DNA from: Anderseniella sp.
Lineage (GTDB): Bacteria; Pseudomonadota; Alphaproteobacteria; Rhizobiales; Aestuariivirgaceae
Length of the DNA stretch: 64,000 nt
Reading direction: 5' to 3'
NCBI GenBank assembly: GCA_030626025.1
Contig: DAOUPT010000015.1
Span: 1 to 64,000, forward strand
Made by a program: the position numbers and the translations under genes. A model generated the notes under the pieces. That model was not told where the DNA came from. It worked only from the letters and a program-made list of their open reading frames with translations, and searched no databases. Shown here piece after piece: positions 1 through 64,000 of this stretch (within the stretch, counting starts at the first letter, position 1; the number at the start of each line of letters is the position of its first letter).

Positions 1-405
1 ATCCGTGAAGGCTTTCACCCTCGCCCTCTCCACTCCAACATGACTCCCTGACCCAATATTTAGTGTCAGTTTATGAAGTCCGTCAGCCTAGACAGGAAAC
101 ATCAAGAAACCGTCAGCACCGCATCAGCGGCGCCAGCTCCTTGAGTGAGTGGGGTTATAGGCAAAACTCCAGAAACCGTCAAGAAACTTTTTTGAATTTT
201 CGTCTTTTTTATTTTTTTCTTAAAAATCGGCATAAATCAGTCGATTAATTGCCAAAAGATGTCAAATTCCTTACCTGTTACGTCTTCTGTGTACCATTGT
301 GACTCACCTCTCTCGCAGAGTCAAATTGAGTCTCAATGCTGCAGCGCGGCAAAAAACCGAATTAGCAACTAAAAACTGCAACGTAGAAAGTCGCTTTTCC
401 GATTC
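1..405. other. Intergenic region, no gene seen
   Basis: No convincing coding sequence is visible here. An AT-rich tract lies at about 185-235. The 11-mer AGAAACCGTCA occurs twice, at 105-115 and 171-181, and the shorter CCGTCAG occurs near 80 and 110. A 61-codon open frame at 63-248 has no recognisable features and is not called. The region precedes the 3' end of the minus-strand metallo-hydrolase gene. Confidence 0.5.
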
Positions 406-1317
406 TTAAAGCACATCGAGCGGAATTTTCAGATATCGCCGACCATCTTCTTCCGGTTTTGGCATTTTCCCGGCCCGCATATTAACCTGTACCGATGGAA
501 TGATGAGCTTGGGGACGCTTAACGTTTCATCGCGCGCCGACCGCATGGCGACAAACGCATCTTCATCAATACCATCCTTAACATGGATATTTGTCGCTCT
601 TTGCTCGGCAACCGTGGTTTCCCAGCTAATGTCACGGCCATTGGGCCCATAATCATGACACAAGAACAACCGCATGTTGGTTGGCAGGTTCAGAACCTTT
701 TTGATTGACCGGTAAAGCTGTCCGGCATCACCACCGGGAAAATCAGCCCGGGCTGTGCCGCCATCAGGCATAAACAGCGTATCACCAACCAGCGCCGCAT
801 CGCCAACCACATGAACCATGCAGGCTGGCGTATGTCCCGGTGTGTGCATGGCAAAGGCTGTCATATTACCGATCATGTAAACATCACCGTCTTTGAACAA
901 CTTGTCAAACTGGCTGCCATCACGCTCAAACTCGGTTCCCGCGTTAAAAACTTTACCAAAGATTTCCTGAACATCGGTGATTTTCTCGCCAATGCCAATT
1001 TTACCGCCAAGCTTGCTTTGGATATATGGCGCGGCCGACAAATGATCCGCATGGGCATGGGTCTCAATCAACCATTCCACCTTCAGGCCGTTTGTTTCAA
1101 TGAAAGCAATAATTTCGTCAGCCGACTCATATGAAATTCGTCCAGCGTTATAATCAAAATCCAGCACCGAATCGTAAATGGCGCAGGCTTTGGTTTCAGC
1201 GTCGCTGACCACGTAGCTGACCGTATTGGTTGGCCTATCAAAAAACGCCTCAATCGGCGCATGCACGCCCATATCAACAGGGTAACCCATATCAACGGGA
1301 TGAGAAGTGTCTGACAT
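406..1317 (-). CDS. MBL-fold hydrolase, Blh/ETHE1-like persulfide dioxygenase
   Basis: Metallo-beta-lactamase-fold protein of about 303 residues. The metal-binding signature THAHADH is clear, followed by a downstream HTPGHT segment and GDTLFMPDGGTARADFPGG. The last resembles the Blh-type branch of the ETHE1-like sulfur dioxygenases, which oxidise glutathione persulfide to sulfite. The open frame reaches up to 1380, but the first 21 residues look non-conserved; I prefer the ATG at 1317 (or 1323). The duplicated DMGYPVDMG near the N-terminus is a small in-frame repeat. Divergent from the next gene. The family is secure; the persulfide substrate is inferred from motif style. Confidence 0.8.
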   Translation of the reverse strand: MSDTSHPVDMGYPVDMGVHAPIEAFFDRPTNTVSYVVSDAETKACAIYDSVLDFDYNAGRISYESADEIIAFIETNGLKVEWLIETHAHADHLSAAPYIQSKLGGKIGIGEKITDVQEIFGKVFNAGTEFERDGSQFDKLFKDGDVYMIGNMTAFAMHTPGHTPACMVHVVGDAALVGDTLFMPDGGTARADFPGGDAGQLYRSIKKVLNLPTNMRLFLCHDYGPNGRDISWETTVAEQRATNIHVKDGIDEDAFVAMRSARDETLSVPKLIIPSVQVNMRAGKMPKPEEDGRRYLKIPLDVL

Positions 1318-1428
1318 TGGCATCTCTGGCTTTCTATATATTAGTTTTTTCAAATGTAATGGTTTTGCCAACCACTTCAAGGGGTGCTATTGAGTCTTGA
1401 AACATCCACACAAATGAGAACCCGAAAC

Positions 1429-2052
1429 ATGTCTGACATGCAAGACGCCCCGTCTTTTCACCGTAATAAACAACCAATGCTGTCTGTTTTAACGCCACTA
1501 CTAGATGGTGATGAAAAACATGTGCTCGAGATCGCTTCGGGTTCGGGACAACACGGACCCTTTTTTACCGATACCCTGGCAAACTTGCGATGGTGGCCGA
1601 GTGACATTAGCACCCAAGCCCTCAATTCCATTAATGCCTGGCGCACCCATCTCAACGCCAACGCCGTCAATGCCCCACAAATTGTCGATGTAACAGGGGC
1701 TGACTGGCGCGATGACAACCAGCTGGACCAGGGACCGGAAAAATTTGACTGTATATTGTCGATGAACATGATCCACATCGCCCCCTTTGCCGCCACCACC
1801 GGCTTGATCGAAGGGGCATCAAAACGTTTGAATTCCAGCGGTTTTCTAGTCTTTTACGGCCCGTTCAAACGCCATGGCGAACATACTGCACCCAGCAATC
1901 AGGCATTTGATGAAAGCCTGCAAAGCCGTAACGCTGATTGGGGTATCCGCGATCTGGAGGAAATTATCGATCTCGCCGACAAAAACCACCTTGCCCACAG
2001 CAACACCATTGAAATGCCCGCAAATAATCTGGTTGTCATCTTCAAACGATAA
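1429..2052 (+). CDS. DUF938 family SAM-dependent methyltransferase
   Basis: Class I methyltransferase-like protein of the DUF938 (METTL26-like) family. Motif I is visible as VLEIASGSGQH, followed by the acidic WWPSDI segment and a later MNMIHIAPF stretch typical of the family. The substrate is unknown. The frame is open from a GTG at 1384, with ATGs at 1414 and 1429; the conserved part (QDAPSFHRNKQPML) begins just after 1429, so that start is preferred. Transcribed divergently from the metallo-hydrolase and convergent with rppH. Confidence 0.82.
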   Translation: MSDMQDAPSFHRNKQPMLSVLTPLLDGDEKHVLEIASGSGQHGPFFTDTLANLRWWPSDISTQALNSINAWRTHLNANAVNAPQIVDVTGADWRDDNQLDQGPEKFDCILSMNMIHIAPFAATTGLIEGASKRLNSSGFLVFYGPFKRHGEHTAPSNQAFDESLQSRNADWGIRDLEEIIDLADKNHLAHSNTIEMPANNLVVIFKR

Positions 2053-2067
2053 ATATGCCGACGTAAA

Positions 2068-2574
2068 TCAAACTGCCAGGTGGCGGAAGTCTTGGACCAC
2101 GCCGAGATAAACCTCACGCTTGAACGGTACAATCAGATCAGCAAGGTCATCCATTCTGGCCCAACGCCATTCATCGAACTCGGCCGTATGACCAATGCCG
2201 GAAATATCCACTTCGCTATCATCACCGGTAAAGCGCAAGGCAAACCAGCGCTGCTCCTGACCGCGAAACTTGCCCTTCCAGGCAATACCAATCAAATGAT
2301 CGGGTAAATCATACCGGTAGGGTACAGGCGCTTCGGCAATGATTTCAGCTGACTTGACCCCGGTTTCCTCGGCCAGTTCGCGCAAGGCAGCCGTTTGTCC
2401 GTCTTCGCCCTTGTCAACACCACCTTGCGGCATTTGCCACCAGCTTCCGGCCCCCTCATCATCATGACGGTCAACCTGCTTGCGCCGTCCGACCCAGACC
2501 AGACCTTGACGATTAAGCAGCATGACCCCCACACAATGGCGATAGGCTGTTGGTTGCTCTTTAGCTTTGCTCAT
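2068..2574 (-). CDS. rppH: RNA pyrophosphohydrolase (Nudix), first copy
   Basis: RppH removes pyrophosphate from triphosphorylated RNA 5' ends and so triggers decay. The protein is 168 residues with a complete Nudix box (GGVDKGE...RELAEETG) and the family's WQMPQGG and W-R-W ([10 protein letters not shown]) segments. The frame extends far upstream into the previous gene; the ATG at 2574 starts one base after that gene's stop (2576-2578), so the two are translationally coupled. It is the last gene of the rsfS-to-rppH block. A second RppH-like gene lies at 17001-17534. Confidence 0.9.
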
Positions 2575-2575
2575 T

Positions 2576-3760
2576 TCAAGTCTTTGCCCCCTTATAGGCA
2601 AGTGAAAGCGGCACCAGCAAAAACCCACGCTCTTCGAGATCACGCGACCACGTCTCAACCGCGTCAATGGTATTGGCAAGTCCGGTACCCGTAGCAATAG
2701 CCAACCCTTTCTTGCGGGCGATGTTTTCCAGATCAAGCAGGGTTTGTTGAATGGCCGAAAAAGCTTGATCACCATTAATGGTAATGTCCGCTGCCCGGCT
2801 GGGTAAATTTGCCGCGCGGGCAATTGACTTGATCAAGGTCTCACCATTTGAGCTGTCATCAAAAAAAACCAGCCCCCGCGATTTCAACTGTGAGAACACC
2901 GGCAGCAAGGCCCCACCATCTGAGGTGAATTTGCCACCCATATAATTTGTCACGCCACTATAACCTGTAAACCGGCTCATCAGCCATTTCAGGTTTTTAA
3001 GATTCTCCAAAGGCTCGGCGCTGGCCAGCAAGGTTCTCGGTCCCGGATTGATACCTGGATAACCAAAGGGTTCCATCGGTAAATGCAGCACAACTTCATG
3101 CCCGCGCTGACGCGCCTTGTTGATCATACCCTGCAAATTACGCCCATAAGGGGCAAAAGCAAAAGTAACCTGGCCGGGCAATTCCCTGATTGCCTGATTG
3201 GTCAATTCGACATTGATGCCCATGCCGCCAATCACCAGAGCGATTTTCGGTTTGGCTGACCGCAAAACCGCCTTGCTCAATTTGCTGGAATAAACATCAA
3301 AAGGCTTACGACCGTTTTTGGCAATTTTCGGCAATGTACCAAAGGGTCCGCGCTCACTAACTGCGCTAACCGGCGCCCGCCGCAAGGGCCGGACAATCAT
3401 CCGCCCCGCTCGCTGAATAACAGCAAAACGCTGCTTGCCCGCCGCAGCCCGGTCTGCTGCCAGATCAGCCGGGTCCGGTTCCGGCGGAATATCCTTATCC
3501 ACAACGTTCTGATCATCAGTTTTTTTAGGTGTACTGGCAGTGGAAATCTTTTCCAGAGGGCGAATTTTCATCGCCACGACCGGTTCACCGGCAAAAGGAA
3601 CATCGTGAAAATAAAGCCAAACCCCACCAGCCAGCATTGCCAAACCCGCCACCACCGATGCTGATTGCAACGCTGTAGGTTTAAGACGGTTCAAACGATC
3701 GCCCAATGTACGCCGTTTGAGAGGTTCTCGAAGGTTCTCTTGCATGAAATTCCAGTTCAA
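2576..3760 (-). CDS. Divergent polysaccharide deacetylase (YibQ/DUF610-like)
   Basis: 394 residues. One N-terminal membrane anchor lies at about residues 32-51, then a Pro/Lys-rich linker to about residue 165, then a NodB-like fold domain starting at [13 protein letters not shown]. The segments [14 protein letters not shown] and [12 protein letters not shown] are typical of the divergent polysaccharide deacetylase family. The function is not firmly known; an envelope role is inferred because it sits with ctpA and the EnvC-like gene. It ends one base before the rppH start. Confidence 0.82.
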
Positions 3761-3817
3761 CTGATTCGTAGTCCACTATACTGAATCAACTCATTCCAGT
3801 CGTCAAAAACTATTCAC

Positions 3818-3852
3818 AAAAAAGGCCCAGGCTTTTATCAAGCACAGGCCTC
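3818..3852 (-). terminator. Rho-independent terminator after ctpA
   Basis: On the minus strand an imperfect hairpin (AGGCC...GCTT paired with AAGC...GGCCT, two short stems and an internal bulge) is followed by a run of six T. It lies directly downstream of the ctpA stop and would separate the ctpA/envC transcript from the downstream deacetylase gene. Confidence 0.55.
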
Positions 3853-3877
3853 TTTGAATATTGTCAGAAAACGGAAA

Positions 3878-5260
3878 TTAATTGGTTCCAGCTTTTTCCT
3901 TTTCATCAGCTTTAGGCTGAACAGCTTCAACCGCTTTTTTGATCGGTATTTTGGATTCCTCAATAACCGTTTTCACATCCTTGCCGTGCAACAAGGCAAC
4001 AGCCGCATGGAACTGCTTGTCTTTTTTCCGGTCGCGGGGCACATAGGCAGAAGACCCTGACTCTTCTTTCTTTTTACCCTTTTTACCTTCATTTTGCAGA
4101 TGACCGCGCAAGCTGGCTTCACCGGTTTTTTGATTCTTGACCAAAACTTTCAAATCATCGGGCAATTCCTGCTCAATCTTGACATCCGGCACAATCCCCT
4201 TGGCTTGAATAGAGGTTCCAGAAGGTGTGTAATAACGCGCCGTTGTAAGACGAATTGCGCCCTGACCGGCAAGCGGGATGATCGATTGCACTGATCCCTT
4301 GCCAAATGACCGGGTTCCCAGAATTGTCGCCCGTTTATGGTCACGAAGCGCACCTGCAACAATTTCAGATGCCGAGGCAGAACCGCCATTGATCAGCACG
4401 ACGATAGGCTTACCATCGGTCAGATCACCTTTTCTTGCCGCCCAACGCTGGGTTTCCGAGGCATTGCGCCCTCGGGTTGAAACAATTTCACCACGTTCAA
4501 GAAATGTGTCTGAAACCGAGATCGCCTGATCGAGCAAACCGCCTGGATTGTTGCGCAGATCAACAATATAGCCCTTCAACTTGTCGCCGTTCTGTTCTTT
4601 CAGTTTTTTCAGCGCTTTATTGAGGCCATCTTGAGTTTGTTCGGAAAAAGTCGTGATCCGCACATAACCGATATCGCCTTCTTTTGATGATTTGACTGAT
4701 TTAACTCTGATAATATCGCGAACAATTGTGATCTCAATCGGTGCTTTTTTCCCTTTACGAACGATGGTCAACACCAATGGAGTGTTCACCTTGCCGCGCA
4801 TTTTATCAACCGCCTGGCTAAGGGTCATGCCGCGAACTTTTTCACCATCAAGATGGGTGATCAGGTCATTTGACATCACCCCGGCTTTTGCCGCCGGTGT
4901 GTCGTCAATCGGCGTCACCACTTTAATAACGCCATCAGCCATCGTGACTTCAATGCCAAGACCGCCAAACTCGCCGCGTGTCTGCTCGCGCATATCCTTA
5001 AACCGCTTGGGACTCATATAGCTTGAATGGGGATCAAGCGATGCCAGCATACCATTGACAGCTGCCTCCACCAGTTTTTCTTCATCCGGTGCCTCGACAT
5101 AATCGGCCCGAATACGGTCAAATACATCGCCAAACAAATTGAGTTGCCGGTAGGTGCTGCTACCAGCTGCCGTTGCAACACTCAGCGCATGCCAGCCGCC
5201 GGTTGCCGCCATAGCGCCAATGGCAATCAATCCAAGTGATTTCAGCATATTCTTTCGCAT
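3878..5260 (-). CDS. ctpA: Carboxy-terminal processing protease, S41 family
   Basis: 460 residues. A signal-anchor is at the N-terminus (about residues 8-32), a PDZ domain follows at about residues 95-180 (GEFGGLGIEV...DDTPAAKAG), then the S41 protease core. The catalytic serine is in GGSASASEIVAGAL and the lysine in RSFGKGSVQ. The C-terminus is a Lys/Glu-rich tail. CtpA acts in the periplasm on envelope proteins and murein-hydrolase partners. Its start overlaps the stop of the upstream EnvC-like gene at 5260, which is strong evidence for one operon and a shared role in peptidoglycan remodelling. Confidence 0.92.
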   Translation of the reverse strand: MRKNMLKSLGLIAIGAMAATGGWHALSVATAAGSSTYRQLNLFGDVFDRIRADYVEAPDEEKLVEAAVNGMLASLDPHSSYMSPKRFKDMREQTRGEFGGLGIEVTMADGVIKVVTPIDDTPAAKAGVMSNDLITHLDGEKVRGMTLSQAVDKMRGKVNTPLVLTIVRKGKKAPIEITIVRDIIRVKSVKSSKEGDIGYVRITTFSEQTQDGLNKALKKLKEQNGDKLKGYIVDLRNNPGGLLDQAISVSDTFLERGEIVSTRGRNASETQRWAARKGDLTDGKPIVVLINGGSASASEIVAGALRDHKRATILGTRSFGKGSVQSIIPLAGQGAIRLTTARYYTPSGTSIQAKGIVPDVKIEQELPDDLKVLVKNQKTGEASLRGHLQNEGKKGKKKEESGSSAYVPRDRKKDKQFHAAVALLHGKDVKTVIEESKIPIKKAVEAVQPKADEKEKAGTN

Positions 5261-6552
5261 TAGTTCTCTACCTTTTTAAAATTCAGCACCTTGTGCTCTG
5301 GCCCCCACCAGGCTGATGGATCAACCGGACCGCCATTTTTTCTAAACTCTATATATAGCACTGGTTGGCGAACGTCCAATGCCGAGGTTATCAAAGTTCC
5401 GCGAGCCGCCTTATCACCCATAGAGCCAATTGGTTCGCCAGCGATTATTTGCTGCCCGGTCATTACCTCAATTTTATCCAGTCCGCCAAGCAACATACGA
5501 TAACCCTCGCCGACATTCAAAATTAACAATTGTCCATATGACCGAAATTCCCCCGCAAACTCAATAACTCCACTTGCCGGTGCTGTAACTTGCGCCTGTT
5601 TTCGCGTCCCCAGCAACATCCCTTGAGAACGTTGGCCAAGTTTGTTTTTCTGATTAAAACCCCGCAGCAATTGCCCGTGAGCTGGCAATGACAATCGCCC
5701 TTTTGACTTGGTAAAAGCAATTTTTGGCCGCAACAGCCTTGCTTTTCTTGCCGCTTCTGCCTTGCGGGCCGCTTCGGTTTTTAGTTTTTCCGCCCTGATT
5801 TTTTCCTGTCTGATTCGCGCCAGCAACTGGTTGAGGTTTTTAGCCCTGGCCACCAACGCCGCCGTGCGTTTGTTTTCTGCATCCAGTTGTGAACGAGTTT
5901 TGCGGACAAAACTTTTTTTGCGATCAAGCAGGGTTTTCAGTTCCGCCCGCACCCCATCAAGGGTTTTGTTTTCGTTTTTCAGATCTCTCTGAGCCGTAAC
6001 AAGCGATGCCCTGACATTTTTCAACACCACAAGGTCACGGCGAATAATTGTGGTTTCAGCTTTAATGGCCGGAATAATCGCACCAAACAATGTAGCGCTG
6101 CGAATAGCTGCCAGCGCATCATGCGGATGGGCAACAAGCGGTGGCGGCGGGTCCCGCTCAAGTCGCTGTAAACCAACCAGCAATTCACCGAGCGCATCAC
6201 GGCGTCTGGTCAGTTTTTCAAGCAATTGTCGTTGGTCCTGATTAAGCAGGGAAATTTTTCGTTCGCCGTCAGAAAGTCTCGCTTCGCCGCGCTGGGTTTT
6301 AGCGGCCAGTTTGATAAGTCGTCGGGAAATCTCAAGAGCTTCAGTTTCCAGCGCTGTCAATTCGCGATTGATCTGTTTTTCGCGTTGTTCAGACTGTTGC
6401 AACTGCCGCTCGATGCCCTGCAATTCATCGGTTGTTTGGGCTTTTCCCGTTTGAGCATCGGTTTGGGCCATTGCCAGCCCACATGACAGACCAGCAATCA
6501 CAGACATCACGATGGCAATTCTGCCAAACAACCTGCTGCAAATTAAACCCAC
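5260..6552 (-). CDS. Murein hydrolase activator, EnvC-like (degenerate M23)
   Basis: 430 residues. A signal peptide is followed by a long coiled coil (about residues 35-135 and 175-275) and a C-terminal LytM/M23-like domain (about 290-425). The zinc-binding histidines of active M23 peptidases are not visible: the expected positions read LLGTRK, MLLGGL and LYIEFRK. It should therefore act as an activator of amidases, as EnvC does, rather than as an enzyme. Located between rlmH and ctpA, as in many Rhizobiales. Confidence 0.85.
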   Translation of the reverse strand: MGLICSRLFGRIAIVMSVIAGLSCGLAMAQTDAQTGKAQTTDELQGIERQLQQSEQREKQINRELTALETEALEISRRLIKLAAKTQRGEARLSDGERKISLLNQDQRQLLEKLTRRRDALGELLVGLQRLERDPPPPLVAHPHDALAAIRSATLFGAIIPAIKAETTIIRRDLVVLKNVRASLVTAQRDLKNENKTLDGVRAELKTLLDRKKSFVRKTRSQLDAENKRTAALVARAKNLNQLLARIRQEKIRAEKLKTEAARKAEAARKARLLRPKIAFTKSKGRLSLPAHGQLLRGFNQKNKLGQRSQGMLLGTRKQAQVTAPASGVIEFAGEFRSYGQLLILNVGEGYRMLLGGLDKIEVMTGQQIIAGEPIGSMGDKAARGTLITSALDVRQPVLYIEFRKNGGPVDPSAWWGPEHKVLNFKKVEN

Positions 6553-6562
6553 AAAAACACCT

Positions 6563-7045
6563 TCAAGAACGATGATAGGGATGATTCAGTAATATGGTCA
6601 CCGACCGGTATATTTGCTCTGCCAACATGATTCGCACAAGCCGGTGTGGCCATGTCATCCGGCCAAATGAAATTTTAAGCGCGGCACCATCCAGCAGACT
6701 GGCATCATGCCCGTCAGGCCCGCCGATCAGAAACGCCAAATCCTGCACGCCATCATCTTTTAACCGGTCAATCTGCCCGGCCAAATCTTTACTGGACAAT
6801 TGCTTGCCATGTTCATCAAGGATTATAAGGGTACAATGTGGCGGACATCCGGCAAGCAACCGGGCCGCCTCATCACTTTTTCTCAAAACGGCCGTTGCAG
6901 CTTGTGATTCCGGATATTCCTTGACTTCTATTGCGGTAATGCCTGCAGTCCGTCCAAATTTTTTCACCCGGCTGACATAGTCATCGGCAAGCGCATGCTC
7001 CGGGCTTTTTTTCAGTCGCCCAATCGCCGCGATATAAATGCGCAT
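6563..7045 (-). CDS. rlmH: 23S rRNA pseudouridine(1915) N3-methyltransferase
   Basis: 160 residues, the usual length for RlmH, a SPOUT-class methyltransferase that modifies helix 69 of 23S rRNA. The SAM-binding knot signature LIGGPDGH and the C-terminal HRLVRIMLAEQIYR and NHPYHR segments are all present. It follows rsfS with a 60-base gap and precedes the EnvC-like gene by 10 bases, so it is probably in the same transcript. Confidence 0.96.
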   Translation of the reverse strand: MRIYIAAIGRLKKSPEHALADDYVSRVKKFGRTAGITAIEVKEYPESQAATAVLRKSDEAARLLAGCPPHCTLIILDEHGKQLSSKDLAGQIDRLKDDGVQDLAFLIGGPDGHDASLLDGAALKISFGRMTWPHRLVRIMLAEQIYRSVTILLNHPYHRS

Positions 7046-7105
7046 GATTATGTCCGGAAAAGAAAAACTACAAAATGATTATTAGAGAGTGATTACAGAA
7101 AAAAA

Positions 7106-7537
7106 TTATTGAGCCTGCTCATCAGGCGCATTGGGAGACCAGAGTTTTTCCAGATTATAAAAAACCCTCACTTCAGGTCGGAATATGTGAATGATCACAT
7201 CGCCGGCATCAACAAGCACCCAGTCACAATGCTGCTGGCCTTCAATCCGCAAATCACGAAAACCGTTTTCCTTTAGCGTTTCGCTCAATTTATCAGCAAT
7301 TGCGGAAACATGAATGTTCGAACGCCCCGAAGCGACAATCATCTCATCAGCAATCGAGGTTTTTCCGTCCAGCGGCAGCCGTACGATGTCCTCAGCCTTG
7401 GCATCTTCAAGGGCTTCAAACGCAATTTTGGAAAGCTTTTTATATGAATTTTCTTCAGCAGTTTTTGAGCCTTTAGCGGCTTGCGCATTACTGTTTTGCG
7501 ACTTGGATTGACCGGGCAGTGTTTTATTCCTTTTCAA
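7106..7537 (-). CDS. rsfS: Ribosome silencing factor (DUF143/Iojap)
   Basis: 143 residues. RsfS binds ribosomal protein L14 and blocks subunit joining under starvation. Family segments EDIVRLPLDGK, IVASGRSNIHV and the C-terminal CDWVLVDAGDVIIHIF with YNLEKLW are present. The N-terminal 30 residues are low-complexity and variable. The assigned start is a TTG at 7537; no ATG lies in frame before the conserved domain. First gene seen of the rsfS-rlmH-envC-ctpA block. Confidence 0.93.
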   Translation of the reverse strand: MKRNKTLPGQSKSQNSNAQAAKGSKTAEENSYKKLSKIAFEALEDAKAEDIVRLPLDGKTSIADEMIVASGRSNIHVSAIADKLSETLKENGFRDLRIEGQQHCDWVLVDAGDVIIHIFRPEVRVFYNLEKLWSPNAPDEQAQ

Positions 7538-7751
7538 ACGAAATCTTAATGGAGAATACGCCAGAGTGACACTTCACTTCAAGCTAAGTTTTTATTTGCC
7601 CGCCAGTTCACCCATTCTTTGTTTGAAGTCAATACCTCACACAAAACGCTAGCGCGGCTTTTTGTCCATCAAATACACCTTATCGTGACTGTCGGTCGCC
7701 GCATTTTTCCCTATATAGGGGTCAATCAACAACAAAAACCGGTTTTAATTA

Positions 7752-8192
7752 ATGAACACCCTGACGAGACGAACCCTGTTAACCGGCATTGCAGCCACTA
7801 TGATGACTTTGCCTGCTTTTGCTCTGCCTGCTTTTGCTCTGGAAGCAAAAATGACGGCGCCCGAAGCCCACAAGGCTGCGGCTGACAAAAATCTGGTCTT
7901 TATTGACATCCGCACCCCGCAAGAGTGGAAAGAAACTGGCATTGCCACAACCGCCCACCCGGTCTCTATGCACCAAAAAGGATTTTTGCAAAAACTCGAC
8001 AAGCTGATCGGCGGTGATAAAACCAAAAAAATCGCCCTGATCTGCGCCACTGGCGCCCGTTCTGCCTATATTCAGAGCGAGTTGAAAAAACGCGGTTACA
8101 CCAACACTATTTCTGTTGCCGAAGGCATGCTTGGCGGCCCCAATGGCAAGGGTTGGATTCCACGCGGCCTGCCAACAAAAAAGGTAAAATGA
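7752..8192 (+). CDS. Exported single-domain rhodanese
   Basis: 146 residues. The N-terminus (TRRTLLTGIAATMMTLPAFA) looks like a signal peptide with a twin-arginine character. The rest is one rhodanese domain with DIRTPQEW and the active-site loop CATGARSA, whose cysteine would carry a persulfide. A likely periplasmic sulfurtransferase or thiol-redox role is inferred. A perfect 15-base tandem duplication adds a second PAFAL unit to the signal-peptide end. It is followed 25 bases later by the ABC-F gene. Confidence 0.85.
   Translation: MNTLTRRTLLTGIAATMMTLPAFALPAFALEAKMTAPEAHKAAADKNLVFIDIRTPQEWKETGIATTAHPVSMHQKGFLQKLDKLIGGDKTKKIALICATGARSAYIQSELKKRGYTNTISVAEGMLGGPNGKGWIPRGLPTKKVK
7811..7840 (+). 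repeat. 15-bp perfect tandem duplication in a signal peptide
   Basis: The 15-mer GCCTGCTTTTGCTCT occurs twice head to tail (7811-7825 and 7826-7840), encoding a repeated PAFAL unit at the signal-peptide cleavage region. It is in frame and looks like a recent slippage event. Confidence 0.9.
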
Positions 8193-8217
8193 CAAGTAAT
8201 TGACGTGAACCCTTTGC

Positions 8218-10056
8218 GTGCCTATTAAGAGCGCCATGGCACCACCACTTTTGACTTTGCAAGATATCCACCTGACCTTTGGTGGAACCCCGTTACTGAC
8301 TGGCGCAGAATTTTCTGTGCAGCCTTTTGATCGCCTGTGCCTTGTTGGCCGCAACGGTTCGGGTAAATCAACATTGCTTAAAATTGCTGCAGGACTGGTT
8401 GAGCCTGATGACGGCAAACGGTTTTTCCAGCCCGGCACCACAGTTCGCTATATGGCACAGGAGCCGGACTTTTCTGCTTTTGAAACCACGTTGGAATGCG
8501 TCATGGCCCAGATGGACCCGGACTCCGGTGACCATCGCCCCTTGCGCCTGCTCGAACAATTTGCCCTGACCGGCACCGAAAACCCCGCTAAACTTTCAGG
8601 CGGTGAATTACGCCGGGTGGCACTGGCAAGTGTTCTGGCTCCCGAACCTGATATTCTGCTGCTTGATGAACCAACCAACCACCTTGATCTGCCCGCCATT
8701 CAGTGGCTCGAAAAAGCCATCAAGGGGCTACGTTCTGCGGTGGTTCTGATCAGTCACGACCGGCGCTTTCTCGAAAACCTGACAAAACGCACCATCTGGA
8801 TTGATCGCGGCAAGACCCGGCAAATGGATAAAGGCTTTGCCCATTTCGAAAGCTGGCGTGATGAACTACTTGAGCAAGAGGAGCTTGAAGCCCACAAACT
8901 CGACCGCAAAATTGTCCGCGAAGAACACTGGTTGCGTTACGGTGTAACCGCCCGGCGCAAACGCAATGTCAAACGCCTCGGTGATCTGCACAAATTACGC
9001 AGCAAGAAAATAGAAGTCGGAGCCTCGCAAAACAAAGTCAAATCTACCGTCCAGATGACCAGCAATGAAGCTGGTGCATCGGGAAAACTGGTGGCAGAAG
9101 CAAAACACGTCAATAAAGCTTTTGGCGACATCATTATTGCCAGAGATTTTTCCACCAAAATTCTGCGCGGTGACCGCCTTGGTATTATCGGGGCCAATGG
9201 CGCTGGTAAAACCACTTTGCTCAATATGCTGATGGGGTCAGAAAAACCCGATAGCGGTGAACTTCGCACCGGTACCAATCTGGAAATCGTCACCCTTGAT
9301 CAGCGCCGTGAAAGCCTTGACCCTGATGTCTCCCTGCGCGAGTGCCTGACCGGTGGCGGCAGCGACATGATCCCCACAGCCAATGGCAAAAAACATGTGG
9401 TCGGCTATATGAAAGATTTCCTGTTTGCCCCCGAACAGGCAGGCACCCCGATCCGTGAATTATCGGGCGGTGAACGCGGTCGCCTGATGCTGGCCCGCGC
9501 CTTGTCACAACCCTCCAACCTTCTGGTCCTTGATGAACCAACCAACGATCTTGATCTGGAAACCCTTGATCTGTTGCAGGAACTTCTGGCCGGTTATTCC
9601 GGCACCATCCTGCTAATCAGTCACGACCGTGACTTCCTTGATCGCTCGGTTACTTCGGTTATTCACGCAGAAGGTGATGGTTTGTGGATTGAATATGCCG
9701 GTGGTTTTTCCGACATGGCCAGCCAGCAGCAGGAAAAATCTGACAACCCGGTTAAGACTAAAAAATCAAAATCAATTCCCGCGGCAAACCATGCGCAAAA
9801 AGAAAAACCATCCAAAATGTCTTTCAAAGAGACGCACGCGCTGAAAACCCTGCCTGAGAAAATGACCCGACTGGAAGCTGCAATCGTAACGTTCAAAAAG
9901 GCCCTGAGCGACCCTGCCCTATTCAACTCAGACGCTGATCGTTACAATAAAACCGCAGCAAACCTGGCCAAGGCTGAAAGAGATTTTGCCAAAAGTGAAG
10001 AACGCTGGCTGGAACTGGAAATGATACGCGAAGAGATCGAAGCAAATGGCCATTAA
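8218..10056 (+). CDS. ABC-F family ATPase, Uup-like
   Basis: 612 residues with two ABC ATPase domains and no membrane segment. Walker A motifs GRNGSGKS and GANGAGKT, signatures LSGGELRR and LSGGERGR, and Walker B LLLDEPTNHLD and VLDEPTNDLD are all intact. A C-terminal coiled coil (about residues 540-605) points to the Uup type, which binds DNA or acts on ribosomes. The frame begins at GTG 8218; an ATG at 8236 is an alternative. The 3' end overlaps the next gene by 11 bases. Confidence 0.92.
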   Translation: MPIKSAMAPPLLTLQDIHLTFGGTPLLTGAEFSVQPFDRLCLVGRNGSGKSTLLKIAAGLVEPDDGKRFFQPGTTVRYMAQEPDFSAFETTLECVMAQMDPDSGDHRPLRLLEQFALTGTENPAKLSGGELRRVALASVLAPEPDILLLDEPTNHLDLPAIQWLEKAIKGLRSAVVLISHDRRFLENLTKRTIWIDRGKTRQMDKGFAHFESWRDELLEQEELEAHKLDRKIVREEHWLRYGVTARRKRNVKRLGDLHKLRSKKIEVGASQNKVKSTVQMTSNEAGASGKLVAEAKHVNKAFGDIIIARDFSTKILRGDRLGIIGANGAGKTTLLNMLMGSEKPDSGELRTGTNLEIVTLDQRRESLDPDVSLRECLTGGGSDMIPTANGKKHVVGYMKDFLFAPEQAGTPIRELSGGERGRLMLARALSQPSNLLVLDEPTNDLDLETLDLLQELLAGYSGTILLISHDRDFLDRSVTSVIHAEGDGLWIEYAGGFSDMASQQQEKSDNPVKTKKSKSIPAANHAQKEKPSKMSFKETHALKTLPEKMTRLEAAIVTFKKALSDPALFNSDADRYNKTAANLAKAERDFAKSEERWLELEMIREEIEANGH

Positions 10057-11233
10057 AACAAACTACGATACCATCATCATCGGTGCCGGCGCCGCCGGGC
10101 TTATGTGCGCCATCACCGCCGGTCAAAAAGGCCAGCAGGTTCTAGTGCTCGATCACAGCGAAAAGATCGGTGAAAAAATCCGTATATCGGGTGGTGGCCG
10201 CTGTAATTTTACCAATATTCACTCGATACCAAAAAACTTCCTGTCACAAAACCCGCGCTTTTGTATCTCGGCTCTCAAGCGCTATCCACCACAACGCTTC
10301 ATTGATCTGGTCAACCGCCACGATATCGCCTGGCACGACAAGGGCGCCGGTCAGTTGTTCTGCGATGGCAGCGCCAAACAAATTATCGACATGCTATTGC
10401 AAGAGTGCCAGCGCGTGAATGTCGCTGTGGAATCTGAAAAACAAATCACTTCGGTTGATAAAATACAGGACCGCTTCTTCGTTGATACCGGCTTTGTCAC
10501 CTTCACCGCCACTTCGCTGGTTGTTGCAACCGGTGGCCTGTCGATACCCAAGATTGGTGCTACTCCTTTTGGCCATACTTTGGCAAAACAATTTGGCCAT
10601 ACCATCGTAGAACCTCGCCCCGGTCTGGTACCCCTGACCTTTTCCGGCGACTTGCTTGAGCAGATCAAAGCCCTTACCGGCCTTGCGGTTGACGCTGAAA
10701 TCAGTTTTGGAAAAACCCATTTCAAAGAAGCTCTGCTTTTCACCCACCGTGGCCTGTCAGGCCCGGCCATACTCCAGATATCGTCATACTGGCAGGAAGG
10801 CCAGCCGATCACCATCAACTTGATGCCCAGCCTGAACATGTTTGAAGAGCTTGACAAGGCCCGGGCTACAAAAGGCAAACAACAAATCAACAACGTGTTG
10901 TCCACATGGTTGCCGTCCCGTCTGGCAGATTTCGTCTGCGCCAGAGCAGGCATCAACGGACGGCTGGCCGACTTCAATAACAAGAAACTGCAAAAAGTTG
11001 CTAATGCGGTAAACCGCTGGCAGATATTGCCACAAGGCACCGAAGGTTACCGAACCGCCGAAGTGACACTCGGTGGTGTCGACACCACAGAAATTTCGTC
11101 CAAGACGATGGAATCAACCAAAGTATCGAACCTATACTTTATTGGTGAGGTTATGGATGTGACCGGCCATCTCGGTGGTCACAATTTCCAATGGGCCTGG
11201 GCATCGGGTCACGCAGCCGGTGAAGCGGTCTGA
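10046..11233 (+). CDS. BaiN/HI0933-like FAD-dependent oxidoreductase
   Basis: 395 residues. The N-terminal FAD site GAGAAGLMCAITAG is followed by the family hallmark ISGGGRCNFTN and a second nucleotide-type segment, VVATGGLSIPKIG. The C-terminus reads GEVMDVTGHLGGHNFQWAWASG, the closing FAD contact of the family. The physiological substrate is not established for most members. It overlaps the ABC-F gene by 11 bases and its 3' end overlaps the convergent U32 gene by 25 bases. Confidence 0.9.
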   Translation: MAIKTNYDTIIIGAGAAGLMCAITAGQKGQQVLVLDHSEKIGEKIRISGGGRCNFTNIHSIPKNFLSQNPRFCISALKRYPPQRFIDLVNRHDIAWHDKGAGQLFCDGSAKQIIDMLLQECQRVNVAVESEKQITSVDKIQDRFFVDTGFVTFTATSLVVATGGLSIPKIGATPFGHTLAKQFGHTIVEPRPGLVPLTFSGDLLEQIKALTGLAVDAEISFGKTHFKEALLFTHRGLSGPAILQISSYWQEGQPITINLMPSLNMFEELDKARATKGKQQINNVLSTWLPSRLADFVCARAGINGRLADFNNKKLQKVANAVNRWQILPQGTEGYRTAEVTLGGVDTTEISSKTMESTKVSNLYFIGEVMDVTGHLGGHNFQWAWASGHAAGEAV

Positions 11234-12876
11234 ACATCCTCACGCATATCGCGTTCCAGCGTTTCGCCCTGCTTCTTGGTCGCCATTAAGGCTCGCGCTT
11301 TTTCATAAGCCGGGTCATTCCAGAACATCAAACAACCATTACAACCGCGCCCGCAGCAGGTATCAAGACCAAGCCGCGGTGATTTAATCTTGCGGGTTTT
11401 GTTATCCTCTTTCAGCGAGGCGCGTAACGACTCGCGTTTGCGCTCATACAATGGATGCACTGGATCATCGGTATTGCAGGTCACTTCAAGCCGCTGCCCG
11501 ACCCGGTCAAGTTTCAAACGATCCCACTGGGTTTTGGTCAGCGGTGTTTCTTTGCGTACCACGGTCAGCTCAGGCATACGCTGTTTCAAACTCACCACAT
11601 CCTCATGATCAAACTGCGAAAACGGTATGCGGATCACCGGTTTGGTTCCAGCGTGAACTTCACTGGTCACCTTGCCGTTGTGAGCGCTTTCAAAATCATA
11701 AACCCGCAGTAAAATTGTATCACCGCCATCGGGTGGTAAAAACTCCAGCACATCACCGGCAACGATTTTATTTTTCACTTCCACATGAAATGCATCATCG
11801 ACAATCTCGCTGATAAACCCTGCAAATTCCCATTCACCCAGTGTCTGAGTCTGTTCATAATTATGAGCATAATTGGTCAACCGGCCATCATGGAATGCCA
11901 GCGTATATCCACGATTGGAGACATTCATCAACTCGTCCATATAAGGACGCGGATTCCAGTTGTCAGGATCACGAGCCCAGTCATCCATCGCCTTGCGATA
12001 AATCCGCGCCACCACCGCCACATAATAAACCGACTTGTTGCGGCCCTCGACTTTCAAACAGTCGATCCCCAAGGCCAGATATTGATCAAGCTTGGGCATC
12101 AGGCACAAGTCTTTGGAATTGAGAATATAGGACTCGTTTTCACTCTCCTCAATCGGCATAAATTCACCCGGCCGGGCACCTTCTTCGAGCAAAAACTCGA
12201 ACATGCCGACATTGCTCTCATCGATCTCCAGTTCTTTGACCGTACCATCGCGCAATTTCAAATGGACCTTATAACCCCATCGGCACGAGTTGGCGCAATT
12301 GCCCTGATTGGCGCCGCGCTCAGCCATGAAATTAGACAGCAAACATCGCCCCGAATAGGTCATGCACATGGCCCCATGGACAAAAGTTTCCAGCTTGATG
12401 TCGGGGCATTTTTCACGAATTTCAGTTAGTTCCTCAAACGAAACCTCACGGGCCAGCACACAAAGCTCAGCTCCCATATCCTTCCAGAATTTCACCGACA
12501 GCCATGAACAAACATTGCTCTGGGTTGATATATGCAACGGCACTTCAGGCGCGTTTTCCTTGACATATTGAAACACACCGGGATCAGCGATGATCACCCC
12601 GTCCGGGCTCAAATCCTTGATCGTATCGACATATTCGCGCAGCTTGGGAATATCTTTGTTGTGTGAAAACAGGTTAAGCGTCAGATACACCCGTTTTCCG
12701 TGCGCATGGGCAAACTCAATCCCGTCGCGAATTTGCTCGAGAGAAAACTCCGATTTGGTTCGCAACGACATATCGGGCGTGCCAAGATAAATCGCATCGG
12801 CGCCATAAAGAACGGCTGTTTTCAGTTTGGCCAGCGATCCTGCCGGCATGAGTAGTTCTGATTTTAGCTCTGTCAT
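11209..12876 (-). CDS. U32 family peptidase, TrhP/YegQ-like, with Cys-rich tail
   Basis: 555 residues, about 100 longer than E. coli YegQ/TrhP. The U32 core (LLMPAGSLAKLKTAVLYGADAIYLG) and the cysteine signature region (CMTYSGRCLLSNF...GNCANSCRW) are present; related proteins hydroxylate tRNA or rRNA bases. The extra C-terminus carries a second cysteine cluster, CCGRGCNGCLMFWND, which may bind a metal cluster or substrate sulfur. Convergent with the flavoprotein gene. The family is certain; the RNA-hydroxylation role is inferred from YegQ and RlhA relatives. Confidence 0.85.
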   Translation of the reverse strand: MTELKSELLMPAGSLAKLKTAVLYGADAIYLGTPDMSLRTKSEFSLEQIRDGIEFAHAHGKRVYLTLNLFSHNKDIPKLREYVDTIKDLSPDGVIIADPGVFQYVKENAPEVPLHISTQSNVCSWLSVKFWKDMGAELCVLAREVSFEELTEIREKCPDIKLETFVHGAMCMTYSGRCLLSNFMAERGANQGNCANSCRWGYKVHLKLRDGTVKELEIDESNVGMFEFLLEEGARPGEFMPIEESENESYILNSKDLCLMPKLDQYLALGIDCLKVEGRNKSVYYVAVVARIYRKAMDDWARDPDNWNPRPYMDELMNVSNRGYTLAFHDGRLTNYAHNYEQTQTLGEWEFAGFISEIVDDAFHVEVKNKIVAGDVLEFLPPDGGDTILLRVYDFESAHNGKVTSEVHAGTKPVIRIPFSQFDHEDVVSLKQRMPELTVVRKETPLTKTQWDRLKLDRVGQRLEVTCNTDDPVHPLYERKRESLRASLKEDNKTRKIKSPRLGLDTCCGRGCNGCLMFWNDPAYEKARALMATKKQGETLERDMREDVQTASPAA

Positions 12877-12982
12877 AGGCCTCTAATATTCCCTCACAGC
12901 AATCTGCACAACAAAATTAATTTCAAAATTTAATTTCCTTTCCGCCAAGGTTTTGCCATCGCCGTCCGTCTAAACTGATATA

Positions 12983-13531
12983 ATGCGCATGATGACAACA
13001 AATGATAACGAGCTGGCCGCACAGGCCAATGCTGGCAACGGGGCGGCTTTTTCAACCCTGCTCGAGCGCCATTACGATCTGATTTACAGGCTTGCTTATC
13101 GGATGTTGTCAAACCGGCAGGATGCTGAGGATTTGGCCCAGGACATATGTGTGGCCTTGCCAAAAAAGCTCAAATCCTTTCGTGGCAAGTCAAAACTGAC
13201 CACCTGGCTTTATCAGGTAACCATGAACAGCGCCCGGGACTTTTTGCGCCGCAGGTTAACCATCGCCAGAATTCATACAGAATTTATCGATGTTGATGCG
13301 CTGCAAAAAGCAGCCGACAAACAGCGGCAAAAGGATGTCGAATGGGCTTATAGCGCCATCAACACTCTGCCCGATGATTTACGCGAAACCGCCATGCTGG
13401 TGGTTGCCGAAGGTTTAAACCACGCCGAAGCAGCCAGCATTCTCGAGATCAAGGAAGCAACGGTTTCCTGGCGGATGATGAAACTGAGAGACCATTTAAA
13501 AGCCCTTGCATTAAGTGAGGCAGGTGAATGA
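12983..13531 (+). CDS. ECF-type RNA polymerase sigma factor
   Basis: 182 residues with sigma region 2 (YDLIYRLAYRMLSNRQDAEDLAQD, residues ~25-50) and a region 4 helix-turn-helix (LNHAEAASILEIKEATVSWRM). No region 3 is present, as expected for ECF factors. The 3' end lies just before the vWA gene, whose ATG is at 13533, so the pair is co-transcribed. The neighbour's cytoplasmic N-terminus and single membrane segment suggest it controls this sigma factor. Confidence 0.92.
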   Translation: MRMMTTNDNELAAQANAGNGAAFSTLLERHYDLIYRLAYRMLSNRQDAEDLAQDICVALPKKLKSFRGKSKLTTWLYQVTMNSARDFLRRRLTIARIHTEFIDVDALQKAADKQRQKDVEWAYSAINTLPDDLRETAMLVVAEGLNHAEAASILEIKEATVSWRMMKLRDHLKALALSEAGE

Positions 13532-13532
13532 T

Positions 13533-15686
13533 ATGACTGATGATCTTAAAAAACTTCAAAATGCTTTTGATGGGCAACCCCCGATCAAAGCCCGAAAAGA
13601 AGCCAAGAATGCTGCAATGACTGCGGCAATGGCTGCCTTTGATGAAGAAAATTCAACCGCTCACCAAGGAAACACCATCGACACTCGTCTGAAAGAACAA
13701 GGCAACAAAACAGGTAGCAAATTACCTGAATTCTTGACTCTTTCATATTGGAGAAAATCGATGAAACTTTCATATATTCTTGCCGGCGGCACCAGCATCG
13801 CCGTTCTTACTCTGGCCATAGTCAACACTGGTCAGTTTCAGGAATTGACCAACCCGACAATTAGCAATACCACCGACGACAAGTCGAATGCCGAACTAAC
13901 CCTGGCGATGAAGGAACAAAAGAAAAAGGACGGCTACGCCAAAGGTCTGTTGCAACCGGTGACCCCGGCCCCTGCTCCACTTCAAGAGCGTGCAATCATC
14001 AGACAAAGAAACGTTGCAGCCCCGGCAAGTGGCGGCAAAATTGCGGCACTGCCGAAAAAACAGTTTTCCAAAAACGAGCAAGTGCCGGGCCGTTCACTCG
14101 GTTTCCTTGGTTCCGAAGTCGATGTAAGATCGGCTCCGGCTCGAGAACAAAGTCGCCCGACTCGCAAACTGCCAAAAAAATTAAAAATGCACAAAATGAT
14201 TGCCGGTATCAGATCGCAAGAACCGGTTCGCCCGCAGTTTCAGCAGCAAGGTCGCGACAAATTTGATGAAATCACCCCCAACCCGCTGAAACTGACCCAA
14301 AACGAACCTGTCTCGACATTCTCAATCGACGTCGATACAGCCTCCTACAGCTTCATGCGCGCTTCGATCAATCGTAATGTCTTACCGCCCAAGGATGCTG
14401 TGCGGGTGGAAGAAATGATCAATTATTTCCCTTACGATTATCAAGGGCCGGAAAGCCGCAAAGTGCCATTCAAGGCCAATGTCACTATCACCCCGACCCC
14501 CTGGAACACCCATACCAAACTGGTTCACATCGGCATCAAGGGCTATGACATCGCCAAGCAGGAAAAACCACACTCCAATCTGGTCTTCTTGCTCGATACA
14601 TCAGGCTCAATGGGTGCTGCCAACAAGTTGCCCTTGCTGAAGAATTCGTTCAAGCTGTTGCTGTCCACACTGGCTCCTGATGACACCGTATCCATTGTTG
14701 CTTACGCTGGCAGTGCTGGCACGGTGTTGGAGCCGACAAAGGCAAAGGACAACAACAAGATTTTTGCTGCTCTGGACCGTCTGGAGGCTGGCGGCTCGAC
14801 GGCTGGTGGTGAAGGCATTCGTCTTGCCTACCAACTGGCTGAGGCCAACTTTGACAAAAATGGCATCAACCGGGTTATTTTGGCTACCGATGGTGATTTC
14901 AATGTCGGTATCCGTGACCAGCGCCAGCTTAAGGGCTTTATAGAGCGTAAAAGAAAATCCGGTGTATTCTTATCTATTCTCGGTTTTGGCATGGGCAATT
15001 ACAACGATGCCCTGATGCAAACCCTGGCCCAGAACGGCAACGGCAATGCCTCATATATCGATAATCTTTCCGAAGCCCGCAAAGTGCTGGTCCAGGAAGC
15101 TTCATCCACCCTGTTTACCATCGCCAAAGATGTTAAAATTCAGATGGAGTTCAACCCCAAAGCGGTCAGCGAATACCGCCTGATCGGTTACGAAACCCGT
15201 GAGCTTAAACGCGAGGATTTCAACAACGACAAGGTTGATGCCGGTGATATCGGCTCCGGTCATACGGTAACAGCAATCTATGAAATCACACCTTCAGGTG
15301 CAGATGGAAAACTGGTTAACCCACTGCGCTATGGTTCGGGCAATGCCGTTAAAACGACTGAACAGCAAACTGAATACGGTTTTCTCAAGCTGCGCTATAA
15401 ATTGCCAAAAGAAAACAAAAGCAAGCTGATTGAAACCCCGGTGCAAATCAAAAACACCATCAATGAGTTTTCACAAGCCTCACAGGATGTCCGTTTTGCA
15501 ACCGCTGTTGCAGCCTATGCCCAATTGCTGCGCGGTGGAAAATACACCGGCACCTACAGCTACGACGATGTCATCAACATGGCCCTGTCAGCCAAAGGCC
15601 AGGACATCTACGGCTATCGGTCAGAATTCATCAATCTGGTACGCTTGGCCAACTCTGCTGCCAAGATGCAGTCATCGGGGAATTAG
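13533..15686 (+). CDS. Membrane-anchored vWA protein (YfbK-like), sigma partner
   Basis: About 717 residues. A cytoplasmic N-terminus of about 80 residues precedes one membrane segment (LSYILAGGTSIAVLTLAIV), a low-complexity linker, a YfbK-type N-terminal domain (STFSIDVDTASYSFMR), a vWA domain with intact MIDAS motif DTSGSMG, and a C-terminal YfbK domain ending near GYRSEFINLV. A GTG at 13515 would overlap the sigma gene; the ATG at 13533 has AGGTGA just upstream. The topology matches an anti-sigma-like sensor fused to an extracytoplasmic vWA; that role is an inference. Confidence 0.88.
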   Translation: MTDDLKKLQNAFDGQPPIKARKEAKNAAMTAAMAAFDEENSTAHQGNTIDTRLKEQGNKTGSKLPEFLTLSYWRKSMKLSYILAGGTSIAVLTLAIVNTGQFQELTNPTISNTTDDKSNAELTLAMKEQKKKDGYAKGLLQPVTPAPAPLQERAIIRQRNVAAPASGGKIAALPKKQFSKNEQVPGRSLGFLGSEVDVRSAPAREQSRPTRKLPKKLKMHKMIAGIRSQEPVRPQFQQQGRDKFDEITPNPLKLTQNEPVSTFSIDVDTASYSFMRASINRNVLPPKDAVRVEEMINYFPYDYQGPESRKVPFKANVTITPTPWNTHTKLVHIGIKGYDIAKQEKPHSNLVFLLDTSGSMGAANKLPLLKNSFKLLLSTLAPDDTVSIVAYAGSAGTVLEPTKAKDNNKIFAALDRLEAGGSTAGGEGIRLAYQLAEANFDKNGINRVILATDGDFNVGIRDQRQLKGFIERKRKSGVFLSILGFGMGNYNDALMQTLAQNGNGNASYIDNLSEARKVLVQEASSTLFTIAKDVKIQMEFNPKAVSEYRLIGYETRELKREDFNNDKVDAGDIGSGHTVTAIYEITPSGADGKLVNPLRYGSGNAVKTTEQQTEYGFLKLRYKLPKENKSKLIETPVQIKNTINEFSQASQDVRFATAVAAYAQLLRGGKYTGTYSYDDVINMALSAKGQDIYGYRSEFINLVRLANSAAKMQSSGN

Positions 15687-15804
15687 CCCCCCCCTCTCGT
15701 CTTGCAGAAACCCTAAAGCATTTCGTGTTTATTCTAATTTCAGAATGAGCGCGAAATGCCGTTGCAATACCCATGGGCATTGCCTTTTCCTGTTGAGAGC
15801 AAAA

Positions 15805-15847
15805 CTGTCAAATTTGACAGAGGTACATCAAATGTATATACGTTTGA
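15805..15847. promoter_or_regulatory. Two adjacent palindromes upstream of the RHH-like gene
   Basis: CTGTCAAATTTGACAG (15805-15820) is a perfect 16-bp palindrome. Eight bases on, 15828-15847 is a near-perfect 20-bp palindrome with outer arms TCAAA/TTTGA and core GTATATAC. They sit 17-59 bases before the ATG at 15864 and look like operators. Ribbon-helix-helix proteins often repress their own gene through such sites, so autoregulation is a natural guess. Confidence 0.55.
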
Positions 15848-15863
15848 TAGTCAAATACGATTA

Positions 15864-16055
15864 ATGGATTGGACCGATACTTTGCCGAATGTAAAGAAAA
15901 GCAGGAAAAAGAAGAAGAAGGACAGTCAGCTTGTCATTCGAATAGGCGGTAAGGAGCGTGAAGTCTTTGTTTCGTTGTGTGATGAACTCGATACCAGTGC
16001 AGCCAGAGAAATCAGGCGTTTCATTCGTGACTTTGTTCACGAGCACAAGAAATAA
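15864..16055 (+). CDS. Small ribbon-helix-helix-like protein
   Basis: 63 residues from the ATG at 15864; the same frame is open back to 15756, but that extension runs through the two palindromes and is not favoured. A basic N-terminus (KKSRKKKKKD) is followed by one short beta segment (SQLVIRIG) and two helices (about residues 26-38 and 42-60), the layout of a MetJ/Arc-type DNA-binding protein. No clear Shine-Dalgarno is visible. The gene is probable, the fold is a reading from pattern only, and the targets are unknown. Confidence 0.55.
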   Translation: MDWTDTLPNVKKSRKKKKKDSQLVIRIGGKEREVFVSLCDELDTSAAREIRRFIRDFVHEHKK

Positions 16056-16110
16056 CCATCCGTTTCAAGAATCGTACAATGCTTATCAAAAATAGAAAGA
16101 TATCAAAATA

Positions 16111-16230
16111 ATGGCCAAAAAAGCTAATGTGAAAAAAATAAAAAAAGAAATCAAAGCTCGCAAAGGTGCGATCAAGAAACAGGAAAAAAAGCTGAATAAA
16201 GCTAAAAATGCGCTGAAAAAAGCCAAATAA
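16111..16230 (+). CDS. 39-residue lysine-rich helical peptide
   Basis: A short frame starting at ATG 16111 and ending with TAA at 16230. Seventeen of 39 residues are lysine, arranged as a continuous amphipathic-looking helix (KKIKKEIKARKGAIKKQEKK). It sits between the RHH-like and HhH genes and is followed by a strong terminator hairpin, which supports it being a real transcribed gene. I do not recognise a family; nucleic-acid or polyphosphate binding through charge is a guess. Confidence 0.5.
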   Translation: MAKKANVKKIKKEIKARKGAIKKQEKKLNKAKNALKKAK

Positions 16231-16258
16231 TGTTTGTCTATTTTATAAATACCCAGAG

Positions 16259-16288
16259 AACCGCACCTCGTTTTATAGGTGCGGTTTT
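16259..16288 (+). terminator. Rho-independent terminator
   Basis: A 10-bp perfect stem AACCGCACCT / AGGTGCGGTT with an 8-base loop runs into a TTTT tract. It closes the short RHH-like/lysine-rich peptide transcript and lies just before the HhH gene. Confidence 0.8.
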
Positions 16289-16302
16289 AGAGAGTTCGAA
16301 TA

Positions 16303-16758
16303 ATGAATATTGATTTTACCGGAATACGGGGCGTGGGCCCCTCCACAGCAAAAATACTTAAAAAGAGCGGATTTAATTCTGTTGAAGATCTGGCATCTGC
16401 CAGCATCGACGACATTATGGCAATCCCCGGTTTTCGCCAGGCCCGCGCGTCACAGGTGATCGCATCGGCTAAGTTGCTCATGACCGAAGCAGGCGGTGAT
16501 CAGCCCGTCAAAGAAAAGCCGAAGAAAAAAATCAAAGTAAAAAAGAAAAAGAAAGATTCGAAAAAAAGTAAATCGAGTCAGAAAAAGAAAAATCCGAAAA
16601 AAAACAAGGCAATAAAGAAGAAAGATGCCAAAAAAAAAGGCAAGGTAAAAATAAAGAAGAAAGACACAAAGAAAAGTAAATCAAGCAAGAAAAAGGCCGC
16701 CCCGAAAAAAGAACGGCTAAAAAAGCAAAAAAGAAAAGCTAAAAAAGCAAAGAAATAA
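16303..16758 (+). CDS. HhH domain protein with histone H1-like lysine tail
   Basis: 151 residues. Residues 1-62 form a helix-hairpin-helix DNA-binding domain (GIRGVGPSTAKILKKSG, then IPGFRQARASQVIASA). Residues 70-151 are almost entirely Lys with Ser, Pro and Ala, like the tails of histone H1-type bacterial proteins. The tail has an internal repeat: residues 81-100 resemble 117-136 (KKDSKKSKSSQKKK against KKDTKKSKSSKKKA). A nucleoid-associated, DNA-compacting role is likely but inferred. Confidence 0.75.
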   Translation: MNIDFTGIRGVGPSTAKILKKSGFNSVEDLASASIDDIMAIPGFRQARASQVIASAKLLMTEAGGDQPVKEKPKKKIKVKKKKKDSKKSKSSQKKKNPKKNKAIKKKDAKKKGKVKIKKKDTKKSKSSKKKAAPKKERLKKQKRKAKKAKK

Positions 16759-16766
16759 CCCGGATA

Positions 16767-16794
16767 CCGGCAAATACATTTTCCGGCTCTTTTT
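16767..16794 (+). terminator. Probable terminator after the HhH gene
   Basis: CCGGCAAAT and ATTTTCCGG pair as a 9-bp stem with one mismatch and a two-base loop, followed by GCTCTTTTT. It lies eight bases past the HhH stop codon. Confidence 0.45.
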
Positions 16795-17000
16795 CGCTGA
16801 AAGCCAGTATTTGATGAGGATGATGCCGGAATGCTCCCCAAATTTCTGCAGGTAAATGAATATTCTGCTATCATGTGGGGCAGAGAGACCGAATCAAGGC
16901 TGAATTGACCAACCCAGGGCAGAAAGATGTCCAGATGCCGCCCTGATAGAGATGTAATCATCCCATTGAGTGACGATGGTGTCTATACGGAAAATAATAA

Positions 17001-17534
17001 ATGGCTGAAAAAAACCTAAAGCTCCCTTATCGCGAATCCGTTGGCATCATGCTGATTAACAATCGTGGTCGTGTGTGGGTAGGTCGGCGTGTTCCCAAAT
17101 GGCAGTCAGATGCATCTGACTATATTTGGCAGATGCCTCAGGGCGGCATTATTGAAGGTGAAAAGCCCGGCCAGACCGCATTGCGCGAGCTCAAGGAAGA
17201 AGTTGGTACTGACAATGTCGAAATTCTGGGCAAGAGTTCCAATTGGTTGAGCTATGAGTTACCTAACGATCTTCTTGGTGTGGCACTTGGCGGGAAATAT
17301 CGTGGGCACAAGTATAAATGGTTCGCCATGCGTTACCTGGGAAACGACGATGAGATCGATATTTCCGGCAAGGGTGGCAGTAAGGCCGAGTTTGACAATT
17401 GGCGTTGGGTGCATGTCAAAAAAATAGAGGACCTCGGTGTTTCTTTCAAAGAAAGTGTTTACCATCAGGTGATCAAGGAGTTCGGCCATCTTATCAGCCG
17501 TTCTGGGAGTGCAAAAATCCGAAAATGTGCTTAA
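17001..17534 (+). CDS. Second RppH-like Nudix hydrolase
   Basis: 177 residues with a full Nudix box (GGIIEGEKPG...RELKEEVG) and RppH-type flanks WQMPQGG and NWRWVHVKK. It is clearly related to the rppH at 2068-2574 but carries a longer basic C-terminus (RSGSAKIRKCA). It could be a second RNA 5'-pyrophosphohydrolase or a dinucleoside-polyphosphate hydrolase. Its stop overlaps the convergent CHAD gene's stop by four bases (TTAA). The surrounding genes concern phosphate and polyphosphate. Confidence 0.87.
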   Translation: MAEKNLKLPYRESVGIMLINNRGRVWVGRRVPKWQSDASDYIWQMPQGGIIEGEKPGQTALRELKEEVGTDNVEILGKSSNWLSYELPNDLLGVALGGKYRGHKYKWFAMRYLGNDDEIDISGKGGSKAEFDNWRWVHVKKIEDLGVSFKESVYHQVIKEFGHLISRSGSAKIRKCA

Positions 17535-18433
17535 TTCAGGGGAGGCACAGAAGCGTTCCAGCAGGTTGTTAACCGATGCTGAAAATGCCTGGGTTTTTCG
17601 GCATAGAGCAGTTGGCCGTGAGTGACCGATAAACCGCGTAAATCCCGTTGGGCTTGTGTTTTGCTGCTTAGCAGTTCTTCAAGGTCAGTCCTGTCCTTGA
17701 ATAAGGCGCTATGTTTTTGCAGCATCGCGCCAAAAACTTCCAGATCATGATCATCGCCCAATAGCTGTGAAAGCTCATGAGCAAACCTTGCGCGCATGTC
17801 TATCATTTGCGGCCAGCATGGTCGTAACAATTGCGTATGGCGCCAATGCCGCTGGGCATCCTTGCGCCAATCGTGGAAATGCTCGCCATCCTGGGTTTTA
17901 ACAGCATGCAAAAAGGCCATTTGACCATTTTTATAAGTTGATTTTGCGCCCTCGGCAATGTTGGGGAAATTTACCTGCTTTAAAGGCATTGTTGAAAACC
18001 GTCTTTTTCTTTCCTGCAATTCATCCCGAATGCTTTCAAGCATGGCTTTGTCAAACTTCAGTTCGGCATTTCTGTGTCGATCATATAACCAGGTTCTGAT
18101 CGCGCTGGTATTGGTTCGTTCCATATGCGACCCTGAACGGGATTCAAGTTTCGTCAAAGTCTCAAGCAAGACCTGTGCATCACGGGCGCCCGACAAACGG
18201 CGTCCAATATCCCTATACCCCCTGTCTTCGGTCTTAAAGACTGACGCTTCAAGTCCGGGTCGGGTGAGATGGAGCAGGGAACGGAGACATTTAATTCTTT
18301 TTCGTGCTTGATGAATAGACTGATGAATATCCTGGGTCTGCGAAAGCGCCTGCAATGCCGCATTGACCTGCTCACGGCCGATGCGCCGAATACCGCTGGG
18401 AACTGTTTCTTTGACTCTAAATCGATAGGACAT
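17531..18433 (-). CDS. CHAD domain protein
   Basis: 300 residues forming an all-helical CHAD domain, a family that binds inorganic polyphosphate through conserved basic residues. The characteristic HQARKRIKCLRSLL helix is at residues ~41-56, and a second copy of the pattern appears as FHDWRKDAQRHWRH in the second half. CHAD domains are usually fused or adjacent to CYTH domains; here a separate CYTH gene lies 2.6 kb away (21086-21556) with two phosphate genes between. Convergent with the second Nudix gene. Confidence 0.85.
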   Translation of the reverse strand: MSYRFRVKETVPSGIRRIGREQVNAALQALSQTQDIHQSIHQARKRIKCLRSLLHLTRPGLEASVFKTEDRGYRDIGRRLSGARDAQVLLETLTKLESRSGSHMERTNTSAIRTWLYDRHRNAELKFDKAMLESIRDELQERKRRFSTMPLKQVNFPNIAEGAKSTYKNGQMAFLHAVKTQDGEHFHDWRKDAQRHWRHTQLLRPCWPQMIDMRARFAHELSQLLGDDHDLEVFGAMLQKHSALFKDRTDLEELLSSKTQAQRDLRGLSVTHGQLLYAEKPRHFQHRLTTCWNASVPPLN

Positions 18434-18918
18434 GAGCAGTACAATAAATGTTATCTGGACGAAACCGAATTACCGCTCAATGTGCCACAAAAAACAGCAC
18501 TGGCATTGAACAAAAATAATTGGGTGAAAGTCAATACCATTTTCCAACGCAGTCCGAGTGCATACGGTTTGTCAGGTAAGCCGGGTAATTTCCCATCACT
18601 CACCAGAAAATAAAGTATGTCATAATATCAATGGCTTAAATAAGATATTGCAAAGCAGCAGTATATAAATCAATTTTATTTTTATGGATTACTTCATATT
18701 TGACTTAAGTCAAAGACAGTGCTTTCACCCAAGCGCTCTATCATGATGTGGCACGCTAAAGCTAGGCTTCAAAAGTATCAGGAGCGCTGATTTTGGTGTG
18801 CTTGTGAGGGCTTCATCAAGTCGAACTACGATTCAGTTGAAACAATTTATCTGCATTCCAGCGGATGCGGGTGCTTTGGGTTTCCCAAACAGGCTTAACA
18901 GGGAGAAAGTATAAAAAC
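18434..18918. other. Intergenic control region between CHAD and pit genes
   Basis: A 485-base divergent region without a supported gene; open frames on the plus strand here are largely antisense to the CHAD gene. It contains GTATATAA at 18661-18668, the 16-bp palindrome at 18699-18714, and a plausible -10 hexamer TATCAT at 18739-18744 ahead of the phosphate transporter gene. Confidence 0.5.
18699..18714. promoter_or_regulatory. FNR/FixK-type palindrome upstream of pit
   Basis: TTTGACTTAAGTCAAA is a perfect 16-bp palindrome. Its centre TTGAC-N4-GTCAA has the half-sites and spacing of Crp/Fnr-family boxes (TTGAT-N4-ATCAA). A TATCAT hexamer begins 32 bases after the palindrome centre, which would place the box near -42 to -45, the usual position for activation. 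The likely target is the plus-strand phosphate transporter gene. Confidence 0.6.
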
Positions 18919-20484
18919 ATGGAACTAAACAGTATAAGAGCATTAGAGCAGGCGACGAATCTGGGTCGGGGGGAATTGTTCCGTCTTGGCACCGCGCTGC
19001 TGTTTATTGTAGCAATCATGTTGGCCAGTTATGCGCGGTTTGAGAACGTTCCAAACAGCCATTTGCTGGTTATTGCCGCCATGATCGGCGGTTACATGGC
19101 GCTAAATATTGGTGCCAACGATGTTGCCAACAATGTTGGCCCGGCTGTTGGGTCACAGGCAATAACATTAACCGGCGCGATCCTGCTGGCAGCTACCTTT
19201 GAAGCTGGTGGTGCCTTGATTGCCGGTGGCGATGTTGTCAGCACCATCAAAAAAGGTATTATCGATCCTTCGTTAATTTCTGACAGCGACACATTTATCT
19301 GGATCATGATGGCAGCTTTGCTAGCCGCAGCAGTGTGGTTGAATGCTGCAACAGCGGTGGGCGCACCGGTATCAACCACCCATTCCATCGTCGGTGGTGT
19401 TCTTGGTGCCGGGATTGCCGCAGCCGGCTGGCAAATTGCCAACTGGCCCAAGGTCGGTGCGATTGCAGCCAGTTGGGTTATTTCACCTCTGCTGGGTGGC
19501 ATGATTGCGGCAGGATTTCTTTATTTTATCAAAAGAAACATTGTCTATCGATCGGACAAAATAAGCGCGGCCAAACGAATAGTACCGATACTGATAGCGA
19601 TTATGGTATGGGCTTTTTCCACTTACCTGATCTTGAAAGGTCTGAAAAAGCTATGGAAATTTGATATTATATCAGCCACGCTCATGGGGCTGGCGGTCGC
19701 GGTTGCAATATTCTTTCTGGTAAAGCCGCTGATAGCCAGGGCGTCTGCAAAGCTTGCAAATGATCGCGACAGCATCAATAAGCTTTTTGTTGTTCCACTG
19801 ATTTTTGCAGCAGCATTGCTTAGTTTTGCCCATGGCGCCAATGACGTGGCCAACGCGGTTGGGCCGCTTGCGGCAATCAATGATGCGATCATGAGCGGCG
19901 GTGTGGCGAAAAAGGCGGCAATTCCATTGTGGATCATGCTGGTTGGCGCCGTAGGCATTGCCCTGGGTCTGGCCCTTTATGGCCCCAAACTGATCCGCAC
20001 CGTTGGTTCTGAGATTACCGAACTGGATAAAATGCGGGCTTTCTGTGTGGCCATGGCAGCCGCCATTACCGTGATCATCGCCTCACAGCTGGGTTTGCCG
20101 GTGAGTTCAACTCACATTGCAGTCGGTGGTATTTTCGGGGTTGGTTTTCTGCGTGAATACCTTGAAGCCAACCATGCCCGAATGCTTGATGAGATCAGAG
20201 AACATCATCATGAGGATGCACCTGAGGTGGTCGATGCATTTTTGGAGAAATTCGAGAACGCTGACGTTGATGAAAAAGGTTTGTTGCTTAAGGAACTAAA
20301 GGCAAAACGAGGACCTAATCTGCTTAAAAGAGATCGAAAAGAACTCCGCAAAGTCTATCATAAAGAACTTGTCAAACGTTCGATCTTGATGAAAATTGCT
20401 GCGGCCTGGATTGTGACAGTACCAATGGCAGGTCTGCTTGCTGCTGGAATATTCTTTATGCTGCGCGGCATGCTTCTGCCTTAA
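18919..20484 (+). CDS. pit: Inorganic phosphate transporter, PiT family
   Basis: 521 residues from the ATG at 18919, which follows the Shine-Dalgarno AGGGAGAAAG; the frame is open further upstream. The duplicated PiT signature is clear (GANDVANNVGPAVG and GANDVANAVGPLAA), as are the paired SSTH/STTHSIVGG segments and about 11 membrane helices. A cytoplasmic loop of about 90 residues (after REYLEANHAR) precedes the last helix. It imports phosphate with a cation. Followed by a hairpin and the LMW phosphatase gene. Confidence 0.93.
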   Translation: MELNSIRALEQATNLGRGELFRLGTALLFIVAIMLASYARFENVPNSHLLVIAAMIGGYMALNIGANDVANNVGPAVGSQAITLTGAILLAATFEAGGALIAGGDVVSTIKKGIIDPSLISDSDTFIWIMMAALLAAAVWLNAATAVGAPVSTTHSIVGGVLGAGIAAAGWQIANWPKVGAIAASWVISPLLGGMIAAGFLYFIKRNIVYRSDKISAAKRIVPILIAIMVWAFSTYLILKGLKKLWKFDIISATLMGLAVAVAIFFLVKPLIARASAKLANDRDSINKLFVVPLIFAAALLSFAHGANDVANAVGPLAAINDAIMSGGVAKKAAIPLWIMLVGAVGIALGLALYGPKLIRTVGSEITELDKMRAFCVAMAAAITVIIASQLGLPVSSTHIAVGGIFGVGFLREYLEANHARMLDEIREHHHEDAPEVVDAFLEKFENADVDEKGLLLKELKAKRGPNLLKRDRKELRKVYHKELVKRSILMKIAAAWIVTVPMAGLLAAGIFFMLRGMLLP

Positions 20485-20505
20485 AAGCTTTTTGCTTATA
20501 ATAAC

Positions 20506-20541
20506 AAAGCAATCCGCGTTCCAGTGAGCGCGGGTTGCTTT
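20506..20541 (+). terminator. Intercistronic hairpin between pit and the LMW phosphatase
   Basis: AAAGCAATCCGCG and CGCGGGTTGCTTT pair as a 13-bp stem with one G-U pair. The hairpin abuts the AGGAG ribosome binding site of the next gene, so it may reduce read-through or modulate translation. Confidence 0.6.
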
Positions 20542-20553
20542 AGGAGTTTCAGA

Positions 20554-21054
20554 GTGACCGACAAAAAGTTGAATGTACTCATATTATGTACTGGTAATTC
20601 TGCCCGCAGCATTCTGGCAGAAGCGTTGATCAACAAGCATGGAAATGGTGTAATTCTAGGGTTTAGCGCCGGAAGCGCCCCTGTTGGAAAAGTGAACCCC
20701 TTTGCTATAGAGCTTCTAAAGAATAAAGGGTATTCGGTGGCTGGGTTAAGGTCAAAATCATGGGATGAATTTGCAGGACCAGATGCAATGGAAATTCATT
20801 TTGTCATGACTGTCTGCAACAATGCTGCCCGAGAGACTTGCCCCGTCTGGCCAGGACACCCGATGACAGCCCATTGGGGTATTCCAGATCCTGCCGCTGT
20901 TGAGGGTACAAATGCAGAAAAAGCCCGGGCATTTTCGCTGGCTTATGACCAGCTTGAAAAGCGTATCCTGGCCTTTTTATCTTTACCGCTAAAAGATTTG
21001 GACGCTGGCTCGCTGAAAAACAAACTTAACACCATTGGGCAGATTAGCAATTAA
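20554..21054 (+). CDS. Arsenate reductase / LMW tyrosine phosphatase family
   Basis: 166 residues from the GTG at 20554, which has AGGAG seven bases upstream. The P-loop CTGNSARS (C-X5-R) near the N-terminus is the catalytic loop of thioredoxin-coupled arsenate reductases. The later CNNAARETC supplies the two resolving cysteines, and IPDPAAVEG contains the general-acid aspartate. That cysteine pair favours arsenate reductase over a plain phosphatase. Arsenate enters through phosphate transporters, which fits its place after pit. Confidence 0.87.
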   Translation: MTDKKLNVLILCTGNSARSILAEALINKHGNGVILGFSAGSAPVGKVNPFAIELLKNKGYSVAGLRSKSWDEFAGPDAMEIHFVMTVCNNAARETCPVWPGHPMTAHWGIPDPAAVEGTNAEKARAFSLAYDQLEKRILAFLSLPLKDLDAGSLKNKLNTIGQISN

Positions 21055-21085
21055 GAGAATGGCATCTGATCAAACCCCTGATTTT

Positions 21086-21556
21086 CTATTCTTTCCAGGT
21101 GTTAAAAGGATGCGCGATGAGGTTAGCGTTATAATAACGCGGATCGCCCGTAATCTGTTCTCCAATCCAGTCTGGTTTGGCAAAAAACTGATCCTCAGTT
21201 TCAAGCTCTACCTCAGCGATAATCAGGCCTTGATTGGCCCCCTCAAACTCATCGACCTCCCAAACCAGACCTTCAAACGCAATTTCGCTGCGTTTCTTCT
21301 CAATGAGTGGTTGCAAACAAAGGTTGTCAAGCATCTCATCAGCATCGCTCAGCAGAATTTCATACTCATATTCAGAACGACAAGCTCCAACGCTGATGCC
21401 CTTGATGTTCAGGTACCCCACCTCACCAATAGTGCGCACCCGGACCGAACGATCCTTGTCGGTCGAAAGATAGCCCTGACGATAGCGCTTGCCCACTGCC
21501 ATCTGGCGCCATTCATTGCTCTTGACCAAAAATTTCCGTTCGATTTCCATACCCAT
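21086..21556 (-). CDS. CYTH domain protein, probable triphosphate-hydrolase family
   Basis: 156 residues. The N-terminal EIERK (ExExK) is the defining motif of the CYTH/triphosphate tunnel metalloenzyme family, and the strands that follow carry the expected charged residues (RVRTIG, EYEILLSD, WEVDEFEG, AEVELE). Members hydrolyse inorganic triphosphate or thiamin triphosphate, or make cyclic AMP; the short single-domain bacterial type is mostly tripolyphosphatase. Antisense to its neighbours; the CHAD partner is at 17531-18433. Confidence 0.88.
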   Translation of the reverse strand: MGMEIERKFLVKSNEWRQMAVGKRYRQGYLSTDKDRSVRVRTIGEVGYLNIKGISVGACRSEYEYEILLSDADEMLDNLCLQPLIEKKRSEIAFEGLVWEVDEFEGANQGLIIAEVELETEDQFFAKPDWIGEQITGDPRYYNANLIAHPFNTWKE

Positions 21557-21705
21557 AAACTCACACTATCACGATTTTGACAAATGGTTGTATCGGAACA
21601 TAAACAACCGGAATTGACAGAGCCTGAACCACAAAAGACCCCGAAAAATCAAACAAACCTTATAGTGCTCGGGAAAAAATCGTTGCACTTGCAACTCCTA
21701 ATACG

Positions 21706-21724
21706 GTATATACAAAGTATATAC
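21706..21724. promoter_or_regulatory. Tandem GTATATAC operator-like repeat
   Basis: GTATATAC-AAA-GTATATAC: an 8-bp self-complementary word repeated with an 11-base period, one helical turn, so both copies face the same side of DNA. It lies 112 bases upstream of the Na/Pi transporter start. The same word forms the core of the palindrome at 15828-15847. Confidence 0.5.
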
Positions 21725-21835
21725 TGTTAAACGCACCGGATGTTTGCTTTTCACGTTCATGACACCGGTTGTTTCGGTGATCATGGTTCATAGTGCTTTC
21801 GCCTTGAATCCAATCTCAGGTACGGGAAACATACA

Positions 21836-23662
21836 GTGCTTCGGCGAATTTTATTACCAGCAATTTTAGGTATCCTGGCATTTGGCTTTTGGGTCAGCCC
21901 GGACTTCAAAGAGATCGCCGCAGGTGTTGCGATTTTTCTTTTCGGCATGTTCTTTTTGGAAGATGGATTCCGGCAATTCACCGGAGGTCTTCTGGAAAAG
22001 CTTCTGGCCAAAACAACCAATTCGCTTTTCAAGAGCATCTCTTTTGGCGTTGTAACCACCACGGTAATGCAGTCCAGTTCTTTGGTATCAGTCATTACCA
22101 TTTCGTTCTTGAGTGCCGGCCTTATCGGGCTGGCAGCCGGGATTGGGATTATTTTCGGCGCCAACCTTGGCACCACAACAGGTGCATGGCTTATTGCCGG
22201 CCTGGGACTGAAGGTTAAGATATCGTCTTACGCCATGCCAATGCTGGCATTTGCCATCATTCTTGTCTTCCAGAAATCCAAAAATCTGAAAGGTATTGGT
22301 TACGTTCTTGCCGGTCTTGGTTTGTTGTTCCTTGGCATTCATCACATGAAAGTCGGGTTCGAGGCTTTCCGGGAAACCATTGATTTGACCCAGTTTGCCC
22401 TGACCGGTTATCTGGGATTGTTTGTTTTCACCCTTGTCGGCATGGCAGCAACAGTTGTCATGCAATCAAGCCACGCCACTCTGGTGCTGATCATTACAGC
22501 GCTATCAGTCGGCCAGATTTCCTATGAAAATGCGCTGGCGCTGGCAATTGGTGCCAACATTGGCACAACCATCACCGCTATCATCGGCTCATTGAGCGCC
22601 AACCATATGGGTAAGCGACTGGCCGGGGCACACCTTATTTTTAACCTCGTAACTGGTGCAATCGCCATTGCCCTGATGTCGCAGATAATCTGGCTGGTCG
22701 ATCTGCTTGCCATACAATTGGGGATTGCAAGCGACGATTACACGCTCAAGCTGGCTGTTTTCCACACCGTATTTAATACCATTGGCGTGGTTGTCATGGC
22801 ACCTTTCGTTCAGCCGCTCGTCAGATTTCTTGAAAACTTCATGCCCGCTCCGACACCCAAATTAATCGAACCCAAATATCTCAATGATTCCATCATTGAG
22901 TTTCCCGAAACACTGGTCACTTCGGTTCGCAAAGAGATACTCTATCTATATGACAATGCGCTTGAAATCATTGCCCATGGCTTGAGTCTACACCGCCATA
23001 TCATTCACTCCGATCAGGATTTGGCAGCCTACATCGAAAACGACAAGGAAGTCATGGAGCTGGATATTGACGCACTTTATTCGGTCCGGGTCAAAAGCCT
23101 TTATTCAAAAATTATCGAGTTTGTCAGCCGGGCCCAATCCGAGGTTGATCCCGAATACGCTAATATGGTTTACGACCTTAGATCTGCTGCGCAAAACGTT
23201 GTCCATAGCCTCAAAGGTATCAAGCACTTACGAAAAAACGTTTCGACCTATATCATATCAGACAATGAAGAGATCAGACGTGAATATAATGATTATCGAC
23301 TCAAGATTGCAACCGTATTGAGGACAATCCACCAACTTCGCGAAGGAGCTGAAGATGTTGATATCTTTGACCTTGATGAACTCAAAAACGATGCGCTGGA
23401 AGATAACAGCATGAATAATGGTACCCTAGACAACCTAATCCGCTCAGGAAAAATTACTGCACCGATGGCAACCTCAGTGATGAATGACAATGCCTATATG
23501 GAAGATGTTGTCAGGCTTTTGGCAGATTCGGGGAGAATTTTGTTTGGTGAGAAAGGTCTTGCTGAACTCGACGCCCAGGAAATGTTAAGGCTTGATGAGG
23601 ATGAATTGAAAGCTTTGTCGAAAGAGGAAAAAGAAAACCAAAAAGCAGCACCATCAGTTTGA
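21836..23662 (+). CDS. Na/Pi cotransporter (NptA-type) with C-terminal PhoU-like domain
   Basis: 608 residues. Two repeated membrane halves carry the family QSS motifs (VMQSSSLVSVI and VMQSSHATLVL) and the paired GANLGTTTGA and GANIGTTITA signatures. After about residue 345 a cytoplasmic helical region (residues ~360-590) resembles PhoU. It probably moves phosphate with sodium, in import or export. The start is a GTG at 21836 with only a weak GGGAAA upstream. This is the second phosphate transporter in 3 kb. Confidence 0.88.
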   Translation: MLRRILLPAILGILAFGFWVSPDFKEIAAGVAIFLFGMFFLEDGFRQFTGGLLEKLLAKTTNSLFKSISFGVVTTTVMQSSSLVSVITISFLSAGLIGLAAGIGIIFGANLGTTTGAWLIAGLGLKVKISSYAMPMLAFAIILVFQKSKNLKGIGYVLAGLGLLFLGIHHMKVGFEAFRETIDLTQFALTGYLGLFVFTLVGMAATVVMQSSHATLVLIITALSVGQISYENALALAIGANIGTTITAIIGSLSANHMGKRLAGAHLIFNLVTGAIAIALMSQIIWLVDLLAIQLGIASDDYTLKLAVFHTVFNTIGVVVMAPFVQPLVRFLENFMPAPTPKLIEPKYLNDSIIEFPETLVTSVRKEILYLYDNALEIIAHGLSLHRHIIHSDQDLAAYIENDKEVMELDIDALYSVRVKSLYSKIIEFVSRAQSEVDPEYANMVYDLRSAAQNVVHSLKGIKHLRKNVSTYIISDNEEIRREYNDYRLKIATVLRTIHQLREGAEDVDIFDLDELKNDALEDNSMNNGTLDNLIRSGKITAPMATSVMNDNAYMEDVVRLLADSGRILFGEKGLAELDAQEMLRLDEDELKALSKEEKENQKAAPSV

Positions 23663-23770
23663 TTTAGTTTACCATGTCGGCATGCCGGAGTTGGACTTTT
23701 GCAACTGGAGAGTTAACATTGCCACTAGAGGCACTATTGAGTTATGTGAGTTTATGGGAGAACGAGTAGG

Positions 23771-24025
23771 ATGGGTATCGCCAAAATTGCAGAACGCTTG
23801 CAGGAAATACTGGGTTCCGACAGCGCGAAAAGAAAAAAACGGATTGAGGCCATTGAAAACCTGATGGCCAGGCTGGAAAAAAAACACTTAAGAATTACGA
23901 AAAAACTTGGGCAGACTGATAACAAAAAAGAGCAAAAGAAGCTCAAGCGAAAACTGAAAATGTGCAACGCCCAGTGCAGCAAGGGCAAACAGGCCTTAAC
24001 AGAGCTTCGTTCATCAATAAAGTAA
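23771..24025 (+). CDS. 84-residue basic coiled-coil protein, unknown
   Basis: A small, strongly charged helical protein (RKKRIEAIENLMARLEKK, EQKKLKRKLKMC) predicted by eye to be one long coiled coil, with two cysteines at residues ~65 and 69. It begins at ATG 23771 with GAGAACGAG upstream and lies 108 bases after the Na/Pi transporter, so it may share that transcript. I do not recognise the family. Confidence 0.6.
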   Translation: MGIAKIAERLQEILGSDSAKRKKRIEAIENLMARLEKKHLRITKKLGQTDNKKEQKKLKRKLKMCNAQCSKGKQALTELRSSIK

Positions 24026-24351
24026 GCAAGACTACATATGTTTGTCTAAAGTGTAGTGGTTCAGACCTGATCTAACAGTTACCGGGGTTTCCGGTGGCGT
24101 CTGTCAGGTTAAGAACTTTTCCTTCCAGATCTGTTAGCCCTTCATCATGATGTCAAACGGGGTTCGCGCGCAACACATTTGTCGCTGATGGCTGCGTTTG
24201 GTGTTGTAGAAGTCAATCCATTCATCCGCACAATGAATCACAATCAACAAAAAACAGGAATCCCATAAATTAGAAAACTTCCATGCAGCAAAGCCTGCCA
24301 TGGGGTATTAAATTTAGGATAATTGAGAACCCCAACTTAATCAGGTTGTCT
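24026..24351. other. Intergenic region with IS debris
   Basis: This 326-base gap between the coiled-coil gene and the end of the thiamin operon holds only the transposase fragment described separately and AT-rich filler. No intact gene is supported. Confidence 0.55.
24134..24238 (-). pseudogene. IS3/IS481-type transposase C-terminal remnant
   Basis: On the minus strand the frame reads HCADEWIDFYNTKRSHQRQ and then ARTPFDIMMKG before a TAA at 24134-24136. The WIDFYN-(T)-KR-H-x pattern followed by a TP segment is the classic C-terminal end of an rve-type integrase-core transposase. Only about 34 codons remain and there is no start, so it is a dead fragment. The mobile-element boundary cannot be placed from the sequence. 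Confidence 0.7.
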
Positions 24352-25131
24352 TTAGGGTTTTCGACCGTATGGTTTGATTGAAAACGCAATGGTGCCCGCC
24401 GTGAACTTTTCAAGAAATTGTGCTGACCGGTTTATTATAAAATGCAGGAAAACCGTCAAAACTGCCAATACGATGAGACATGCAAACATCAAATCTATCT
24501 TGGCGCGTCCGTTCGCTAAAAGCATCAAATAACCCAGTCCTTGTGAAGCTCCAACCCATTCACCAATAATCGCGCCAATTGGGGCATAGACAAAAGCCAA
24601 CCGCAAACCAGAACCAAGAGCAGGTAAAGCGGACGGGAAACGAATTCTCCACAAGATCTGCCTTTTGGTTGCCCCCATACAGTGAGCAAGGTCCAACGCA
24701 CCAGGTTCCACCCTTGAGAGACCATCATGAAAGGCAGAGGTCACAGGAAAATAGATAATCAAAATGGTCATCACGATTTTTGACGCCAAACCATATCCAA
24801 GCCAAAGTGTGAGTATTGGTGCAAGAGCAAAAACAGGTACCGCTTGGGACAAAACAAGGATGGGTAAAATCAACCGGCGGGCCAGTTTAGACCCCGCTAG
24901 ATGAATAGCTGTTGCCATGCCCAATATTGAACCAAGCATCAAACCTATCAATACTTCAGATACGGTTACCAAGGTATGTGCAAAGATCAGTTCCCGGCTG
25001 TCAAAAAGTGTTTCAGCCACACGCAATGGGGCAGGTAAAATAAATGGCGGAACACCAGAAAGCCATACAACCAATTGCCAAATTCCAACAGCAACCACAA
25101 TGACCAGAAAAACATCACCTAGGCGCTTCAT
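24352..25131 (-). CDS. thiX: ABC transporter permease, pyrimidine precursor uptake
   Basis: About 259 residues with roughly six membrane helices and a BPD_transp_1 permease loop (GASQGLGYLMLLANG). The frame opens at 25173, but the ATG at 25131 overlaps the thiZ stop as ATGA, the usual coupling, and is preferred. ThiXYZ-type systems import hydroxymethylpyrimidine or its formylamino precursor for thiamin synthesis. It is the last gene of the riboswitch-controlled operon. Confidence 0.88.
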   Translation of the reverse strand: MKRLGDVFLVIVVAVGIWQLVVWLSGVPPFILPAPLRVAETLFDSRELIFAHTLVTVSEVLIGLMLGSILGMATAIHLAGSKLARRLILPILVLSQAVPVFALAPILTLWLGYGLASKIVMTILIIYFPVTSAFHDGLSRVEPGALDLAHCMGATKRQILWRIRFPSALPALGSGLRLAFVYAPIGAIIGEWVGASQGLGYLMLLANGRAKIDLMFACLIVLAVLTVFLHFIINRSAQFLEKFTAGTIAFSIKPYGRKP

Positions 25132-25856
25132 GAAACCTGACTTCGCAACGCTGACAACAGTTCTGCCTGACATTTCAGTGTTTCGGGTGCTCCTGTGTCC
25201 CGTATCAGTGGCGTTGCTGGAACAGAGCAGGGTTTAAGAGCGTGATCAGTCATCAAGAAAATCTGATTGCCAAGACGAGCTGCTTCACCCGGGTCATGAG
25301 TTACAAGCAATACCGTACATCCATTCAGAACTTTGCTGGATAACTCCTGCATGTCGGCCCGATTGCGGGCATCGAGTGCCGAAAACGGTTCATCAAGCAA
25401 AACCACAGGGCGATTTTCCATAAGTGTCCTGGCAAGTGCAACGCGTTGGCGCATTCCCCCAGATAATGTTGCCGGTTTTTTTGCCACGTGATCTTGCAGG
25501 CCGACCTGGTCTATTAAGGACATTGCCTGCTCAATGTCGGGGGCTTCTCCCCGCAATTGAGCACCAAGGGTGACATTGCCCAAGACATCAAGCCAGGGGA
25601 ACAGTAAATCACTTTGAGCCATATAACTAATGCGGTTTGCCAATGGTCGTCCATCACTTGAAGTAATGCTTCCCTCAAACCTGCCACCTGTCGGCAATCC
25701 AGCAATTAGTCGTAATATCGTTGACTTACCAACCCCCGACGAACCAAGAATACATGACCATCCACCAGCAGCAATTGACATTTTCACAGGGCCAAATAAC
25801 TTTGTACCGTTAATTCTGTGCGTACCGCAAAGCTTTATGCCAGGCGACAGGCTCAT
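25128..25856 (-). CDS. thiZ: ABC transporter ATPase, pyrimidine precursor uptake
   Basis: 242 residues with Walker A GSSGVGKST, signature LSGGMRQR, Walker B VVLLDEPFSALD and switch histidine LVTHD. It belongs to the nitrate/taurine/HMP ATPase group. It lies between thiY and thiX and overlaps thiX by four bases. Substrate assignment rests on the thiamin operon context and the TPP riboswitch. Confidence 0.9.
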   Translation of the reverse strand: MSLSPGIKLCGTHRINGTKLFGPVKMSIAAGGWSCILGSSGVGKSTILRLIAGLPTGGRFEGSITSSDGRPLANRISYMAQSDLLFPWLDVLGNVTLGAQLRGEAPDIEQAMSLIDQVGLQDHVAKKPATLSGGMRQRVALARTLMENRPVVLLDEPFSALDARNRADMQELSSKVLNGCTVLLVTHDPGEAARLGNQIFLMTDHALKPCSVPATPLIRDTGAPETLKCQAELLSALRSQVS

Positions 25857-25881
25857 GGACTGTTTAACCCCATTTGCTCTC

Positions 25882-26817
25882 TCATTTTCTTGTCACATCA
25901 ATCGCAATTTTACTAACCGGGTTTATCGAAGGAATGAGACCGGCATTTTTCAGAAAGGCCTCAAAGTTTGCGTAGCGACCATGATCCATGGTCGTTGGGC
26001 GCAAGGCAAAGCGTGGCAAAGTATCAACCCAGGCACGCTTGTTCTGTTCGTCCTGCAATTCCTTGGAAGTGGAGGAAAATAGTTCCCAGCTCTCTTTTGG
26101 ATAGTTGACGATGAATTGCGTCGCTTTTTCAGTCGCAGCAAGAAAGCGAGCTATCTTGTCAGTATCCATGCTGTTTGAGTTCGCGACATAAATCAGCTCA
26201 TCATAGGCTGGCAAACCTTCTTCCTCGACATAGAAGCAGTGACCAGGTACGCCTGCGATATCCATCTGGTTCAGTTCGAAATTGCGATAGGCACCGATCA
26301 CGGCATCAACCTGTTTAGACATCAAAGATGGCGACAGTGACCAGTTAACATTTACCAGTTCAATGTCCTTTGTGCTCAAACCATATTTTTTCAGGATCAC
26401 GCCGAGTACTGCTTCTTCTACACCACCAACAGAAAATCCTATTTTTTTACCCTTGAGATCAGCGGGAGATTTTATTGGTCCGTCTTTAAGAACCAAAAGA
26501 CAGTTCAATGGCGTCGCAACCAATGTTCCAACCCGTTTCAGAGGTAGCCCTTGATGGATTTGCAGATGCAATTGTGGTTGGTAGGAAACTGCGAGGTCAG
26601 CTTTGCCTGCAGCAACCAATTTGGGCGGGTCAGCGGGATTGGCCGGTGCAATAATTTCAACTTCAAGGTTATTGTCGGCAAAATAGCCTTTTTCTTTGGC
26701 GATAATAATTGGTCCATGATCTGGATTGACAAACCAATCCAGTAACAATGTCAATTTGTCTTGTGCCATGGCTGGAGTAGCAAAGAGCATTGCAGCGATA
26801 AAAATTAAAAATTTCAT
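25882..26817 (-). CDS. thiY: ABC substrate-binding protein for HMP-type thiamin precursor
   Basis: 311 residues with a cleavable signal peptide (FIAAMLFATPAMAQ) and an NMT1/ThiY-like fold. The opening LDWFVNPDHGP matches the pyrimidine-binding proteins related to yeast Thi5. Further family segments are KKIGFSVGGVEEAV and YVANSNSMD. It delivers a pyrimidine to ThiXZ in the periplasm. It starts one base after the preceding gene stop (26819), in the thi operon. Confidence 0.9.
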   Translation of the reverse strand: MKFLIFIAAMLFATPAMAQDKLTLLLDWFVNPDHGPIIIAKEKGYFADNNLEVEIIAPANPADPPKLVAAGKADLAVSYQPQLHLQIHQGLPLKRVGTLVATPLNCLLVLKDGPIKSPADLKGKKIGFSVGGVEEAVLGVILKKYGLSTKDIELVNVNWSLSPSLMSKQVDAVIGAYRNFELNQMDIAGVPGHCFYVEEEGLPAYDELIYVANSNSMDTDKIARFLAATEKATQFIVNYPKESWELFSSTSKELQDEQNKRAWVDTLPRFALRPTTMDHGRYANFEAFLKNAGLIPSINPVSKIAIDVTRK

Positions 26818-26818
26818 A

Positions 26819-27826
26819 TTAGTTCCTTGTTGTAAAATGAGGCTTATCGCCCACGGCTATAAGAGAGATTTCGCCCTCCCAGTAAGATTGAAGACGTTGC
26901 GCAGCCTGCCAGGCGCGAAAACCGTTACGGCAACAAAAGACTGCCCGTGGTTCGCTCGTTGGTTTTGGTCCGTCAAACTTAAAGTCAGTTACGCAATAGC
27001 GAATGGCAGTTGGCACAACCGGCAGCGGGGCTTCCTCATCGCTGCGCAGTTCAATCACATAATCGTCGGGTGTAATGCTTGCAGGCGAAATGAATTTCAA
27101 GACCGGTTCTTCAGGTTCGATCGCCAAATCAAATCTGAAACCGCTGAAGCGAAATGTACGACAATCGAGCGTGATTATTTGCCCAAGAGGAGAGGGTGAC
27201 AAGTTGAGTAAATAGCTCAGCATCATTTGTGCTTGCAGGCACCCTATTGCACCAACAACAGGTCCCAAAACACCTGCGCTGTCGCAGCTTGCTGCGTGAT
27301 TTGGTAATTCGGGGAAAACAGCGCGCAGGGATGGAGCGCTACCGCAAAACCCGCCAACATAGCCGCTCCATCCAAGTGCTGATGCGCTGATAAGAGGAAC
27401 GCAATGTTTAAGGCAGCTATCGGAAAGAATATAGCTGGTTGCAAAATTATCTGCACAGTCCAATGCTACATCGACTTCTGCTAACAAGCTGGCAACATTG
27501 TCTGCATCAAGTCTTTCAATACGCGGGCAAATTTTACACTCCCGATTGAGATCTATCAGAACTGCACTTGCCGTTTCAGCCTTGCTTTGCCCGATCTGAT
27601 CTTCCCGATAAAGCGTCTGTCGATGGAGATTGCTTTTTGTAATAATATCTGCATCCACCAGTGTGATCTTTCCAACACCAGCACCTGCCAAATATTGTAG
27701 TGCCGGACTGCCAAGTCCGCCCGCGCCAACGACAAGTACATGGGCAGCCTGCAGCCGCTCTTGGCCATCAAGTCCAAACTCGGGTAAAATCATTTGACTG
27801 GCATAGCGGTTTTTGGAACGGGTCAC
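26819..27826 (-). CDS. ThiF-like adenylyltransferase fused to a rhodanese-like domain
   Basis: About 335 residues. The E1-like domain has the nucleotide site GAGGLGSPALQYLAGAG and the catalytic-cysteine segment SCDSAGVLGPVVG. The paired CxxC zinc ligands seen in classical ThiF/MoeB are not visible. The C-terminal ~80 residues end in FCCRNGFRAWQAA, which matches a rhodanese active loop (C-R-x-G-x-R). It would adenylate ThiS and help load sulfur. The frame starts at 27853; a GTG at 27826 overlaps the thiE stop as GTGA and is equally likely. Confidence 0.85.
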   Translation of the reverse strand: MTRSKNRYASQMILPEFGLDGQERLQAAHVLVVGAGGLGSPALQYLAGAGVGKITLVDADIITKSNLHRQTLYREDQIGQSKAETASAVLIDLNRECKICPRIERLDADNVASLLAEVDVALDCADNFATSYILSDSCLKHCVPLISASALGWSGYVGGFCGSAPSLRAVFPELPNHAASCDSAGVLGPVVGAIGCLQAQMMLSYLLNLSPSPLGQIITLDCRTFRFSGFRFDLAIEPEEPVLKFISPASITPDDYVIELRSDEEAPLPVVPTAIRYCVTDFKFDGPKPTSEPRAVFCCRNGFRAWQAAQRLQSYWEGEISLIAVGDKPHFTTRN

Positions 27827-28434
27827 AGGGTACCTCGTGTTGCCTGCAACCAAGCACGAACCCGGCTTTCAGGGTCCGCGTTCAACGTTATGTCAGTAAC
27901 AACCGATACAATGTCTGCTCCAGCAGTAAAAACCTCTGGTGAACGTTCCACGCTCATGCCACCAATACCCACTAACGGAATATCACCGATTGCTGATTTC
28001 CACTCAGTTAGCTTCCCAACACCCTGTTGGTGCCATTTCATCTTTTTTAGAATTGTCGGGTATATTGGTCCCAATGCAATGTAGTCAGGCTCAAGTTTCA
28101 GCGCGCGGTCAAGCTCATCCACATCGTGGGTACTAATGCCAAGCCGCAATCCGGCGCGGCGAATTGCTGGCACATCAGCCTCATCCAGATCTTCCTGTCC
28201 GAGGTGGATGAAATCACATCCCTGCTCAATGGCGATCTTCCAATAGTCATTAACGATCAACTGAGTACCGTGATTTGCACAAAGTCGCTTTGCCGTTACG
28301 ATTTCAGTCTGGATTTCTGCCGATGATTTGTCTTTGATGCGCAGTTGAACTAATTTAATACCCAACGGCAACAACCGTTGTAACCAATCGGTATTTTCAA
28401 AAATGGGGTAAAAGCGGTCGAGTGGCTTGGTCAT
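27823..28434 (-). CDS. thiE: Thiamin phosphate synthase
   Basis: 203 residues. Couples the thiazole and pyrimidine phosphates into thiamin phosphate. Family segments [38 protein letters not shown] and VGIGGM are all present in order. It overlaps both neighbours (four bases with thiG and a short overlap with the thiF-like gene), typical of a tightly coupled operon. Confidence 0.95.
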
Positions 28435-29204
28435 GACAAGAATGCCTTTCCAATAACCGGTGTCGAGGGGACAGCCATATCGCGTTTTTCTATTGGGTTG
28501 GCTTGTGCAGCTGCCTTGCCTGCTGATATTGCATTTGCAAAAGCTTGAGCCATTGCGGCAGGATCACCTGCTTTTGCCACGGCAGTATTGAGCAGCACCG
28601 CATCATAACCAAGCTCCATTGCAGCACAGGCATGGGACGGGAGGCCAATTCCTGCGTCCACAACCAGGGGAGTATCCGGAAAATGAGCGCGCAAAGTTCG
28701 CAATCCAAAAGTGTTATTCAAACCCAGTCCTGAACCGATCGGGGCACCCCAGGGCATCAAAACTTCACACCCGGCATTGAGCAAACGGTCGGCGACAATT
28801 AGGTCTTCTGTAGTGTACGGAAATACCTGAAAACCTTCTTTTGACAAAATACGAGCTGCTTCTACCAACCCGAAAACATCAGGTTGCAAGGTATCTTCTT
28901 CGCCTATTACTTCGAGCTTGATCCAGGGGGTATCAAACATCTCACGAGCCATATGAGCCGTTGTGACGGCTTCTTTTACCGTATGACACCCAGCGGTGTT
29001 GGGTAAAATATGCACACCCAATTGGCGGACCATTTGCCAAAAGTCCTGACCTGCCAAATCAATCCCGCTTTCTCGACGCAAAGACACCGTGGCAACAGAT
29101 GCACCGCTACGCTTGAAAGCATCGGCAAGAATAGCTGGCGAAGGATATTTTGCTGTTCCCAGCATCAACGGGTTGGCGAGAGTGGTTCCATAAAAATGAC
29201 GCAT
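28431..29204 (-). CDS. thiG: Thiazole synthase
   Basis: 257 residues, the standard length. ThiG builds the thiazole phosphate from deoxyxylulose phosphate, dehydroglycine and ThiS thiocarboxylate. The Schiff-base lysine lies in WIKLEVIGE, and the phosphate-binding segments [12 protein letters not shown] and VVDAGIG are intact. Preceded by thiS by three bases and overlapping thiE by four. Confidence 0.96.
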
Positions 29205-29207
29205 CGA

Positions 29208-29405
29208 TTATCCACCTTGCATGGGAGCAAGAATTTCCAGACGATCACCTTCTTGCAACTCTGCCGCTTCGCGATTAATCGCTGCAACGAAATTCCCGTT
29301 TAAGGCTGTTGCAACTTTCGCCCCGCCAAACCCAAATGCAATTAACACTTGGGCCAGTGTTTCAGCGCCGGTTTCCTCAGCCTCTCCATTCAGCATGATT
29401 TTCAT
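29208..29405 (-). CDS. thiS: Sulfur carrier protein ThiS
   Basis: 65 residues with a ubiquitin-like fold and the essential C-terminal Gly-Gly (LAPMQGG). The C-terminal glycine is adenylated by the ThiF-type enzyme and converted to a thiocarboxylate. Its 5' end overlaps the 3' end of thiO. Confidence 0.95.
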   Translation of the reverse strand: MKIMLNGEAEETGAETLAQVLIAFGFGGAKVATALNGNFVAAINREAAELQEGDRLEILAPMQGG

Positions 29406-30396
29406 CCATCAACTCCGGTTTTTTGTTTTCAAATATCATTTCAGCAACCATGCGTGCCATCGCAGGTGCCAGAAGAAAGCCGTGGCGAAATAATCCGTTT
29501 ACATGGATAAAGTTTCCCCTTCTTGCGATACGCGGCAGGTTGTCAGGAAAGGCCGGTCGCGCATCAACGCCAATTTCAACTATCTCAGCTTCGCCAAAAG
29601 CCGGATTTATCGCATAGGCAGCGCTCAGCAGTTCCAGCATGGATCGAGCGGTTATCCGTTGGCGGTCATTGGTCTCAATCATCGTTGCACCCAGCATAAA
29701 AATACCGTCACCCCGCGGTACAATATAAAGCGGGATACGTGGATGTAGCAGCCGAACAGGGCGAGACAGACAGACATCGGGGGAAGACAAAATCAGCATT
29801 TCGCCTTTTACGCCCCGCAAATCGGGAAGCGAGTCCTGAGCCGCAAGTCCGCGACAATCGATGGTCAATTCATTTACTGTTTCAAAGGACCGTTCATGAA
29901 GAGACAAAACCTCTTCTTGAATAAATGATACCCCTTTTTGAACCAATCTCGCTTTCAGGGTTTGAAGAGCCAAACGTGGTGCCAGATGACCTTCTTCAGC
30001 AAACAACAGCCCTTTGCTAAACCTCTCGGCAAGGTCGGGTTCCAACTTGGAAATTTCTTCACTGTCAACTTCCTTAAAGTTACTGGTTCGCCGACCAAAG
30101 CGTGCTAATTCGGTCTGATCACGTCCCAATGCGACTACCAATGAGCCTTTGCGCTGGACCTGTCCGGTGTTATTTTCCCACCAATTCATTGCTTTTTGCC
30201 CAAGCCTTACGACAGGCTCTTCAGCACTCTCGCCCTCACACCAGGGAGCCAGCATACCTCCTGCCCACCAGGAACAGTTCCTCGAGCCGGGTGAAAAACC
30301 CCTGTCAATCACTGTTATGTCAGTATCGCGCTCAGCCAGTTCAGTCGCAACACAGAGGCCGACAACGCCTGCTCCGATTATTGTTACTTTTGTCAT
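29377..30396 (-). CDS. thiO: Glycine oxidase ThiO
   Basis: 339 residues. FAD site IIGAGVVGLCVATELAERD at the N-terminus and family segments WWAGGMLAPW and VNGLFRHGFLLAPAMA at the C-terminus. It oxidises glycine to dehydroglycine for thiazole synthesis, so this organism uses the aerobic ThiO route, not ThiH. Overlaps thiD by four bases and thiS by 29. Confidence 0.93.
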   Translation of the reverse strand: MTKVTIIGAGVVGLCVATELAERDTDITVIDRGFSPGSRNCSWWAGGMLAPWCEGESAEEPVVRLGQKAMNWWENNTGQVQRKGSLVVALGRDQTELARFGRRTSNFKEVDSEEISKLEPDLAERFSKGLLFAEEGHLAPRLALQTLKARLVQKGVSFIQEEVLSLHERSFETVNELTIDCRGLAAQDSLPDLRGVKGEMLILSSPDVCLSRPVRLLHPRIPLYIVPRGDGIFMLGATMIETNDRQRITARSMLELLSAAYAINPAFGEAEIVEIGVDARPAFPDNLPRIARRGNFIHVNGLFRHGFLLAPAMARMVAEMIFENKKPELMDENHAEWRG

Positions 30397-31208
30397 TTAG
30401 TGCCCCATAGATTGTAAAAGTGATGCACAGGGCCGTGACCAGAGCCAATGCTCAAGGTATCTGCGGCGCAAAGAGCATGCTGAAGGTAGTCGTGTGCCTC
30501 CTGGACGGCATTCTTCAAGGGTAGGTTTTTGGCCAATCCAGCGGCAATCGCAGAAGAAAGCGTACATCCGGTACCATGGGTGTTTTTTGTTCTGAGGCGC
30601 GGTACTTCAAACTTAATAGCAGGCTGACCTTTCTCGACCAATAGATCAACACAAGTTGCACCCGTGCCGTGTCCGCCTTTCATGAAAACTGACTTTGGAC
30701 CAAGATCCAGCAGTGCGTGCGCCTGTTCTTCCATGGCAAGGGTGGTTTTTGCCTCACTTGTTCCTAGAAGAAAAGCCGCTTCAGGCAAGTTCGGCGTTAG
30801 GATATCTGTGCAGGTCAACATTTCTGAGACCATTACGGTAACCGCATCGGGCCTAAGTAAAGCATCGCCTGACTTTGCAATCATAACAGGATCAAGAATG
30901 ATTGGAATTTTTTGGTTTTCCAGCTCTTGGGAAACGGCAATAATTATTTCTGGCGAAAACAGCATGCCGATCTTGATGGCGCCGATTGCAAGGTCATCAA
31001 GCACCGCGCGAAGCTGGGCAACAACCACATTGACAGGAATGTCATGCACAAATGTAACCGCACGAGTGTTTTGTGCTGTAACAGCGGTAATCACGCTGGC
31101 ACCATAAACGCCAAGTGCCGAGAATGTTTTCAGGTCGGCTTGCACGCCGGCACCGCCGCCGCTGTCAGACCCTGCGATTGTCAGGGCTATTGATGTAGAT
31201 TGTAGCAA
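30393..31208 (-). CDS. thiD: HMP/HMP-phosphate kinase
   Basis: 271 residues. Family segments [43 protein letters not shown] and [19 protein letters not shown] are present. It phosphorylates hydroxymethylpyrimidine twice. The start is a TTG at 31208; a GCGAG-type Shine-Dalgarno seven bases upstream lies inside the hairpin described at 31216-31245. First gene of the thi operon, directly behind the TPP riboswitch. Confidence 0.94.
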
Positions 31209-31215
31209 TTTCGTT

Positions 31216-31245
31216 CTCGCAATATATTTTGGACAAAATTGCGAG
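31216..31245 (-). promoter_or_regulatory. Hairpin covering the thiD ribosome binding site
   Basis: On the minus strand CTCGCAA and TTGCGAG form a closed 7-bp stem extended by TTTT/AAAA inside. The 3' arm ends in GCGAG, seven bases before the TTG start of thiD, so it can hide the Shine-Dalgarno. It probably forms the output part of the TPP riboswitch, acting on translation; no T-run terminator is seen. Confidence 0.5.
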
Positions 31246-31275
31246 GGAGGGCTTGCAGACTTAACCGTAAAATGA

Positions 31276-31359
31276 CCCGTTCCCTACGCCGGCATTGTCC
31301 GGATCAGGTTCGACGGGTCGATGATTTACATCTCTCAGCCCCAATGGGCACCCCGACGG
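31276..31359 (-). ncRNA. TPP riboswitch (THI element)
   Basis: On the minus strand the conserved pieces appear in order: CGGGGTGCCC, GGGGCTGAGA, ACCCGTCGAACCTGATC, CGG-ACAATG-CCGG and CGTAGGGAACGGGT. These are the pyrimidine- and pyrophosphate-sensing helices of the thi-box aptamer. It sits 68 bases before thiD and should lower expression of all nine genes when thiamin pyrophosphate is plentiful. Confidence 0.97.
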
Positions 31360-31707
31360 ATAAGACGTAGATACCAATCCAAAAGTAATTTTGCAATACT
31401 TAAAAGCTTGAAGTGTTTCTGGTTACACAATTGGGGAGCCTTACAAGCAATCATATTGCTTCAACAAGTCTGCTTGGGGTCAACAGCACGCATTTTGAGT
31501 GTGGACTTTTCGTCTGAGATTGGCGGCAAACCGGACATTGTCGTCATACAGATTCGGCCCAAAGCCGTCGTTCATGGGTGCTCATCCCGATCGATGCCCA
31601 TTCGGAAAAGCTGACATTGATGGGGCCATGCTTCTACCAACAAACGATAAACGGTCTGTTGATTGAATAGCACCTTTTCCTGATTTGTCCTCCTTGTCGG
31701 TTCAGTA
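31360..31707. other. Gap between riboswitch and SDR gene, no gene supported
   Basis: About 350 bases separate the riboswitch from the end of the SDR gene. A 97-codon frame on the plus strand (31321-31614) overlaps the riboswitch and has no recognisable features. The thi operon promoter, on the minus strand, should lie just beyond 31360; I cannot place it with confidence. Confidence 0.4.
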
Positions 31708-32448
31708 TTATCCCCGACCCAGATACGGCATTTTTGATGCCATTATGGTCATAAACTGTACATTTGCAGAAAGCGGCAGGTCGGCCATGTAACGTACTGC
31801 CTCTGCCACATGTTTGAGATCCATGAGCGGTTCGGGCCTTACTGTTCCATCGGCCTGTTTCGCCCCCTCTGCAAGGGGCAGTGCCATGTCGGAAGCTGCG
31901 TTGCCGATATCGATCTGCGAGCACACAATATCAAAAGGACGCCCGTCAAGCGCAAGGCTTTTGGTCAACCCGGTAATTGCGTGTTTCGTTACGGTATAAG
32001 GAACTGACCCTGGTCGCGGGGCATGGGCTGATATCGAGCCATTGTTGATAATTCGTCCGCCTATAGGAGCTTGCGCGCGCATCAGTGAAAACGCTGCCCG
32101 CGCGCACAAAAACGAGCCGGTCAAGTTCACATCAATGGCACTTTGCCATTCTTCAACAGAGAGTTCATCAATGAGTTTGCCGGCAGTGAAGATGCCGGCA
32201 TTGTTAAACAAGACATCAAGCCGCTTGTGTTTCCTCTCAATTGTCTGAAAAAGTTCACTGACAGCTTCGGCACAACTGATGTCGCAAACTATTGCCTCAG
32301 CGCTGCCCGTTTCTTCATTTATCGCCGCCCGAAGCACATCCATTCGCCGTCCGGCAAAGATCACGTGATACCCACTACGCATGAATTCGTGGGCACAGGC
32401 TTTGCCGATACCCGTTCCGGCACCTGTGATCAGTACTGCTTTTGTCAT
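31708..32448 (-). CDS. Short-chain dehydrogenase/reductase
   Basis: 246 residues of the classical SDR type. The cofactor site is TGAGTGIGKACA, NNAG is present, and the catalytic Ser-Tyr-Lys reads NNGSISAHAPRPGSVPYTVTK with Y-T-V-T-K as the YxxxK motif. Arg residues after the first strand (AGRRMDVLR) suggest NADP preference. Divergent from the SAF-domain dehydrogenase gene with 88 bases between, so probably part of the same pathway. Substrate unknown. Confidence 0.88.
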   Translation of the reverse strand: MTKAVLITGAGTGIGKACAHEFMRSGYHVIFAGRRMDVLRAAINEETGSAEAIVCDISCAEAVSELFQTIERKHKRLDVLFNNAGIFTAGKLIDELSVEEWQSAIDVNLTGSFLCARAAFSLMRAQAPIGGRIINNGSISAHAPRPGSVPYTVTKHAITGLTKSLALDGRPFDIVCSQIDIGNAASDMALPLAEGAKQADGTVRPEPLMDLKHVAEAVRYMADLPLSANVQFMTIMASKMPYLGRG

Positions 32449-32496
32449 CGCGCGTCCTTTGCAATATTAGCGGCCTGCTGATAGTATAGATCAACA

Positions 32497-32508
32497 ATGA
32501 TGTATCAT
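32497..32508. promoter_or_regulatory. Small inverted repeat between divergent genes
   Basis: ATGAT-GT-ATCAT lies in the 88-base divergent region between the SDR and the SAF-domain dehydrogenase genes. It is a weak candidate for a regulator site shared by the two promoters. Confidence 0.25.
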
Positions 32509-32536
32509 CAAAAATAAGTACAATCGGAAAGGTTAA

Positions 32537-33838
32537 ATGAACCTGTCAAATTTACTTGCCGCGCGCGTTGCCGCAGGGAATCCGGTTCGCTGCGGTCTTA
32601 TCGGTGCCGGCAAATTTGGTTCGATGTTTCTGTCTCAAGTGCCTACCATAGTTGGGCTGGAGGTCGTTGCAATTGGCGATCTTGATATTCATCGCGCCCG
32701 GCAGGCATGTCGGCGCGTCGGCTGGCAAGACGAACGGATCGAGACTGTGCATTTTCTCGAAAGTGGGAAAGATTTATGTCGACTGGACAATATCGACGTC
32801 ATTATTGAAGCCACAGGAAACCCGATAGCCGGAGTCGAGCATGCTCTCACGGCAATCGAGACTGGCAAAGATATTATTATGGTCAACGTTGAGGCGGATG
32901 TGCTTTGTGGGCCCGCATTGAGTGCGCGCGCCAACAAGGCTGGAACAGTTTATTCCATGGCTTACGGAGACCAGCCGGCACTTGTTTGTGAAATGGTTGA
33001 CTGGGCGCGCGCCAGCGGGTTTCGCGTGCAGGCTGCCGGTAAAGGGACAAAATATCTGCCCGCATACCATAATATTTCACCCGATGACGTTTGGCAGCAT
33101 TATGGATTGAGCTCCGAGGATGCAAACAAGGCAGGTATGAACCCGCAGATGTTCAATTCCTTCCTCGATGGCACAAAGTCAGCCATTGAAATGTCGGCAA
33201 TCGCCAACGCCTGTAATCTGTCAGTGCCGCAAAATGGTCTCACCTTCCCACCCTGCGGGGTAGATGATCTTGCGCAAACCCTAAGTCCACGTAGTGCCGG
33301 TGGTCTGATGGCCGACGAGGGCATTGTGGAGGTCGTCTCGTCACTTGAACGTGATGGTCGCCCGGTTTTCCGAGATTTGCGCTGGGGGGTGTATGTGGTG
33401 ATAGAAGCGCCAAATGATTATTCAGCTGACTGCTTTTTCCAGTATGGCCTGTCAACTGATCGCTCTGGGCGTTATGCGGCCATGTACAAACCATTTCACC
33501 TGATCGGCATGGAGCTTGGTATTTCAATTTTAAGTGCTGCCTTGCGCAACGAGCCGACCGGTCAATCGCTCGCCTTTAACGCCGATACCGCAGCCGTTGC
33601 CAAACGCGACCTGAAGCTCGGAGAGATTCTTGATGGAGAAGGTGGCTACACTGTTTGGGGCAAATGTATTTCATCTAAAACGTCCGTTACCCAACACGCT
33701 TTGCCCATTGGACTTGCCCATGGTGTTAAAATGGTTCGTACCGTTTCCAAAGGCTGTATGATCACAAAAGGCGATGTGGAGCCATTACCATCAAGTGCCG
33801 CTCTCAAATTGCGGGCTGAAACAGAATCCATGGTGTAA
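32537..33838 (+). CDS. NAD(P)-dependent dehydrogenase with SAF-like C-terminal domain
   Basis: 433 residues. A Rossmann site, CGLIGAGKFGSMF, opens the protein and IIEATGNP follows, as in homoserine-dehydrogenase-like enzymes. The C-terminal ~100 residues (AKRDLKLGEILDGEGG...ITKGDVEPL) look like an SAF domain, for which such proteins are often mislabelled as FlgA-like. Related enzymes act on branched sugar acids, but the substrate here is not known. It is followed by a GntR regulator after 24 bases. Confidence 0.82.
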   Translation: MNLSNLLAARVAAGNPVRCGLIGAGKFGSMFLSQVPTIVGLEVVAIGDLDIHRARQACRRVGWQDERIETVHFLESGKDLCRLDNIDVIIEATGNPIAGVEHALTAIETGKDIIMVNVEADVLCGPALSARANKAGTVYSMAYGDQPALVCEMVDWARASGFRVQAAGKGTKYLPAYHNISPDDVWQHYGLSSEDANKAGMNPQMFNSFLDGTKSAIEMSAIANACNLSVPQNGLTFPPCGVDDLAQTLSPRSAGGLMADEGIVEVVSSLERDGRPVFRDLRWGVYVVIEAPNDYSADCFFQYGLSTDRSGRYAAMYKPFHLIGMELGISILSAALRNEPTGQSLAFNADTAAVAKRDLKLGEILDGEGGYTVWGKCISSKTSVTQHALPIGLAHGVKMVRTVSKGCMITKGDVEPLPSSAALKLRAETESMV

Positions 33839-33862
33839 CTTCCATATACATCTGAAGGAACT

Positions 33863-34552
33863 TTGATGATACCACAGGAACGAATATCAGACCGGCTTTA
33901 CAATGATTTGTTGAACAGCATTTTGCTTGGAGAGTATTCTGTGGGTGGAAAACTCCCAACCGAATTCAATCTTGCCCACGACTACGGTATTTCAAGAACC
34001 ACAGTGAGAGTTGCTCTTGCACGGCTTAAGCAAGAAGGTTTTGTTGTTTCGCGACAGGGCGCAGGGACAGTTGTTGCTGATTTTAAGAATGGTCAGACCC
34101 TTCCGTTTGCATCTGATGAAAGTCTGGCAGACCTGGAAAAATGTTTCGAGTGCAGGATAATAATTGAACCGGAAATCGCTGCCATTGTTGCGCAGCTTCG
34201 AACCAACAAAGATATCGCTTATCTTGAAAACCATATAGCATTGCTTGCCAGGCTGATCCAAAAGGGGAACGCACATACCGCCGAAGACACCGATTTTCAC
34301 CTTTACCTTGCCAGCCTGTCTGACAATAAATTCTTTGAATCAATTATGGTTTCACTTCGTCCGCATATCCTGATCGGCATGAATTTGATCAAGGTAATCC
34401 CCCAAAAGGCCCGAGATGATCACGCACGACAGTCACTTAAGGAACATACCGATATTGTTAACGCACTGATCACCCGCGACAAATCAAAAGCGAAGGCGGC
34501 AATGCGTTACCATCTGGAAAATTCCCGTCAGCGAATTTTTAAAAGCCACTAG
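33863..34552 (+). CDS. GntR family regulator (FadR/FCD type)
   Basis: 229 residues. The winged HTH (GGKLPTEFNLAHDYGISRTTVRVALARLKQEG) is followed by an all-helical FCD ligand domain with the metal-site pattern D..H...H (EDTDFHLYLASLSDN and later EHTDIVNAL with a final MRYHLENSRQ). FCD regulators usually sense organic acids. It sits between the dehydrogenase and the TRAP operon and is the obvious local controller; a candidate operator is at 34636-34655. Confidence 0.9.
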   Translation: MMIPQERISDRLYNDLLNSILLGEYSVGGKLPTEFNLAHDYGISRTTVRVALARLKQEGFVVSRQGAGTVVADFKNGQTLPFASDESLADLEKCFECRIIIEPEIAAIVAQLRTNKDIAYLENHIALLARLIQKGNAHTAEDTDFHLYLASLSDNKFFESIMVSLRPHILIGMNLIKVIPQKARDDHARQSLKEHTDIVNALITRDKSKAKAAMRYHLENSRQRIFKSH

Positions 34553-34635
34553 TCCACCTTAAAATCATACCGCTTCACCAGCCTGATTGCAGTTCAAAAT
34601 GGACAATCCTGACCATTCCCCTTTTCTTAACAAAA

Positions 34636-34655
34636 ATTTGTTTTCAAAAACAAAT
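34636..34655. promoter_or_regulatory. 20-bp inverted repeat, candidate GntR operator
   Basis: ATTTGTTTT-CA-AAAACAAAT has two perfect 9-bp arms. It lies upstream of a TATAAT hexamer (34678-34683) and 88 bases before the TRAP binding-protein start. Size and position suit a dimeric GntR regulator such as the one encoded just upstream. Confidence 0.55.
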
Positions 34656-34677
34656 AGGCTGAAATTTGTACATTTGC

Positions 34678-34683
34678 TATAAT
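34678..34683 (+). promoter_or_regulatory. Likely -10 element of the TRAP operon
   Basis: A consensus TATAAT lies 60 bases before the dctP-like start and 23 bases after the candidate operator. No good -35 hexamer is visible at normal spacing, consistent with a regulated promoter. Confidence 0.4.
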
Positions 34684-34742
34684 AAATTGTGCAATTTGAA
34701 AGTCAACAATCTGGATTAAATCCGGTACCAAGGGAGGACAAA

Positions 34743-35846
34743 ATGTCAAAATCGTTCAATCGAAGAAAATTTTTAAAGGGGAGCGCGCTTGCTTCTGCAG
34801 CGACAGTTGGAACACTGGCGGCCCCATCAATAGCAAGAGCTGAACCCGTTGTTTTGAAAATGCAGGCTGCATGGGGTGGTGGTATCTTCCTTGAAAATGC
34901 CAAATCCTACGTTGACCGTGTTTCGGCAATGGCTGGCAAGGATTTGAGAATTGATCTTCTTTCTGTGAATGCGGTTGTAAAAACCAGCCAGATGCAAGAT
35001 GCGGTACACCGCGGCGTTATTGATGCTGCTCACTATGTACCAGCTTACTGGTACTCCAAATCCAAGTCCGCCTCCTTGTTCGGTACAGGGCCCTGCTTTG
35101 GCTGGTCCTCACAAGAAGTTCTTGGCTGGCTACACTATGGCGGCGGTCAGGAATTGTTTGATGAGTTAATGGGAACACTTGGACTTAATGTTGTATCCTA
35201 TTTCAATAGCCCGATGCCGGCACAGCCACTTGGCTGGTTCAAGGAACAGATAAAAGATGTTTCTCAATTGAAGGGTCTGAAATACCGGACAGTTGGTCTG
35301 GCTGCTGACGTTCTTCTTGAAATGGGCATGTCGGTTGTGCAGCTTCCAGGTGGCGAAATTCAACCTGCCATGAAGTCAGGCCTGATTGATGCAGCTGAAT
35401 TTAACAACCCAACATCTGACCGGGACTTTGGTATGCAGGATGTCTCCAAAGACTACCATCTGGCATCATTCCATCAAAGTCAGGAGTTCTTTGAAGTAAC
35501 ATTTAACAAGAAAAAGCATGACGCTCTGCCAGCAGAACTTCAGGCGATTCTCAAATACGCTTCAGAAGCAGAAAACTCAAACTTTTACTGGCACAATACA
35601 AAGCGTTATGCCGATGACCTTGTAAAACTGCGTGATGAGCAGGGTGTGAACATTCACCGGACTCCGGATTCAGTAATGTTAGGGCAGCTCAAAGCCTGGG
35701 ATGTTGTAGTAGACCGTATCTCAGGTGAAGATCCGTTCTTTGCCAAGGTTGTTGCATCCCAGAAAGTTTATGCCAAAAATGTCATGAACTATCTGAACCT
35801 GAATCAGCCTGATTACAAACTGGCCTATAAGCATTACTTTGGCTAG
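34743..35846 (+). CDS. TRAP transporter substrate-binding protein, TakP-like
   Basis: About 367 residues from the ATG at 34743, which follows GGGAGGAC. A twin-arginine signal (RRKFLKGSALASAATVG...SIARA) directs export. The segments GLKYRTVGLAADVL, LPGGEIQPAM and DAAEFNNPTSD resemble the TakP branch that binds 2-oxo or 2-hydroxy acids with a cation. The downstream genes encode the two membrane subunits. The ligand is not determined. Confidence 0.9.
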   Translation: MSKSFNRRKFLKGSALASAATVGTLAAPSIARAEPVVLKMQAAWGGGIFLENAKSYVDRVSAMAGKDLRIDLLSVNAVVKTSQMQDAVHRGVIDAAHYVPAYWYSKSKSASLFGTGPCFGWSSQEVLGWLHYGGGQELFDELMGTLGLNVVSYFNSPMPAQPLGWFKEQIKDVSQLKGLKYRTVGLAADVLLEMGMSVVQLPGGEIQPAMKSGLIDAAEFNNPTSDRDFGMQDVSKDYHLASFHQSQEFFEVTFNKKKHDALPAELQAILKYASEAENSNFYWHNTKRYADDLVKLRDEQGVNIHRTPDSVMLGQLKAWDVVVDRISGEDPFFAKVVASQKVYAKNVMNYLNLNQPDYKLAYKHYFG

Positions 35847-35866
35847 GCTATTGTCAAATAGTAAAA

Positions 35867-35905
35867 CCCCCTGGGCTTTCAAAAGAGCTTTCGAAAGCCC
35901 AGGGG
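35867..35905 (+). terminator. Strong intercistronic hairpin in the TRAP operon
   Basis: CCCCTGGGCTTTC and GAAAGCCCAGGGG form a 13-bp perfect stem 20 bases after the binding-protein stop, without a strong T-run. Such hairpins stabilise the upstream mRNA or lower downstream expression so that binding protein exceeds membrane subunits. Confidence 0.75.
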
Positions 35906-35934
35906 ACCTGTTTATGTGGTGTTGGGAGGATTAG

Positions 35935-36513
35935 GTGGAAAAATTCATCTATACTATTGAGGGGCTGAGTGTTTGGGTTGGACGTGCTTTTGGCTGGTGT
36001 ATTCTGATTCTGACCTTTTCTGTCTCCTACGAAGTTTTCGTACGTTATGCTTTAAACGCCCCGACAGTTTGGGCATTTGACATGATGGTGCAGATGTATG
36101 GCGCATTGTTCTTGATGGCCGGGCCTTATGCTCTTGCCCAAGACACACATGTGCGCGGTGATGTTTTATACCGCCTGTTTCCCGTACGTTGGCAGGCACG
36201 GTTGGATTTTATTCTTTATCTGCTGTTCTTTTTCCCGGGTATGATGGCTCTGTTCTGGTACGGCATGGAAATTGCCTCTGATAGCTGGCGGTATAAGGAA
36301 GTCAGCTGGAACAGCCCGGCCCGAATCCAGATTTATTTCTTTAAAACCCTGATCCCGGTTGCCGGATTTTTACTTATGTTGCAAGGGCTTGCTGAACTGG
36401 CTCGATGCTGGCGTGCCATGAAAACAGGTGTGTGGATGAAACGTCTTGATGACGTTAGGGAGACAGAAGATATGCTAATGGATGTCGAAACCCCTGAGTC
36501 ACCCAAAACCTGA
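35935..36513 (+). CDS. TRAP transporter small permease (DctQ)
   Basis: 192 residues with four membrane helices and the family's FDMMVQMYGALFLMAGPYAL region. The start is GTG 35935, seven bases after GGGAGGA. The C-terminal 25 residues are acidic and cytoplasmic. Partner of the large subunit at 36568. Confidence 0.88.
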   Translation: MEKFIYTIEGLSVWVGRAFGWCILILTFSVSYEVFVRYALNAPTVWAFDMMVQMYGALFLMAGPYALAQDTHVRGDVLYRLFPVRWQARLDFILYLLFFFPGMMALFWYGMEIASDSWRYKEVSWNSPARIQIYFFKTLIPVAGFLLMLQGLAELARCWRAMKTGVWMKRLDDVRETEDMLMDVETPESPKT

Positions 36514-36567
36514 CGGGTTCTAAAACCTGACAACTTCACCCAATGTTATTTTAATTGAGAGACGAGA

Positions 36568-37932
36568 ATGACCAATCCTGAAGTCGCCATTATGATGTTG
36601 TGCCTGTTTATCTTTTTGGTACTCCTTGGTTTTCCAATCGCTTTTACGCTCCTGGCAATGGGTGTCGGGTTTGGTTATTATGCCTATTATCAAGGCGGCA
36701 TAGAAACTTTTTCAGACCTTTTCAGCAACAATATTTTTTATCTGCTGAATCAGAATACCTATTCGGTTATGGAAAATGACACGCTTGTTGCGATCCCGTT
36801 ATTTCTATTTATGGGCTACGTTGTCGAGCGTGCCAACATTGTCAGCCGCCTGTTCTATTCGCTTCAGATGGCCGCCAGAAATCTGCCCGGATCTATGGCC
36901 ATTGCAGCCCTGATTACCTGTGCAGTCTTTTCCACCGCCTCAGGTATTGTCGGTGCGGTTGTGACACTGATGGGGTTATTGGCATTTCCGGCAATGGCCA
37001 ATGCTAATTACGACAAGAAATTTGCCTCCGGTGTTATTTGCGCTGGCGGCACTTTGGGTATTCTAATACCGCCTTCGATCATGCTGATTGTCTATGCTGC
37101 TATTGCCGAGCTGTCACCATTAAGGCTTTATGCAGCAGCGGTTTTTCCCGGATTATTACTCGCCGGAATGTATATTTTATACGTGATTGTCCGCGTCTAT
37201 TTCAATCCATCTATTGCCCCAAAGCCAAACCAGGAAGATGTACCACCGGCATCAAAAATCTATCGTGACCTGCTTGTTTCATTTGTCCCTTTGACTTTGC
37301 TTATAATGCTTGTCTTGGGCTCTATTCTAGGCGGTTTGGCTACACCGGCAGAAGCGGCAGCAATGGGTGCGCTGGGTGGTCTTGTACTGGCTGCTGTATA
37401 TCGTTCCCTGAGTTGGAAAAAAGTCAAGGAAAGTGTCTTTCTTACCGCTAAAGCAACAGCGATGGTGTGCTGGCTATTTGTTGGATCATGGACTTTTGCA
37501 TCAGTCTTTTCCTATTTAGGTGGCCATACTGTTATTGAGCACTGGGTGCTCGGCATGAACCTGACAACATGGCAATTTCTAATTATGGTTCAATTGATCA
37601 TTTTCGTTCTGGGCTGGCCGCTGGAGTGGTCAGAAATTTTGATTATCTTTGTCCCGATTTTCCTGCCCATGCTCGATAACTTTGGCGTCAACCCTTACTT
37701 TTTTGCCATGCTGGTCGCGCTGAATTTGCAAACCTCGTTCCTGACACCGCCAATGGCCATGTCGGCCTATTATTTAAAAGGGGTGTTGCGAGATCAGATC
37801 GAGTTGATGGATATTTTCAAGGGCATCATGCCGTATCTTGGAATTGTTATTTTTGCTATGTTCCTGATGTACCAATTCCCGGGTATTGCACTTTGGTTCC
37901 CGGACTATCTATTCGGTAAATATGTGCCCTGA
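36568..37932 (+). CDS. TRAP transporter large permease (DctM)
   Basis: 454 residues, about 12 membrane helices. Typical DctM segments: GFPIAFTLLAMG near the N-terminus, ALITCAVFSTASGIVGAVV, GGTLGILIPPSIMLI, GLATPAEAAAMGALGGLV, and FLTPPMAMSAYYLKG near the C-terminus. It forms the sodium-driven translocator with the DctQ subunit. Confidence 0.93.
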   Translation: MTNPEVAIMMLCLFIFLVLLGFPIAFTLLAMGVGFGYYAYYQGGIETFSDLFSNNIFYLLNQNTYSVMENDTLVAIPLFLFMGYVVERANIVSRLFYSLQMAARNLPGSMAIAALITCAVFSTASGIVGAVVTLMGLLAFPAMANANYDKKFASGVICAGGTLGILIPPSIMLIVYAAIAELSPLRLYAAAVFPGLLLAGMYILYVIVRVYFNPSIAPKPNQEDVPPASKIYRDLLVSFVPLTLLIMLVLGSILGGLATPAEAAAMGALGGLVLAAVYRSLSWKKVKESVFLTAKATAMVCWLFVGSWTFASVFSYLGGHTVIEHWVLGMNLTTWQFLIMVQLIIFVLGWPLEWSEILIIFVPIFLPMLDNFGVNPYFFAMLVALNLQTSFLTPPMAMSAYYLKGVLRDQIELMDIFKGIMPYLGIVIFAMFLMYQFPGIALWFPDYLFGKYVP

Positions 37933-37955
37933 TCGATCATCGGAAACCTGACGTT

Positions 37956-39287
37956 ATGTACAATGAGTTATCAGCCAGTGCAGCGGTAAAAAAAATAAAA
38001 GCCGGTGAACTTAGTTCTCTGGAGCTGACCAGGGCTTGTCTTGACCGGATAACCCAGAGCGATGATCAACTTAAAGCATGGGTAAGTGTTGATAGCGATT
38101 ATGCTTTGGCACAGGCTGAAAAAATGGATGAAATCCGTAAATCAGGATACCCGACAGGTGCCCTGCATGGCGTCCCGGTTGGGCTAAAAGATATTATTGA
38201 TACAAGGGACTTTCCCACCGAGCGTGGAACACCTATCTTTGCCGATCGAAAGCCTGACAGGGATGCCTGTGTCGTTGAGCGTTTGCGTGAGGCCGGTGCT
38301 GTAATTCTGGGAAAAACAGCAACGACAGAACTGGCTTTTGTACATGAAGCTGAAACCCGAAATCCGCATAATCTTGAACATTCCCCAGGCGGTTCTTCTA
38401 GCGGTTCTGCTGCCGCAGTTGCAGCTTTCCAAGTGCCACTTGCAGTTGGAACACAAACCAATGGTTCGGTAATCCGACCTGCTTCCTTTTGTGGGGTCTA
38501 TGGTTTTAAACCAACCCGCGGTGTGATCTCGCGGCGAGGGGTTTTGCAGACTTCCAAAACACTGGATCAAGTCGGGGGGTTTGGGCGAACGCTGGAAGAT
38601 GTCGCCCTTCTTGTCGATGTTCTTGGTAGCTATGACCCTCGTGATAAAATGAGCTATGACAGACCACGACCGCAGATGCTTGCCGGGGCGCGTGCTGATG
38701 TTCCGGTTAAACCTAATTTTGTCTGGTTTGATTTGCCATATCATGATCGCCTTGATGACGATGCCAAAGAGGGCTTCGATGAAGTTTTGGATATTCTAGA
38801 AGGGCGCGTCGAAAGAATGCCGGCAGCGGAGGTTTTTGGTGACCTTGTCAATGTTCAAGCATGCATCCATGAATTTGAAATCTGCCATCATCTCAAAGAA
38901 GTTTTTGAGCAGCATTGGGAAAAATTGAGCCCGAGCCTTAAACCGATCATTGAGCGTGGGCGCAAAATCAGTGATGCCCAATATGAAGATTCGTTACAGG
39001 TTATGGCTTCTGCGCAAACTTTCTTTGCTGAATTTTTCAACGACTACGACGGTATAATTGCCCCGGGTGCAACCGGTGGGGCGCCAAAACTTGGGGGCGG
39101 AACCGGTGATCCGGTTTTTTGTACGATCTGGACACTTTGCGGGTTACCATCTGTGAGCCTGCCTGTCCTTAACAACGAAAATGGCCTGCCGGTTGGCGTT
39201 CAGCTTATCGGGGCAGCAGAACAGGATGACCGCTTGCTTCGCACCGCGAGTTGGATGTTGAATGAACTTCAAACAGCGGCTGCCTGA
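37956..39287 (+). CDS. Amidase signature family hydrolase
   Basis: 443 residues. The Ser-cisSer-Lys triad is visible: lysine in GVPVGLKDII, and the two serines in PGGSSSGSAAAVAA. It hydrolyses an amide; the natural substrate is unknown. Being directly downstream of the TRAP permease, it likely acts on the imported compound or a breakdown product. Confidence 0.9.
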   Translation: MYNELSASAAVKKIKAGELSSLELTRACLDRITQSDDQLKAWVSVDSDYALAQAEKMDEIRKSGYPTGALHGVPVGLKDIIDTRDFPTERGTPIFADRKPDRDACVVERLREAGAVILGKTATTELAFVHEAETRNPHNLEHSPGGSSSGSAAAVAAFQVPLAVGTQTNGSVIRPASFCGVYGFKPTRGVISRRGVLQTSKTLDQVGGFGRTLEDVALLVDVLGSYDPRDKMSYDRPRPQMLAGARADVPVKPNFVWFDLPYHDRLDDDAKEGFDEVLDILEGRVERMPAAEVFGDLVNVQACIHEFEICHHLKEVFEQHWEKLSPSLKPIIERGRKISDAQYEDSLQVMASAQTFFAEFFNDYDGIIAPGATGGAPKLGGGTGDPVFCTIWTLCGLPSVSLPVLNNENGLPVGVQLIGAAEQDDRLLRTASWMLNELQTAAA

Positions 39288-39304
39288 ACAAAGGAGAAAA
39301 TACA

Positions 39305-39505
39305 ATGCTTCCCAAACTCAATAAATTAATTGTCAGCCTGATTGCCACAGCTCTTTTATTTACCTTTATCCTGGGTCTGGCTGGCAGTATTTCGACCGGG
39401 TTTGCCGGTTTCTGGGGCGGCTTGCCATTCTGGGTAATCGCGCTGTCGGTACTTGCAATGGCGGGATATGATTTTTGGGATGAAACCCTCAGGAAGAAAA
39501 AGTAG
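39305..39505 (+). CDS. Small membrane protein, two helices
   Basis: 66 residues with two hydrophobic helices (residues ~9-29 and ~38-55) and a basic C-terminus (LRKKK). A good AAAGGAG ribosome site lies upstream of the ATG, and the stop abuts the next start directly (TAGATG). It is well placed to be translated with its neighbours. Family not recognised. Confidence 0.65.
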   Translation: MLPKLNKLIVSLIATALLFTFILGLAGSISTGFAGFWGGLPFWVIALSVLAMAGYDFWDETLRKKK

Positions 39506-40468
39506 ATGTCAGCAAAGCCGGTCCTTTGGATCACCCGCAAACTTTCAGACGCGACCCTTGAGAGGGCCGGAAAAAACTATGACGTTATTGTGGACTTAAA
39601 TGATGGTCTGCATTCATCACAAGAAATCGTCGCAATGAGTTCAAAGGTGGATGCCATTTTGCCTTGTCATTCTGAAATCTTTTCAGAGTCTGTGGCTGAG
39701 CAGCTTGATCAACGAGTCAAAATCATCGCCAATCATTCAGTTGGTGTTGATCATTGCAATCTGGACGCCTTGCAAAAGCGGGGCATAGTGGTAACGAACA
39801 CACCCGATGTCCTGTCAGATGCCACCGCAGAAATTGCAATGTTATTGATGCTGGGTGCTGCCCGGCGCGCGGTTGAGGGCGACAGGTTGGTTCGCACCGG
39901 CCAATGGGACTTTTGGAGTCCATCATTTATGGTGGGTAAACAGCTGACCGGCCATCGCCTTGCTATTGTCGGCATGGGTAGGGTTGGACAGGTCATGGCA
40001 AAGCGCGCCCGCGGGTTTGACATGGAAATTCATTATTATAACCGGAGCAGGCTCGAACCGACGCTTGAGCAGGGCGCAATATATCATGAAACAATCGATG
40101 ATCTTTTGCCGGTTGCAGATTTTTTGTCATTGCACTGTCCTGCAACCCCGCAAACAACCGGTTTTATGAACAGTGAACGCTTTGGGCAATTACCCGATGG
40201 TGCGGTTCTGGTCAACACTGCACGCGGCGCTCTGGTTGATGAGGCAGCGCTTTTGGACGCGTTGAAATCAGGCAAACTTTATGCCGCCGGTCTGGATTGT
40301 TTTGCCAACGAACCGGGCGGAAACCCCGCCTTTGCCGACTATGAAAATGTATTCATGCTGCCGCACATTGGTAGCGCGACAGGACAAACCCGTGATGCCA
40401 TGGGCTTTCGCGCACTAGACAATCTGGATGCCTTTTTTGCCGGCGAAACACCACAAGACATGCTGTAA
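39506..40468 (+). CDS. D-2-hydroxyacid dehydrogenase (GyaR/hydroxypyruvate reductase type)
   Basis: 320 residues. NAD(P) site GMGRVGQVMAKRARGFD; catalytic Arg in NTARGALVDE, Glu in FANEPGGNP, His in LPHIGSAT, so the active site is intact. It would reduce a glyoxylate- or hydroxypyruvate-like 2-oxo acid or oxidise the hydroxy acid. Last plus-strand gene of the TRAP/amidase operon. Confidence 0.9.
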   Translation: MSAKPVLWITRKLSDATLERAGKNYDVIVDLNDGLHSSQEIVAMSSKVDAILPCHSEIFSESVAEQLDQRVKIIANHSVGVDHCNLDALQKRGIVVTNTPDVLSDATAEIAMLLMLGAARRAVEGDRLVRTGQWDFWSPSFMVGKQLTGHRLAIVGMGRVGQVMAKRARGFDMEIHYYNRSRLEPTLEQGAIYHETIDDLLPVADFLSLHCPATPQTTGFMNSERFGQLPDGAVLVNTARGALVDEAALLDALKSGKLYAAGLDCFANEPGGNPAFADYENVFMLPHIGSATGQTRDAMGFRALDNLDAFFAGETPQDML

Positions 40469-40630
40469 CTGTCAGATCAAGTCGAAAGTCTCACACATAA
40501 TATACCAAACCAGATGAGCAAAACTCTCTCTTAGCCCAAACTGCGGTTTGTCCCATTTAATATGACGACGGGCAGAGACTTGTTGAGATTACGTTTGCAC
40601 TTGTTTGTTGTGGGCAGGCCGCTACCGTAA

Positions 40631-41185
40631 CTACGCCTTTACTGCAGTCATAAACCTGTCCCGGATTACCACGGGATCCATTATTATGACCGGCACTTTG
40701 ATATTGCCGGATTTACATTTACTGACAATGATCGTCATCTTGTCGCCCTCCAGGGCACTCTTTAACACAGCGCCAGTTTCTTCTGCCTGACACTCGATGA
40801 CGTTTTCGCATCCACAAGCCAGTGCGACTGCTGTCAGCGAAGTTTTTTTGCCGGCATAGGTCGGTTGATCGCCGGTTGAGCCATAACTTCCGTTATCGAT
40901 AATCAAAAGAATGAAGTTATCAGCACAATTATTTGCAATTGTAGATAGCGTACCAAAATTGGTCAAAACCGAACCATCGCCATCAATTGCTATGACTTTT
41001 TTGTCTTGCGCCAAGGCAAGCCCAAGTCCGATTGAAGAAGATAGTCCCATTGTGCCCAACATATAGAAGTTGGTCGGTTGATCGTCTATCATATGCAATT
41101 CCTGGCTGGGCAAGCCAATGTTACACACAACCAGATGGTCGCAAAGCAGAGGTGCTATATCGCGTAGTATCTCGGATCTGATCAT
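40631..41185 (-). CDS. ThDP-dependent decarboxylase beta subunit, sulfopyruvate type
   Basis: About 184 residues from the ATG at 41185, which follows the alpha-subunit stop by one base; the frame is open to 41212. The thiamin diphosphate motif GDGSVLTNFGTL...DNGSYGSTG is intact. Split alpha/beta decarboxylases of this type act on sulfopyruvate (ComDE) or phosphonopyruvate. The neighbouring HpsN-like dehydrogenase and taurine-type importer favour sulfopyruvate to sulfoacetaldehyde. Confidence 0.82.
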   Translation of the reverse strand: MIRSEILRDIAPLLCDHLVVCNIGLPSQELHMIDDQPTNFYMLGTMGLSSSIGLGLALAQDKKVIAIDGDGSVLTNFGTLSTIANNCADNFILLIIDNGSYGSTGDQPTYAGKKTSLTAVALACGCENVIECQAEETGAVLKSALEGDKMTIIVSKCKSGNIKVPVIIMDPVVIRDRFMTAVKA

Positions 41186-41186
41186 T

Positions 41187-41702
41187 TCAGCACTCTTTCC
41201 AGAATGAAGCATCTGTCAGAATTGCGACAGGCTTGTTGCACATGAATGTGTGTTTAAGAATTGCGTCAAGTTCATTAACATCGTCTTGATGATGAAAATG
41301 GTATGTTGGTATGTTGAACTGGGCAAGCAACGCTTTGGTGTGCACCGCCATTTCGACCTGACAGGCAACCGGTTCACCCAGTTCACCGCGATAGCTGATC
41401 AGCATGGGCAAGGGCATTCTATAAAACTGTATCAGCGTCGCCAGGGTATTGATCGTCACCCCGATGGCAGTGTTTTGCATAATGATCGCCGGGCGCTTGC
41501 CGCCCATAAAAGCACCCGCACAAAGGCCCATACCTTCATCCTCCTTATTCGAGGGAATATGAAATATTTCCGGGCAAGCCTCTATCGTATCGATCACTCC
41601 GGCCAGTTGCTTGCAAGGCACAGAAGTTACAAATTCAATCTTGTTGGCAACAAGATCAGAAACAATTTCTTCATTCACAGACATAAGGAACCATCCATCC
41701 AA
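41187..41702 (-). CDS. ThDP-dependent decarboxylase alpha subunit, sulfopyruvate type
   Basis: 171 residues. FVTSVPCKQLAGVID and SNKEDEGMGLCAGAFMGGKRPA, with LMQN-like IIMQNTAIG, match ComD-type sulfopyruvate decarboxylase alpha subunits; the KEDE segment provides the glutamate that activates the cofactor. It is separate from the beta subunit, as in ComD/ComE, rather than fused as in most phosphonopyruvate decarboxylases. The start could lie a few codons downstream (MSVNEEI). Confidence 0.82.
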   Translation of the reverse strand: MDGWFLMSVNEEIVSDLVANKIEFVTSVPCKQLAGVIDTIEACPEIFHIPSNKEDEGMGLCAGAFMGGKRPAIIMQNTAIGVTINTLATLIQFYRMPLPMLISYRGELGEPVACQVEMAVHTKALLAQFNIPTYHFHHQDDVNELDAILKHTFMCNKPVAILTDASFWKEC

Positions 41703-41735
41703 ATTGGAATATTTATTGATAAAACGGGCTTGAAT

Positions 41736-42950
41736 TCATCCATTTGTTGCAACTGATGTTTTGAAAATGGCCGCTTCATCAGATACAATTTCGACGATGT
41801 CCCGGCAGTCTTGTTCAGAAAACGTCAGAGGCACGCGCATGTCGCAGGTTGTTGACAACACACGAATGGTATTTGGCAATGGGTCCATTTCCCCAAGATA
41901 GTGCCAGCTGTCGTATCGGCTGGTAAAAGCCACCGGTTCTTCGCCGCCAAACCATTTGATTTCAACACCGCGCTCGGCACAGCGGGTCAGAAAATCAGGA
42001 ATTTTTTCCCGGCCTATCCCCGGCGCTTTAAACTGAATGGAAGAACCCACAAATTCTTCGTGTTGTTTGCGCTCCACCATGGTCAGGCCAGGTGCGGCAG
42101 CAAAGCCGGTTTCTAAAATACGGTATCGCACGTTCCATCGTCGAGCGTTTTCTTTAAGATCCGGTAATTGCTCGCGCAAGATAGCTGCACGCAAATTATC
42201 CATTCTGGCTGAACAATTGGGAATTTCGAGGCGGACTTTTTGAAATACCTCTTCGGGCGGGATTGCCCCATGACTTCCATAAAGCATGTAGGAGCCTGAG
42301 CCAATAACGGCACGGGCGGCATACTCAGGATTATTCGTGGTCAGGAAACCACCCTCACCAGAGTTTAAATGCTTGTAGGTTTGAGTGGAAAAACAGGCAA
42401 TATCGCCAAAGTTTCCAGAACGGGTCCCCTTCCATTTCGCCCCCATCGTATGGGCGCAATCCTCAATGAGGCAAATGTCAAACTCTTTACAAACCGCTAC
42501 AATTGTATCCATATCAGCAATATGCCCACGCATATGCGACAACAAAAAATATTTCGCGTTGCTTTGCTCAGCTTTGCTTCGCAAATCATCAATATCGGTG
42601 TGCCAGTTATCATCTATTTCCACCAAAACAGGCTGGCCGCCAACTGCGAAAATAGCGCCGGGTACCGGCGCTAAAGTATAAGCATTGGCCAACACTTTAT
42701 CGCCGGGTTTTAGTCCAGCTGCACGCAATGCAATCTGTAATGCCTGCCCCCCGGAAGCAATTGCAAGGCAATATTTTACGCCCTGCCATCGCGCAAACTC
42801 TTCCTCCAGGAGGCTTGCCTCACAAGTCTCACCACTTACCGTATTGTATCTGTGCAGGCGCCCGGTATGTAAAATTTCTGTTACGCGGGCAATCGCTGTT
42901 TCAGAAATCGCTTCTTGTTGCGTGAAGGGTCTGTTGAATCTCTTGACCAT
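41736..42950 (-). CDS. DegT/DnrJ/EryC1/StrS family aminotransferase
   Basis: 404 residues. PLP-binding lysine in STQTYKHLNSGEGG, and the family's IEDCAHTMGA and FSTQ segments are clear. It transaminates an aldehyde or ketone group; most known members act on nucleotide sugars, but the context of an HpsN-like dehydrogenase and a sulfopyruvate-type decarboxylase suggests a small acid such as sulfoacetaldehyde or sulfopyruvate. That substrate is an inference. It follows the dehydrogenase by two bases. Confidence 0.85.
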   Translation of the reverse strand: MVKRFNRPFTQQEAISETAIARVTEILHTGRLHRYNTVSGETCEASLLEEEFARWQGVKYCLAIASGGQALQIALRAAGLKPGDKVLANAYTLAPVPGAIFAVGGQPVLVEIDDNWHTDIDDLRSKAEQSNAKYFLLSHMRGHIADMDTIVAVCKEFDICLIEDCAHTMGAKWKGTRSGNFGDIACFSTQTYKHLNSGEGGFLTTNNPEYAARAVIGSGSYMLYGSHGAIPPEEVFQKVRLEIPNCSARMDNLRAAILREQLPDLKENARRWNVRYRILETGFAAAPGLTMVERKQHEEFVGSSIQFKAPGIGREKIPDFLTRCAERGVEIKWFGGEEPVAFTSRYDSWHYLGEMDPLPNTIRVLSTTCDMRVPLTFSEQDCRDIVEIVSDEAAIFKTSVATNG

Positions 42951-42952
42951 AT

Positions 42953-44260
42953 TCAGTCAACCCTTGGCTGATCGGCAACTTCGAAGTTCCAATCATTTTC
43001 CGGGAAGTATTTTTTTAACCGCCAGTCGCAGGCGCGCGCATGACCATCCATTCCTTCAAGGCGACTGATACGTGAGGCCACCGCGCTGAATTTCAGATTG
43101 GCATCTTGACTGATTTTCTGCCAGGTCAGCACTTTCAAAAACTTCATGACGTTTAGCCCGCCAGTATAGCGCGCGGCTCCTTTGGTAGGTAAAATATGGT
43201 TGGTACCTGAACATTTATCGCCGTGGGTGACGTTGGCTCCTTCGCCTAAGAATAATGAACCGTAATTTCTCAACCGCTCTTTCCACCAATCCAGATCCGC
43301 GGCAATAACCTGTAAATGTTCGCTCGCATAACGATCTGAAACTTCACACACTTTTTCACGGGTTTTGCACAAAATGATTTCGCCATGGTCGCGCCAGGCA
43401 GCTTCAATCACCTTGCGGCTGGGAAAATCAGCAATAACTTTTGGCATAATGCGATTTACAGTGTCGGCAAGTTTGCCAGACGTCGTAAAAAGCCAGACGG
43501 GTGAATCGCTGCCATGCTCGGCCTGACTGGCAAGGTCGATTGCAACGGTCATAGGGTCAGCGGTTTCATCAGCAATAATGGCGCTTTCCGTCGGGCCTGC
43601 AAATACATCAATGCCGACCTCACCGAAAAGAAGCCTCTTGGCCTCAGCGACATAGGCATTACCTGGCCCCACCAGAATATCTGCAGGTTTTGCGCCAAAC
43701 AAACCAAAGGCCATGGTTGCAATCGCCTGCACCCCGCCCATTTCCAGTATCATGTCGGCACCGGCCAGATCCATGGCAAAAGCAACGTGGGGAGAGATAG
43801 CTTCTCCGCGTGGTGGAGAGGCGGCAACCACAAATGGCACCCCGGCAACTTTAGCAGTGGCAATGCTCATCAGCGCCGAAGCAGCATGGGCATAACGCCC
43901 ACCAGGCACGTAGCACCCAGCACAATTAACAGGAACAATGCGCTGACCCAGACGCACACCAGGTTCAGTTTCAATGTCAAATTCTGTCAGGCTGGCCCGT
44001 TGAGCTTGCGCAAATCGTTTGATTTGTGTGTGGGCGAAGCCAATATCGGCTTTTTCCTGTTCAGTAACCTGTGAGATCAGCCGCTGTTTTTTCTCTTTAG
44101 ACAAAACGAAGGACTTATCCCAACCGTCCAGAGATAGGGCGTATTCCATAACGGCAGCTTCGCCTTGTGAACGAATGCGCGATATCATCGCTTCTACGCC
44201 ATCACGGATTTTTCTATCCACGGTCTCATTTTCTATTTGAGAGCGTTTTATGTATTCCAT
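42953..44260 (-). CDS. Histidinol-dehydrogenase-like, HpsN-type sulfonate dehydrogenase
   Basis: 435 residues of the HisD superfamily. Zinc ligands are retained: Gln/His in SQAEHGSDS, Asp/His in HGDKCSGTNHILP, His in EGMDGHARAC. The substrate loop reads YVPGGRYAHAASALMS; the GGRY form is characteristic of the HpsN-like clade that oxidises 2,3-dihydroxypropane-1-sulfonate, not of true histidinol dehydrogenase. It is not in a histidine operon here. First gene of the four-gene minus operon. Confidence 0.82.
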   Translation of the reverse strand: MEYIKRSQIENETVDRKIRDGVEAMISRIRSQGEAAVMEYALSLDGWDKSFVLSKEKKQRLISQVTEQEKADIGFAHTQIKRFAQAQRASLTEFDIETEPGVRLGQRIVPVNCAGCYVPGGRYAHAASALMSIATAKVAGVPFVVAASPPRGEAISPHVAFAMDLAGADMILEMGGVQAIATMAFGLFGAKPADILVGPGNAYVAEAKRLLFGEVGIDVFAGPTESAIIADETADPMTVAIDLASQAEHGSDSPVWLFTTSGKLADTVNRIMPKVIADFPSRKVIEAAWRDHGEIILCKTREKVCEVSDRYASEHLQVIAADLDWWKERLRNYGSLFLGEGANVTHGDKCSGTNHILPTKGAARYTGGLNVMKFLKVLTWQKISQDANLKFSAVASRISRLEGMDGHARACDWRLKKYFPENDWNFEVADQPRVD

Positions 44261-44410
44261 GTTTTAGTGCCCAAATTCCTGATTACCAATTCGGCACAGT
44301 TCACTCTCAGACGGGAAATTTTTCCAGTATCTTTAGTCATATTCAATTTTTTTGAACTACAGATTCCAATTTTCCGAAAGTGGCCAGAGAGTTACCCGAG
44401 AGTTCAATGG

Positions 44411-45394
44411 CTATTTAGAGACAATTTCGATGGCACTGCCCATCTTGGGAACGATACTGGCAAATCGGGGGATCACCTGGCTTGTTATCAACTGCCGACA
44501 GTCCTCAGCCAGAGTATCGGGTAAATCGCCAAGTTCGGCATTTCTGGCAACCAAATAAATATGACGAGAAAATGCCGGAAACGGAATTTCGCTGACATCA
44601 GTCTGAGAGACAAAACGTTCGGCATCAAGCAGGTTCAAAGGCGTTGTAAGCGACCAGCCATTTGATTGTGCCACCATGGCAATTACTGATCGAGACGCCT
44701 CCAGCGCGAATCTGCGCCGGACGTTAAAACGTACACGCTTTAAGTGTTGGGTGATGGTTCGACCAATGGGAATATCTTCTGAATATTGTATGAAAGGTGC
44801 ATCAGATAATTGTGTCAGGATGTCCTCATCACTATTCAATAATCCTTTGGCGGCAACGAGGATGAATTGCTCACGCACAATCGGGATGGAACGAAAACCG
44901 TCAACATCTTCGGGTACAATTGCCGACACGCAAATATCAGTTTTGCGTTGTTGCAACATTTCAACCACCTGATCCGAGCGACCCGAGTAAGCATTGACAA
45001 AGCAGTGGTGGAAACGCTTCTGCAATCGAGCCACAAGTGCCGGGGTCAACGAAGTATCAAGATCATCAATAATGGCCAGGCTGAGCTTGGGCAGATCAGT
45101 CAGATTATGCTTGGAAAGTTCCGTTTGAGCATCGGCGACTGTTGCCAGAATTTTATGGGCGTGTGCGCGTAGCATCTGTCCAGCCGGTGTTAACTTCAAG
45201 GGGCGTGAGTTGCGATCAAAAAGTTTTGCGCCGATAGCCCGCTCCAGTGTTGTGATTTGCTGGGAAACCCCTGATGAACTCCCTCCGATGCGCTTGGCGC
45301 CATCGGTAACAGAGCCGGTTTCTTCCACGGCGACAAATGTTCGTAAACCGCGCAAAGTTAACTCAGCAATGTTCTTGTTTGCGATGTTGGGCAT
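44411..45394 (-). CDS. LysR family regulator
   Basis: 327 residues. N-terminal HTH (LRTFVAVEETGSVTDGAKRI...SQQITTLE) and a LysR substrate-binding domain from about residue 95. It lies between the sulfonate-type catabolic operon and the divergent ABC importer, so it most likely controls one or both. The 288-base region in front of it holds a TTGGCA/TGCCAA palindrome. Confidence 0.9.
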   Translation of the reverse strand: MPNIANKNIAELTLRGLRTFVAVEETGSVTDGAKRIGGSSSGVSQQITTLERAIGAKLFDRNSRPLKLTPAGQMLRAHAHKILATVADAQTELSKHNLTDLPKLSLAIIDDLDTSLTPALVARLQKRFHHCFVNAYSGRSDQVVEMLQQRKTDICVSAIVPEDVDGFRSIPIVREQFILVAAKGLLNSDEDILTQLSDAPFIQYSEDIPIGRTITQHLKRVRFNVRRRFALEASRSVIAMVAQSNGWSLTTPLNLLDAERFVSQTDVSEIPFPAFSRHIYLVARNAELGDLPDTLAEDCRQLITSQVIPRFASIVPKMGSAIEIVSK

Positions 45395-45480
45395 ATGAAC
45401 AAATTACTTTTTTGGCGTCTGTATAAATAGGTCTTTATCGATCACACATTGGCGGCGGATATAAAACCCTATCCCCAATG

Positions 45481-45496
45481 TTGGCATATGTGCCAA
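45481..45496. promoter_or_regulatory. Candidate LysR site TTGGCATATGTGCCAA
   Basis: Two perfect 6-base arms, TTGGCA and TGCCAA, flank TATG. It lies 87 bases upstream of the lysR start and 187 bases before the ABC binding-protein gene, where a LysR regulator would bind to control the divergent promoter. Confidence 0.5.
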
Positions 45497-45682
45497 TAAA
45501 TTCAGCGGTATCTTTATGTTTAGAGTTTTCGGAAGGACATTTCAAGTTACCTGAACATAGGCCGTTTACCTTGACATATGGAGCAAATTTGACGGCCATT
45601 GCAGGACTGAAATTGAACCAAGGGAAGCGTCGGTCAGTGGTCGCGCAATAAAATTTGATATAAAAAACATGAGGAGAGGACT

Positions 45683-46705
45683 ATGAAATCTTTAAAAACC
45701 TTGCTTTGCAGTGCAAGTGCAGCTGTATTGCTTGCTGCAAGCGCTACGATCGCCACTGTTGCAACCACAACAGCAGCCAGCGCTGAAGATTTGACCGTTG
45801 CGTATTTTCTGGAATGGCCAACACCAAATCAATTCGCTCAGGCTAAAAAAATCTATGCAGAAAAACTTGGTGTATCCATTAAATGGGTTTCATTTGATGC
45901 TGGAACCGCAATGTCAGCAGCCATGGCTTCCGGTGATGTTCAGATATCATTTTCACAAGGTATTCCACCATTTGTGGTTGCTGCTTCAGCCGGTCAGGAC
46001 CTTCAGATCGTTGATGTTGCCGTATCCTATTCAGAAAATGACAATTGTGTCGTGCGTACCAGCCTGGAAATTGACAAAACCAATGTGAAGGAACTGGAAG
46101 GCAAGCAAGTGGGTGTTCCTCTTGGCACGGCCGCCCATTACGGCTTTTTGAAACAGATGGATCATTTTGGTGTCAACGTTTCAACCATGAAGGTCGTTGA
46201 TATGGCACCGCCAGACGGTGCAGCAGCATTTGCATCTGGCAATCTGGACATGGTCTGCGGTTGGGGCGGTGCCCTGCGCCGGATGAAAGAACATGGTAAT
46301 GTGCTGCTGACCGGTGCAGAAAAAGAAAAACTTGGCATTCAGGTTTTTGACGCCACCACTGTTTCGACCCAGTGGGCAAAGGAAAATGCCGAGCTATTGG
46401 CAAAATTCCTGAAGGTTACCGCCGATATGAATGCCAAATTTGCCGCTGGTGATTCAGGTGAAATGCTGTCGGTTATCGCAAAGGCAGCCGGTATGAAAGA
46501 AAAGGCCACAAAAGAAACGTTGGACGGTTTTGCATTCCCAACGCTTGAACAGCAACTCAGCGCAAAATGGCTGGGCGGCGGTACGCAGAAATTCCTGAAA
46601 GAAGTCGGGGATTTCTTTGTTAAACAGGGTACCATTCCCAAAGCCCGCGACAGCTATGAGAGTGCTGTTGATGCCAGCTATCTCAAGGCTGCATCAAAAA
46701 TGTAG
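45683..46705 (+). CDS. Taurine/sulfonate-type ABC substrate-binding protein
   Basis: 340 residues. A signal peptide with Ala-Thr-rich core ends at AASAED. The body (YFLEWPTPNQFAQAKKIY, SFDAGTAMSAAMASGDV, GVPLGTAAHYGF, VDMAPPDGAAAFASGNLD) resembles TauA. The ATG at 45683 follows GAGGAGAGG, a strong ribosome site. Its location next to the sulfopyruvate-type genes supports a sulfonate ligand; this is context, not proof. Confidence 0.88.
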   Translation: MKSLKTLLCSASAAVLLAASATIATVATTTAASAEDLTVAYFLEWPTPNQFAQAKKIYAEKLGVSIKWVSFDAGTAMSAAMASGDVQISFSQGIPPFVVAASAGQDLQIVDVAVSYSENDNCVVRTSLEIDKTNVKELEGKQVGVPLGTAAHYGFLKQMDHFGVNVSTMKVVDMAPPDGAAAFASGNLDMVCGWGGALRRMKEHGNVLLTGAEKEKLGIQVFDATTVSTQWAKENAELLAKFLKVTADMNAKFAAGDSGEMLSVIAKAAGMKEKATKETLDGFAFPTLEQQLSAKWLGGGTQKFLKEVGDFFVKQGTIPKARDSYESAVDASYLKAASKM

Positions 46706-46732
46706 CCTTTTGTCTGATCTTAAGCAAAAATA

Positions 46733-46766
46733 CGCACGGTCCGTGAGTGGTATTACGGACCGTGCG
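46733..46766 (+). terminator. Strong intercistronic hairpin after the ABC binding-protein gene
   Basis: CGCACGGTCCGT and ACGGACCGTGCG form a 12-bp perfect stem with a 10-base loop, 27 bases past the binding-protein stop, and no clear T-run. As in the TRAP operon, it probably favours binding-protein mRNA over the membrane and ATPase subunits. Confidence 0.75.
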
Positions 46767-46815
46767 ATGTTTAAGTAAATTCGGGAAGCAGTGCTAATAT
46801 TTTTGGGAGAGCGTA

Positions 46816-47628
46816 TTGTCTGAAAACAAACCATCCAGCTTGCGCGTTGATCAGATTTCGATGACGTTCGAATTGCCAGATGGCAATTCCATTGAGGCTT
46901 TGAAAAATGTCTCTCTCAATCTTGAAGAGGGCGAAATTTTATCGGTTTTAGGACCTTCGGGCTGCGGTAAAACCACCCTTTTGAATATTATTGCAGGTTT
47001 CCTTGCCCCCACCAGCGGACAAGTGATCCTCAACGGCAACCAGGTGAAAGGCCCCGGCCCTGAACGCGGCATGGTGTTTCAACAAGGCGCTTTGTTTGAA
47101 TGGATGAGCGTTCGAAAAAACATTGGTTTTGGTCCCGCCATGAAGGGTGTGCCCGCCGCACGGATCAAAGAAACCGTAGATGAGTTGCTGGAAATTGTCG
47201 GGCTGCACGATTATGGAGAAAAGGCGGTTTATGAACTGTCCGGCGGCATGCAGCAGCGTGTCGCTCTGGCCAGATGTCTGGCCAATGACCCTGATGTTAT
47301 ATTGATGGATGAACCACTTGGCGCTCTTGACGCCCTGACCCGGGAAAAGATGCAAGGACTGGTTCTCAAATTATGGAAAGAAACCGGCAAAACCATTATT
47401 TTGATCACCCACGCGGTGGAAGAGGCTTTGCTGCTTGGTGAACGCCTTTTGGTTATGGCCCCCAGACCCGGTCATATCCATAAGGAATACCGTTTGCCAT
47501 TTGCCAATCTGGGAGTTGATTCTGATTTACGATCGGTCAAGAAACATAAAGACTTTGGCCCCAAGCGCGAAGAGATCCTTGCGATGATCTGGGAAATGGA
47601 AGAAGACATAATGGGAAGGAAGGAATAA
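46816..47628 (+). CDS. Taurine-type ABC transporter ATPase
   Basis: 270 residues. Walker A GPSGCGKTT, signature LSGGMQQR, Walker B VILMDEPLGALD, switch histidine LITHAVEEA. The start is a TTG at 46816 with GGGAGAG upstream; the first ATG in frame would cut into the N-terminal strand. Four bases precede the permease gene, so the two are coupled. Confidence 0.9.
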   Translation: MSENKPSSLRVDQISMTFELPDGNSIEALKNVSLNLEEGEILSVLGPSGCGKTTLLNIIAGFLAPTSGQVILNGNQVKGPGPERGMVFQQGALFEWMSVRKNIGFGPAMKGVPAARIKETVDELLEIVGLHDYGEKAVYELSGGMQQRVALARCLANDPDVILMDEPLGALDALTREKMQGLVLKLWKETGKTIILITHAVEEALLLGERLLVMAPRPGHIHKEYRLPFANLGVDSDLRSVKKHKDFGPKREEILAMIWEMEEDIMGRKE

Positions 47629-47632
47629 CACT

Positions 47633-48904
47633 ATGTTGATCTTGATAATCTACATCTCAATATTTGTTCTCGCCTATGTAGCCTATAAAGCGATTGCCGG
47701 TTTTACAGTGTCAAAAACTGGCTTTAATGCGCGCAAAACCGTGACCTTTGGCGATGAAAGTTCGGTGAAATCGAACCGGGCCGCATCCATTATTTCCGTT
47801 ATCTCCATTTTCCTGATCTGGGGCGCATTTACCGGGTCAAAGATTACCCCGTTGCATGTGCCCGGTCCATTCGTTGGTGATACCTCTTTTTCATACACCG
47901 CAACCAATGAGCAAAACCTCACGAGCCAGGCCAGGGTCCATATTCGGGTAGGACTGATTGGTCAGGACTTTCAAAAGCCGGAAATATCCGACAACAACCA
48001 ATCCGGATTTGCCAAGGATGACACATTGAAAGTCGGTGCCTGGCGCAGCGCTCTGATCCGTGTGCAGAACAATGATGAAGGTGGTAAGGTCAAAGGCTAT
48101 CGCGTTACCGCTATTGACGGAAATCCAATTGCGCCCAAACAGTCCGTTGAAGTTGCAGATGGCGTTGTCAACATGACGAAAAAGGGCAGTTTGTCGTTTG
48201 TTCCAGACAAGGGTTGGCAGATGGAGCCGATATGGCTTCCAGCTCCTGAATCGGTTGTCTCGCGCCTGATTGAAATTTCCATTGATGGCTATCAAAACGT
48301 AACACTTTTAGAGAACCTGGGCTGGTCGCTTTTCCGCGTTATCATGGGATTTACCTTTGGCAGTCTGGTTGGCATCCCGCTCGGCTATGCAATGGGATTG
48401 AACGGCTGGTTCCGGGGTTGGTTTGATCCGATTGTTGAATTTATGCGCCCAGTCCCTCCACTGGCGCTTATTCCGCTGGTTATCATCTGGTTCGGTATTT
48501 GGGAGCAGGGAAAAATCAGCCTGCTGTTTCTCGCTGCCTTGTGGATCATGACCATTTCCGCCCGTGCCGGCGTATCAGGCGTCAACATAACCAAGGTCCA
48601 TGCCGCCTATTCACTGGGCGCGTCGAAATTTCAGATACTGACCCACGTCATTGTGCCAAACTCCCTGCCGGAAATTTTCACCGGAGCCAGAGTGGCCATG
48701 GGCGTTTGCTGGGGTACAGTTGTAGCGGCCGAACTGGTGGCGGCTGAAAAAGGTGCAGGAAAAATGATCATTGCCGCTTCGAAATTCCAGCAAACCGACA
48801 TTGTCATCATGGGGATCATTCTGATCGGCGTAATTGGATTTGGTATCGATATTCTGATGCGGGTGGCAGAACAAATTCTGGTTCCCTGGAAAGGAAAAGG
48901 ATAA
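47633..48904 (+). CDS. Taurine-type ABC permease with extra N-terminal extracytoplasmic domain
   Basis: 423 residues, about 160 more than TauC. Two hydrophobic segments (residues 1-20 and about 50-67) come first, then about 130 hydrophilic residues (70-200) that look beta-rich and would sit outside the membrane. The standard permease core begins near residue 225 and has the coupling loop AAYSLGASKFQILTHVIVP. The extension is unusual; it might contact the binding protein or sense substrate. Confidence 0.85.
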   Translation: MLILIIYISIFVLAYVAYKAIAGFTVSKTGFNARKTVTFGDESSVKSNRAASIISVISIFLIWGAFTGSKITPLHVPGPFVGDTSFSYTATNEQNLTSQARVHIRVGLIGQDFQKPEISDNNQSGFAKDDTLKVGAWRSALIRVQNNDEGGKVKGYRVTAIDGNPIAPKQSVEVADGVVNMTKKGSLSFVPDKGWQMEPIWLPAPESVVSRLIEISIDGYQNVTLLENLGWSLFRVIMGFTFGSLVGIPLGYAMGLNGWFRGWFDPIVEFMRPVPPLALIPLVIIWFGIWEQGKISLLFLAALWIMTISARAGVSGVNITKVHAAYSLGASKFQILTHVIVPNSLPEIFTGARVAMGVCWGTVVAAELVAAEKGAGKMIIAASKFQQTDIVIMGIILIGVIGFGIDILMRVAEQILVPWKGKG

Positions 48905-49107
48905 AATATTGAGCATTTTTTAGAACTCTTGTTTCTAATTTGAATGCACTAGATGTGGAATGGAATACCGGCTAGCGACAGCCTGCTGAACGAGGTTTAT
49001 CTGTCTTCAAAGCACAAGCAAAAAATCTAGAATTCCTCATATTAAATGTCTCGCCAAATTGCTTTGTACAAATATGTGAAAAATAGGGCTTATTCGGCAC
49101 CTCAAAT

Positions 49108-49533
49108 TCATACAGATGTTAGCAATAAGCTGGTCTCGCTGTTTCGAACACCTAGAATTTGGCGTATTTCTCGGAGAGTTCTATCAAACTCTGACAGGTT
49201 AGCCGTTTCAATCACCACCACCAGGTCCCACTTGCCGTTTGTGGCATAGCTGTTAGCGATTTCGGGCATCTGACGTAAGCGCTGGGTAACGCCTTTTTCA
49301 AGGTTTCCTTCGATTTCGATCATCATAATGGCACGGATGAGATTTTCATTTTCTGCCGACGCAAGCTCAACGGTAAAGCGGGTAATGGTACCTGACCGGA
49401 CCAATTTTTCCAGCCTGGTTTGCACGGTGGCTCGTGAGACTTTCAATTCTGCGGCCAACACTGTGATTGAGGCGCGGCCATCAAGTTTGAGGAGGGCTAT
49501 CAGTCGCCGGTCTTTGTTATCAAGATTTGCCAT
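49108..49533 (-). CDS. Lrp/AsnC family regulator
   Basis: 141 residues. N-terminal HTH (LDGRASITVLAAELKVSRATVQTRL) and a RAM-type ligand domain (GTITRFTV...VIETANLSEFDRTL). Divergent from arginase by 126 bases, so it probably senses an amino acid such as arginine or ornithine and controls arginine breakdown. AT-rich repeats lie in between. Confidence 0.9.
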   Translation of the reverse strand: MANLDNKDRRLIALLKLDGRASITVLAAELKVSRATVQTRLEKLVRSGTITRFTVELASAENENLIRAIMMIEIEGNLEKGVTQRLRQMPEIANSYATNGKWDLVVVIETANLSEFDRTLREIRQILGVRNSETSLLLTSV

Positions 49534-49542
49534 AAAAGTCCC

Positions 49543-49568
49543 ATATTGTCGTTATATATTAGCAATAT
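49543..49568. promoter_or_regulatory. AT-rich inverted repeat, candidate Lrp site
   Basis: ATATTG and CAATAT flank 14 AT-rich bases in the lrp/arginase divergent region, and a further TGATCAATTGATATATCA-like stretch follows at 49568-49585. The layout suits Lrp-type binding but is degenerate. Confidence 0.3.
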
Positions 49569-49659
49569 GATCAATTGATATATCAAAAAATCTATTTTGT
49601 GAACTTTTTACTTGCTTTTTTGTCATGTAAAATGGGCTGACACAATGGAGAAAATTTGA

Positions 49660-50592
49660 ATGAGATCTGTAGATTGTGCCCTTGTAGGGGCACCAGTACA
49701 AAGTGGGGCCAGTCAGCCAGGATGTCTAATGGGACCAGATGCCATGCGGACAGCGGGGCTGGAATCTGCGTTGCAGGCATTAGGGCATCGTGTGTCTGAT
49801 ATGGGCAATATCTCTCCTGCCGAAACGGTCACAATCAACCATAGAAACTCTGTCGTTCGTAATCTTGATACCACGACGGCGTGGGCTCTCGAATTGGAAG
49901 AAGCCGCATATAGGGCGTCATGCCAGTCCGACTTACCGATCTTTCTTGGCGGTGATCACTCACTTTCAATCGGAACAGTCCCCGGTGTGGCCAGATATTC
50001 TCGGCAGGTTGGTCGTGAGCAATTTGTTCTGTGGCTAGATGCCCATCCAGACCTTCATACGCTGGAAACGACCTGTAGCGGGAACCTGCATGGCACCCCA
50101 GTTGCCTATTTCACCCAGGCAGGTGATTTCCGGGGCGCATATCCTGAACTCAACGCTCCCGTTCCGGCATCCAATGTCTGCATGATCGGGATCCGATCTG
50201 TCGACCCGGCCGAGAAAAAATTGTTGGCGAATTCGCCGATTGAGGTGCATGACATGCGCGCCATCGACGAGAACGGGATCTATGCATCGCTGTCAGGTTT
50301 TCTGGAAAAGGTAAAGGTCGCAAATGGCGCTTTGCATGTGAGTTTTGATGTCGATTTTCTTGAACCGGCAATCGCGCCGGCCGTTGGCACCACCGTTCCA
50401 GGCGGGGCGACCTTTCGTGAAGCCCATTTGGTGATGGAGATGCTGTGCGACAGCGCTCTGGTCACCTCGCTTGATCTCGTCGAGCTTAATCCATTTCTGG
50501 ATGATCGCGGACGTACCGCTCATCTTATGGTCGATCTCTGCGCCAGTCTGTTGGGCCGCACCGTTCTTGATCGGCCCACTCAATCCCTCTGA
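49660..50592 (+). CDS. Arginase
   Basis: 310 residues. Manganese-ligand segments [17 protein letters not shown] and SFDVDFLEP are all present (the second differs slightly from the usual DAHADINT), as is NLHGTPVA. Converts arginine to ornithine and urea. It is directly followed by ornithine cyclodeaminase and preceded by a divergent Lrp gene, making a short arginine-to-proline route. Confidence 0.92.
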
Positions 50593-50618
50593 ACAAATAT
50601 TGTGAACCAAAGGAAAAT

Positions 50619-51686
50619 TTGACTATGAATATAACACCCGCCCCTTCGGACCTGGCCTTTGTGCCTTTCGTTAGTGTTGACGATATGATGAAGATCATCA
50701 ACAAGATCGGTCCGGCCAAAGCCATTGCCGATATCGCTGATTATATTGAATCCGATTTCCGAAGATGGGAGAGTTTTGATAAAACGCCGCGCGTGGCAGC
50801 CCATTCACCCGAAGGCGTCATCGAACTCATGCCGACGTCGGATGGCGAAACTTACGGATTCAAATATGTAAATGGTCACCCGGCGAATATGGCCAGAGGC
50901 TTTCAGACGGTTACCGCATTTGGTGTTCTCTCCAATGTATCGAACGGGTATCCGGTACTGTTAACCGAAATGACCGTGCTGACGGCTCTTCGAACCGCTG
51001 CAACTTCTGTCGTTGCCGCGCGGCACCTGGCTCCAAAGGGGGCAAAAACCATGGCGATGATCGGCAATGGTGCACAATGTGAATTTCAGGCTTTGGCTTT
51101 TCAGAAGGTACTGGGAATTGAAAACGTGCGCCTGTACGATATTGACTCCACCGCGACGGACAAGGCCGCAAAAAACCTTAGCTCCAGTGGTCTGAACATA
51201 ACCAAATGCGCTGATCCTCATCAAGCCATAGCTGGCGCCGAGATCATCACCACCTGCACCGCCGACAAGCAATATGCCACAATCCTGACTGACAACATGG
51301 TCGGCGCAGGCGTGCATATCAATGCCATTGGCGGCGATTGCCCCGGCAAGACCGAGCTGCACCGCGATATCCTGTCGCGTTCCGACATTTTCGTTGAGTA
51401 TCCGCCTCAGACACGCATCGAGGGTGAAATCCAACAATTGGCTGAGGACCATCCGGTAACCGAGCTTTGGCAGGTCATCACCGGCACGGCTGACGGCCGG
51501 ACATCGAAAAACCAAGTCACGCTTTTTGACAGCGTCGGGTTCGCAATCGAGGATTTTTCGGCCTTGCGCTACATCCATGATCGGCTTGAAGATATCGACC
51601 ACTATCAAGAACTCGACATGATTGCCGATCCCGATGACCCGCGTGATCTTTTCGGTATGCTCGCGCGGGCGTCAAAAGCAGCGTAA
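50619..51686 (+). CDS. Ornithine cyclodeaminase
   Basis: 355 residues. Makes proline and ammonia from ornithine. Characteristic segments: LTEMTVLTALRTAATSVVAARHLAP, MIGNGAQCEFQALAF (NAD site), TCTADKQYA, NAIGGDCPGKTEL. The start is 26 bases after arginase, so one transcript. Together they give nitrogen and proline from arginine. Confidence 0.93.
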   Translation: MTMNITPAPSDLAFVPFVSVDDMMKIINKIGPAKAIADIADYIESDFRRWESFDKTPRVAAHSPEGVIELMPTSDGETYGFKYVNGHPANMARGFQTVTAFGVLSNVSNGYPVLLTEMTVLTALRTAATSVVAARHLAPKGAKTMAMIGNGAQCEFQALAFQKVLGIENVRLYDIDSTATDKAAKNLSSSGLNITKCADPHQAIAGAEIITTCTADKQYATILTDNMVGAGVHINAIGGDCPGKTELHRDILSRSDIFVEYPPQTRIEGEIQQLAEDHPVTELWQVITGTADGRTSKNQVTLFDSVGFAIEDFSALRYIHDRLEDIDHYQELDMIADPDDPRDLFGMLARASKAA

Positions 51687-51730
51687 TGAACACGCAACTA
51701 CCTACTCCTGGAGATTGAGATCAAGAGATT

Positions 51731-51761
51731 AGAGCCTTTCCACCTTTGGTGGAAAGGCTCT
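51731..51761. terminator. Long hairpin after ornithine cyclodeaminase
   Basis: AGAGCCTTTCCACC-TTT-GGTGGAAAGGCTCT, a 14-bp perfect stem with a three-base loop. There is no T-run on either side, so it may be a processing or factor-dependent end, 45 bases past the stop codon. Confidence 0.65.
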
Positions 51762-51791
51762 AAAGAAGATGCAGAACCGATAGCGTGTTTC

Positions 51792-51975
51792 TTATTTTGT
51801 TTTCTCAAACAGCGATGCGTTTTTGTCTCGCAGAGTATTCTTTTGAACTTTGCCCATGGCATTTCGGGGAAGTTCATCGAGAAATAAAACCTGTTCCAGG
51901 CGCGCCGAGGAAGAATAATCAACGGTAGGTAGGGTAGTCGTGGCGGTTTCCCCAAACCGTCCCTCCACGCCGCGC
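51792..51975 (-). pseudogene. Acyl-CoA ligase C-terminal remnant
   Basis: The minus-strand frame without a start reads LEQVLFLDELPRNAMGKVQ and then KNTLRDKN, ending with TAA at 51792-51794. LPRN-x-MGKVQK is the C-terminal A10-type motif of malonyl-CoA ligase-like AMP-binding enzymes, whose lysine is catalytic. Only about 60 codons remain; a TGA closes the frame upstream near 51976. It is the fossil end of a lost gene. Confidence 0.75.
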
Positions 51976-52130
51976 CATCAGCACAGTGCTGACACTTGTG
52001 ATGCTACACAAAATTCAATCTTCAGCAATTGATTGGAACCCGATGCGGACATTTGCAAAAAGCTTCTTGGCATCAGTTTTGCAAAGAAAAGCCTTGTACC
52101 GGGGAAAATCTTTAACATAAGAGGTACGAT
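51962..52130. other. Region before the dioxygenase gene
   Basis: About 170 bases between the ligase remnant and the dioxygenase start. No gene is visible; the AAGAGG at 52118-52123 is the ribosome site for the dioxygenase. A promoter for that gene must lie here but cannot be named. Confidence 0.35.
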
Positions 52131-52826
52131 ATGGCGTTTAATACTGATCTTGGAAAACACCGGAAAAAACTGGAGCGGAACGGATATCTCCATTTGGAAA
52201 AAGTATTGTCGAATGACTTTATCCAATCACTGAATTCTTGCGGTTCGCAAATTATTGCCAGTGAGTTGGACGAGATTGCCGAATGGCATATCCCGGGCAA
52301 AAAACGGCAGTATTTATATGATTTTTCCACGCAAAGTTTTTTCGACGCGTTCCGTGAGGGTCTGTCGGGGATTATCGGCAAGCTAGCTGAGGAAATTATC
52401 ATCAGCGAACGGCATATCAAGGTCTATCTGACCGAAGCTGCCGACTTTCCCGTGCCACATAAAGACCGGCACGCTGCAGAATTTACCATCGGATTTCCCA
52501 TATACATTCCACAAGACTCGCGGGTGTGTTTCTTCCCCTTTATGTCCCGAAACGAGAATACCGAGCAGCGGGCCGTCTATGCTGAGATGCCGGATGACAC
52601 CAAGATGGAACGTTTTTACGCCGATGATCGCATCGTAAAAATCAAGGGCACTGTCGGCGACATGTTTATCTTCCACGGCTCGACCGTTTTCCATGAACGG
52701 ATCATGCCAGCAGGATGCATGATCCTTTATATCAAGGTAAATACAGCGCGCCAGGATCCGCTGGGAGAGCATGCCAGCATGATGGAAGACTTCAACAAGC
52801 GGTCAGAGGTATTGGAAGTCGCCTAA
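52131..52826 (+). CDS. PhyH-like Fe(II)/2-oxoglutarate dioxygenase
   Basis: 231 residues. The fold and spacing resemble phytanoyl-CoA dioxygenase-type enzymes: HKD at residues 110-112 gives the first His-x-Asp of an iron triad, and His188 in STVFHER the distal histidine. The assignment is by pattern, with no stronger family mark. It is convergent with the flippase gene and is the plus-strand member of the ATP-grasp set; it may hydroxylate the product. Confidence 0.6.
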   Translation: MAFNTDLGKHRKKLERNGYLHLEKVLSNDFIQSLNSCGSQIIASELDEIAEWHIPGKKRQYLYDFSTQSFFDAFREGLSGIIGKLAEEIIISERHIKVYLTEAADFPVPHKDRHAAEFTIGFPIYIPQDSRVCFFPFMSRNENTEQRAVYAEMPDDTKMERFYADDRIVKIKGTVGDMFIFHGSTVFHERIMPAGCMILYIKVNTARQDPLGEHASMMEDFNKRSEVLEVA

Positions 52827-52927
52827 CAGTGGCCCTCGGACATTCTCACACTATGCCGGAACGGGAAGGCCTTGCCTTCCCGTTTCTCGTTGTGCGCTTG
52901 TTGGCATTATGCCTGATCGGAAAAACA

Positions 52928-54289
52928 CTACGCGAAGATGATGCTGGTGTTGAGATTGAATTTCTTCTTGGCAAGTACGGCCAGCCAGATTGACCAAACA
53001 GCCGATACGATCAGAACTGTCACAGCAGCACCGGGCAAACCGAGCCACATGATCAGTACAAAATTGCCAAGCACAAGCAGAATCATACAAACTGCAAACA
53101 CTGGCAGGCATGCCCTTTCTTGACCGCCAAGTGCGAGAACCTGAGCTGCCGGACCTGCAATGGCCCGGACCACTATTGAGAACATCAATATGACCAAAGA
53201 TGTAAAGCCGGCCACAAATTCGTGCCCAAACAAGCCGAGCAATTCACGTCCGAACATTATGACCGCGATGGCGGCGGCAATGCTGCCAGCCACGGCCGGC
53301 GCGTTAGCCCGGGCCATTACTTTGTGTATCTGGCTATTATCGCGGTTGTGCAGTGCATCGGCGATATCACGTTGAATCATCTGGTGGAGAACCTGGATCC
53401 CAAAAGCAACAAACAATGATATCTTGAGACAAACGCCGAAAATTCCCGTTTGCGCATCACTTAAAAACAGTCGGGATATAACGATATCCACATCAGCAAA
53501 AACGCTGATGAAAAGGGCTATGAGCATCAGCGGTGCGGCGCGACGGCGCCACACCGAAGTTGATTCATTGGCGGTGTTTTCTGAATTACGACCTGAATGA
53601 ACAGTTCGGTTTTTCTTAATTGCCACCTTACGCATTTGCCATAGAGCAAGGGCCGTGGCGATAACGGCATGGCCGGCGAGGATTATTTTAATATCAAAAT
53701 TTTCCCAAGTGAGCCATATCGTGACAACAAATAACAACAGTAATAATGGCCTGATAAAAAGGTCTGGTAGAAACCCGAGCTCAAAGCGTTTTTGAGCATT
53801 GGCAAGCGAACCATTAAGGCGCAGCAAGGCAAAAGCGGGCAAAGTCAACGCGGAAAAGAACAAGCTTTGCTGAATGCCATTTGCTGGAAACGGCGCCAGC
53901 CAGATAAACAGGAGCAACAGGCAAATAAGCAAGCTGGATACTATCAACGTATCAATGCGGGCGCGGGCCATAAAAACAGCCAACAGATTGGACCTGTTTT
54001 CACTGGCAGCCTGAGCTGCAATTCGGGGCACCAGCATCGGATAACCCAACGTCCCGACAACGGCAAGAACTGCCGCAAGACCGGTTGCAACAAAAAACAA
54101 CCCGATCTCGTGCGCATCGAGCAGCACCGCAAGAACGATCTGTGTAAGAATAGCAAATCCGGCACCAAAAACCCGAGCAACGACAACAAGACTAACCGAC
54201 TTCAGCAGCAAAATGCGTCCTAGTGGGTTGCCTGCGTGTCGCGTCGACAAATTATTTTTTTGAGAGAGATGGGTGGTGTTTTCGGTCAT
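52928..54289 (-). CDS. Polysaccharide-type flippase / MATE-like exporter
   Basis: 453 residues with about 12-14 membrane helices and the look of Wzx-type MOP flippases (VVARVFGAGFAILTQIVLAVL at the start, a long basic loop of about residues 215-240). It starts seven bases after the Ldh-like gene stop, on the same minus transcript, so it is a good candidate exporter of the pathway product. No other polysaccharide genes surround it. Confidence 0.8.
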   Translation of the reverse strand: MTENTTHLSQKNNLSTRHAGNPLGRILLLKSVSLVVVARVFGAGFAILTQIVLAVLLDAHEIGLFFVATGLAAVLAVVGTLGYPMLVPRIAAQAASENRSNLLAVFMARARIDTLIVSSLLICLLLLFIWLAPFPANGIQQSLFFSALTLPAFALLRLNGSLANAQKRFELGFLPDLFIRPLLLLLFVVTIWLTWENFDIKIILAGHAVIATALALWQMRKVAIKKNRTVHSGRNSENTANESTSVWRRRAAPLMLIALFISVFADVDIVISRLFLSDAQTGIFGVCLKISLFVAFGIQVLHQMIQRDIADALHNRDNSQIHKVMARANAPAVAGSIAAAIAVIMFGRELLGLFGHEFVAGFTSLVILMFSIVVRAIAGPAAQVLALGGQERACLPVFAVCMILLVLGNFVLIMWLGLPGAAVTVLIVSAVWSIWLAVLAKKKFNLNTSIIFA

Positions 54290-54295
54290 TGGTGA

Positions 54296-55363
54296 TCAAG
54301 CATCCTGCAACGCTGGTGCCAAATTTTGGGTGATACCCATTTGCGCACACAATTTACTAACAACGCCAAGCGTGTCTTTACCAAGTTTTATACCGGCACT
54401 GAGATTGTTCTTGTAGTTTTGCCAGCGTATCTCGCCAGGCAGCAGCACCTTCCCATCCTGGCTCGATGCTTTCACGAGTCCTGTCAAATACTCAAGCCGG
54501 TCATAGAAAAGTTCAAGCTCCATAAATCGGAAAATATCAAGTACGATCATAAAATGACCATTGTCTCCAGGCTGGGCGACATCTTTGTACATTGATGCCA
54601 CGCCTTTTGAAACCCCGGCGCCGGTAAGAACACCGGCAAGAATTTCTACCATCAGCGACAAACCGTACCCCTTGGCCCCGGCAGCCGGCAAAAGGGCGCC
54701 TTTACCAATCGATGCTGGATCAGTGATAGGTTTTCCGTTGGCGTCTACCGCCATTCCCTCTGGCAATGGCTTTTTCCTTGCTGCATGCTCGCGCACGGTT
54801 GAACCGGCAAGAGCGCTTGTTGCCATGTCAAACATTAAGCTTTCACCGTTTCGAAGCGGTGCCCCGAAAGCGAACGGGTTGGTGCCAAGTATAGGTGCCA
54901 GGCCATTATGTGCCGTTACTTTCGGGAATGAATTGCTCATGACGAGACCTATCATTCCTTTTTCCGCAGCTTTGTGGACAAAATAAGCACCAGTGCCGAA
55001 AAAATTGCTGTTGCGCACTCCGACAATCCCAACCCCGGTTGATTGTGCAAAGCTTATGGCACGTTCAATGGCAAGGTTTGCCGCATACTGACCAAACCCC
55101 GCATCAGCATCAAGAATAGCGCTTCCTGGTGAACACTCGACAAAACGTGGTACACAGGGACACTTTATCCCGCCGTGCTTTACTCGTTTTAAAAAAACCG
55201 GCAAACGCAGAAGGCCAAAATTTTCTCTGCCCACCAACTCGCTCCACACCAGATTGTTGGCAACTTCACCAGCCTGAGTCTTGTCTACACCGCCCTTCAT
55301 CAGGATTGCCAAACAAACTTCGTGCAGTTTGCGGTGATCGATGCGTGTTGTGTCTTTCATCAT
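54296..55363 (-). CDS. Ldh/malate dehydrogenase type-2 family protein, altered active site
   Basis: 355 residues of the NAD(P)-dependent Ldh family (ComC, AllD, YbiC relatives). The usual SHGxxR reads ENFGLLR (Phe49 instead of His), and the usual NSNHFG reads NSNFFG (Phe121), so both conserved active-site histidines are replaced; Arg53 remains. GAKGYGLSLMVEILAG, the later cofactor region, is normal. Either the chemistry has changed or it has a non-catalytic role. Overlaps the upstream ATP-grasp gene by four bases. Confidence 0.82.
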   Translation of the reverse strand: MMKDTTRIDHRKLHEVCLAILMKGGVDKTQAGEVANNLVWSELVGRENFGLLRLPVFLKRVKHGGIKCPCVPRFVECSPGSAILDADAGFGQYAANLAIERAISFAQSTGVGIVGVRNSNFFGTGAYFVHKAAEKGMIGLVMSNSFPKVTAHNGLAPILGTNPFAFGAPLRNGESLMFDMATSALAGSTVREHAARKKPLPEGMAVDANGKPITDPASIGKGALLPAAGAKGYGLSLMVEILAGVLTGAGVSKGVASMYKDVAQPGDNGHFMIVLDIFRFMELELFYDRLEYLTGLVKASSQDGKVLLPGEIRWQNYKNNLSAGIKLGKDTLGVVSKLCAQMGITQNLAPALQDA

Positions 55364-56586
55364 CTGTAACCGAGCGCTTTTTTAAACAGACTGTTGGCCG
55401 CGCCGTAATACGGTTTGCGGTCAGCCGAGTCGATCAAAGGACTAATCATGCGGTGCGCACGCAACTCGCCCAGCCAATCGGATAAAGTTATCTTCCCCAT
55501 ACCTCTTAGCTGCATCATGGCAAGAAAATCTTTTATCGGGTACCAGAGACGCAAATCATTTTCACAATCGGAAAATACCGGAATTTCTTGGCCTGTCAGT
55601 TGGCAATAAACAATCAGATCAATCGGAATCCCGGCACGGACAGCCAGTTCTTGAGCCGCAGTAAAACGGGCGTTGACTTCCATGATTTTTAGCTGCCCAT
55701 CACGCGTGTCCCGCTTGAACTCGATATTGCCCAACCCGCGAAACCCAGTTTTTTTGAAAAACTTGATGCCCTGCTCCGCCGTCTCGGGAAGCCATTGTGT
55801 GGCATGGTAAGTTGCTCCGCCGCTGTTTACCGGAAAACGCCGAATTACCCGTTTGGTGAAATTAAAGAGGAACCGACCATCGTCATCTACGTAGGTGTAG
55901 TAACTGGTCAGCAGAGTATCGGGTCCCGGAATTTTTTCTGTAACCGTTACATCAAACCCCTTGTCATGTGCGAGGCGAATTTTTTCCTTTAGTTCGTCAA
56001 TTCCCGTCTCGGCAACCAGAAATTTTTCACCGAAAACCTTGGCGAATTTGAATGTATTTAATGGTTTGACGATTACCGGAAACTGACAATCTGTAAAACG
56101 ACCATCAAGTTTATCACCGCGTTCCACTGGCCAGTATTTTGGCGTGGCGACATCTGCCGCATTCGCCATTTCCAACGTTTCCCGCTTGTCAAGCAAAGCC
56201 AATCTTTGCTGCTTGGTTCCACCATCAAAAATAAAACGGCGTCTCAGCGTTTCTTCATTCTCTGCCAAAAAAGCAATTGATGCGTCACAGCATGGCAATA
56301 TCACACGCCGGTCATTGATTAATGGCTTTGTGCCTAGCAACAATTTTCGCCAGTAATGCTCAGGCTTGACATCTTTTGGCACACAATAGCGTGTTTTACA
56401 GTATTTCGAATACATGCCCCAACAATCAGCAGGGCCGCTGACGCTCACAGAAATTCCAGTCCGTGCAAGACTTCTGGTCAGCGACAAGGAGTTCTCTTTA
56501 CCGCCCAGAATCAGGACAGGGATTGTTGTGTCGATTAATTGCGAACCAAATTGGCCTGATGCCCTTTTATCATATTCTCTTTTCAC
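55360..56586 (-). CDS. ATP-grasp ligase, first of two
   Basis: 408 residues. A pre-ATP-grasp region (PVLILGGKENSLSLTRSLARTG) is followed by the ATP-grasp core: the phosphate-loop lysine in FPVIVKPLN, and the metal-binding end FRGLGNIEFKRD and IMEVNARFTAAQEL. It forms an amide-type bond via an acyl phosphate; both acceptor and acid are unknown. The C-terminal ~90 residues are a separate tail. It overlaps the Ldh-like gene by four bases. Confidence 0.85.
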   Translation of the reverse strand: MKREYDKRASGQFGSQLIDTTIPVLILGGKENSLSLTRSLARTGISVSVSGPADCWGMYSKYCKTRYCVPKDVKPEHYWRKLLLGTKPLINDRRVILPCCDASIAFLAENEETLRRRFIFDGGTKQQRLALLDKRETLEMANAADVATPKYWPVERGDKLDGRFTDCQFPVIVKPLNTFKFAKVFGEKFLVAETGIDELKEKIRLAHDKGFDVTVTEKIPGPDTLLTSYYTYVDDDGRFLFNFTKRVIRRFPVNSGGATYHATQWLPETAEQGIKFFKKTGFRGLGNIEFKRDTRDGQLKIMEVNARFTAAQELAVRAGIPIDLIVYCQLTGQEIPVFSDCENDLRLWYPIKDFLAMMQLRGMGKITLSDWLGELRAHRMISPLIDSADRKPYYGAANSLFKKALGYR

Positions 56587-56599
56587 TATTCTAGCCTCT

Positions 56600-57757
56600 C
56601 TATGCTTCTGTAGTTTTGATTTTTTGGTTTTGCTGGCGCTGCCAGTGGTCAGAAATTGACACTGTTTCGCCCTTCCTCAAGTGCATAACGCCTTGCTTTT
56701 CCTTGAACATATAATCAAGGACCAACTCAGCGACAGGCACGCCCGCGCTTGCGTCATTCACAAGGTAATGGTGGTGGATTCCCGGCGTCGTGTTGACTTC
56801 GCCGAAGGTACCATTTGATCCTTCAAGCGGCTTGGATATGTCTTTGCAAATCACATCCAGACCGGCAAATTTAACCCCGAAATCACGAACCAGGTTTTCA
56901 CCGGCCTGGACTGTTTCAGGATGAACCATGTCGCGAACGGAGAAATTCTTCAGGCTGCAGTTCTCATTAACAGCCCGCTTGAGTGCAATGACCTGGCCTG
57001 CTTTGAGCCGGGAGCCGGGGCGTAACCCCAACTGCCACAACCTGTTTTGACAATCGCGGTCTATTTTCAGTGGACTGAGCGCTATGACCGGATCACCCGA
57101 CAATCGTTTTTCATTTTCGAGTAACACAAGTTTGCGGATGGTACTGCGCCCGTCGCCGATAATAACAGGTGGGTCACGTCTGACAGCGTCGATAAACTTT
57201 CCATCAAGATACAACAGACGATATGAGTGCCCTTCAAGCTGTTCTTCAACCAGCAATTCACTGCCGTACCGGGCAGCATAGCGAAATGCCTTTCGCAATG
57301 CCTTCAGCGAATTAACACCTGTTGTTACACCGCGCCCTCCACCTGTCCCACTTGTCGGCTTGACAACAACTGGCCCATTTTGGGACGTGAAGAACGCCTC
57401 ACATGCTGAAAGGTTGTCGAGTGAAAACTGCCTGTGCTTTGGAACCGAATATCCGTTTCCCTCTAGCAATTGGTACACCAGCGCCTTGTTACCCATAATA
57501 TCCAGCGTCAGCTGATCATCAAGCATCACGTTCGATTGCCTGACAAATGTCGTTAGACCATTACGTGAAATTCCAGCAAAGCCAAAACCTCGGTCCTTGT
57601 ATTCGGCGCCGATGTTTTGAGCGGCCTGCATCCACAATTTTTTAAAGTATGCATCGCGCAGTTGCCTGAATTTAAGCAACTGTATCAGTCCACGGACATC
57701 AAGATAAAAACCTGCCCGGTAGACGAGGCGCTGCAATTGGTTTGCAACTAATCCCAT
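56600..57757 (-). CDS. Cyanophycin-synthetase-like ATP-grasp ligase
   Basis: 385 residues. The ATP-grasp elements VVVKPTSGTGGGRGVTTGV, DPPVIIGDGRSTIRKLV, FAGLDVICKDISKPL and GEVNTTPGIHHH closely follow the ATP-grasp half of cyanophycin synthetase, but there is no Mur-ligase half. Free-standing versions make short peptides or amides. The second ligase in the operon suggests two sequential couplings. Substrates are unknown; arginine-metabolising genes nearby make an amino-acid substrate plausible. Confidence 0.85.
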   Translation of the reverse strand: MGLVANQLQRLVYRAGFYLDVRGLIQLLKFRQLRDAYFKKLWMQAAQNIGAEYKDRGFGFAGISRNGLTTFVRQSNVMLDDQLTLDIMGNKALVYQLLEGNGYSVPKHRQFSLDNLSACEAFFTSQNGPVVVKPTSGTGGGRGVTTGVNSLKALRKAFRYAARYGSELLVEEQLEGHSYRLLYLDGKFIDAVRRDPPVIIGDGRSTIRKLVLLENEKRLSGDPVIALSPLKIDRDCQNRLWQLGLRPGSRLKAGQVIALKRAVNENCSLKNFSVRDMVHPETVQAGENLVRDFGVKFAGLDVICKDISKPLEGSNGTFGEVNTTPGIHHHYLVNDASAGVPVAELVLDYMFKEKQGVMHLRKGETVSISDHWQRQQNQKIKTTEA

Positions 57758-57787
57758 CTTGTATAAACCTTTCTGATTATTTGCGAC

Positions 57788-58552
57788 TTACTCGAACAGA
57801 CAGCCATCGGTCTGAAGTTGCTGGTCCACCCAGTCGTTGGAAAAAATCCCGCGCTTAACATTTCGAACGTATTCTTCCATACGCGCATGGTGGGACTTTA
57901 ATCGCATCGCTGCGGTTGCCGCAAATTCCTTTGGGATAACAACAACGCCGCTGCTGTCTGCAGCAATAACATCACCGGCATTTACGACGATACCGCCACA
58001 ACTGATGGGAAAATTCAATTCGCCGGGACCGCGATGTAGCGGGCCGAATGAGGTAATGCCGCGTGCGTATATGGGCAGCCCGGTTTCACAAATACCGTCG
58101 ATATCTCGGATGAGTCCGTCGATAACAAAGCCGGCGATGCCACGATGTAATGCCTTGTTGGCGATAAGATCGCCAAAAACCGCGTTGCGCTGACTACCGC
58201 TTGTGTCGACAACCACAACGTCGCCAGGTTCAGCCAGATCCAGCGCTTTGTGTAACATAAGGTTGTCACCTGGAAAAACCTTCACCGTAATCGCCGGACC
58301 AACAAGTGGCGTGTGATTGGTCTGGCTGGTTATGCTGTGATCCATTGTGTACATCCGATTTAGCAGGTCGGAAATGTCCGCCGTTTCGAACGATCTGAAA
58401 TGGTCGACAACTTTATGTGACGGTCTTTCAATCTTGGAGCAAACCCGAAACCCGGGACCAGACGTAATATCTGCAGATTTAGGCTTCCGGTCACCAACGG
58501 ATTGAGTGACTTTTGAATTTGAATTCGAATTTCTTTTAGCAATAGTTGACAT
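57788..58552 (-). CDS. RraA-like / HMG-CHA aldolase family protein
   Basis: 254 residues. The RraA/aldolase fold is recognisable (FETADISDLLNRM, GPAITVKVFPGDNLMLH, VVDTSGSQRNAVFGDLIANKA, GFVIDGLIRDIDGI, ADSSGVVVIP). The GD-LIA and RD segments hold the metal and pyruvate ligands of the aldolase members, so an enzymatic role is more likely than RNase regulation. About 40 low-complexity residues (NSNSNSK) precede the fold. Likely first gene of the operon. Confidence 0.82.
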   Translation of the reverse strand: MSTIAKRNSNSNSKVTQSVGDRKPKSADITSGPGFRVCSKIERPSHKVVDHFRSFETADISDLLNRMYTMDHSITSQTNHTPLVGPAITVKVFPGDNLMLHKALDLAEPGDVVVVDTSGSQRNAVFGDLIANKALHRGIAGFVIDGLIRDIDGICETGLPIYARGITSFGPLHRGPGELNFPISCGGIVVNAGDVIAADSSGVVVIPKEFAATAAMRLKSHHARMEEYVRNVKRGIFSNDWVDQQLQTDGCLFE

Positions 58553-58656
58553 GGGTTTACCCTTTCGTATATCGCCCCCATAAACCAGCTCGCAATTTGC
58601 GTGCCAGTTTCATCATCAATCTTGATTTGTGTGCTTTTGTATCACCGGTAACGACG
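58553..58656. other. Region between the RraA-like gene and the IS remnant
   Basis: About 100 bases upstream of the minus-strand operon. Its promoter should be here but no clear -10/-35 pair can be named. The IS6-family remnant begins at 58657. Confidence 0.3.
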
Positions 58657-59279
58657 TTGTCAGGTTAACAAGCCCAGGCCATACGAAATCTAGTTTGACT
58701 TCTACTCAGGCAGAAACAGTCACCAATTGCCAAACACTCATCGCTTCGTCGCGAAACTGGCGTAATGTTTTCCGGGAGATCAGATGGCGTTGGATGTTGA
58801 AGATGTTGTAAATACTGGCGTGGATGGGTAGAAATCTTTGTGCTGATTTCGCGGATTTAAACCGCTCCATTCGTCGTTCACGTTGCTGAACTGGGAGATG
58901 TGAATTCTCAGCCGGATTATTCTTTCTGCCACCGAATTCACGAATCTTAGATAGGTCCAATGCCCTTAGAGCAGCTCCATACGAGGGTAGTTTATTGGTA
59001 ACGATTGCATTTGGAACATAGCCCTGTTTCTTCAGCAACTTTCGAACATAGGCCTGACCAAATTTCAATGCCCAGCAACGTACTGTTTCCTATGAAACGT
59101 CAATGCAACGTTCAGCCAATCAATCTTCAACATTTCGGTAACCGAGTGGAAAACAAAAATACAGCCAGATTGCATCTTAAATGATCACAGAAGGAAACCG
59201 ATAGCGTTTGTATGAAACTTTGCTCATCTGCCAAGCCTAAAACGTATTGATAAATCTGGCTAGCAAGTTAACCTGACAA
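58657..59279 (-). mobile_element. Dead IS6-family insertion element
   Basis: The 13-mer TTGTCAGGTTAAC at 58657-58669 recurs in inverted orientation at 59267-59279, and the match extends inward (AAGC / TTGC). Between them lies a transposase pseudogene. At about 620 bases it is shorter than a normal IS6 member (about 700-850), because an internal piece is missing. No target duplication can be confirmed by eye. Confidence 0.75.
58706..59227 (-). pseudogene. IS6-family transposase pseudogene
   Basis: Reading from ATG 59227: MSKVSYKRYRFPSVII, a stop (TAA), DAIWLYFCFPLGYRNVED, a stop (TGA), LAERCIDVS, a stop (TAG), ETVRCWALKFGQAY, then KKQGYVPNAIVTNKLPSYG and on to the end at 58706. Three in-frame stops interrupt one frame, and after KFGQAY the sequence jumps to RKLLKKQG, so the part with the first two catalytic Asp residues is deleted. 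The C-terminal part is open and intact. Confidence 0.85.
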
Positions 59280-59549
59280 TACCGGGAAATGGTATGAGGT
59301 CGGTCTTGAAGCATGCCCTCAATCAATTGACTCGGGGTCTATACCGGGGCAGAGTATCACATTAGAGCTTTAAATGCAGTTCATATCGGTTGGACCGTTA
59401 TTGAAGATGGGAGTCAGTAAGGTTGTCCATCGTCAAAGAAATTGGAACAAATTGCAGGTTGAGCTAACGGAGAATTTGGCACATCTGGTTCGTTATATTA
59501 AGCGGCATATTTGTGATATTGCAAGCATCGGGTTTCGATTGGAGATGCC
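59280..59549. other. Gap between IS remnant and membrane protein gene
   Basis: 270 bases. No gene recognised; moderately AT-rich, holding the control region of the plus-strand membrane protein and HtrA genes. I see no clear repeats. Confidence 0.35.
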
Positions 59550-60143
59550 ATGAACACGAAGAATATGATTACCGAACAAGCGCAGAAGACGCCAATGGAC
59601 ACTTCCAGTTTCAGAGCGATGGAGTACGCCGAAATTCATAACCAGCGGTTGGCGTTAATTCGCTCCTACAATATGTGGTATGCTATCGGGTGTGGAATTG
59701 CATTCAGCTCATATTGGCTGATTCTAAACTTGAGCATCTCGGTCGGGAGCCGTCCTATGCTGATTGCTGGAGCCGTGGTTGCTTCAGTCATCATGTGGTT
59801 TGATTATCGCGCCGTGCTCAGTATCGACCGCGAGGTTGTGGCACTTTATCCACGCATAATTTTCCTGGAATTTGTTCTCGGCTACGATTTCTATCGAGAC
59901 TATCTGCGTTGTCGGCCAAGGGGCAACAGCGAGCGCTCGTATATCGAGAAATGCGAGCAGATCCAAACTGAAAACGCCCAACAGCTTTGGGATGAGATCT
60001 ACAGTAACTTCAATCAAAACGACTTCCCACCCAGTCGGCGATTATCTGCACACTTCAAGATAATTACCTATCTGTCAATCGCTCTATTTTGGATAATTAT
60101 AGCCCTGATACTCGCGCCACAATATTTTCCGGTGGCCAGTTAA
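59550..60143 (+). CDS. Unknown membrane protein, three helices
   Basis: 197 residues. Two adjacent hydrophobic segments (residues ~42-60 and 68-83), a hydrophilic middle with several conserved-looking aromatic and charged residues (LGYDFYRDYLRCRP), and a final helix (about 175-193). No family recognised. Seventeen bases before the HtrA start, so probably co-transcribed with it. Confidence 0.65.
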   Translation: MNTKNMITEQAQKTPMDTSSFRAMEYAEIHNQRLALIRSYNMWYAIGCGIAFSSYWLILNLSISVGSRPMLIAGAVVASVIMWFDYRAVLSIDREVVALYPRIIFLEFVLGYDFYRDYLRCRPRGNSERSYIEKCEQIQTENAQQLWDEIYSNFNQNDFPPSRRLSAHFKIITYLSIALFWIIIALILAPQYFPVAS

Positions 60144-60168
60144 TGTTTGTTTTCAACTGGTGATATCG

Positions 60169-61617
60169 ATGGCCAGATCGCAAAATCGCAGATACTTAAG
60201 GTCACGAATAACCGCAATCGTAATTGTATTAGCATCCACCTGTTGGAATGTCGCAGGACCGGCAACCAGTCAGGAAATCGCGGTGGTTCCGCCATCACGC
60301 GACAAAATCACAATGTCCTTTGCATCAATTGTTGAGGAAACGCTTCCTGCAGTAGTCAATATCTATGCTCGTAAGGTTATTCGCACCCAATCACCAACCC
60401 GCACGCTTGATGGCTCGGCATTCTGGCGTCTGTTCAGAGACACTTTGCTGTTTGGTTACGGAAAAGAGCGCTTTGTGAATTCGCTCGGTTCTGGAGTGAT
60501 CGTTACACCCGATGGCGTTATCGTGACGAACCATCATGTCATTCAATCTGCTCAGGGTATTTTAGTCGCGCTGACAGATGGAAGGGTCTTTGCAGGACAC
60601 GTCGTCCTTTCCGATAAAAGAACGGATATCGCAATATTGCGGATTGCGGCAGGAGGAAAAATATTGCCTCACATCGAATTCGGAAATTCCGATCAACTCA
60701 AGGTTGGAGATCTGGTGGTTGCTATCGGTAATCCGTTTGGCGTTGGCCAAACAGTAACGAGCGGTATTATCTCAGCATTGGCGCGCACAACAGTCGGAAT
60801 CTCTGATTTTCGCTTTTTTATTCAAACTGATGCCGCCATTAATCCAGGCAATTCCGGAGGGGCGCTAATTTCAATGAATGGAAAGCTAGTGGGTATTAAC
60901 ACTGCGCTCCACTCACGGCAAGGCAGCACTCAAAGTTTAGGATTGGCAATACCTGCCAACATGGTCCGCCCCATTGTTAAAAGCGCCATTCAGGGCCGCC
61001 CTCATATACGCCCCTGGATTGGCATTTCAGGACGGCGAATTCCGGCGCTATTGGCAGCTGTGATTGGTATCAAACAGCAAGGTGCTGTGATGATCACAAA
61101 TATCTTCCCGGGGGGACCTGCAGCCGAGGCTGATCTGAAAGTCGGCGATATTGTTCTGTCGCTTAACGGTTTCCCGATCACCGATTTTCGGTCCTTGCGT
61201 TACCGCATCGCGACACAATTGGTCGGCGATCACATCGACCTGCAGGTCTTGCGCCGTGGTGAGGTGCAACGGCATTACAAAGTTGCATTGGTCCCTCCGC
61301 CTGATAAGCCCCCAAGAAATGACACCTGGCTGCCCGCTCTCAGCCCATTCAGCGGCGCCAAAGCCGCCAGTTTATCACCGGCTCTTGCTGAGGATTTCGG
61401 GCTCGATAGCGCTCTCTCGGGTGTTGTCGTGCTTGACGTTCGACGAGGTTCATCGGCTGCGCGGTTCGGGTTGCGCAAGGGCGATATCATTCGTGCGTTC
61501 GATAACCGAAAAATCCGTATTGTCGAAGAGTTGGTTAATTTGCGGTTGCCCCTATTCAAGGCGTGGAAAATGCAAATTACCCGTTCCGGTAAGGAAATTT
61601 CAATTGACCGCAAATAA
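60169..61617 (+). CDS. HtrA/DegP-type periplasmic serine protease, two PDZ domains
   Basis: About 482 residues from ATG 60169 (a GTG at 60160 is in frame). An N-terminal signal sequence precedes the trypsin-like domain; catalytic His in TNHHVIQ, Asp in KRTDIAIL, Ser in NPGNSGGAL. Two PDZ domains follow (PWIGISGRRI...AEADLKVGDIV and VVLDVRRGSSAARFGLRKGDI). It degrades or refolds damaged envelope proteins. Start choice is not decisive. Confidence 0.93.
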   Translation: MARSQNRRYLRSRITAIVIVLASTCWNVAGPATSQEIAVVPPSRDKITMSFASIVEETLPAVVNIYARKVIRTQSPTRTLDGSAFWRLFRDTLLFGYGKERFVNSLGSGVIVTPDGVIVTNHHVIQSAQGILVALTDGRVFAGHVVLSDKRTDIAILRIAAGGKILPHIEFGNSDQLKVGDLVVAIGNPFGVGQTVTSGIISALARTTVGISDFRFFIQTDAAINPGNSGGALISMNGKLVGINTALHSRQGSTQSLGLAIPANMVRPIVKSAIQGRPHIRPWIGISGRRIPALLAAVIGIKQQGAVMITNIFPGGPAAEADLKVGDIVLSLNGFPITDFRSLRYRIATQLVGDHIDLQVLRRGEVQRHYKVALVPPPDKPPRNDTWLPALSPFSGAKAASLSPALAEDFGLDSALSGVVVLDVRRGSSAARFGLRKGDIIRAFDNRKIRIVEELVNLRLPLFKAWKMQITRSGKEISIDRK

Positions 61618-61620
61618 TAC

Positions 61621-61655
61621 CAACGGCTGTTATGATTGACTCATAACAGCCGTTG
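61621..61655 (+). terminator. Hairpin after htrA
   Basis: CAACGGCTGTTATGA-TTGAC-TCATAACAGCCGTTG, a 15-bp perfect stem with a five-base loop, three bases past the htrA stop. No T-run follows; still a likely transcript end. Confidence 0.7.
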
Positions 61656-61791
61656 ACAAGGCGACTGTACCGTTTTTTAAATAGGAGTACATGAAGAACT
61701 CAAACAAGCAGGTGGAATGATCCAATGGTGATGCAAATCAGCACCGTAACCTTAATTGATGACAGGCCCTAAGTGTTGGAGAATCCGTACA

Positions 61792-64000
61792 ATGACAAAT
61801 AGCGTTTATGTTGAAGAACCGGCGAAAGACAATATTAGCAATCAGGAGCTTCATTCTCAATTACTTCAGATTGTCCGGGAAGTGGCCGAAGAATTAAACC
61901 CGCAGCATAAATTGACCTTAGAAATCAGTCTTGATAGTGATTTGGACCGCGACCTCGGATTAGACAGCCTAGGGCGGGCCGAGCTACTCATTCGCGTTGG
62001 CAAGGTTTTTAAAGTCAGTCTTCCCGATGAATTGCTTGCCGAGGCCAACTCACCCCGAATTTTGCTGGACGCTGTACTAAAAGCAGGGCCAGTTGTTGTG
62101 AGCCTGCTTGATCAATCAACAATCAGCAGTCCGATTTTGCCGCATATTGAGGCACCGTCAAGCGTTGAGACACTGGTTGATGCCCTTGAATTTCATGCTC
62201 GTGAGCACCCAGACCGGCCTCACCTGCGGTTATTGGCCAGCGATGATCAGGAGGACCAGATTACCTATTCTGATCTTCAAAATGCTGCACTCAGAATTTC
62301 GTATGGCCTTGGTCTGCGTGGCGTTGTCAAGGGCGACAGGGTCGCCATCATGCTTGCCACTGATGTTAGCTTTTTTGAGGCTTTTTTCGGTGTGCTCTAT
62401 GCTGGCTGCGTTCCGGTACCAATGTATCCGCCTTTCCGGCGTTCGCAAATCGAGGAGCATCTGCGCCGACAAGCCGGAATTTTGAATAACGCCGCCATTG
62501 AAATCCTGATTGTATCAGAGGACATGCGCAAGGTCGGTTCACTGCTCTACGGTTTGGCCGAAAGCCTGAGGCACATTGAAACTGTCGCTGATCTTTCCAG
62601 CGAAGGGATTTCTGACGCGCCTGTGCGCACCGAGCCCGCGGCTACGGCGCTGATCCAGTATACCTCCGGCAGCACAGGTGATCCCAAAGGCGTTGTCCTT
62701 AGCCACGCAAACCTGCTTGCCAATATCCGCTCCATGGGAGAAGCACTGGGGGCAAGCTCTTCGGATGTATTCATAAGCTGGCTGCCACTTTATCATGACA
62801 TGGGTCTTATCGGTGCCTGGCTTGGCCCGCTTTATTATGGGTTCCTGACTGTTATTATGTCTCCACTCAGATTCCTGGCAAACCCTTCACGATGGTTGCG
62901 AACCATTTCACAATATCAGGCGACCTTGTCAGCGGCACCAAACTTCGCATTTGAATTGTGCTGCAAGAATATTCGTGATGAGGATATGGCTGGAGTTGAT
63001 CTCAGTTCACTGCGTATGATCCTGAACGGTGCCGAAACGGTCAGTGCGGTGACGATCAAGCGATTTACCGAGCAATTTGCGCCGTACGGTTTCAAACCTG
63101 AAATGATGTGGCCAGTCTATGGCATGGCCGAAAATTCAGTCGGACTGGCATTTCCACCACTGGGGAGAAAACCCCTTATTGAGCGAATAGAGCGCACGGC
63201 ACTGGCCCGGGATGGCATTGCCAAATCTGCCAGCCCCGAAGATGATACGGCGCTGACTTTTGTTGCCTGCGGACGACCGATTCCGCGCAATGAGATACGA
63301 ATTGTCGATGACACCGGGCACGAAGTCGCAGATCGGCACGAGGGCCAGTTACAGTTCCGGGGACCATCTGCAACTTCTGGCTATTTCCGCAATGATGAAA
63401 AGAACCGGATGCTGTTTTCAGGGGACTGGCTGGAAAGTGGTGACAGGGCCTATATGGCAAATGGTGATGTGTATATCACTGGCCGCATCAAGGACATGAT
63501 CATCAAGGCGGGACGAAATATTTATCCCCATGAGATCGAGGAACTGGTTGGCCAGGTCGAAGGGGTCCGAAAAGGCTGTGTCGCGGCGGTCGCCAGCACG
63601 GACCTGCAGACGGGGACAGAGCGTCTTGTTCTCATTGTCGAAACCCGACTTACAAATGATGATGTGAAAGATCAGCTTCGCAAGCAGATTATTGAGGCAT
63701 GTTCGAACGCACTGGACATGCCACCAGACGTGGTCGAGCTGGTTCCTCCGCATGCCGTCCTAAAAACGTCCAGCGGCAAGATACGCCGGGCTGCCACACG
63801 AGACTTATTTGAAGCAGGCTTTCTCACAGGTCATAAAAAGGGATTGTGGTTACAGTTACTGGCACTTGCCGCTTCGGGCATGACAAGCCGTATGCGTCGG
63901 TTCTGGCGACGAATTGTTGGAACATTTTACGCCGGTTACTGGTGGGTTGCTCTTGTGTTGGTTGCCGTATTCGCCTGGCTTGCGGTTGTCTTGCTTCCAA
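61792..64000 (+). CDS. ACP - acyl-AMP ligase fusion, truncated by window edge
   Basis: The frame is open from ATG 61792 to the right edge (736 codons and still open). Residues 1-90 are an acyl-carrier domain with the phosphopantetheine serine in LGLDSL (Ser59). From about residue 120 an AMP-binding ligase follows, with YTSGSTGDPKG (residues 290-300), a WLPLYHDMGL segment as in fatty acyl-AMP ligases, and the late GRIKDMIIKAGRNIYPHE and KTSSGKIRR motifs. Hydrophobic helices start near residue 685, so a membrane-bound C-terminal domain is expected, probably an acyltransferase. Confidence 0.88.
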   Translation, partial: MTNSVYVEEPAKDNISNQELHSQLLQIVREVAEELNPQHKLTLEISLDSDLDRDLGLDSLGRAELLIRVGKVFKVSLPDELLAEANSPRILLDAVLKAGPVVVSLLDQSTISSPILPHIEAPSSVETLVDALEFHAREHPDRPHLRLLASDDQEDQITYSDLQNAALRISYGLGLRGVVKGDRVAIMLATDVSFFEAFFGVLYAGCVPVPMYPPFRRSQIEEHLRRQAGILNNAAIEILIVSEDMRKVGSLLYGLAESLRHIETVADLSSEGISDAPVRTEPAATALIQYTSGSTGDPKGVVLSHANLLANIRSMGEALGASSSDVFISWLPLYHDMGLIGAWLGPLYYGFLTVIMSPLRFLANPSRWLRTISQYQATLSAAPNFAFELCCKNIRDEDMAGVDLSSLRMILNGAETVSAVTIKRFTEQFAPYGFKPEMMWPVYGMAENSVGLAFPPLGRKPLIERIERTALARDGIAKSASPEDDTALTFVACGRPIPRNEIRIVDDTGHEVADRHEGQLQFRGPSATSGYFRNDEKNRMLFSGDWLESGDRAYMANGDVYITGRIKDMIIKAGRNIYPHEIEELVGQVEGVRKGCVAAVASTDLQTGTERLVLIVETRLTNDDVKDQLRKQIIEACSNALDMPPDVVELVPPHAVLKTSSGKIRRAATRDLFEAGFLTGHKKGLWLQLLALAASGMTSRMRRFWRRIVGTFYAGYWWVALVLVAVFAWLAVVLLP

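Follow-up and report, generated by a model that had tools for sequence, protein, structure and literature searches.

Four genes, encoding an RraA-like protein, two ATP-grasp ligases, and an Ldh_2-like oxidoreductase, constitute a real unit that forms the core of a six-gene cassette in the window, as the whole 64,000-nucleotide stretch of DNA under analysis is called here. In our main reading, to which we assign a probability of roughly 0.45, the cassette is a transferable unit in which an acid-supply pair and two amide-forming ligases would jointly produce the building block of a flipped and probably glycan-linked product. The gene set is not described in any title or abstract start among the matches listed from the open-licence literature.

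Layout, recurrence, and transfer of the cassette

The six open reading frames of the cassette, which were inspected across positions 51,792 to 59,279, are all intact where the preliminary description had placed them. Five of them run on the minus strand: the RraA-like gene (57,788–58,552) is followed by ATP-grasp ligase 1 (56,600–57,757), ATP-grasp ligase 2 (55,360–56,586), the Ldh_2-like gene (54,296–55,363), and the gene of a weakly assigned MOP-type flippase or exporter (52,928–54,289), with gaps of 30, 13, −4, and 6 bases between them. A PhyH-like gene (52,131–52,826) lies on the plus strand, in agreement with the tight minus-strand operon facing a PhyH-like gene that had been described.

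The two remnants that had been claimed to bound the gene set were also found, each at an edge and outside of the cassette. On one side, a gene fossil on the minus strand (51,792–51,920) is the putative C-terminal end of an acyl-CoA ligase of the AMP-forming type. Its frame translates as LPRNAMGKVQKNTLR, a tail that we take to be the C-terminal motif of AMP-forming ligases, and then runs on to a stop, so that the translation ends with LDELPRNAMGKVQKNTLRDKNASLFEKTK. On the other side lies a decayed IS6-family element (58,657–59,279, no strand assigned), which is composed of a partial DDE domain (DDE_Tnp_IS240, 2e-12) inside perfect 13-base inverted repeats and whose outer end falls exactly on position 59,279. 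Because 19 further pieces matching this remnant occur elsewhere in the genome, it is weak evidence of cassette mobility, and as a single remnant at one edge it does not support a composite transposon.

Relatives were found by peptide patterns of ATP-grasp-1 that are blind to the neighboring genes. The core is not scattered in other genomes: its four genes are complete in 25 of the 41 named class I loci, “class I” being a working label and not a single clade (planctomycete and ignavibacterial rows are closer to class II in the tree), and in 16 of the 19 loci with long flanks. An order-level search returned the four-gene set in 9 of 13 cases. Four further loci (L050, L057, L069, and L094) have a broken order, yet whichever partners they contain are no more than about 9 kb away. 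The complete core is found in Alphaproteobacteria and Gammaproteobacteria, in one Myxococcales metagenome-assembled genome (MAG), and in one Ignavibacteria MAG, and partial sets occur in KSB1 and Planctomycetes; isolates with the cassette include Henriciella, Maritimibacter, Psychromarinibacter, and Profundibacterium.

The order of the core genes goes beyond chance, since it is found again in distant phyla. Horizontal spread, as expected of the transferable set that had been proposed, is supported. The copy in the window itself looks horizontally acquired. GC content was rejected as a sign of transfer, since it shows no contrast between the cassette (0.47–0.51) and its surroundings (0.45–0.53), and plasmid searches with both ligases returned matches that were all below 60% identity. 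The adjacent arginase and ornithine cyclodeaminase, which had been put forward as suppliers of the pathway, were rejected as members and belong to the host backbone: the 52 named related loci contained no match to either of them, and the Lrp-arginase-cyclodeaminase trio is present without the cassette in G383 and G358, a genus-mate and a family-mate. The contig of the genus-mate stops about 1.3 kb past the cyclodeaminase, where transposase-like frames are seen.

Enzymes of the cassette

ATP-grasp-1 consists of 385 amino acids that make up an ATP-grasp half alone, consistent with the claim of a CphA-type ligase that has dispensed with its Mur half. It can be aligned with both the ATP-grasp half of CphA (7lgm, 7lg5) and Ngg over about 270–280 residues, but it is distinguished from them by the absent Mur half, a separate position in the tree, and motifs of its own. 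Against TIGR02068 (cyanophycin synthetase) it reaches 163 bits at a cut-off of 850, and against TIGR03103 (N-acetylglutaminylglutamine synthetase) 104.6 bits at a cut-off of 569. In a tree with Ngg-, CphA-, and GshF-type references it takes a supported separate clade (100/99) and does not group with these known enzymes; the trees omit three short ATP-grasp-1 rows (L043, L051, and L090) and the fragment L095. Among the outgroup rows, L105 and L106 alone carry record annotation, whereas the others were labeled as Ngg or cyanophycin type by match range and frame length. The stretches GTGGGRGVTTG and NTTPGxHHH are nearly invariant among ten aligned rows and differ from the CphA chains with which the protein was aligned.

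Sequence-profile matches of ATP-grasp-2 are weak and mostly short. Together with its predicted structure (pLDDT 93.4), they point to a PRK12767/PylC/PurK-like fold: the structural matches listed have Z scores of 21.7–25.5 over 275–354 residues and include PurK, PylC, the L-amino acid ligase BL00235, and biotin carboxylases. The fold is thus common to ATP-grasp-2 and PylC, PurK, and BL00235, but the identity to these three is only 10–18%. Both ligases show ATP-grasp homology and keep the conserved core residues.

The Ldh_2-like protein matches Pfam Ldh_2 at 3.3e-98 (329 bits, cut-off 38.8 bits) and is homologous over its full length to the family members ComC (2x06), AllD (1xrh/4fjs), 1v9n, and 1vbi. 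His44 and His116 of AllD are described as invariant in the Ldh_2 family, one or the other being catalytic (PMC3527362). Unlike AllD, the protein in the window has phenylalanines at both positions (F49 and F121). Both histidines are missing in 24 of the 34 Ldh_2 members from cassettes, and the His116 equivalent in 31. The residues that bind the NAD(P)H cofactor are kept, namely T161, P163, D179, and G310 in 34 of 34 and K231 in 33 of 34 (Thr156, Pro158, Asp174, Gly306, and Lys224 of AllD), and so is the carboxylate arginine of AllD (Arg48). A near-invariant Lys148 and an invariant Trp40 and Arg46 further set the cassette proteins apart from the known family.

The RraA-like protein has a family match of 3e-46 and passes NCBIfam NF004850 with 236.6 bits (cut-off 231). 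Its site is that of a class II pyruvate aldolase/decarboxylase. The HMG/CHA aldolase has Asn71, His75, Asp102, and an Arg123/Asp124 motif in its site (PMC5065237), and the counterparts of these residues, N97, H101, D128, R149, and D150, are kept in the alignment to 3noj. R149 and D150 are found in all 37 readable rows and D128 in 36 of them; a further list of conserved RraA residues omits two short rows. In contrast to the aldolase, the cassette protein sits inside a ligase operon, and the column aligned with the metal-binding Glu199 varies (glutamate in 13 of 38 rows at 226 and in 7 of 38 at 227), although this residue may lie elsewhere. Dehydratase/decarboxylases also occur among RraA-like proteins (PMC8563752).

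The PhyH-like protein and the flippase gave no Pfam match at 0.01. The former has an HxD…H triad (H110, D112, and H188) that all 12 aligned relatives share without exception, and Fe/2OG oxygenases are on top of the 50 structural matches listed for its model (pLDDT 90.9, Z 13.8–15.7). Triad and predicted double-stranded beta-helix fold together confirm the assignment of the product of 52,131–52,826 as a putative Fe(II)/2-oxoglutarate dioxygenase. A homologue lies within 9 kb of the cassette in 11 of the 41 loci, and a TauD-type gene is found in two other loci, L067 and L074. The flippase is tentatively assigned by weak matches to NCBIfam WZX_like (0.003, 16.6 bits, cut-off 300) and to the MATE structure 4lz6 (0.037), and homologues are located near the cassette in 9 of the 41 loci.

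Genomic context and alternative products

Sugar-polymer genes (glycosyltransferase, Wzx/Wzy, GINT1-like, or sugar-nucleotide genes) lie within 6 kb of the cassette in 13 of the 41 class I loci. The 25 most frequent Pfam families among 113 scanned alphaproteobacterial neighbors (of 153) include GINT1_N with seven, Polysacc_synt_3 with four, and Glycos_transf_1 with three occurrences; ABC-transporter families (5 and 5 of 113) match the sugar-polymer families in frequency, with the exception of GINT1_N. In the other neighbor set (69 scanned proteins of 76), the 25 most frequent families include Glycos_transf_1 (8), Polysacc_synt (4), 2-Hacid_dh_C (3), Asn_synthase (3), Bac_transf (2), Wzy_C (2), and TauD (2). 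One copy of GINT1_N is present in 12 of 28 cassette genomes versus none of 14 controls, the 28 being made up of 27 of the 32 class I genomes (without L062, L063, L064, L079, and L094) and G161. In 8 of these 12 genomes, the GINT1-like gene adjoins the cassette. As the neighbors in the sister groups include glycosyltransferases, Wzx, Wzy, or sugar-nucleotide enzymes, a glycan- or lipid-linked product is favored.

The surroundings of the window's own flippase type are of a different kind. In the nine named loci of this type, searches with own seeds over 6 kb did not reveal any gene for a glycosyltransferase, Wzx, or GINT1; of these loci, L048 and L055 are almost flankless and L045 and L054 end right after the flippase. 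Ten neighbors scanned in this subclade comprise FAD synthetase, glutamine synthetase, dehydrogenases, and others, one of them without a match, and contain no glycosyltransferase. Nine genomes (that of the window, G205, and seven in which this flippase adjoins the core) were searched for GT2 genes, and none lies closer to the cassette than 17 kb. The genes searched beside the window's cassette likewise included no sugar-polymer gene.

Since the window's subclade has a flippase but, as far as searched, no glycan genes, export of a small product is an alternative to be taken seriously. In this case, the ligases would join amino or hydroxy acids to a soluble di- or tripeptide-like metabolite that is hydroxylated by the dioxygenase and exported in free form by the MOP transporter. 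The operon of the subclade does end in a transporter, the only structural match of which, a weak one, is a MATE exporter; ATP-grasp-2 has a predicted fold that also occurs in, for instance, PylC and the L-amino acid ligases; and the dioxygenase model resembles the natural-product oxygenases SnoN, FtmOx1, and OkaE. Several sister loci, however, are polysaccharide loci, to which the linkage of the GINT1-like gene to the cassette adds, and we consider a free peptide a credible but doubtful product. The modified peptide-like metabolite of the preliminary description may apply to the flippase-bearing subclade of the window, but the sister loci with their sugar-polymer genes speak against it.

A catabolic operon, in which a hydroxy acid is broken down by the RraA and Ldh_2 homologues and neither the ligases nor the transporter take part, would fit with most named relatives of both proteins being catabolic enzymes, with the ABC- and TRAP-transporter families among the neighbors, and with a sulfonate-type locus that the window harbors 8–11 kb away from the cassette. 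It appears improbable, as the ligases are as regular as the other members (ATP-grasp-2 is present in 32 and Ldh_2 in 27 of the 41 class I loci) and most Ldh_2 members have lost both catalytic histidines. Still less probable, and in our view very unlikely, is an Ngg-type or cyanophycin-type system for compatible solutes or storage: these types contain the nearest described ligase halves to ATP-grasp-1, but its separate clade, scores far under both cut-offs, deviating GTGGGRGVTTG and NTTPGxHHH stretches, and missing Mur half all argue against such a function.

Class II loci have ComA-like genes where the acid-making genes would otherwise stand, which amounts to a swapped acid supply. Of the 11 class II genomes, 9 contain ComA, versus 2 of 32 class I genomes (L053 and L054), and in six class II loci it lies within the locus itself; L095 was assigned to this class by common neighbors and ComA, not by the tree. 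Cassette-type Ldh_2 is found in none of the 11 class II genomes, and the Ldh_2 member is also missing in five of ten class I genomes tested. The second ATP-grasp of class II has an identity of just 26–28%. The ComA-type locus of L084 additionally harbors a ComB-like and a LarA-N-like gene. Because the ComA-like (139 bits) and ComB-like (100 bits) scores fall under the NCBIfam equivalog cut-offs of 280 and 235, respectively, sulfolactate is a candidate acid at most. The set resembles the opening part of coenzyme M synthesis (ComA, ComB, and ComC), as ComA- and ComB-like genes occur in class II loci and the cassette Ldh_2 belongs to the family of ComC. These sub-threshold scores and the rarity of ComA in class I genomes set it apart from that route, however, and no coenzyme M pathway is claimed.

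Proposed pathway and its implications

For the glycan-linked building block of our main reading, we infer the substrates, order of steps, amide bonds, transport, and glycan linkage of the window's own product as follows. A small acid of the 2-oxo or 2-hydroxy type would be provided or modified by the RraA-like protein, which would act through the enolate of pyruvate, together with the altered Ldh_2 enzyme, which would act through NAD(P)H-dependent redox chemistry. The two ATP-grasp ligases may then form two amide bonds that join this acid to an amine partner, which could be an amino acid, an amino sugar, or both, and the Fe/2OG dioxygenase would hydroxylate an intermediate. The decorated block would end up on a molecule that is taken across the inner membrane by the MOP-type flippase; in the sister groups, the transported molecule would most likely be a sugar polymer or glycolipid.

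On a broader level, the loci may belong to a widespread, undescribed decoration of surface glycans or glycolipids, a proposal that we regard as tentative and rather unlikely in its full extent. Here, an exchangeable acid module would feed the ATP-grasp pair, which would amide-link a small acidic hydroxyacyl unit to the precursor before flipping. The module would be either an RraA aldolase with an Ldh_2 enzyme that works without its catalytic histidines, or a set of ComA-, ComB-, and LarA-like enzymes that make a sulfolactate-like acid.

Conserved gene sets of unassigned product point to chemistry that is missed by annotation. The cassette makes two such questions testable: which role an Ldh_2 enzyme takes on once its two catalytic histidines are gone, and whether ATP-grasp ligases that occur in pairs produce decorations of surface molecules from pyruvate-derived or sulfonated acids.

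Distribution of the cassette

The six genes, the acyl-CoA-ligase tail (51792-51920) and the IS6 remnant ending at 59279 all lie where the preliminary description placed them. The five minus-strand genes are spaced by gaps of 30, 13, -4 and 6 bases, and the genome (G000) holds a single ATP-grasp-1 match. The IS6 remnant has 19 other matching pieces in G000 (71-95% identity, spread across many contigs), which represent many decayed copies.

A survey covering 297 genomes from the order recovered ATP-grasp-1, with at least 47% identity, from 13 other genomes. All four core genes (RraA-like, ATP-grasp-1, ATP-grasp-2, Ldh_2-like) were matched in 9 of these 13 within short stretches fetched around ATP-grasp-1. 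The sets of loci L007 and L014 are incomplete at contig ends, ATP-grasp-2 lies ~8 kb off in L010, and RraA was not matched in the fetched stretch of L005. Two ATP-grasp-1 peptide patterns, run against 84,980 species genomes, yielded 52 loci, which were divided into a working class I (n = 41, not one clade) and class II (n = 11; Nitrospirota, Zixibacteria, Desulfobacteraceae, Gemmatimonadota, Acidiferrobacteraceae and Chromatiales). When only co-oriented partners no more than 3.5 kb from ATP-grasp-1 are counted, class I loci contain RraA in 32/41, ATP-grasp-2 in 32/41, Ldh_2 in 27/41 and all three in 25/41; the corresponding numbers for the 19 class I loci with long flanks are 18, 16, 17 and 16. 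A PhyH homologue occurs within 9 kb of the cassette in 11/41 class I loci and the window-type flippase in 9/41, while TauD-type dioxygenases immediately precede RraA in L067 and L074. The cassette is a real, conserved unit.

The 53 ATP-grasp-1 rows form one clade (support 100/99) against six Ngg-type, six cyanophycin-synthetase-type, one GshF and two very long-branched rows, with the tree program warning that long branches are possibly misplaced. A separate clade was also obtained in the first tree (14 Ngg-type rows and one other). The window's protein groups with three rows from Hyphomicrobiales metagenome-assembled genomes of other families of the order (60-68% identity) and with L048, a "Gammaproteobacteria" contig. 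Contigs from a single bin of this kind carry L048 and L066, two distinct copies of the cassette; since one of them places inside Hyphomicrobiales, this bin could be a mixture or the cassette may have crossed classes. At an E-value of 1e-40, ATP-grasp-1 was found in none of three genus-mates and in 6/65 other family members, at just 44-48% identity; this patchy distribution and low identity fit horizontal acquisition by the window's genome. Overall, the cassette looks horizontally mobile.

Genus-mate G383, whose cyclodeaminase is 83% identical, and family-mate G358 have the neighboring Lrp-arginase-cyclodeaminase trio without the cassette; in G383, transposase-like reading frames directly follow the cyclodeaminase by eye. 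The stretches 40634-44260 (minus strand) and 45683-48901 (plus strand) encode the beta and alpha subunits of sulfopyruvate decarboxylase, each scoring above its NCBIfam cut-off, near a DegT-type aminotransferase, a histidinol-dehydrogenase-like gene and a taurine-type ABC binding protein. This region, 8-11 kb from the cassette, looks like C3-sulfonate metabolism. It is adjoined at 34689-40465 (plus strand) by an amidase and a D-2-hydroxyacid dehydrogenase, preceded by a TRAP-type transporter look-alike (by eye).

Enzymes of the acid module and the ligase pair

RraA residues N97, H101, D128, R149 and D150 align with Asn71, His75, Asp102, Arg123 and Asp124 of the Pseudomonas putida aldolase 3noj and are conserved in 37, 37, 36, 37 and 37 of 37 readable rows, respectively. 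In the aldolase, Arg-123 is essential for pyruvate enolate stabilization, and Asp-124 and Glu-199 are metal-binding (PMC5065237, in excerpt); a conserved counterpart of Glu-199 was not found in the aligned RraA rows. RraA-like enzymes are not all aldolases, as a dehydratase/decarboxylase has been described (PMC8563752, in excerpt).

In AllD, His44 and His116 are invariant across the family, one or the other being catalytic, and the R48A and H116A mutants are inactive (PMC3527362, in excerpt). Solved Ldh_2 relatives whose alignments were examined carry histidine at both places. The window's Ldh_2 has F49 and F121 there, and 24/34 cassette members lack both histidines; the counterpart of Arg48, R53, is kept (34/34), and the cofactor residues are conserved too. 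The loss is not universal, since the gammaproteobacterial proteins of L067, L072 and L074, two of them from TauD-type loci, retain both histidines. Lys148 is found in 31/34 members, including two of these three, and thus need not replace the histidines. L057 (Afifella pfennigii) encodes a tandem pair of cassette-type Ldh_2 at 11098-13638, one with Asn at the Lys148 position.

ATP-grasp-1 retains the ATP-grasp core and adds motifs of its own. The structure model of ATP-grasp-2 is confident (pLDDT 93.4); its structural matches include PurK, PylC, BL00235 and biotin carboxylases, with Z scores close to one another, and do not point to one substrate.

In class II, neither RraA nor Ldh_2 lies beside the cassette (0/11 loci), and cassette-type Ldh_2 was found nowhere in the 11 genomes (1e-20); it is also missing from 5/10 class I genomes tested (KSB1, Planctomycetes; 1e-20). 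A ComA-family gene is present in 9/11 class II genomes versus 2/32 class I and 2/14 control genomes, and lies within the fetched locus in six class II cases. L084 carries ComA, then a ComB-like gene, an ATP-grasp and, farther on, a lactate-racemase-N-like gene; ComA- and ComB-like scores fall below equivalog cut-offs. The Planctomycetota locus L094 has D-2-hydroxyacid dehydrogenase genes in the vicinity of RraA and ATP-grasp-2. Read together, these gene patterns suggest a variable acid module joined to a constant ligase pair, in which the variable part would make or alter a 2-oxo or 2-hydroxy acid. The Nitrospira-type L084 (614-19013) is an unusual cluster of its own, with a carbamoyltransferase, ComA-like and ComB-like genes, two PRK12767-type ATP-grasps, LarA-N-like, ATP-grasp-1, GT4-like, FemAB and cyclase-like genes and a Wzx-type flippase.

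Glycan neighbors and the fate of the product

Among 113 neighbors of the alphaproteobacterial set, the 25 most frequent of 105 Pfam families are led by GINT1_N (7), followed by ABC-transporter families (5 and 5), Polysacc_synt_3 (4), a GNAT family (4) and Glycos_transf_1 (3). For 69 neighbors of the other set, the 25 most frequent of 88 families are headed by glycosyltransferase families (8), with Polysacc_synt (4), Asn_synthase (3), 2-Hacid_dh (3), and Bac_transf, Wzy_C and TauD (2 each). Sugar genes (GT4, GINT1-like, Wzx, Wzy, UGD, epimerase) lie within 6 kb of the cassette in at least 13/41 class I loci, or at least 14 with a locus holding only Asn-synthase, a lower bound because our own seed proteins were used. 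The strongest safeguard against a chance association comes from GINT1_N: a single copy occurs in 12/28 genomes and 0/14 controls, and in 8 of these 12 it adjoins the cassette. A chance match to a 15-20 kb stretch in genomes of 2.6-5 Mb is put at less than once in a hundred, by estimate rather than by a computed control.

For the window's own subclade, a soluble peptide-like metabolite, as originally proposed, is a serious rival. None of the nine loci with the window-type flippase (two almost without flank, two ending directly after the flippase), nor L041 or L042, is among the 13 sugar-gene loci, and no glycosyltransferase was found among ten scanned neighbors from L046, L047, L050, L053, L068, L041 and L042. 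A GT2 search of the window's genome, seven same-flippase relatives and G205 found no such gene closer than 17 kb to the cassette; each of these nine genomes carries GT2 genes farther off. The subclade therefore either decorates a molecule with other genes elsewhere or exports the product directly. The cassette most likely makes an acidic, amide-linked building block destined for a molecule that is flipped, which in the sister groups would be glycan-linked.
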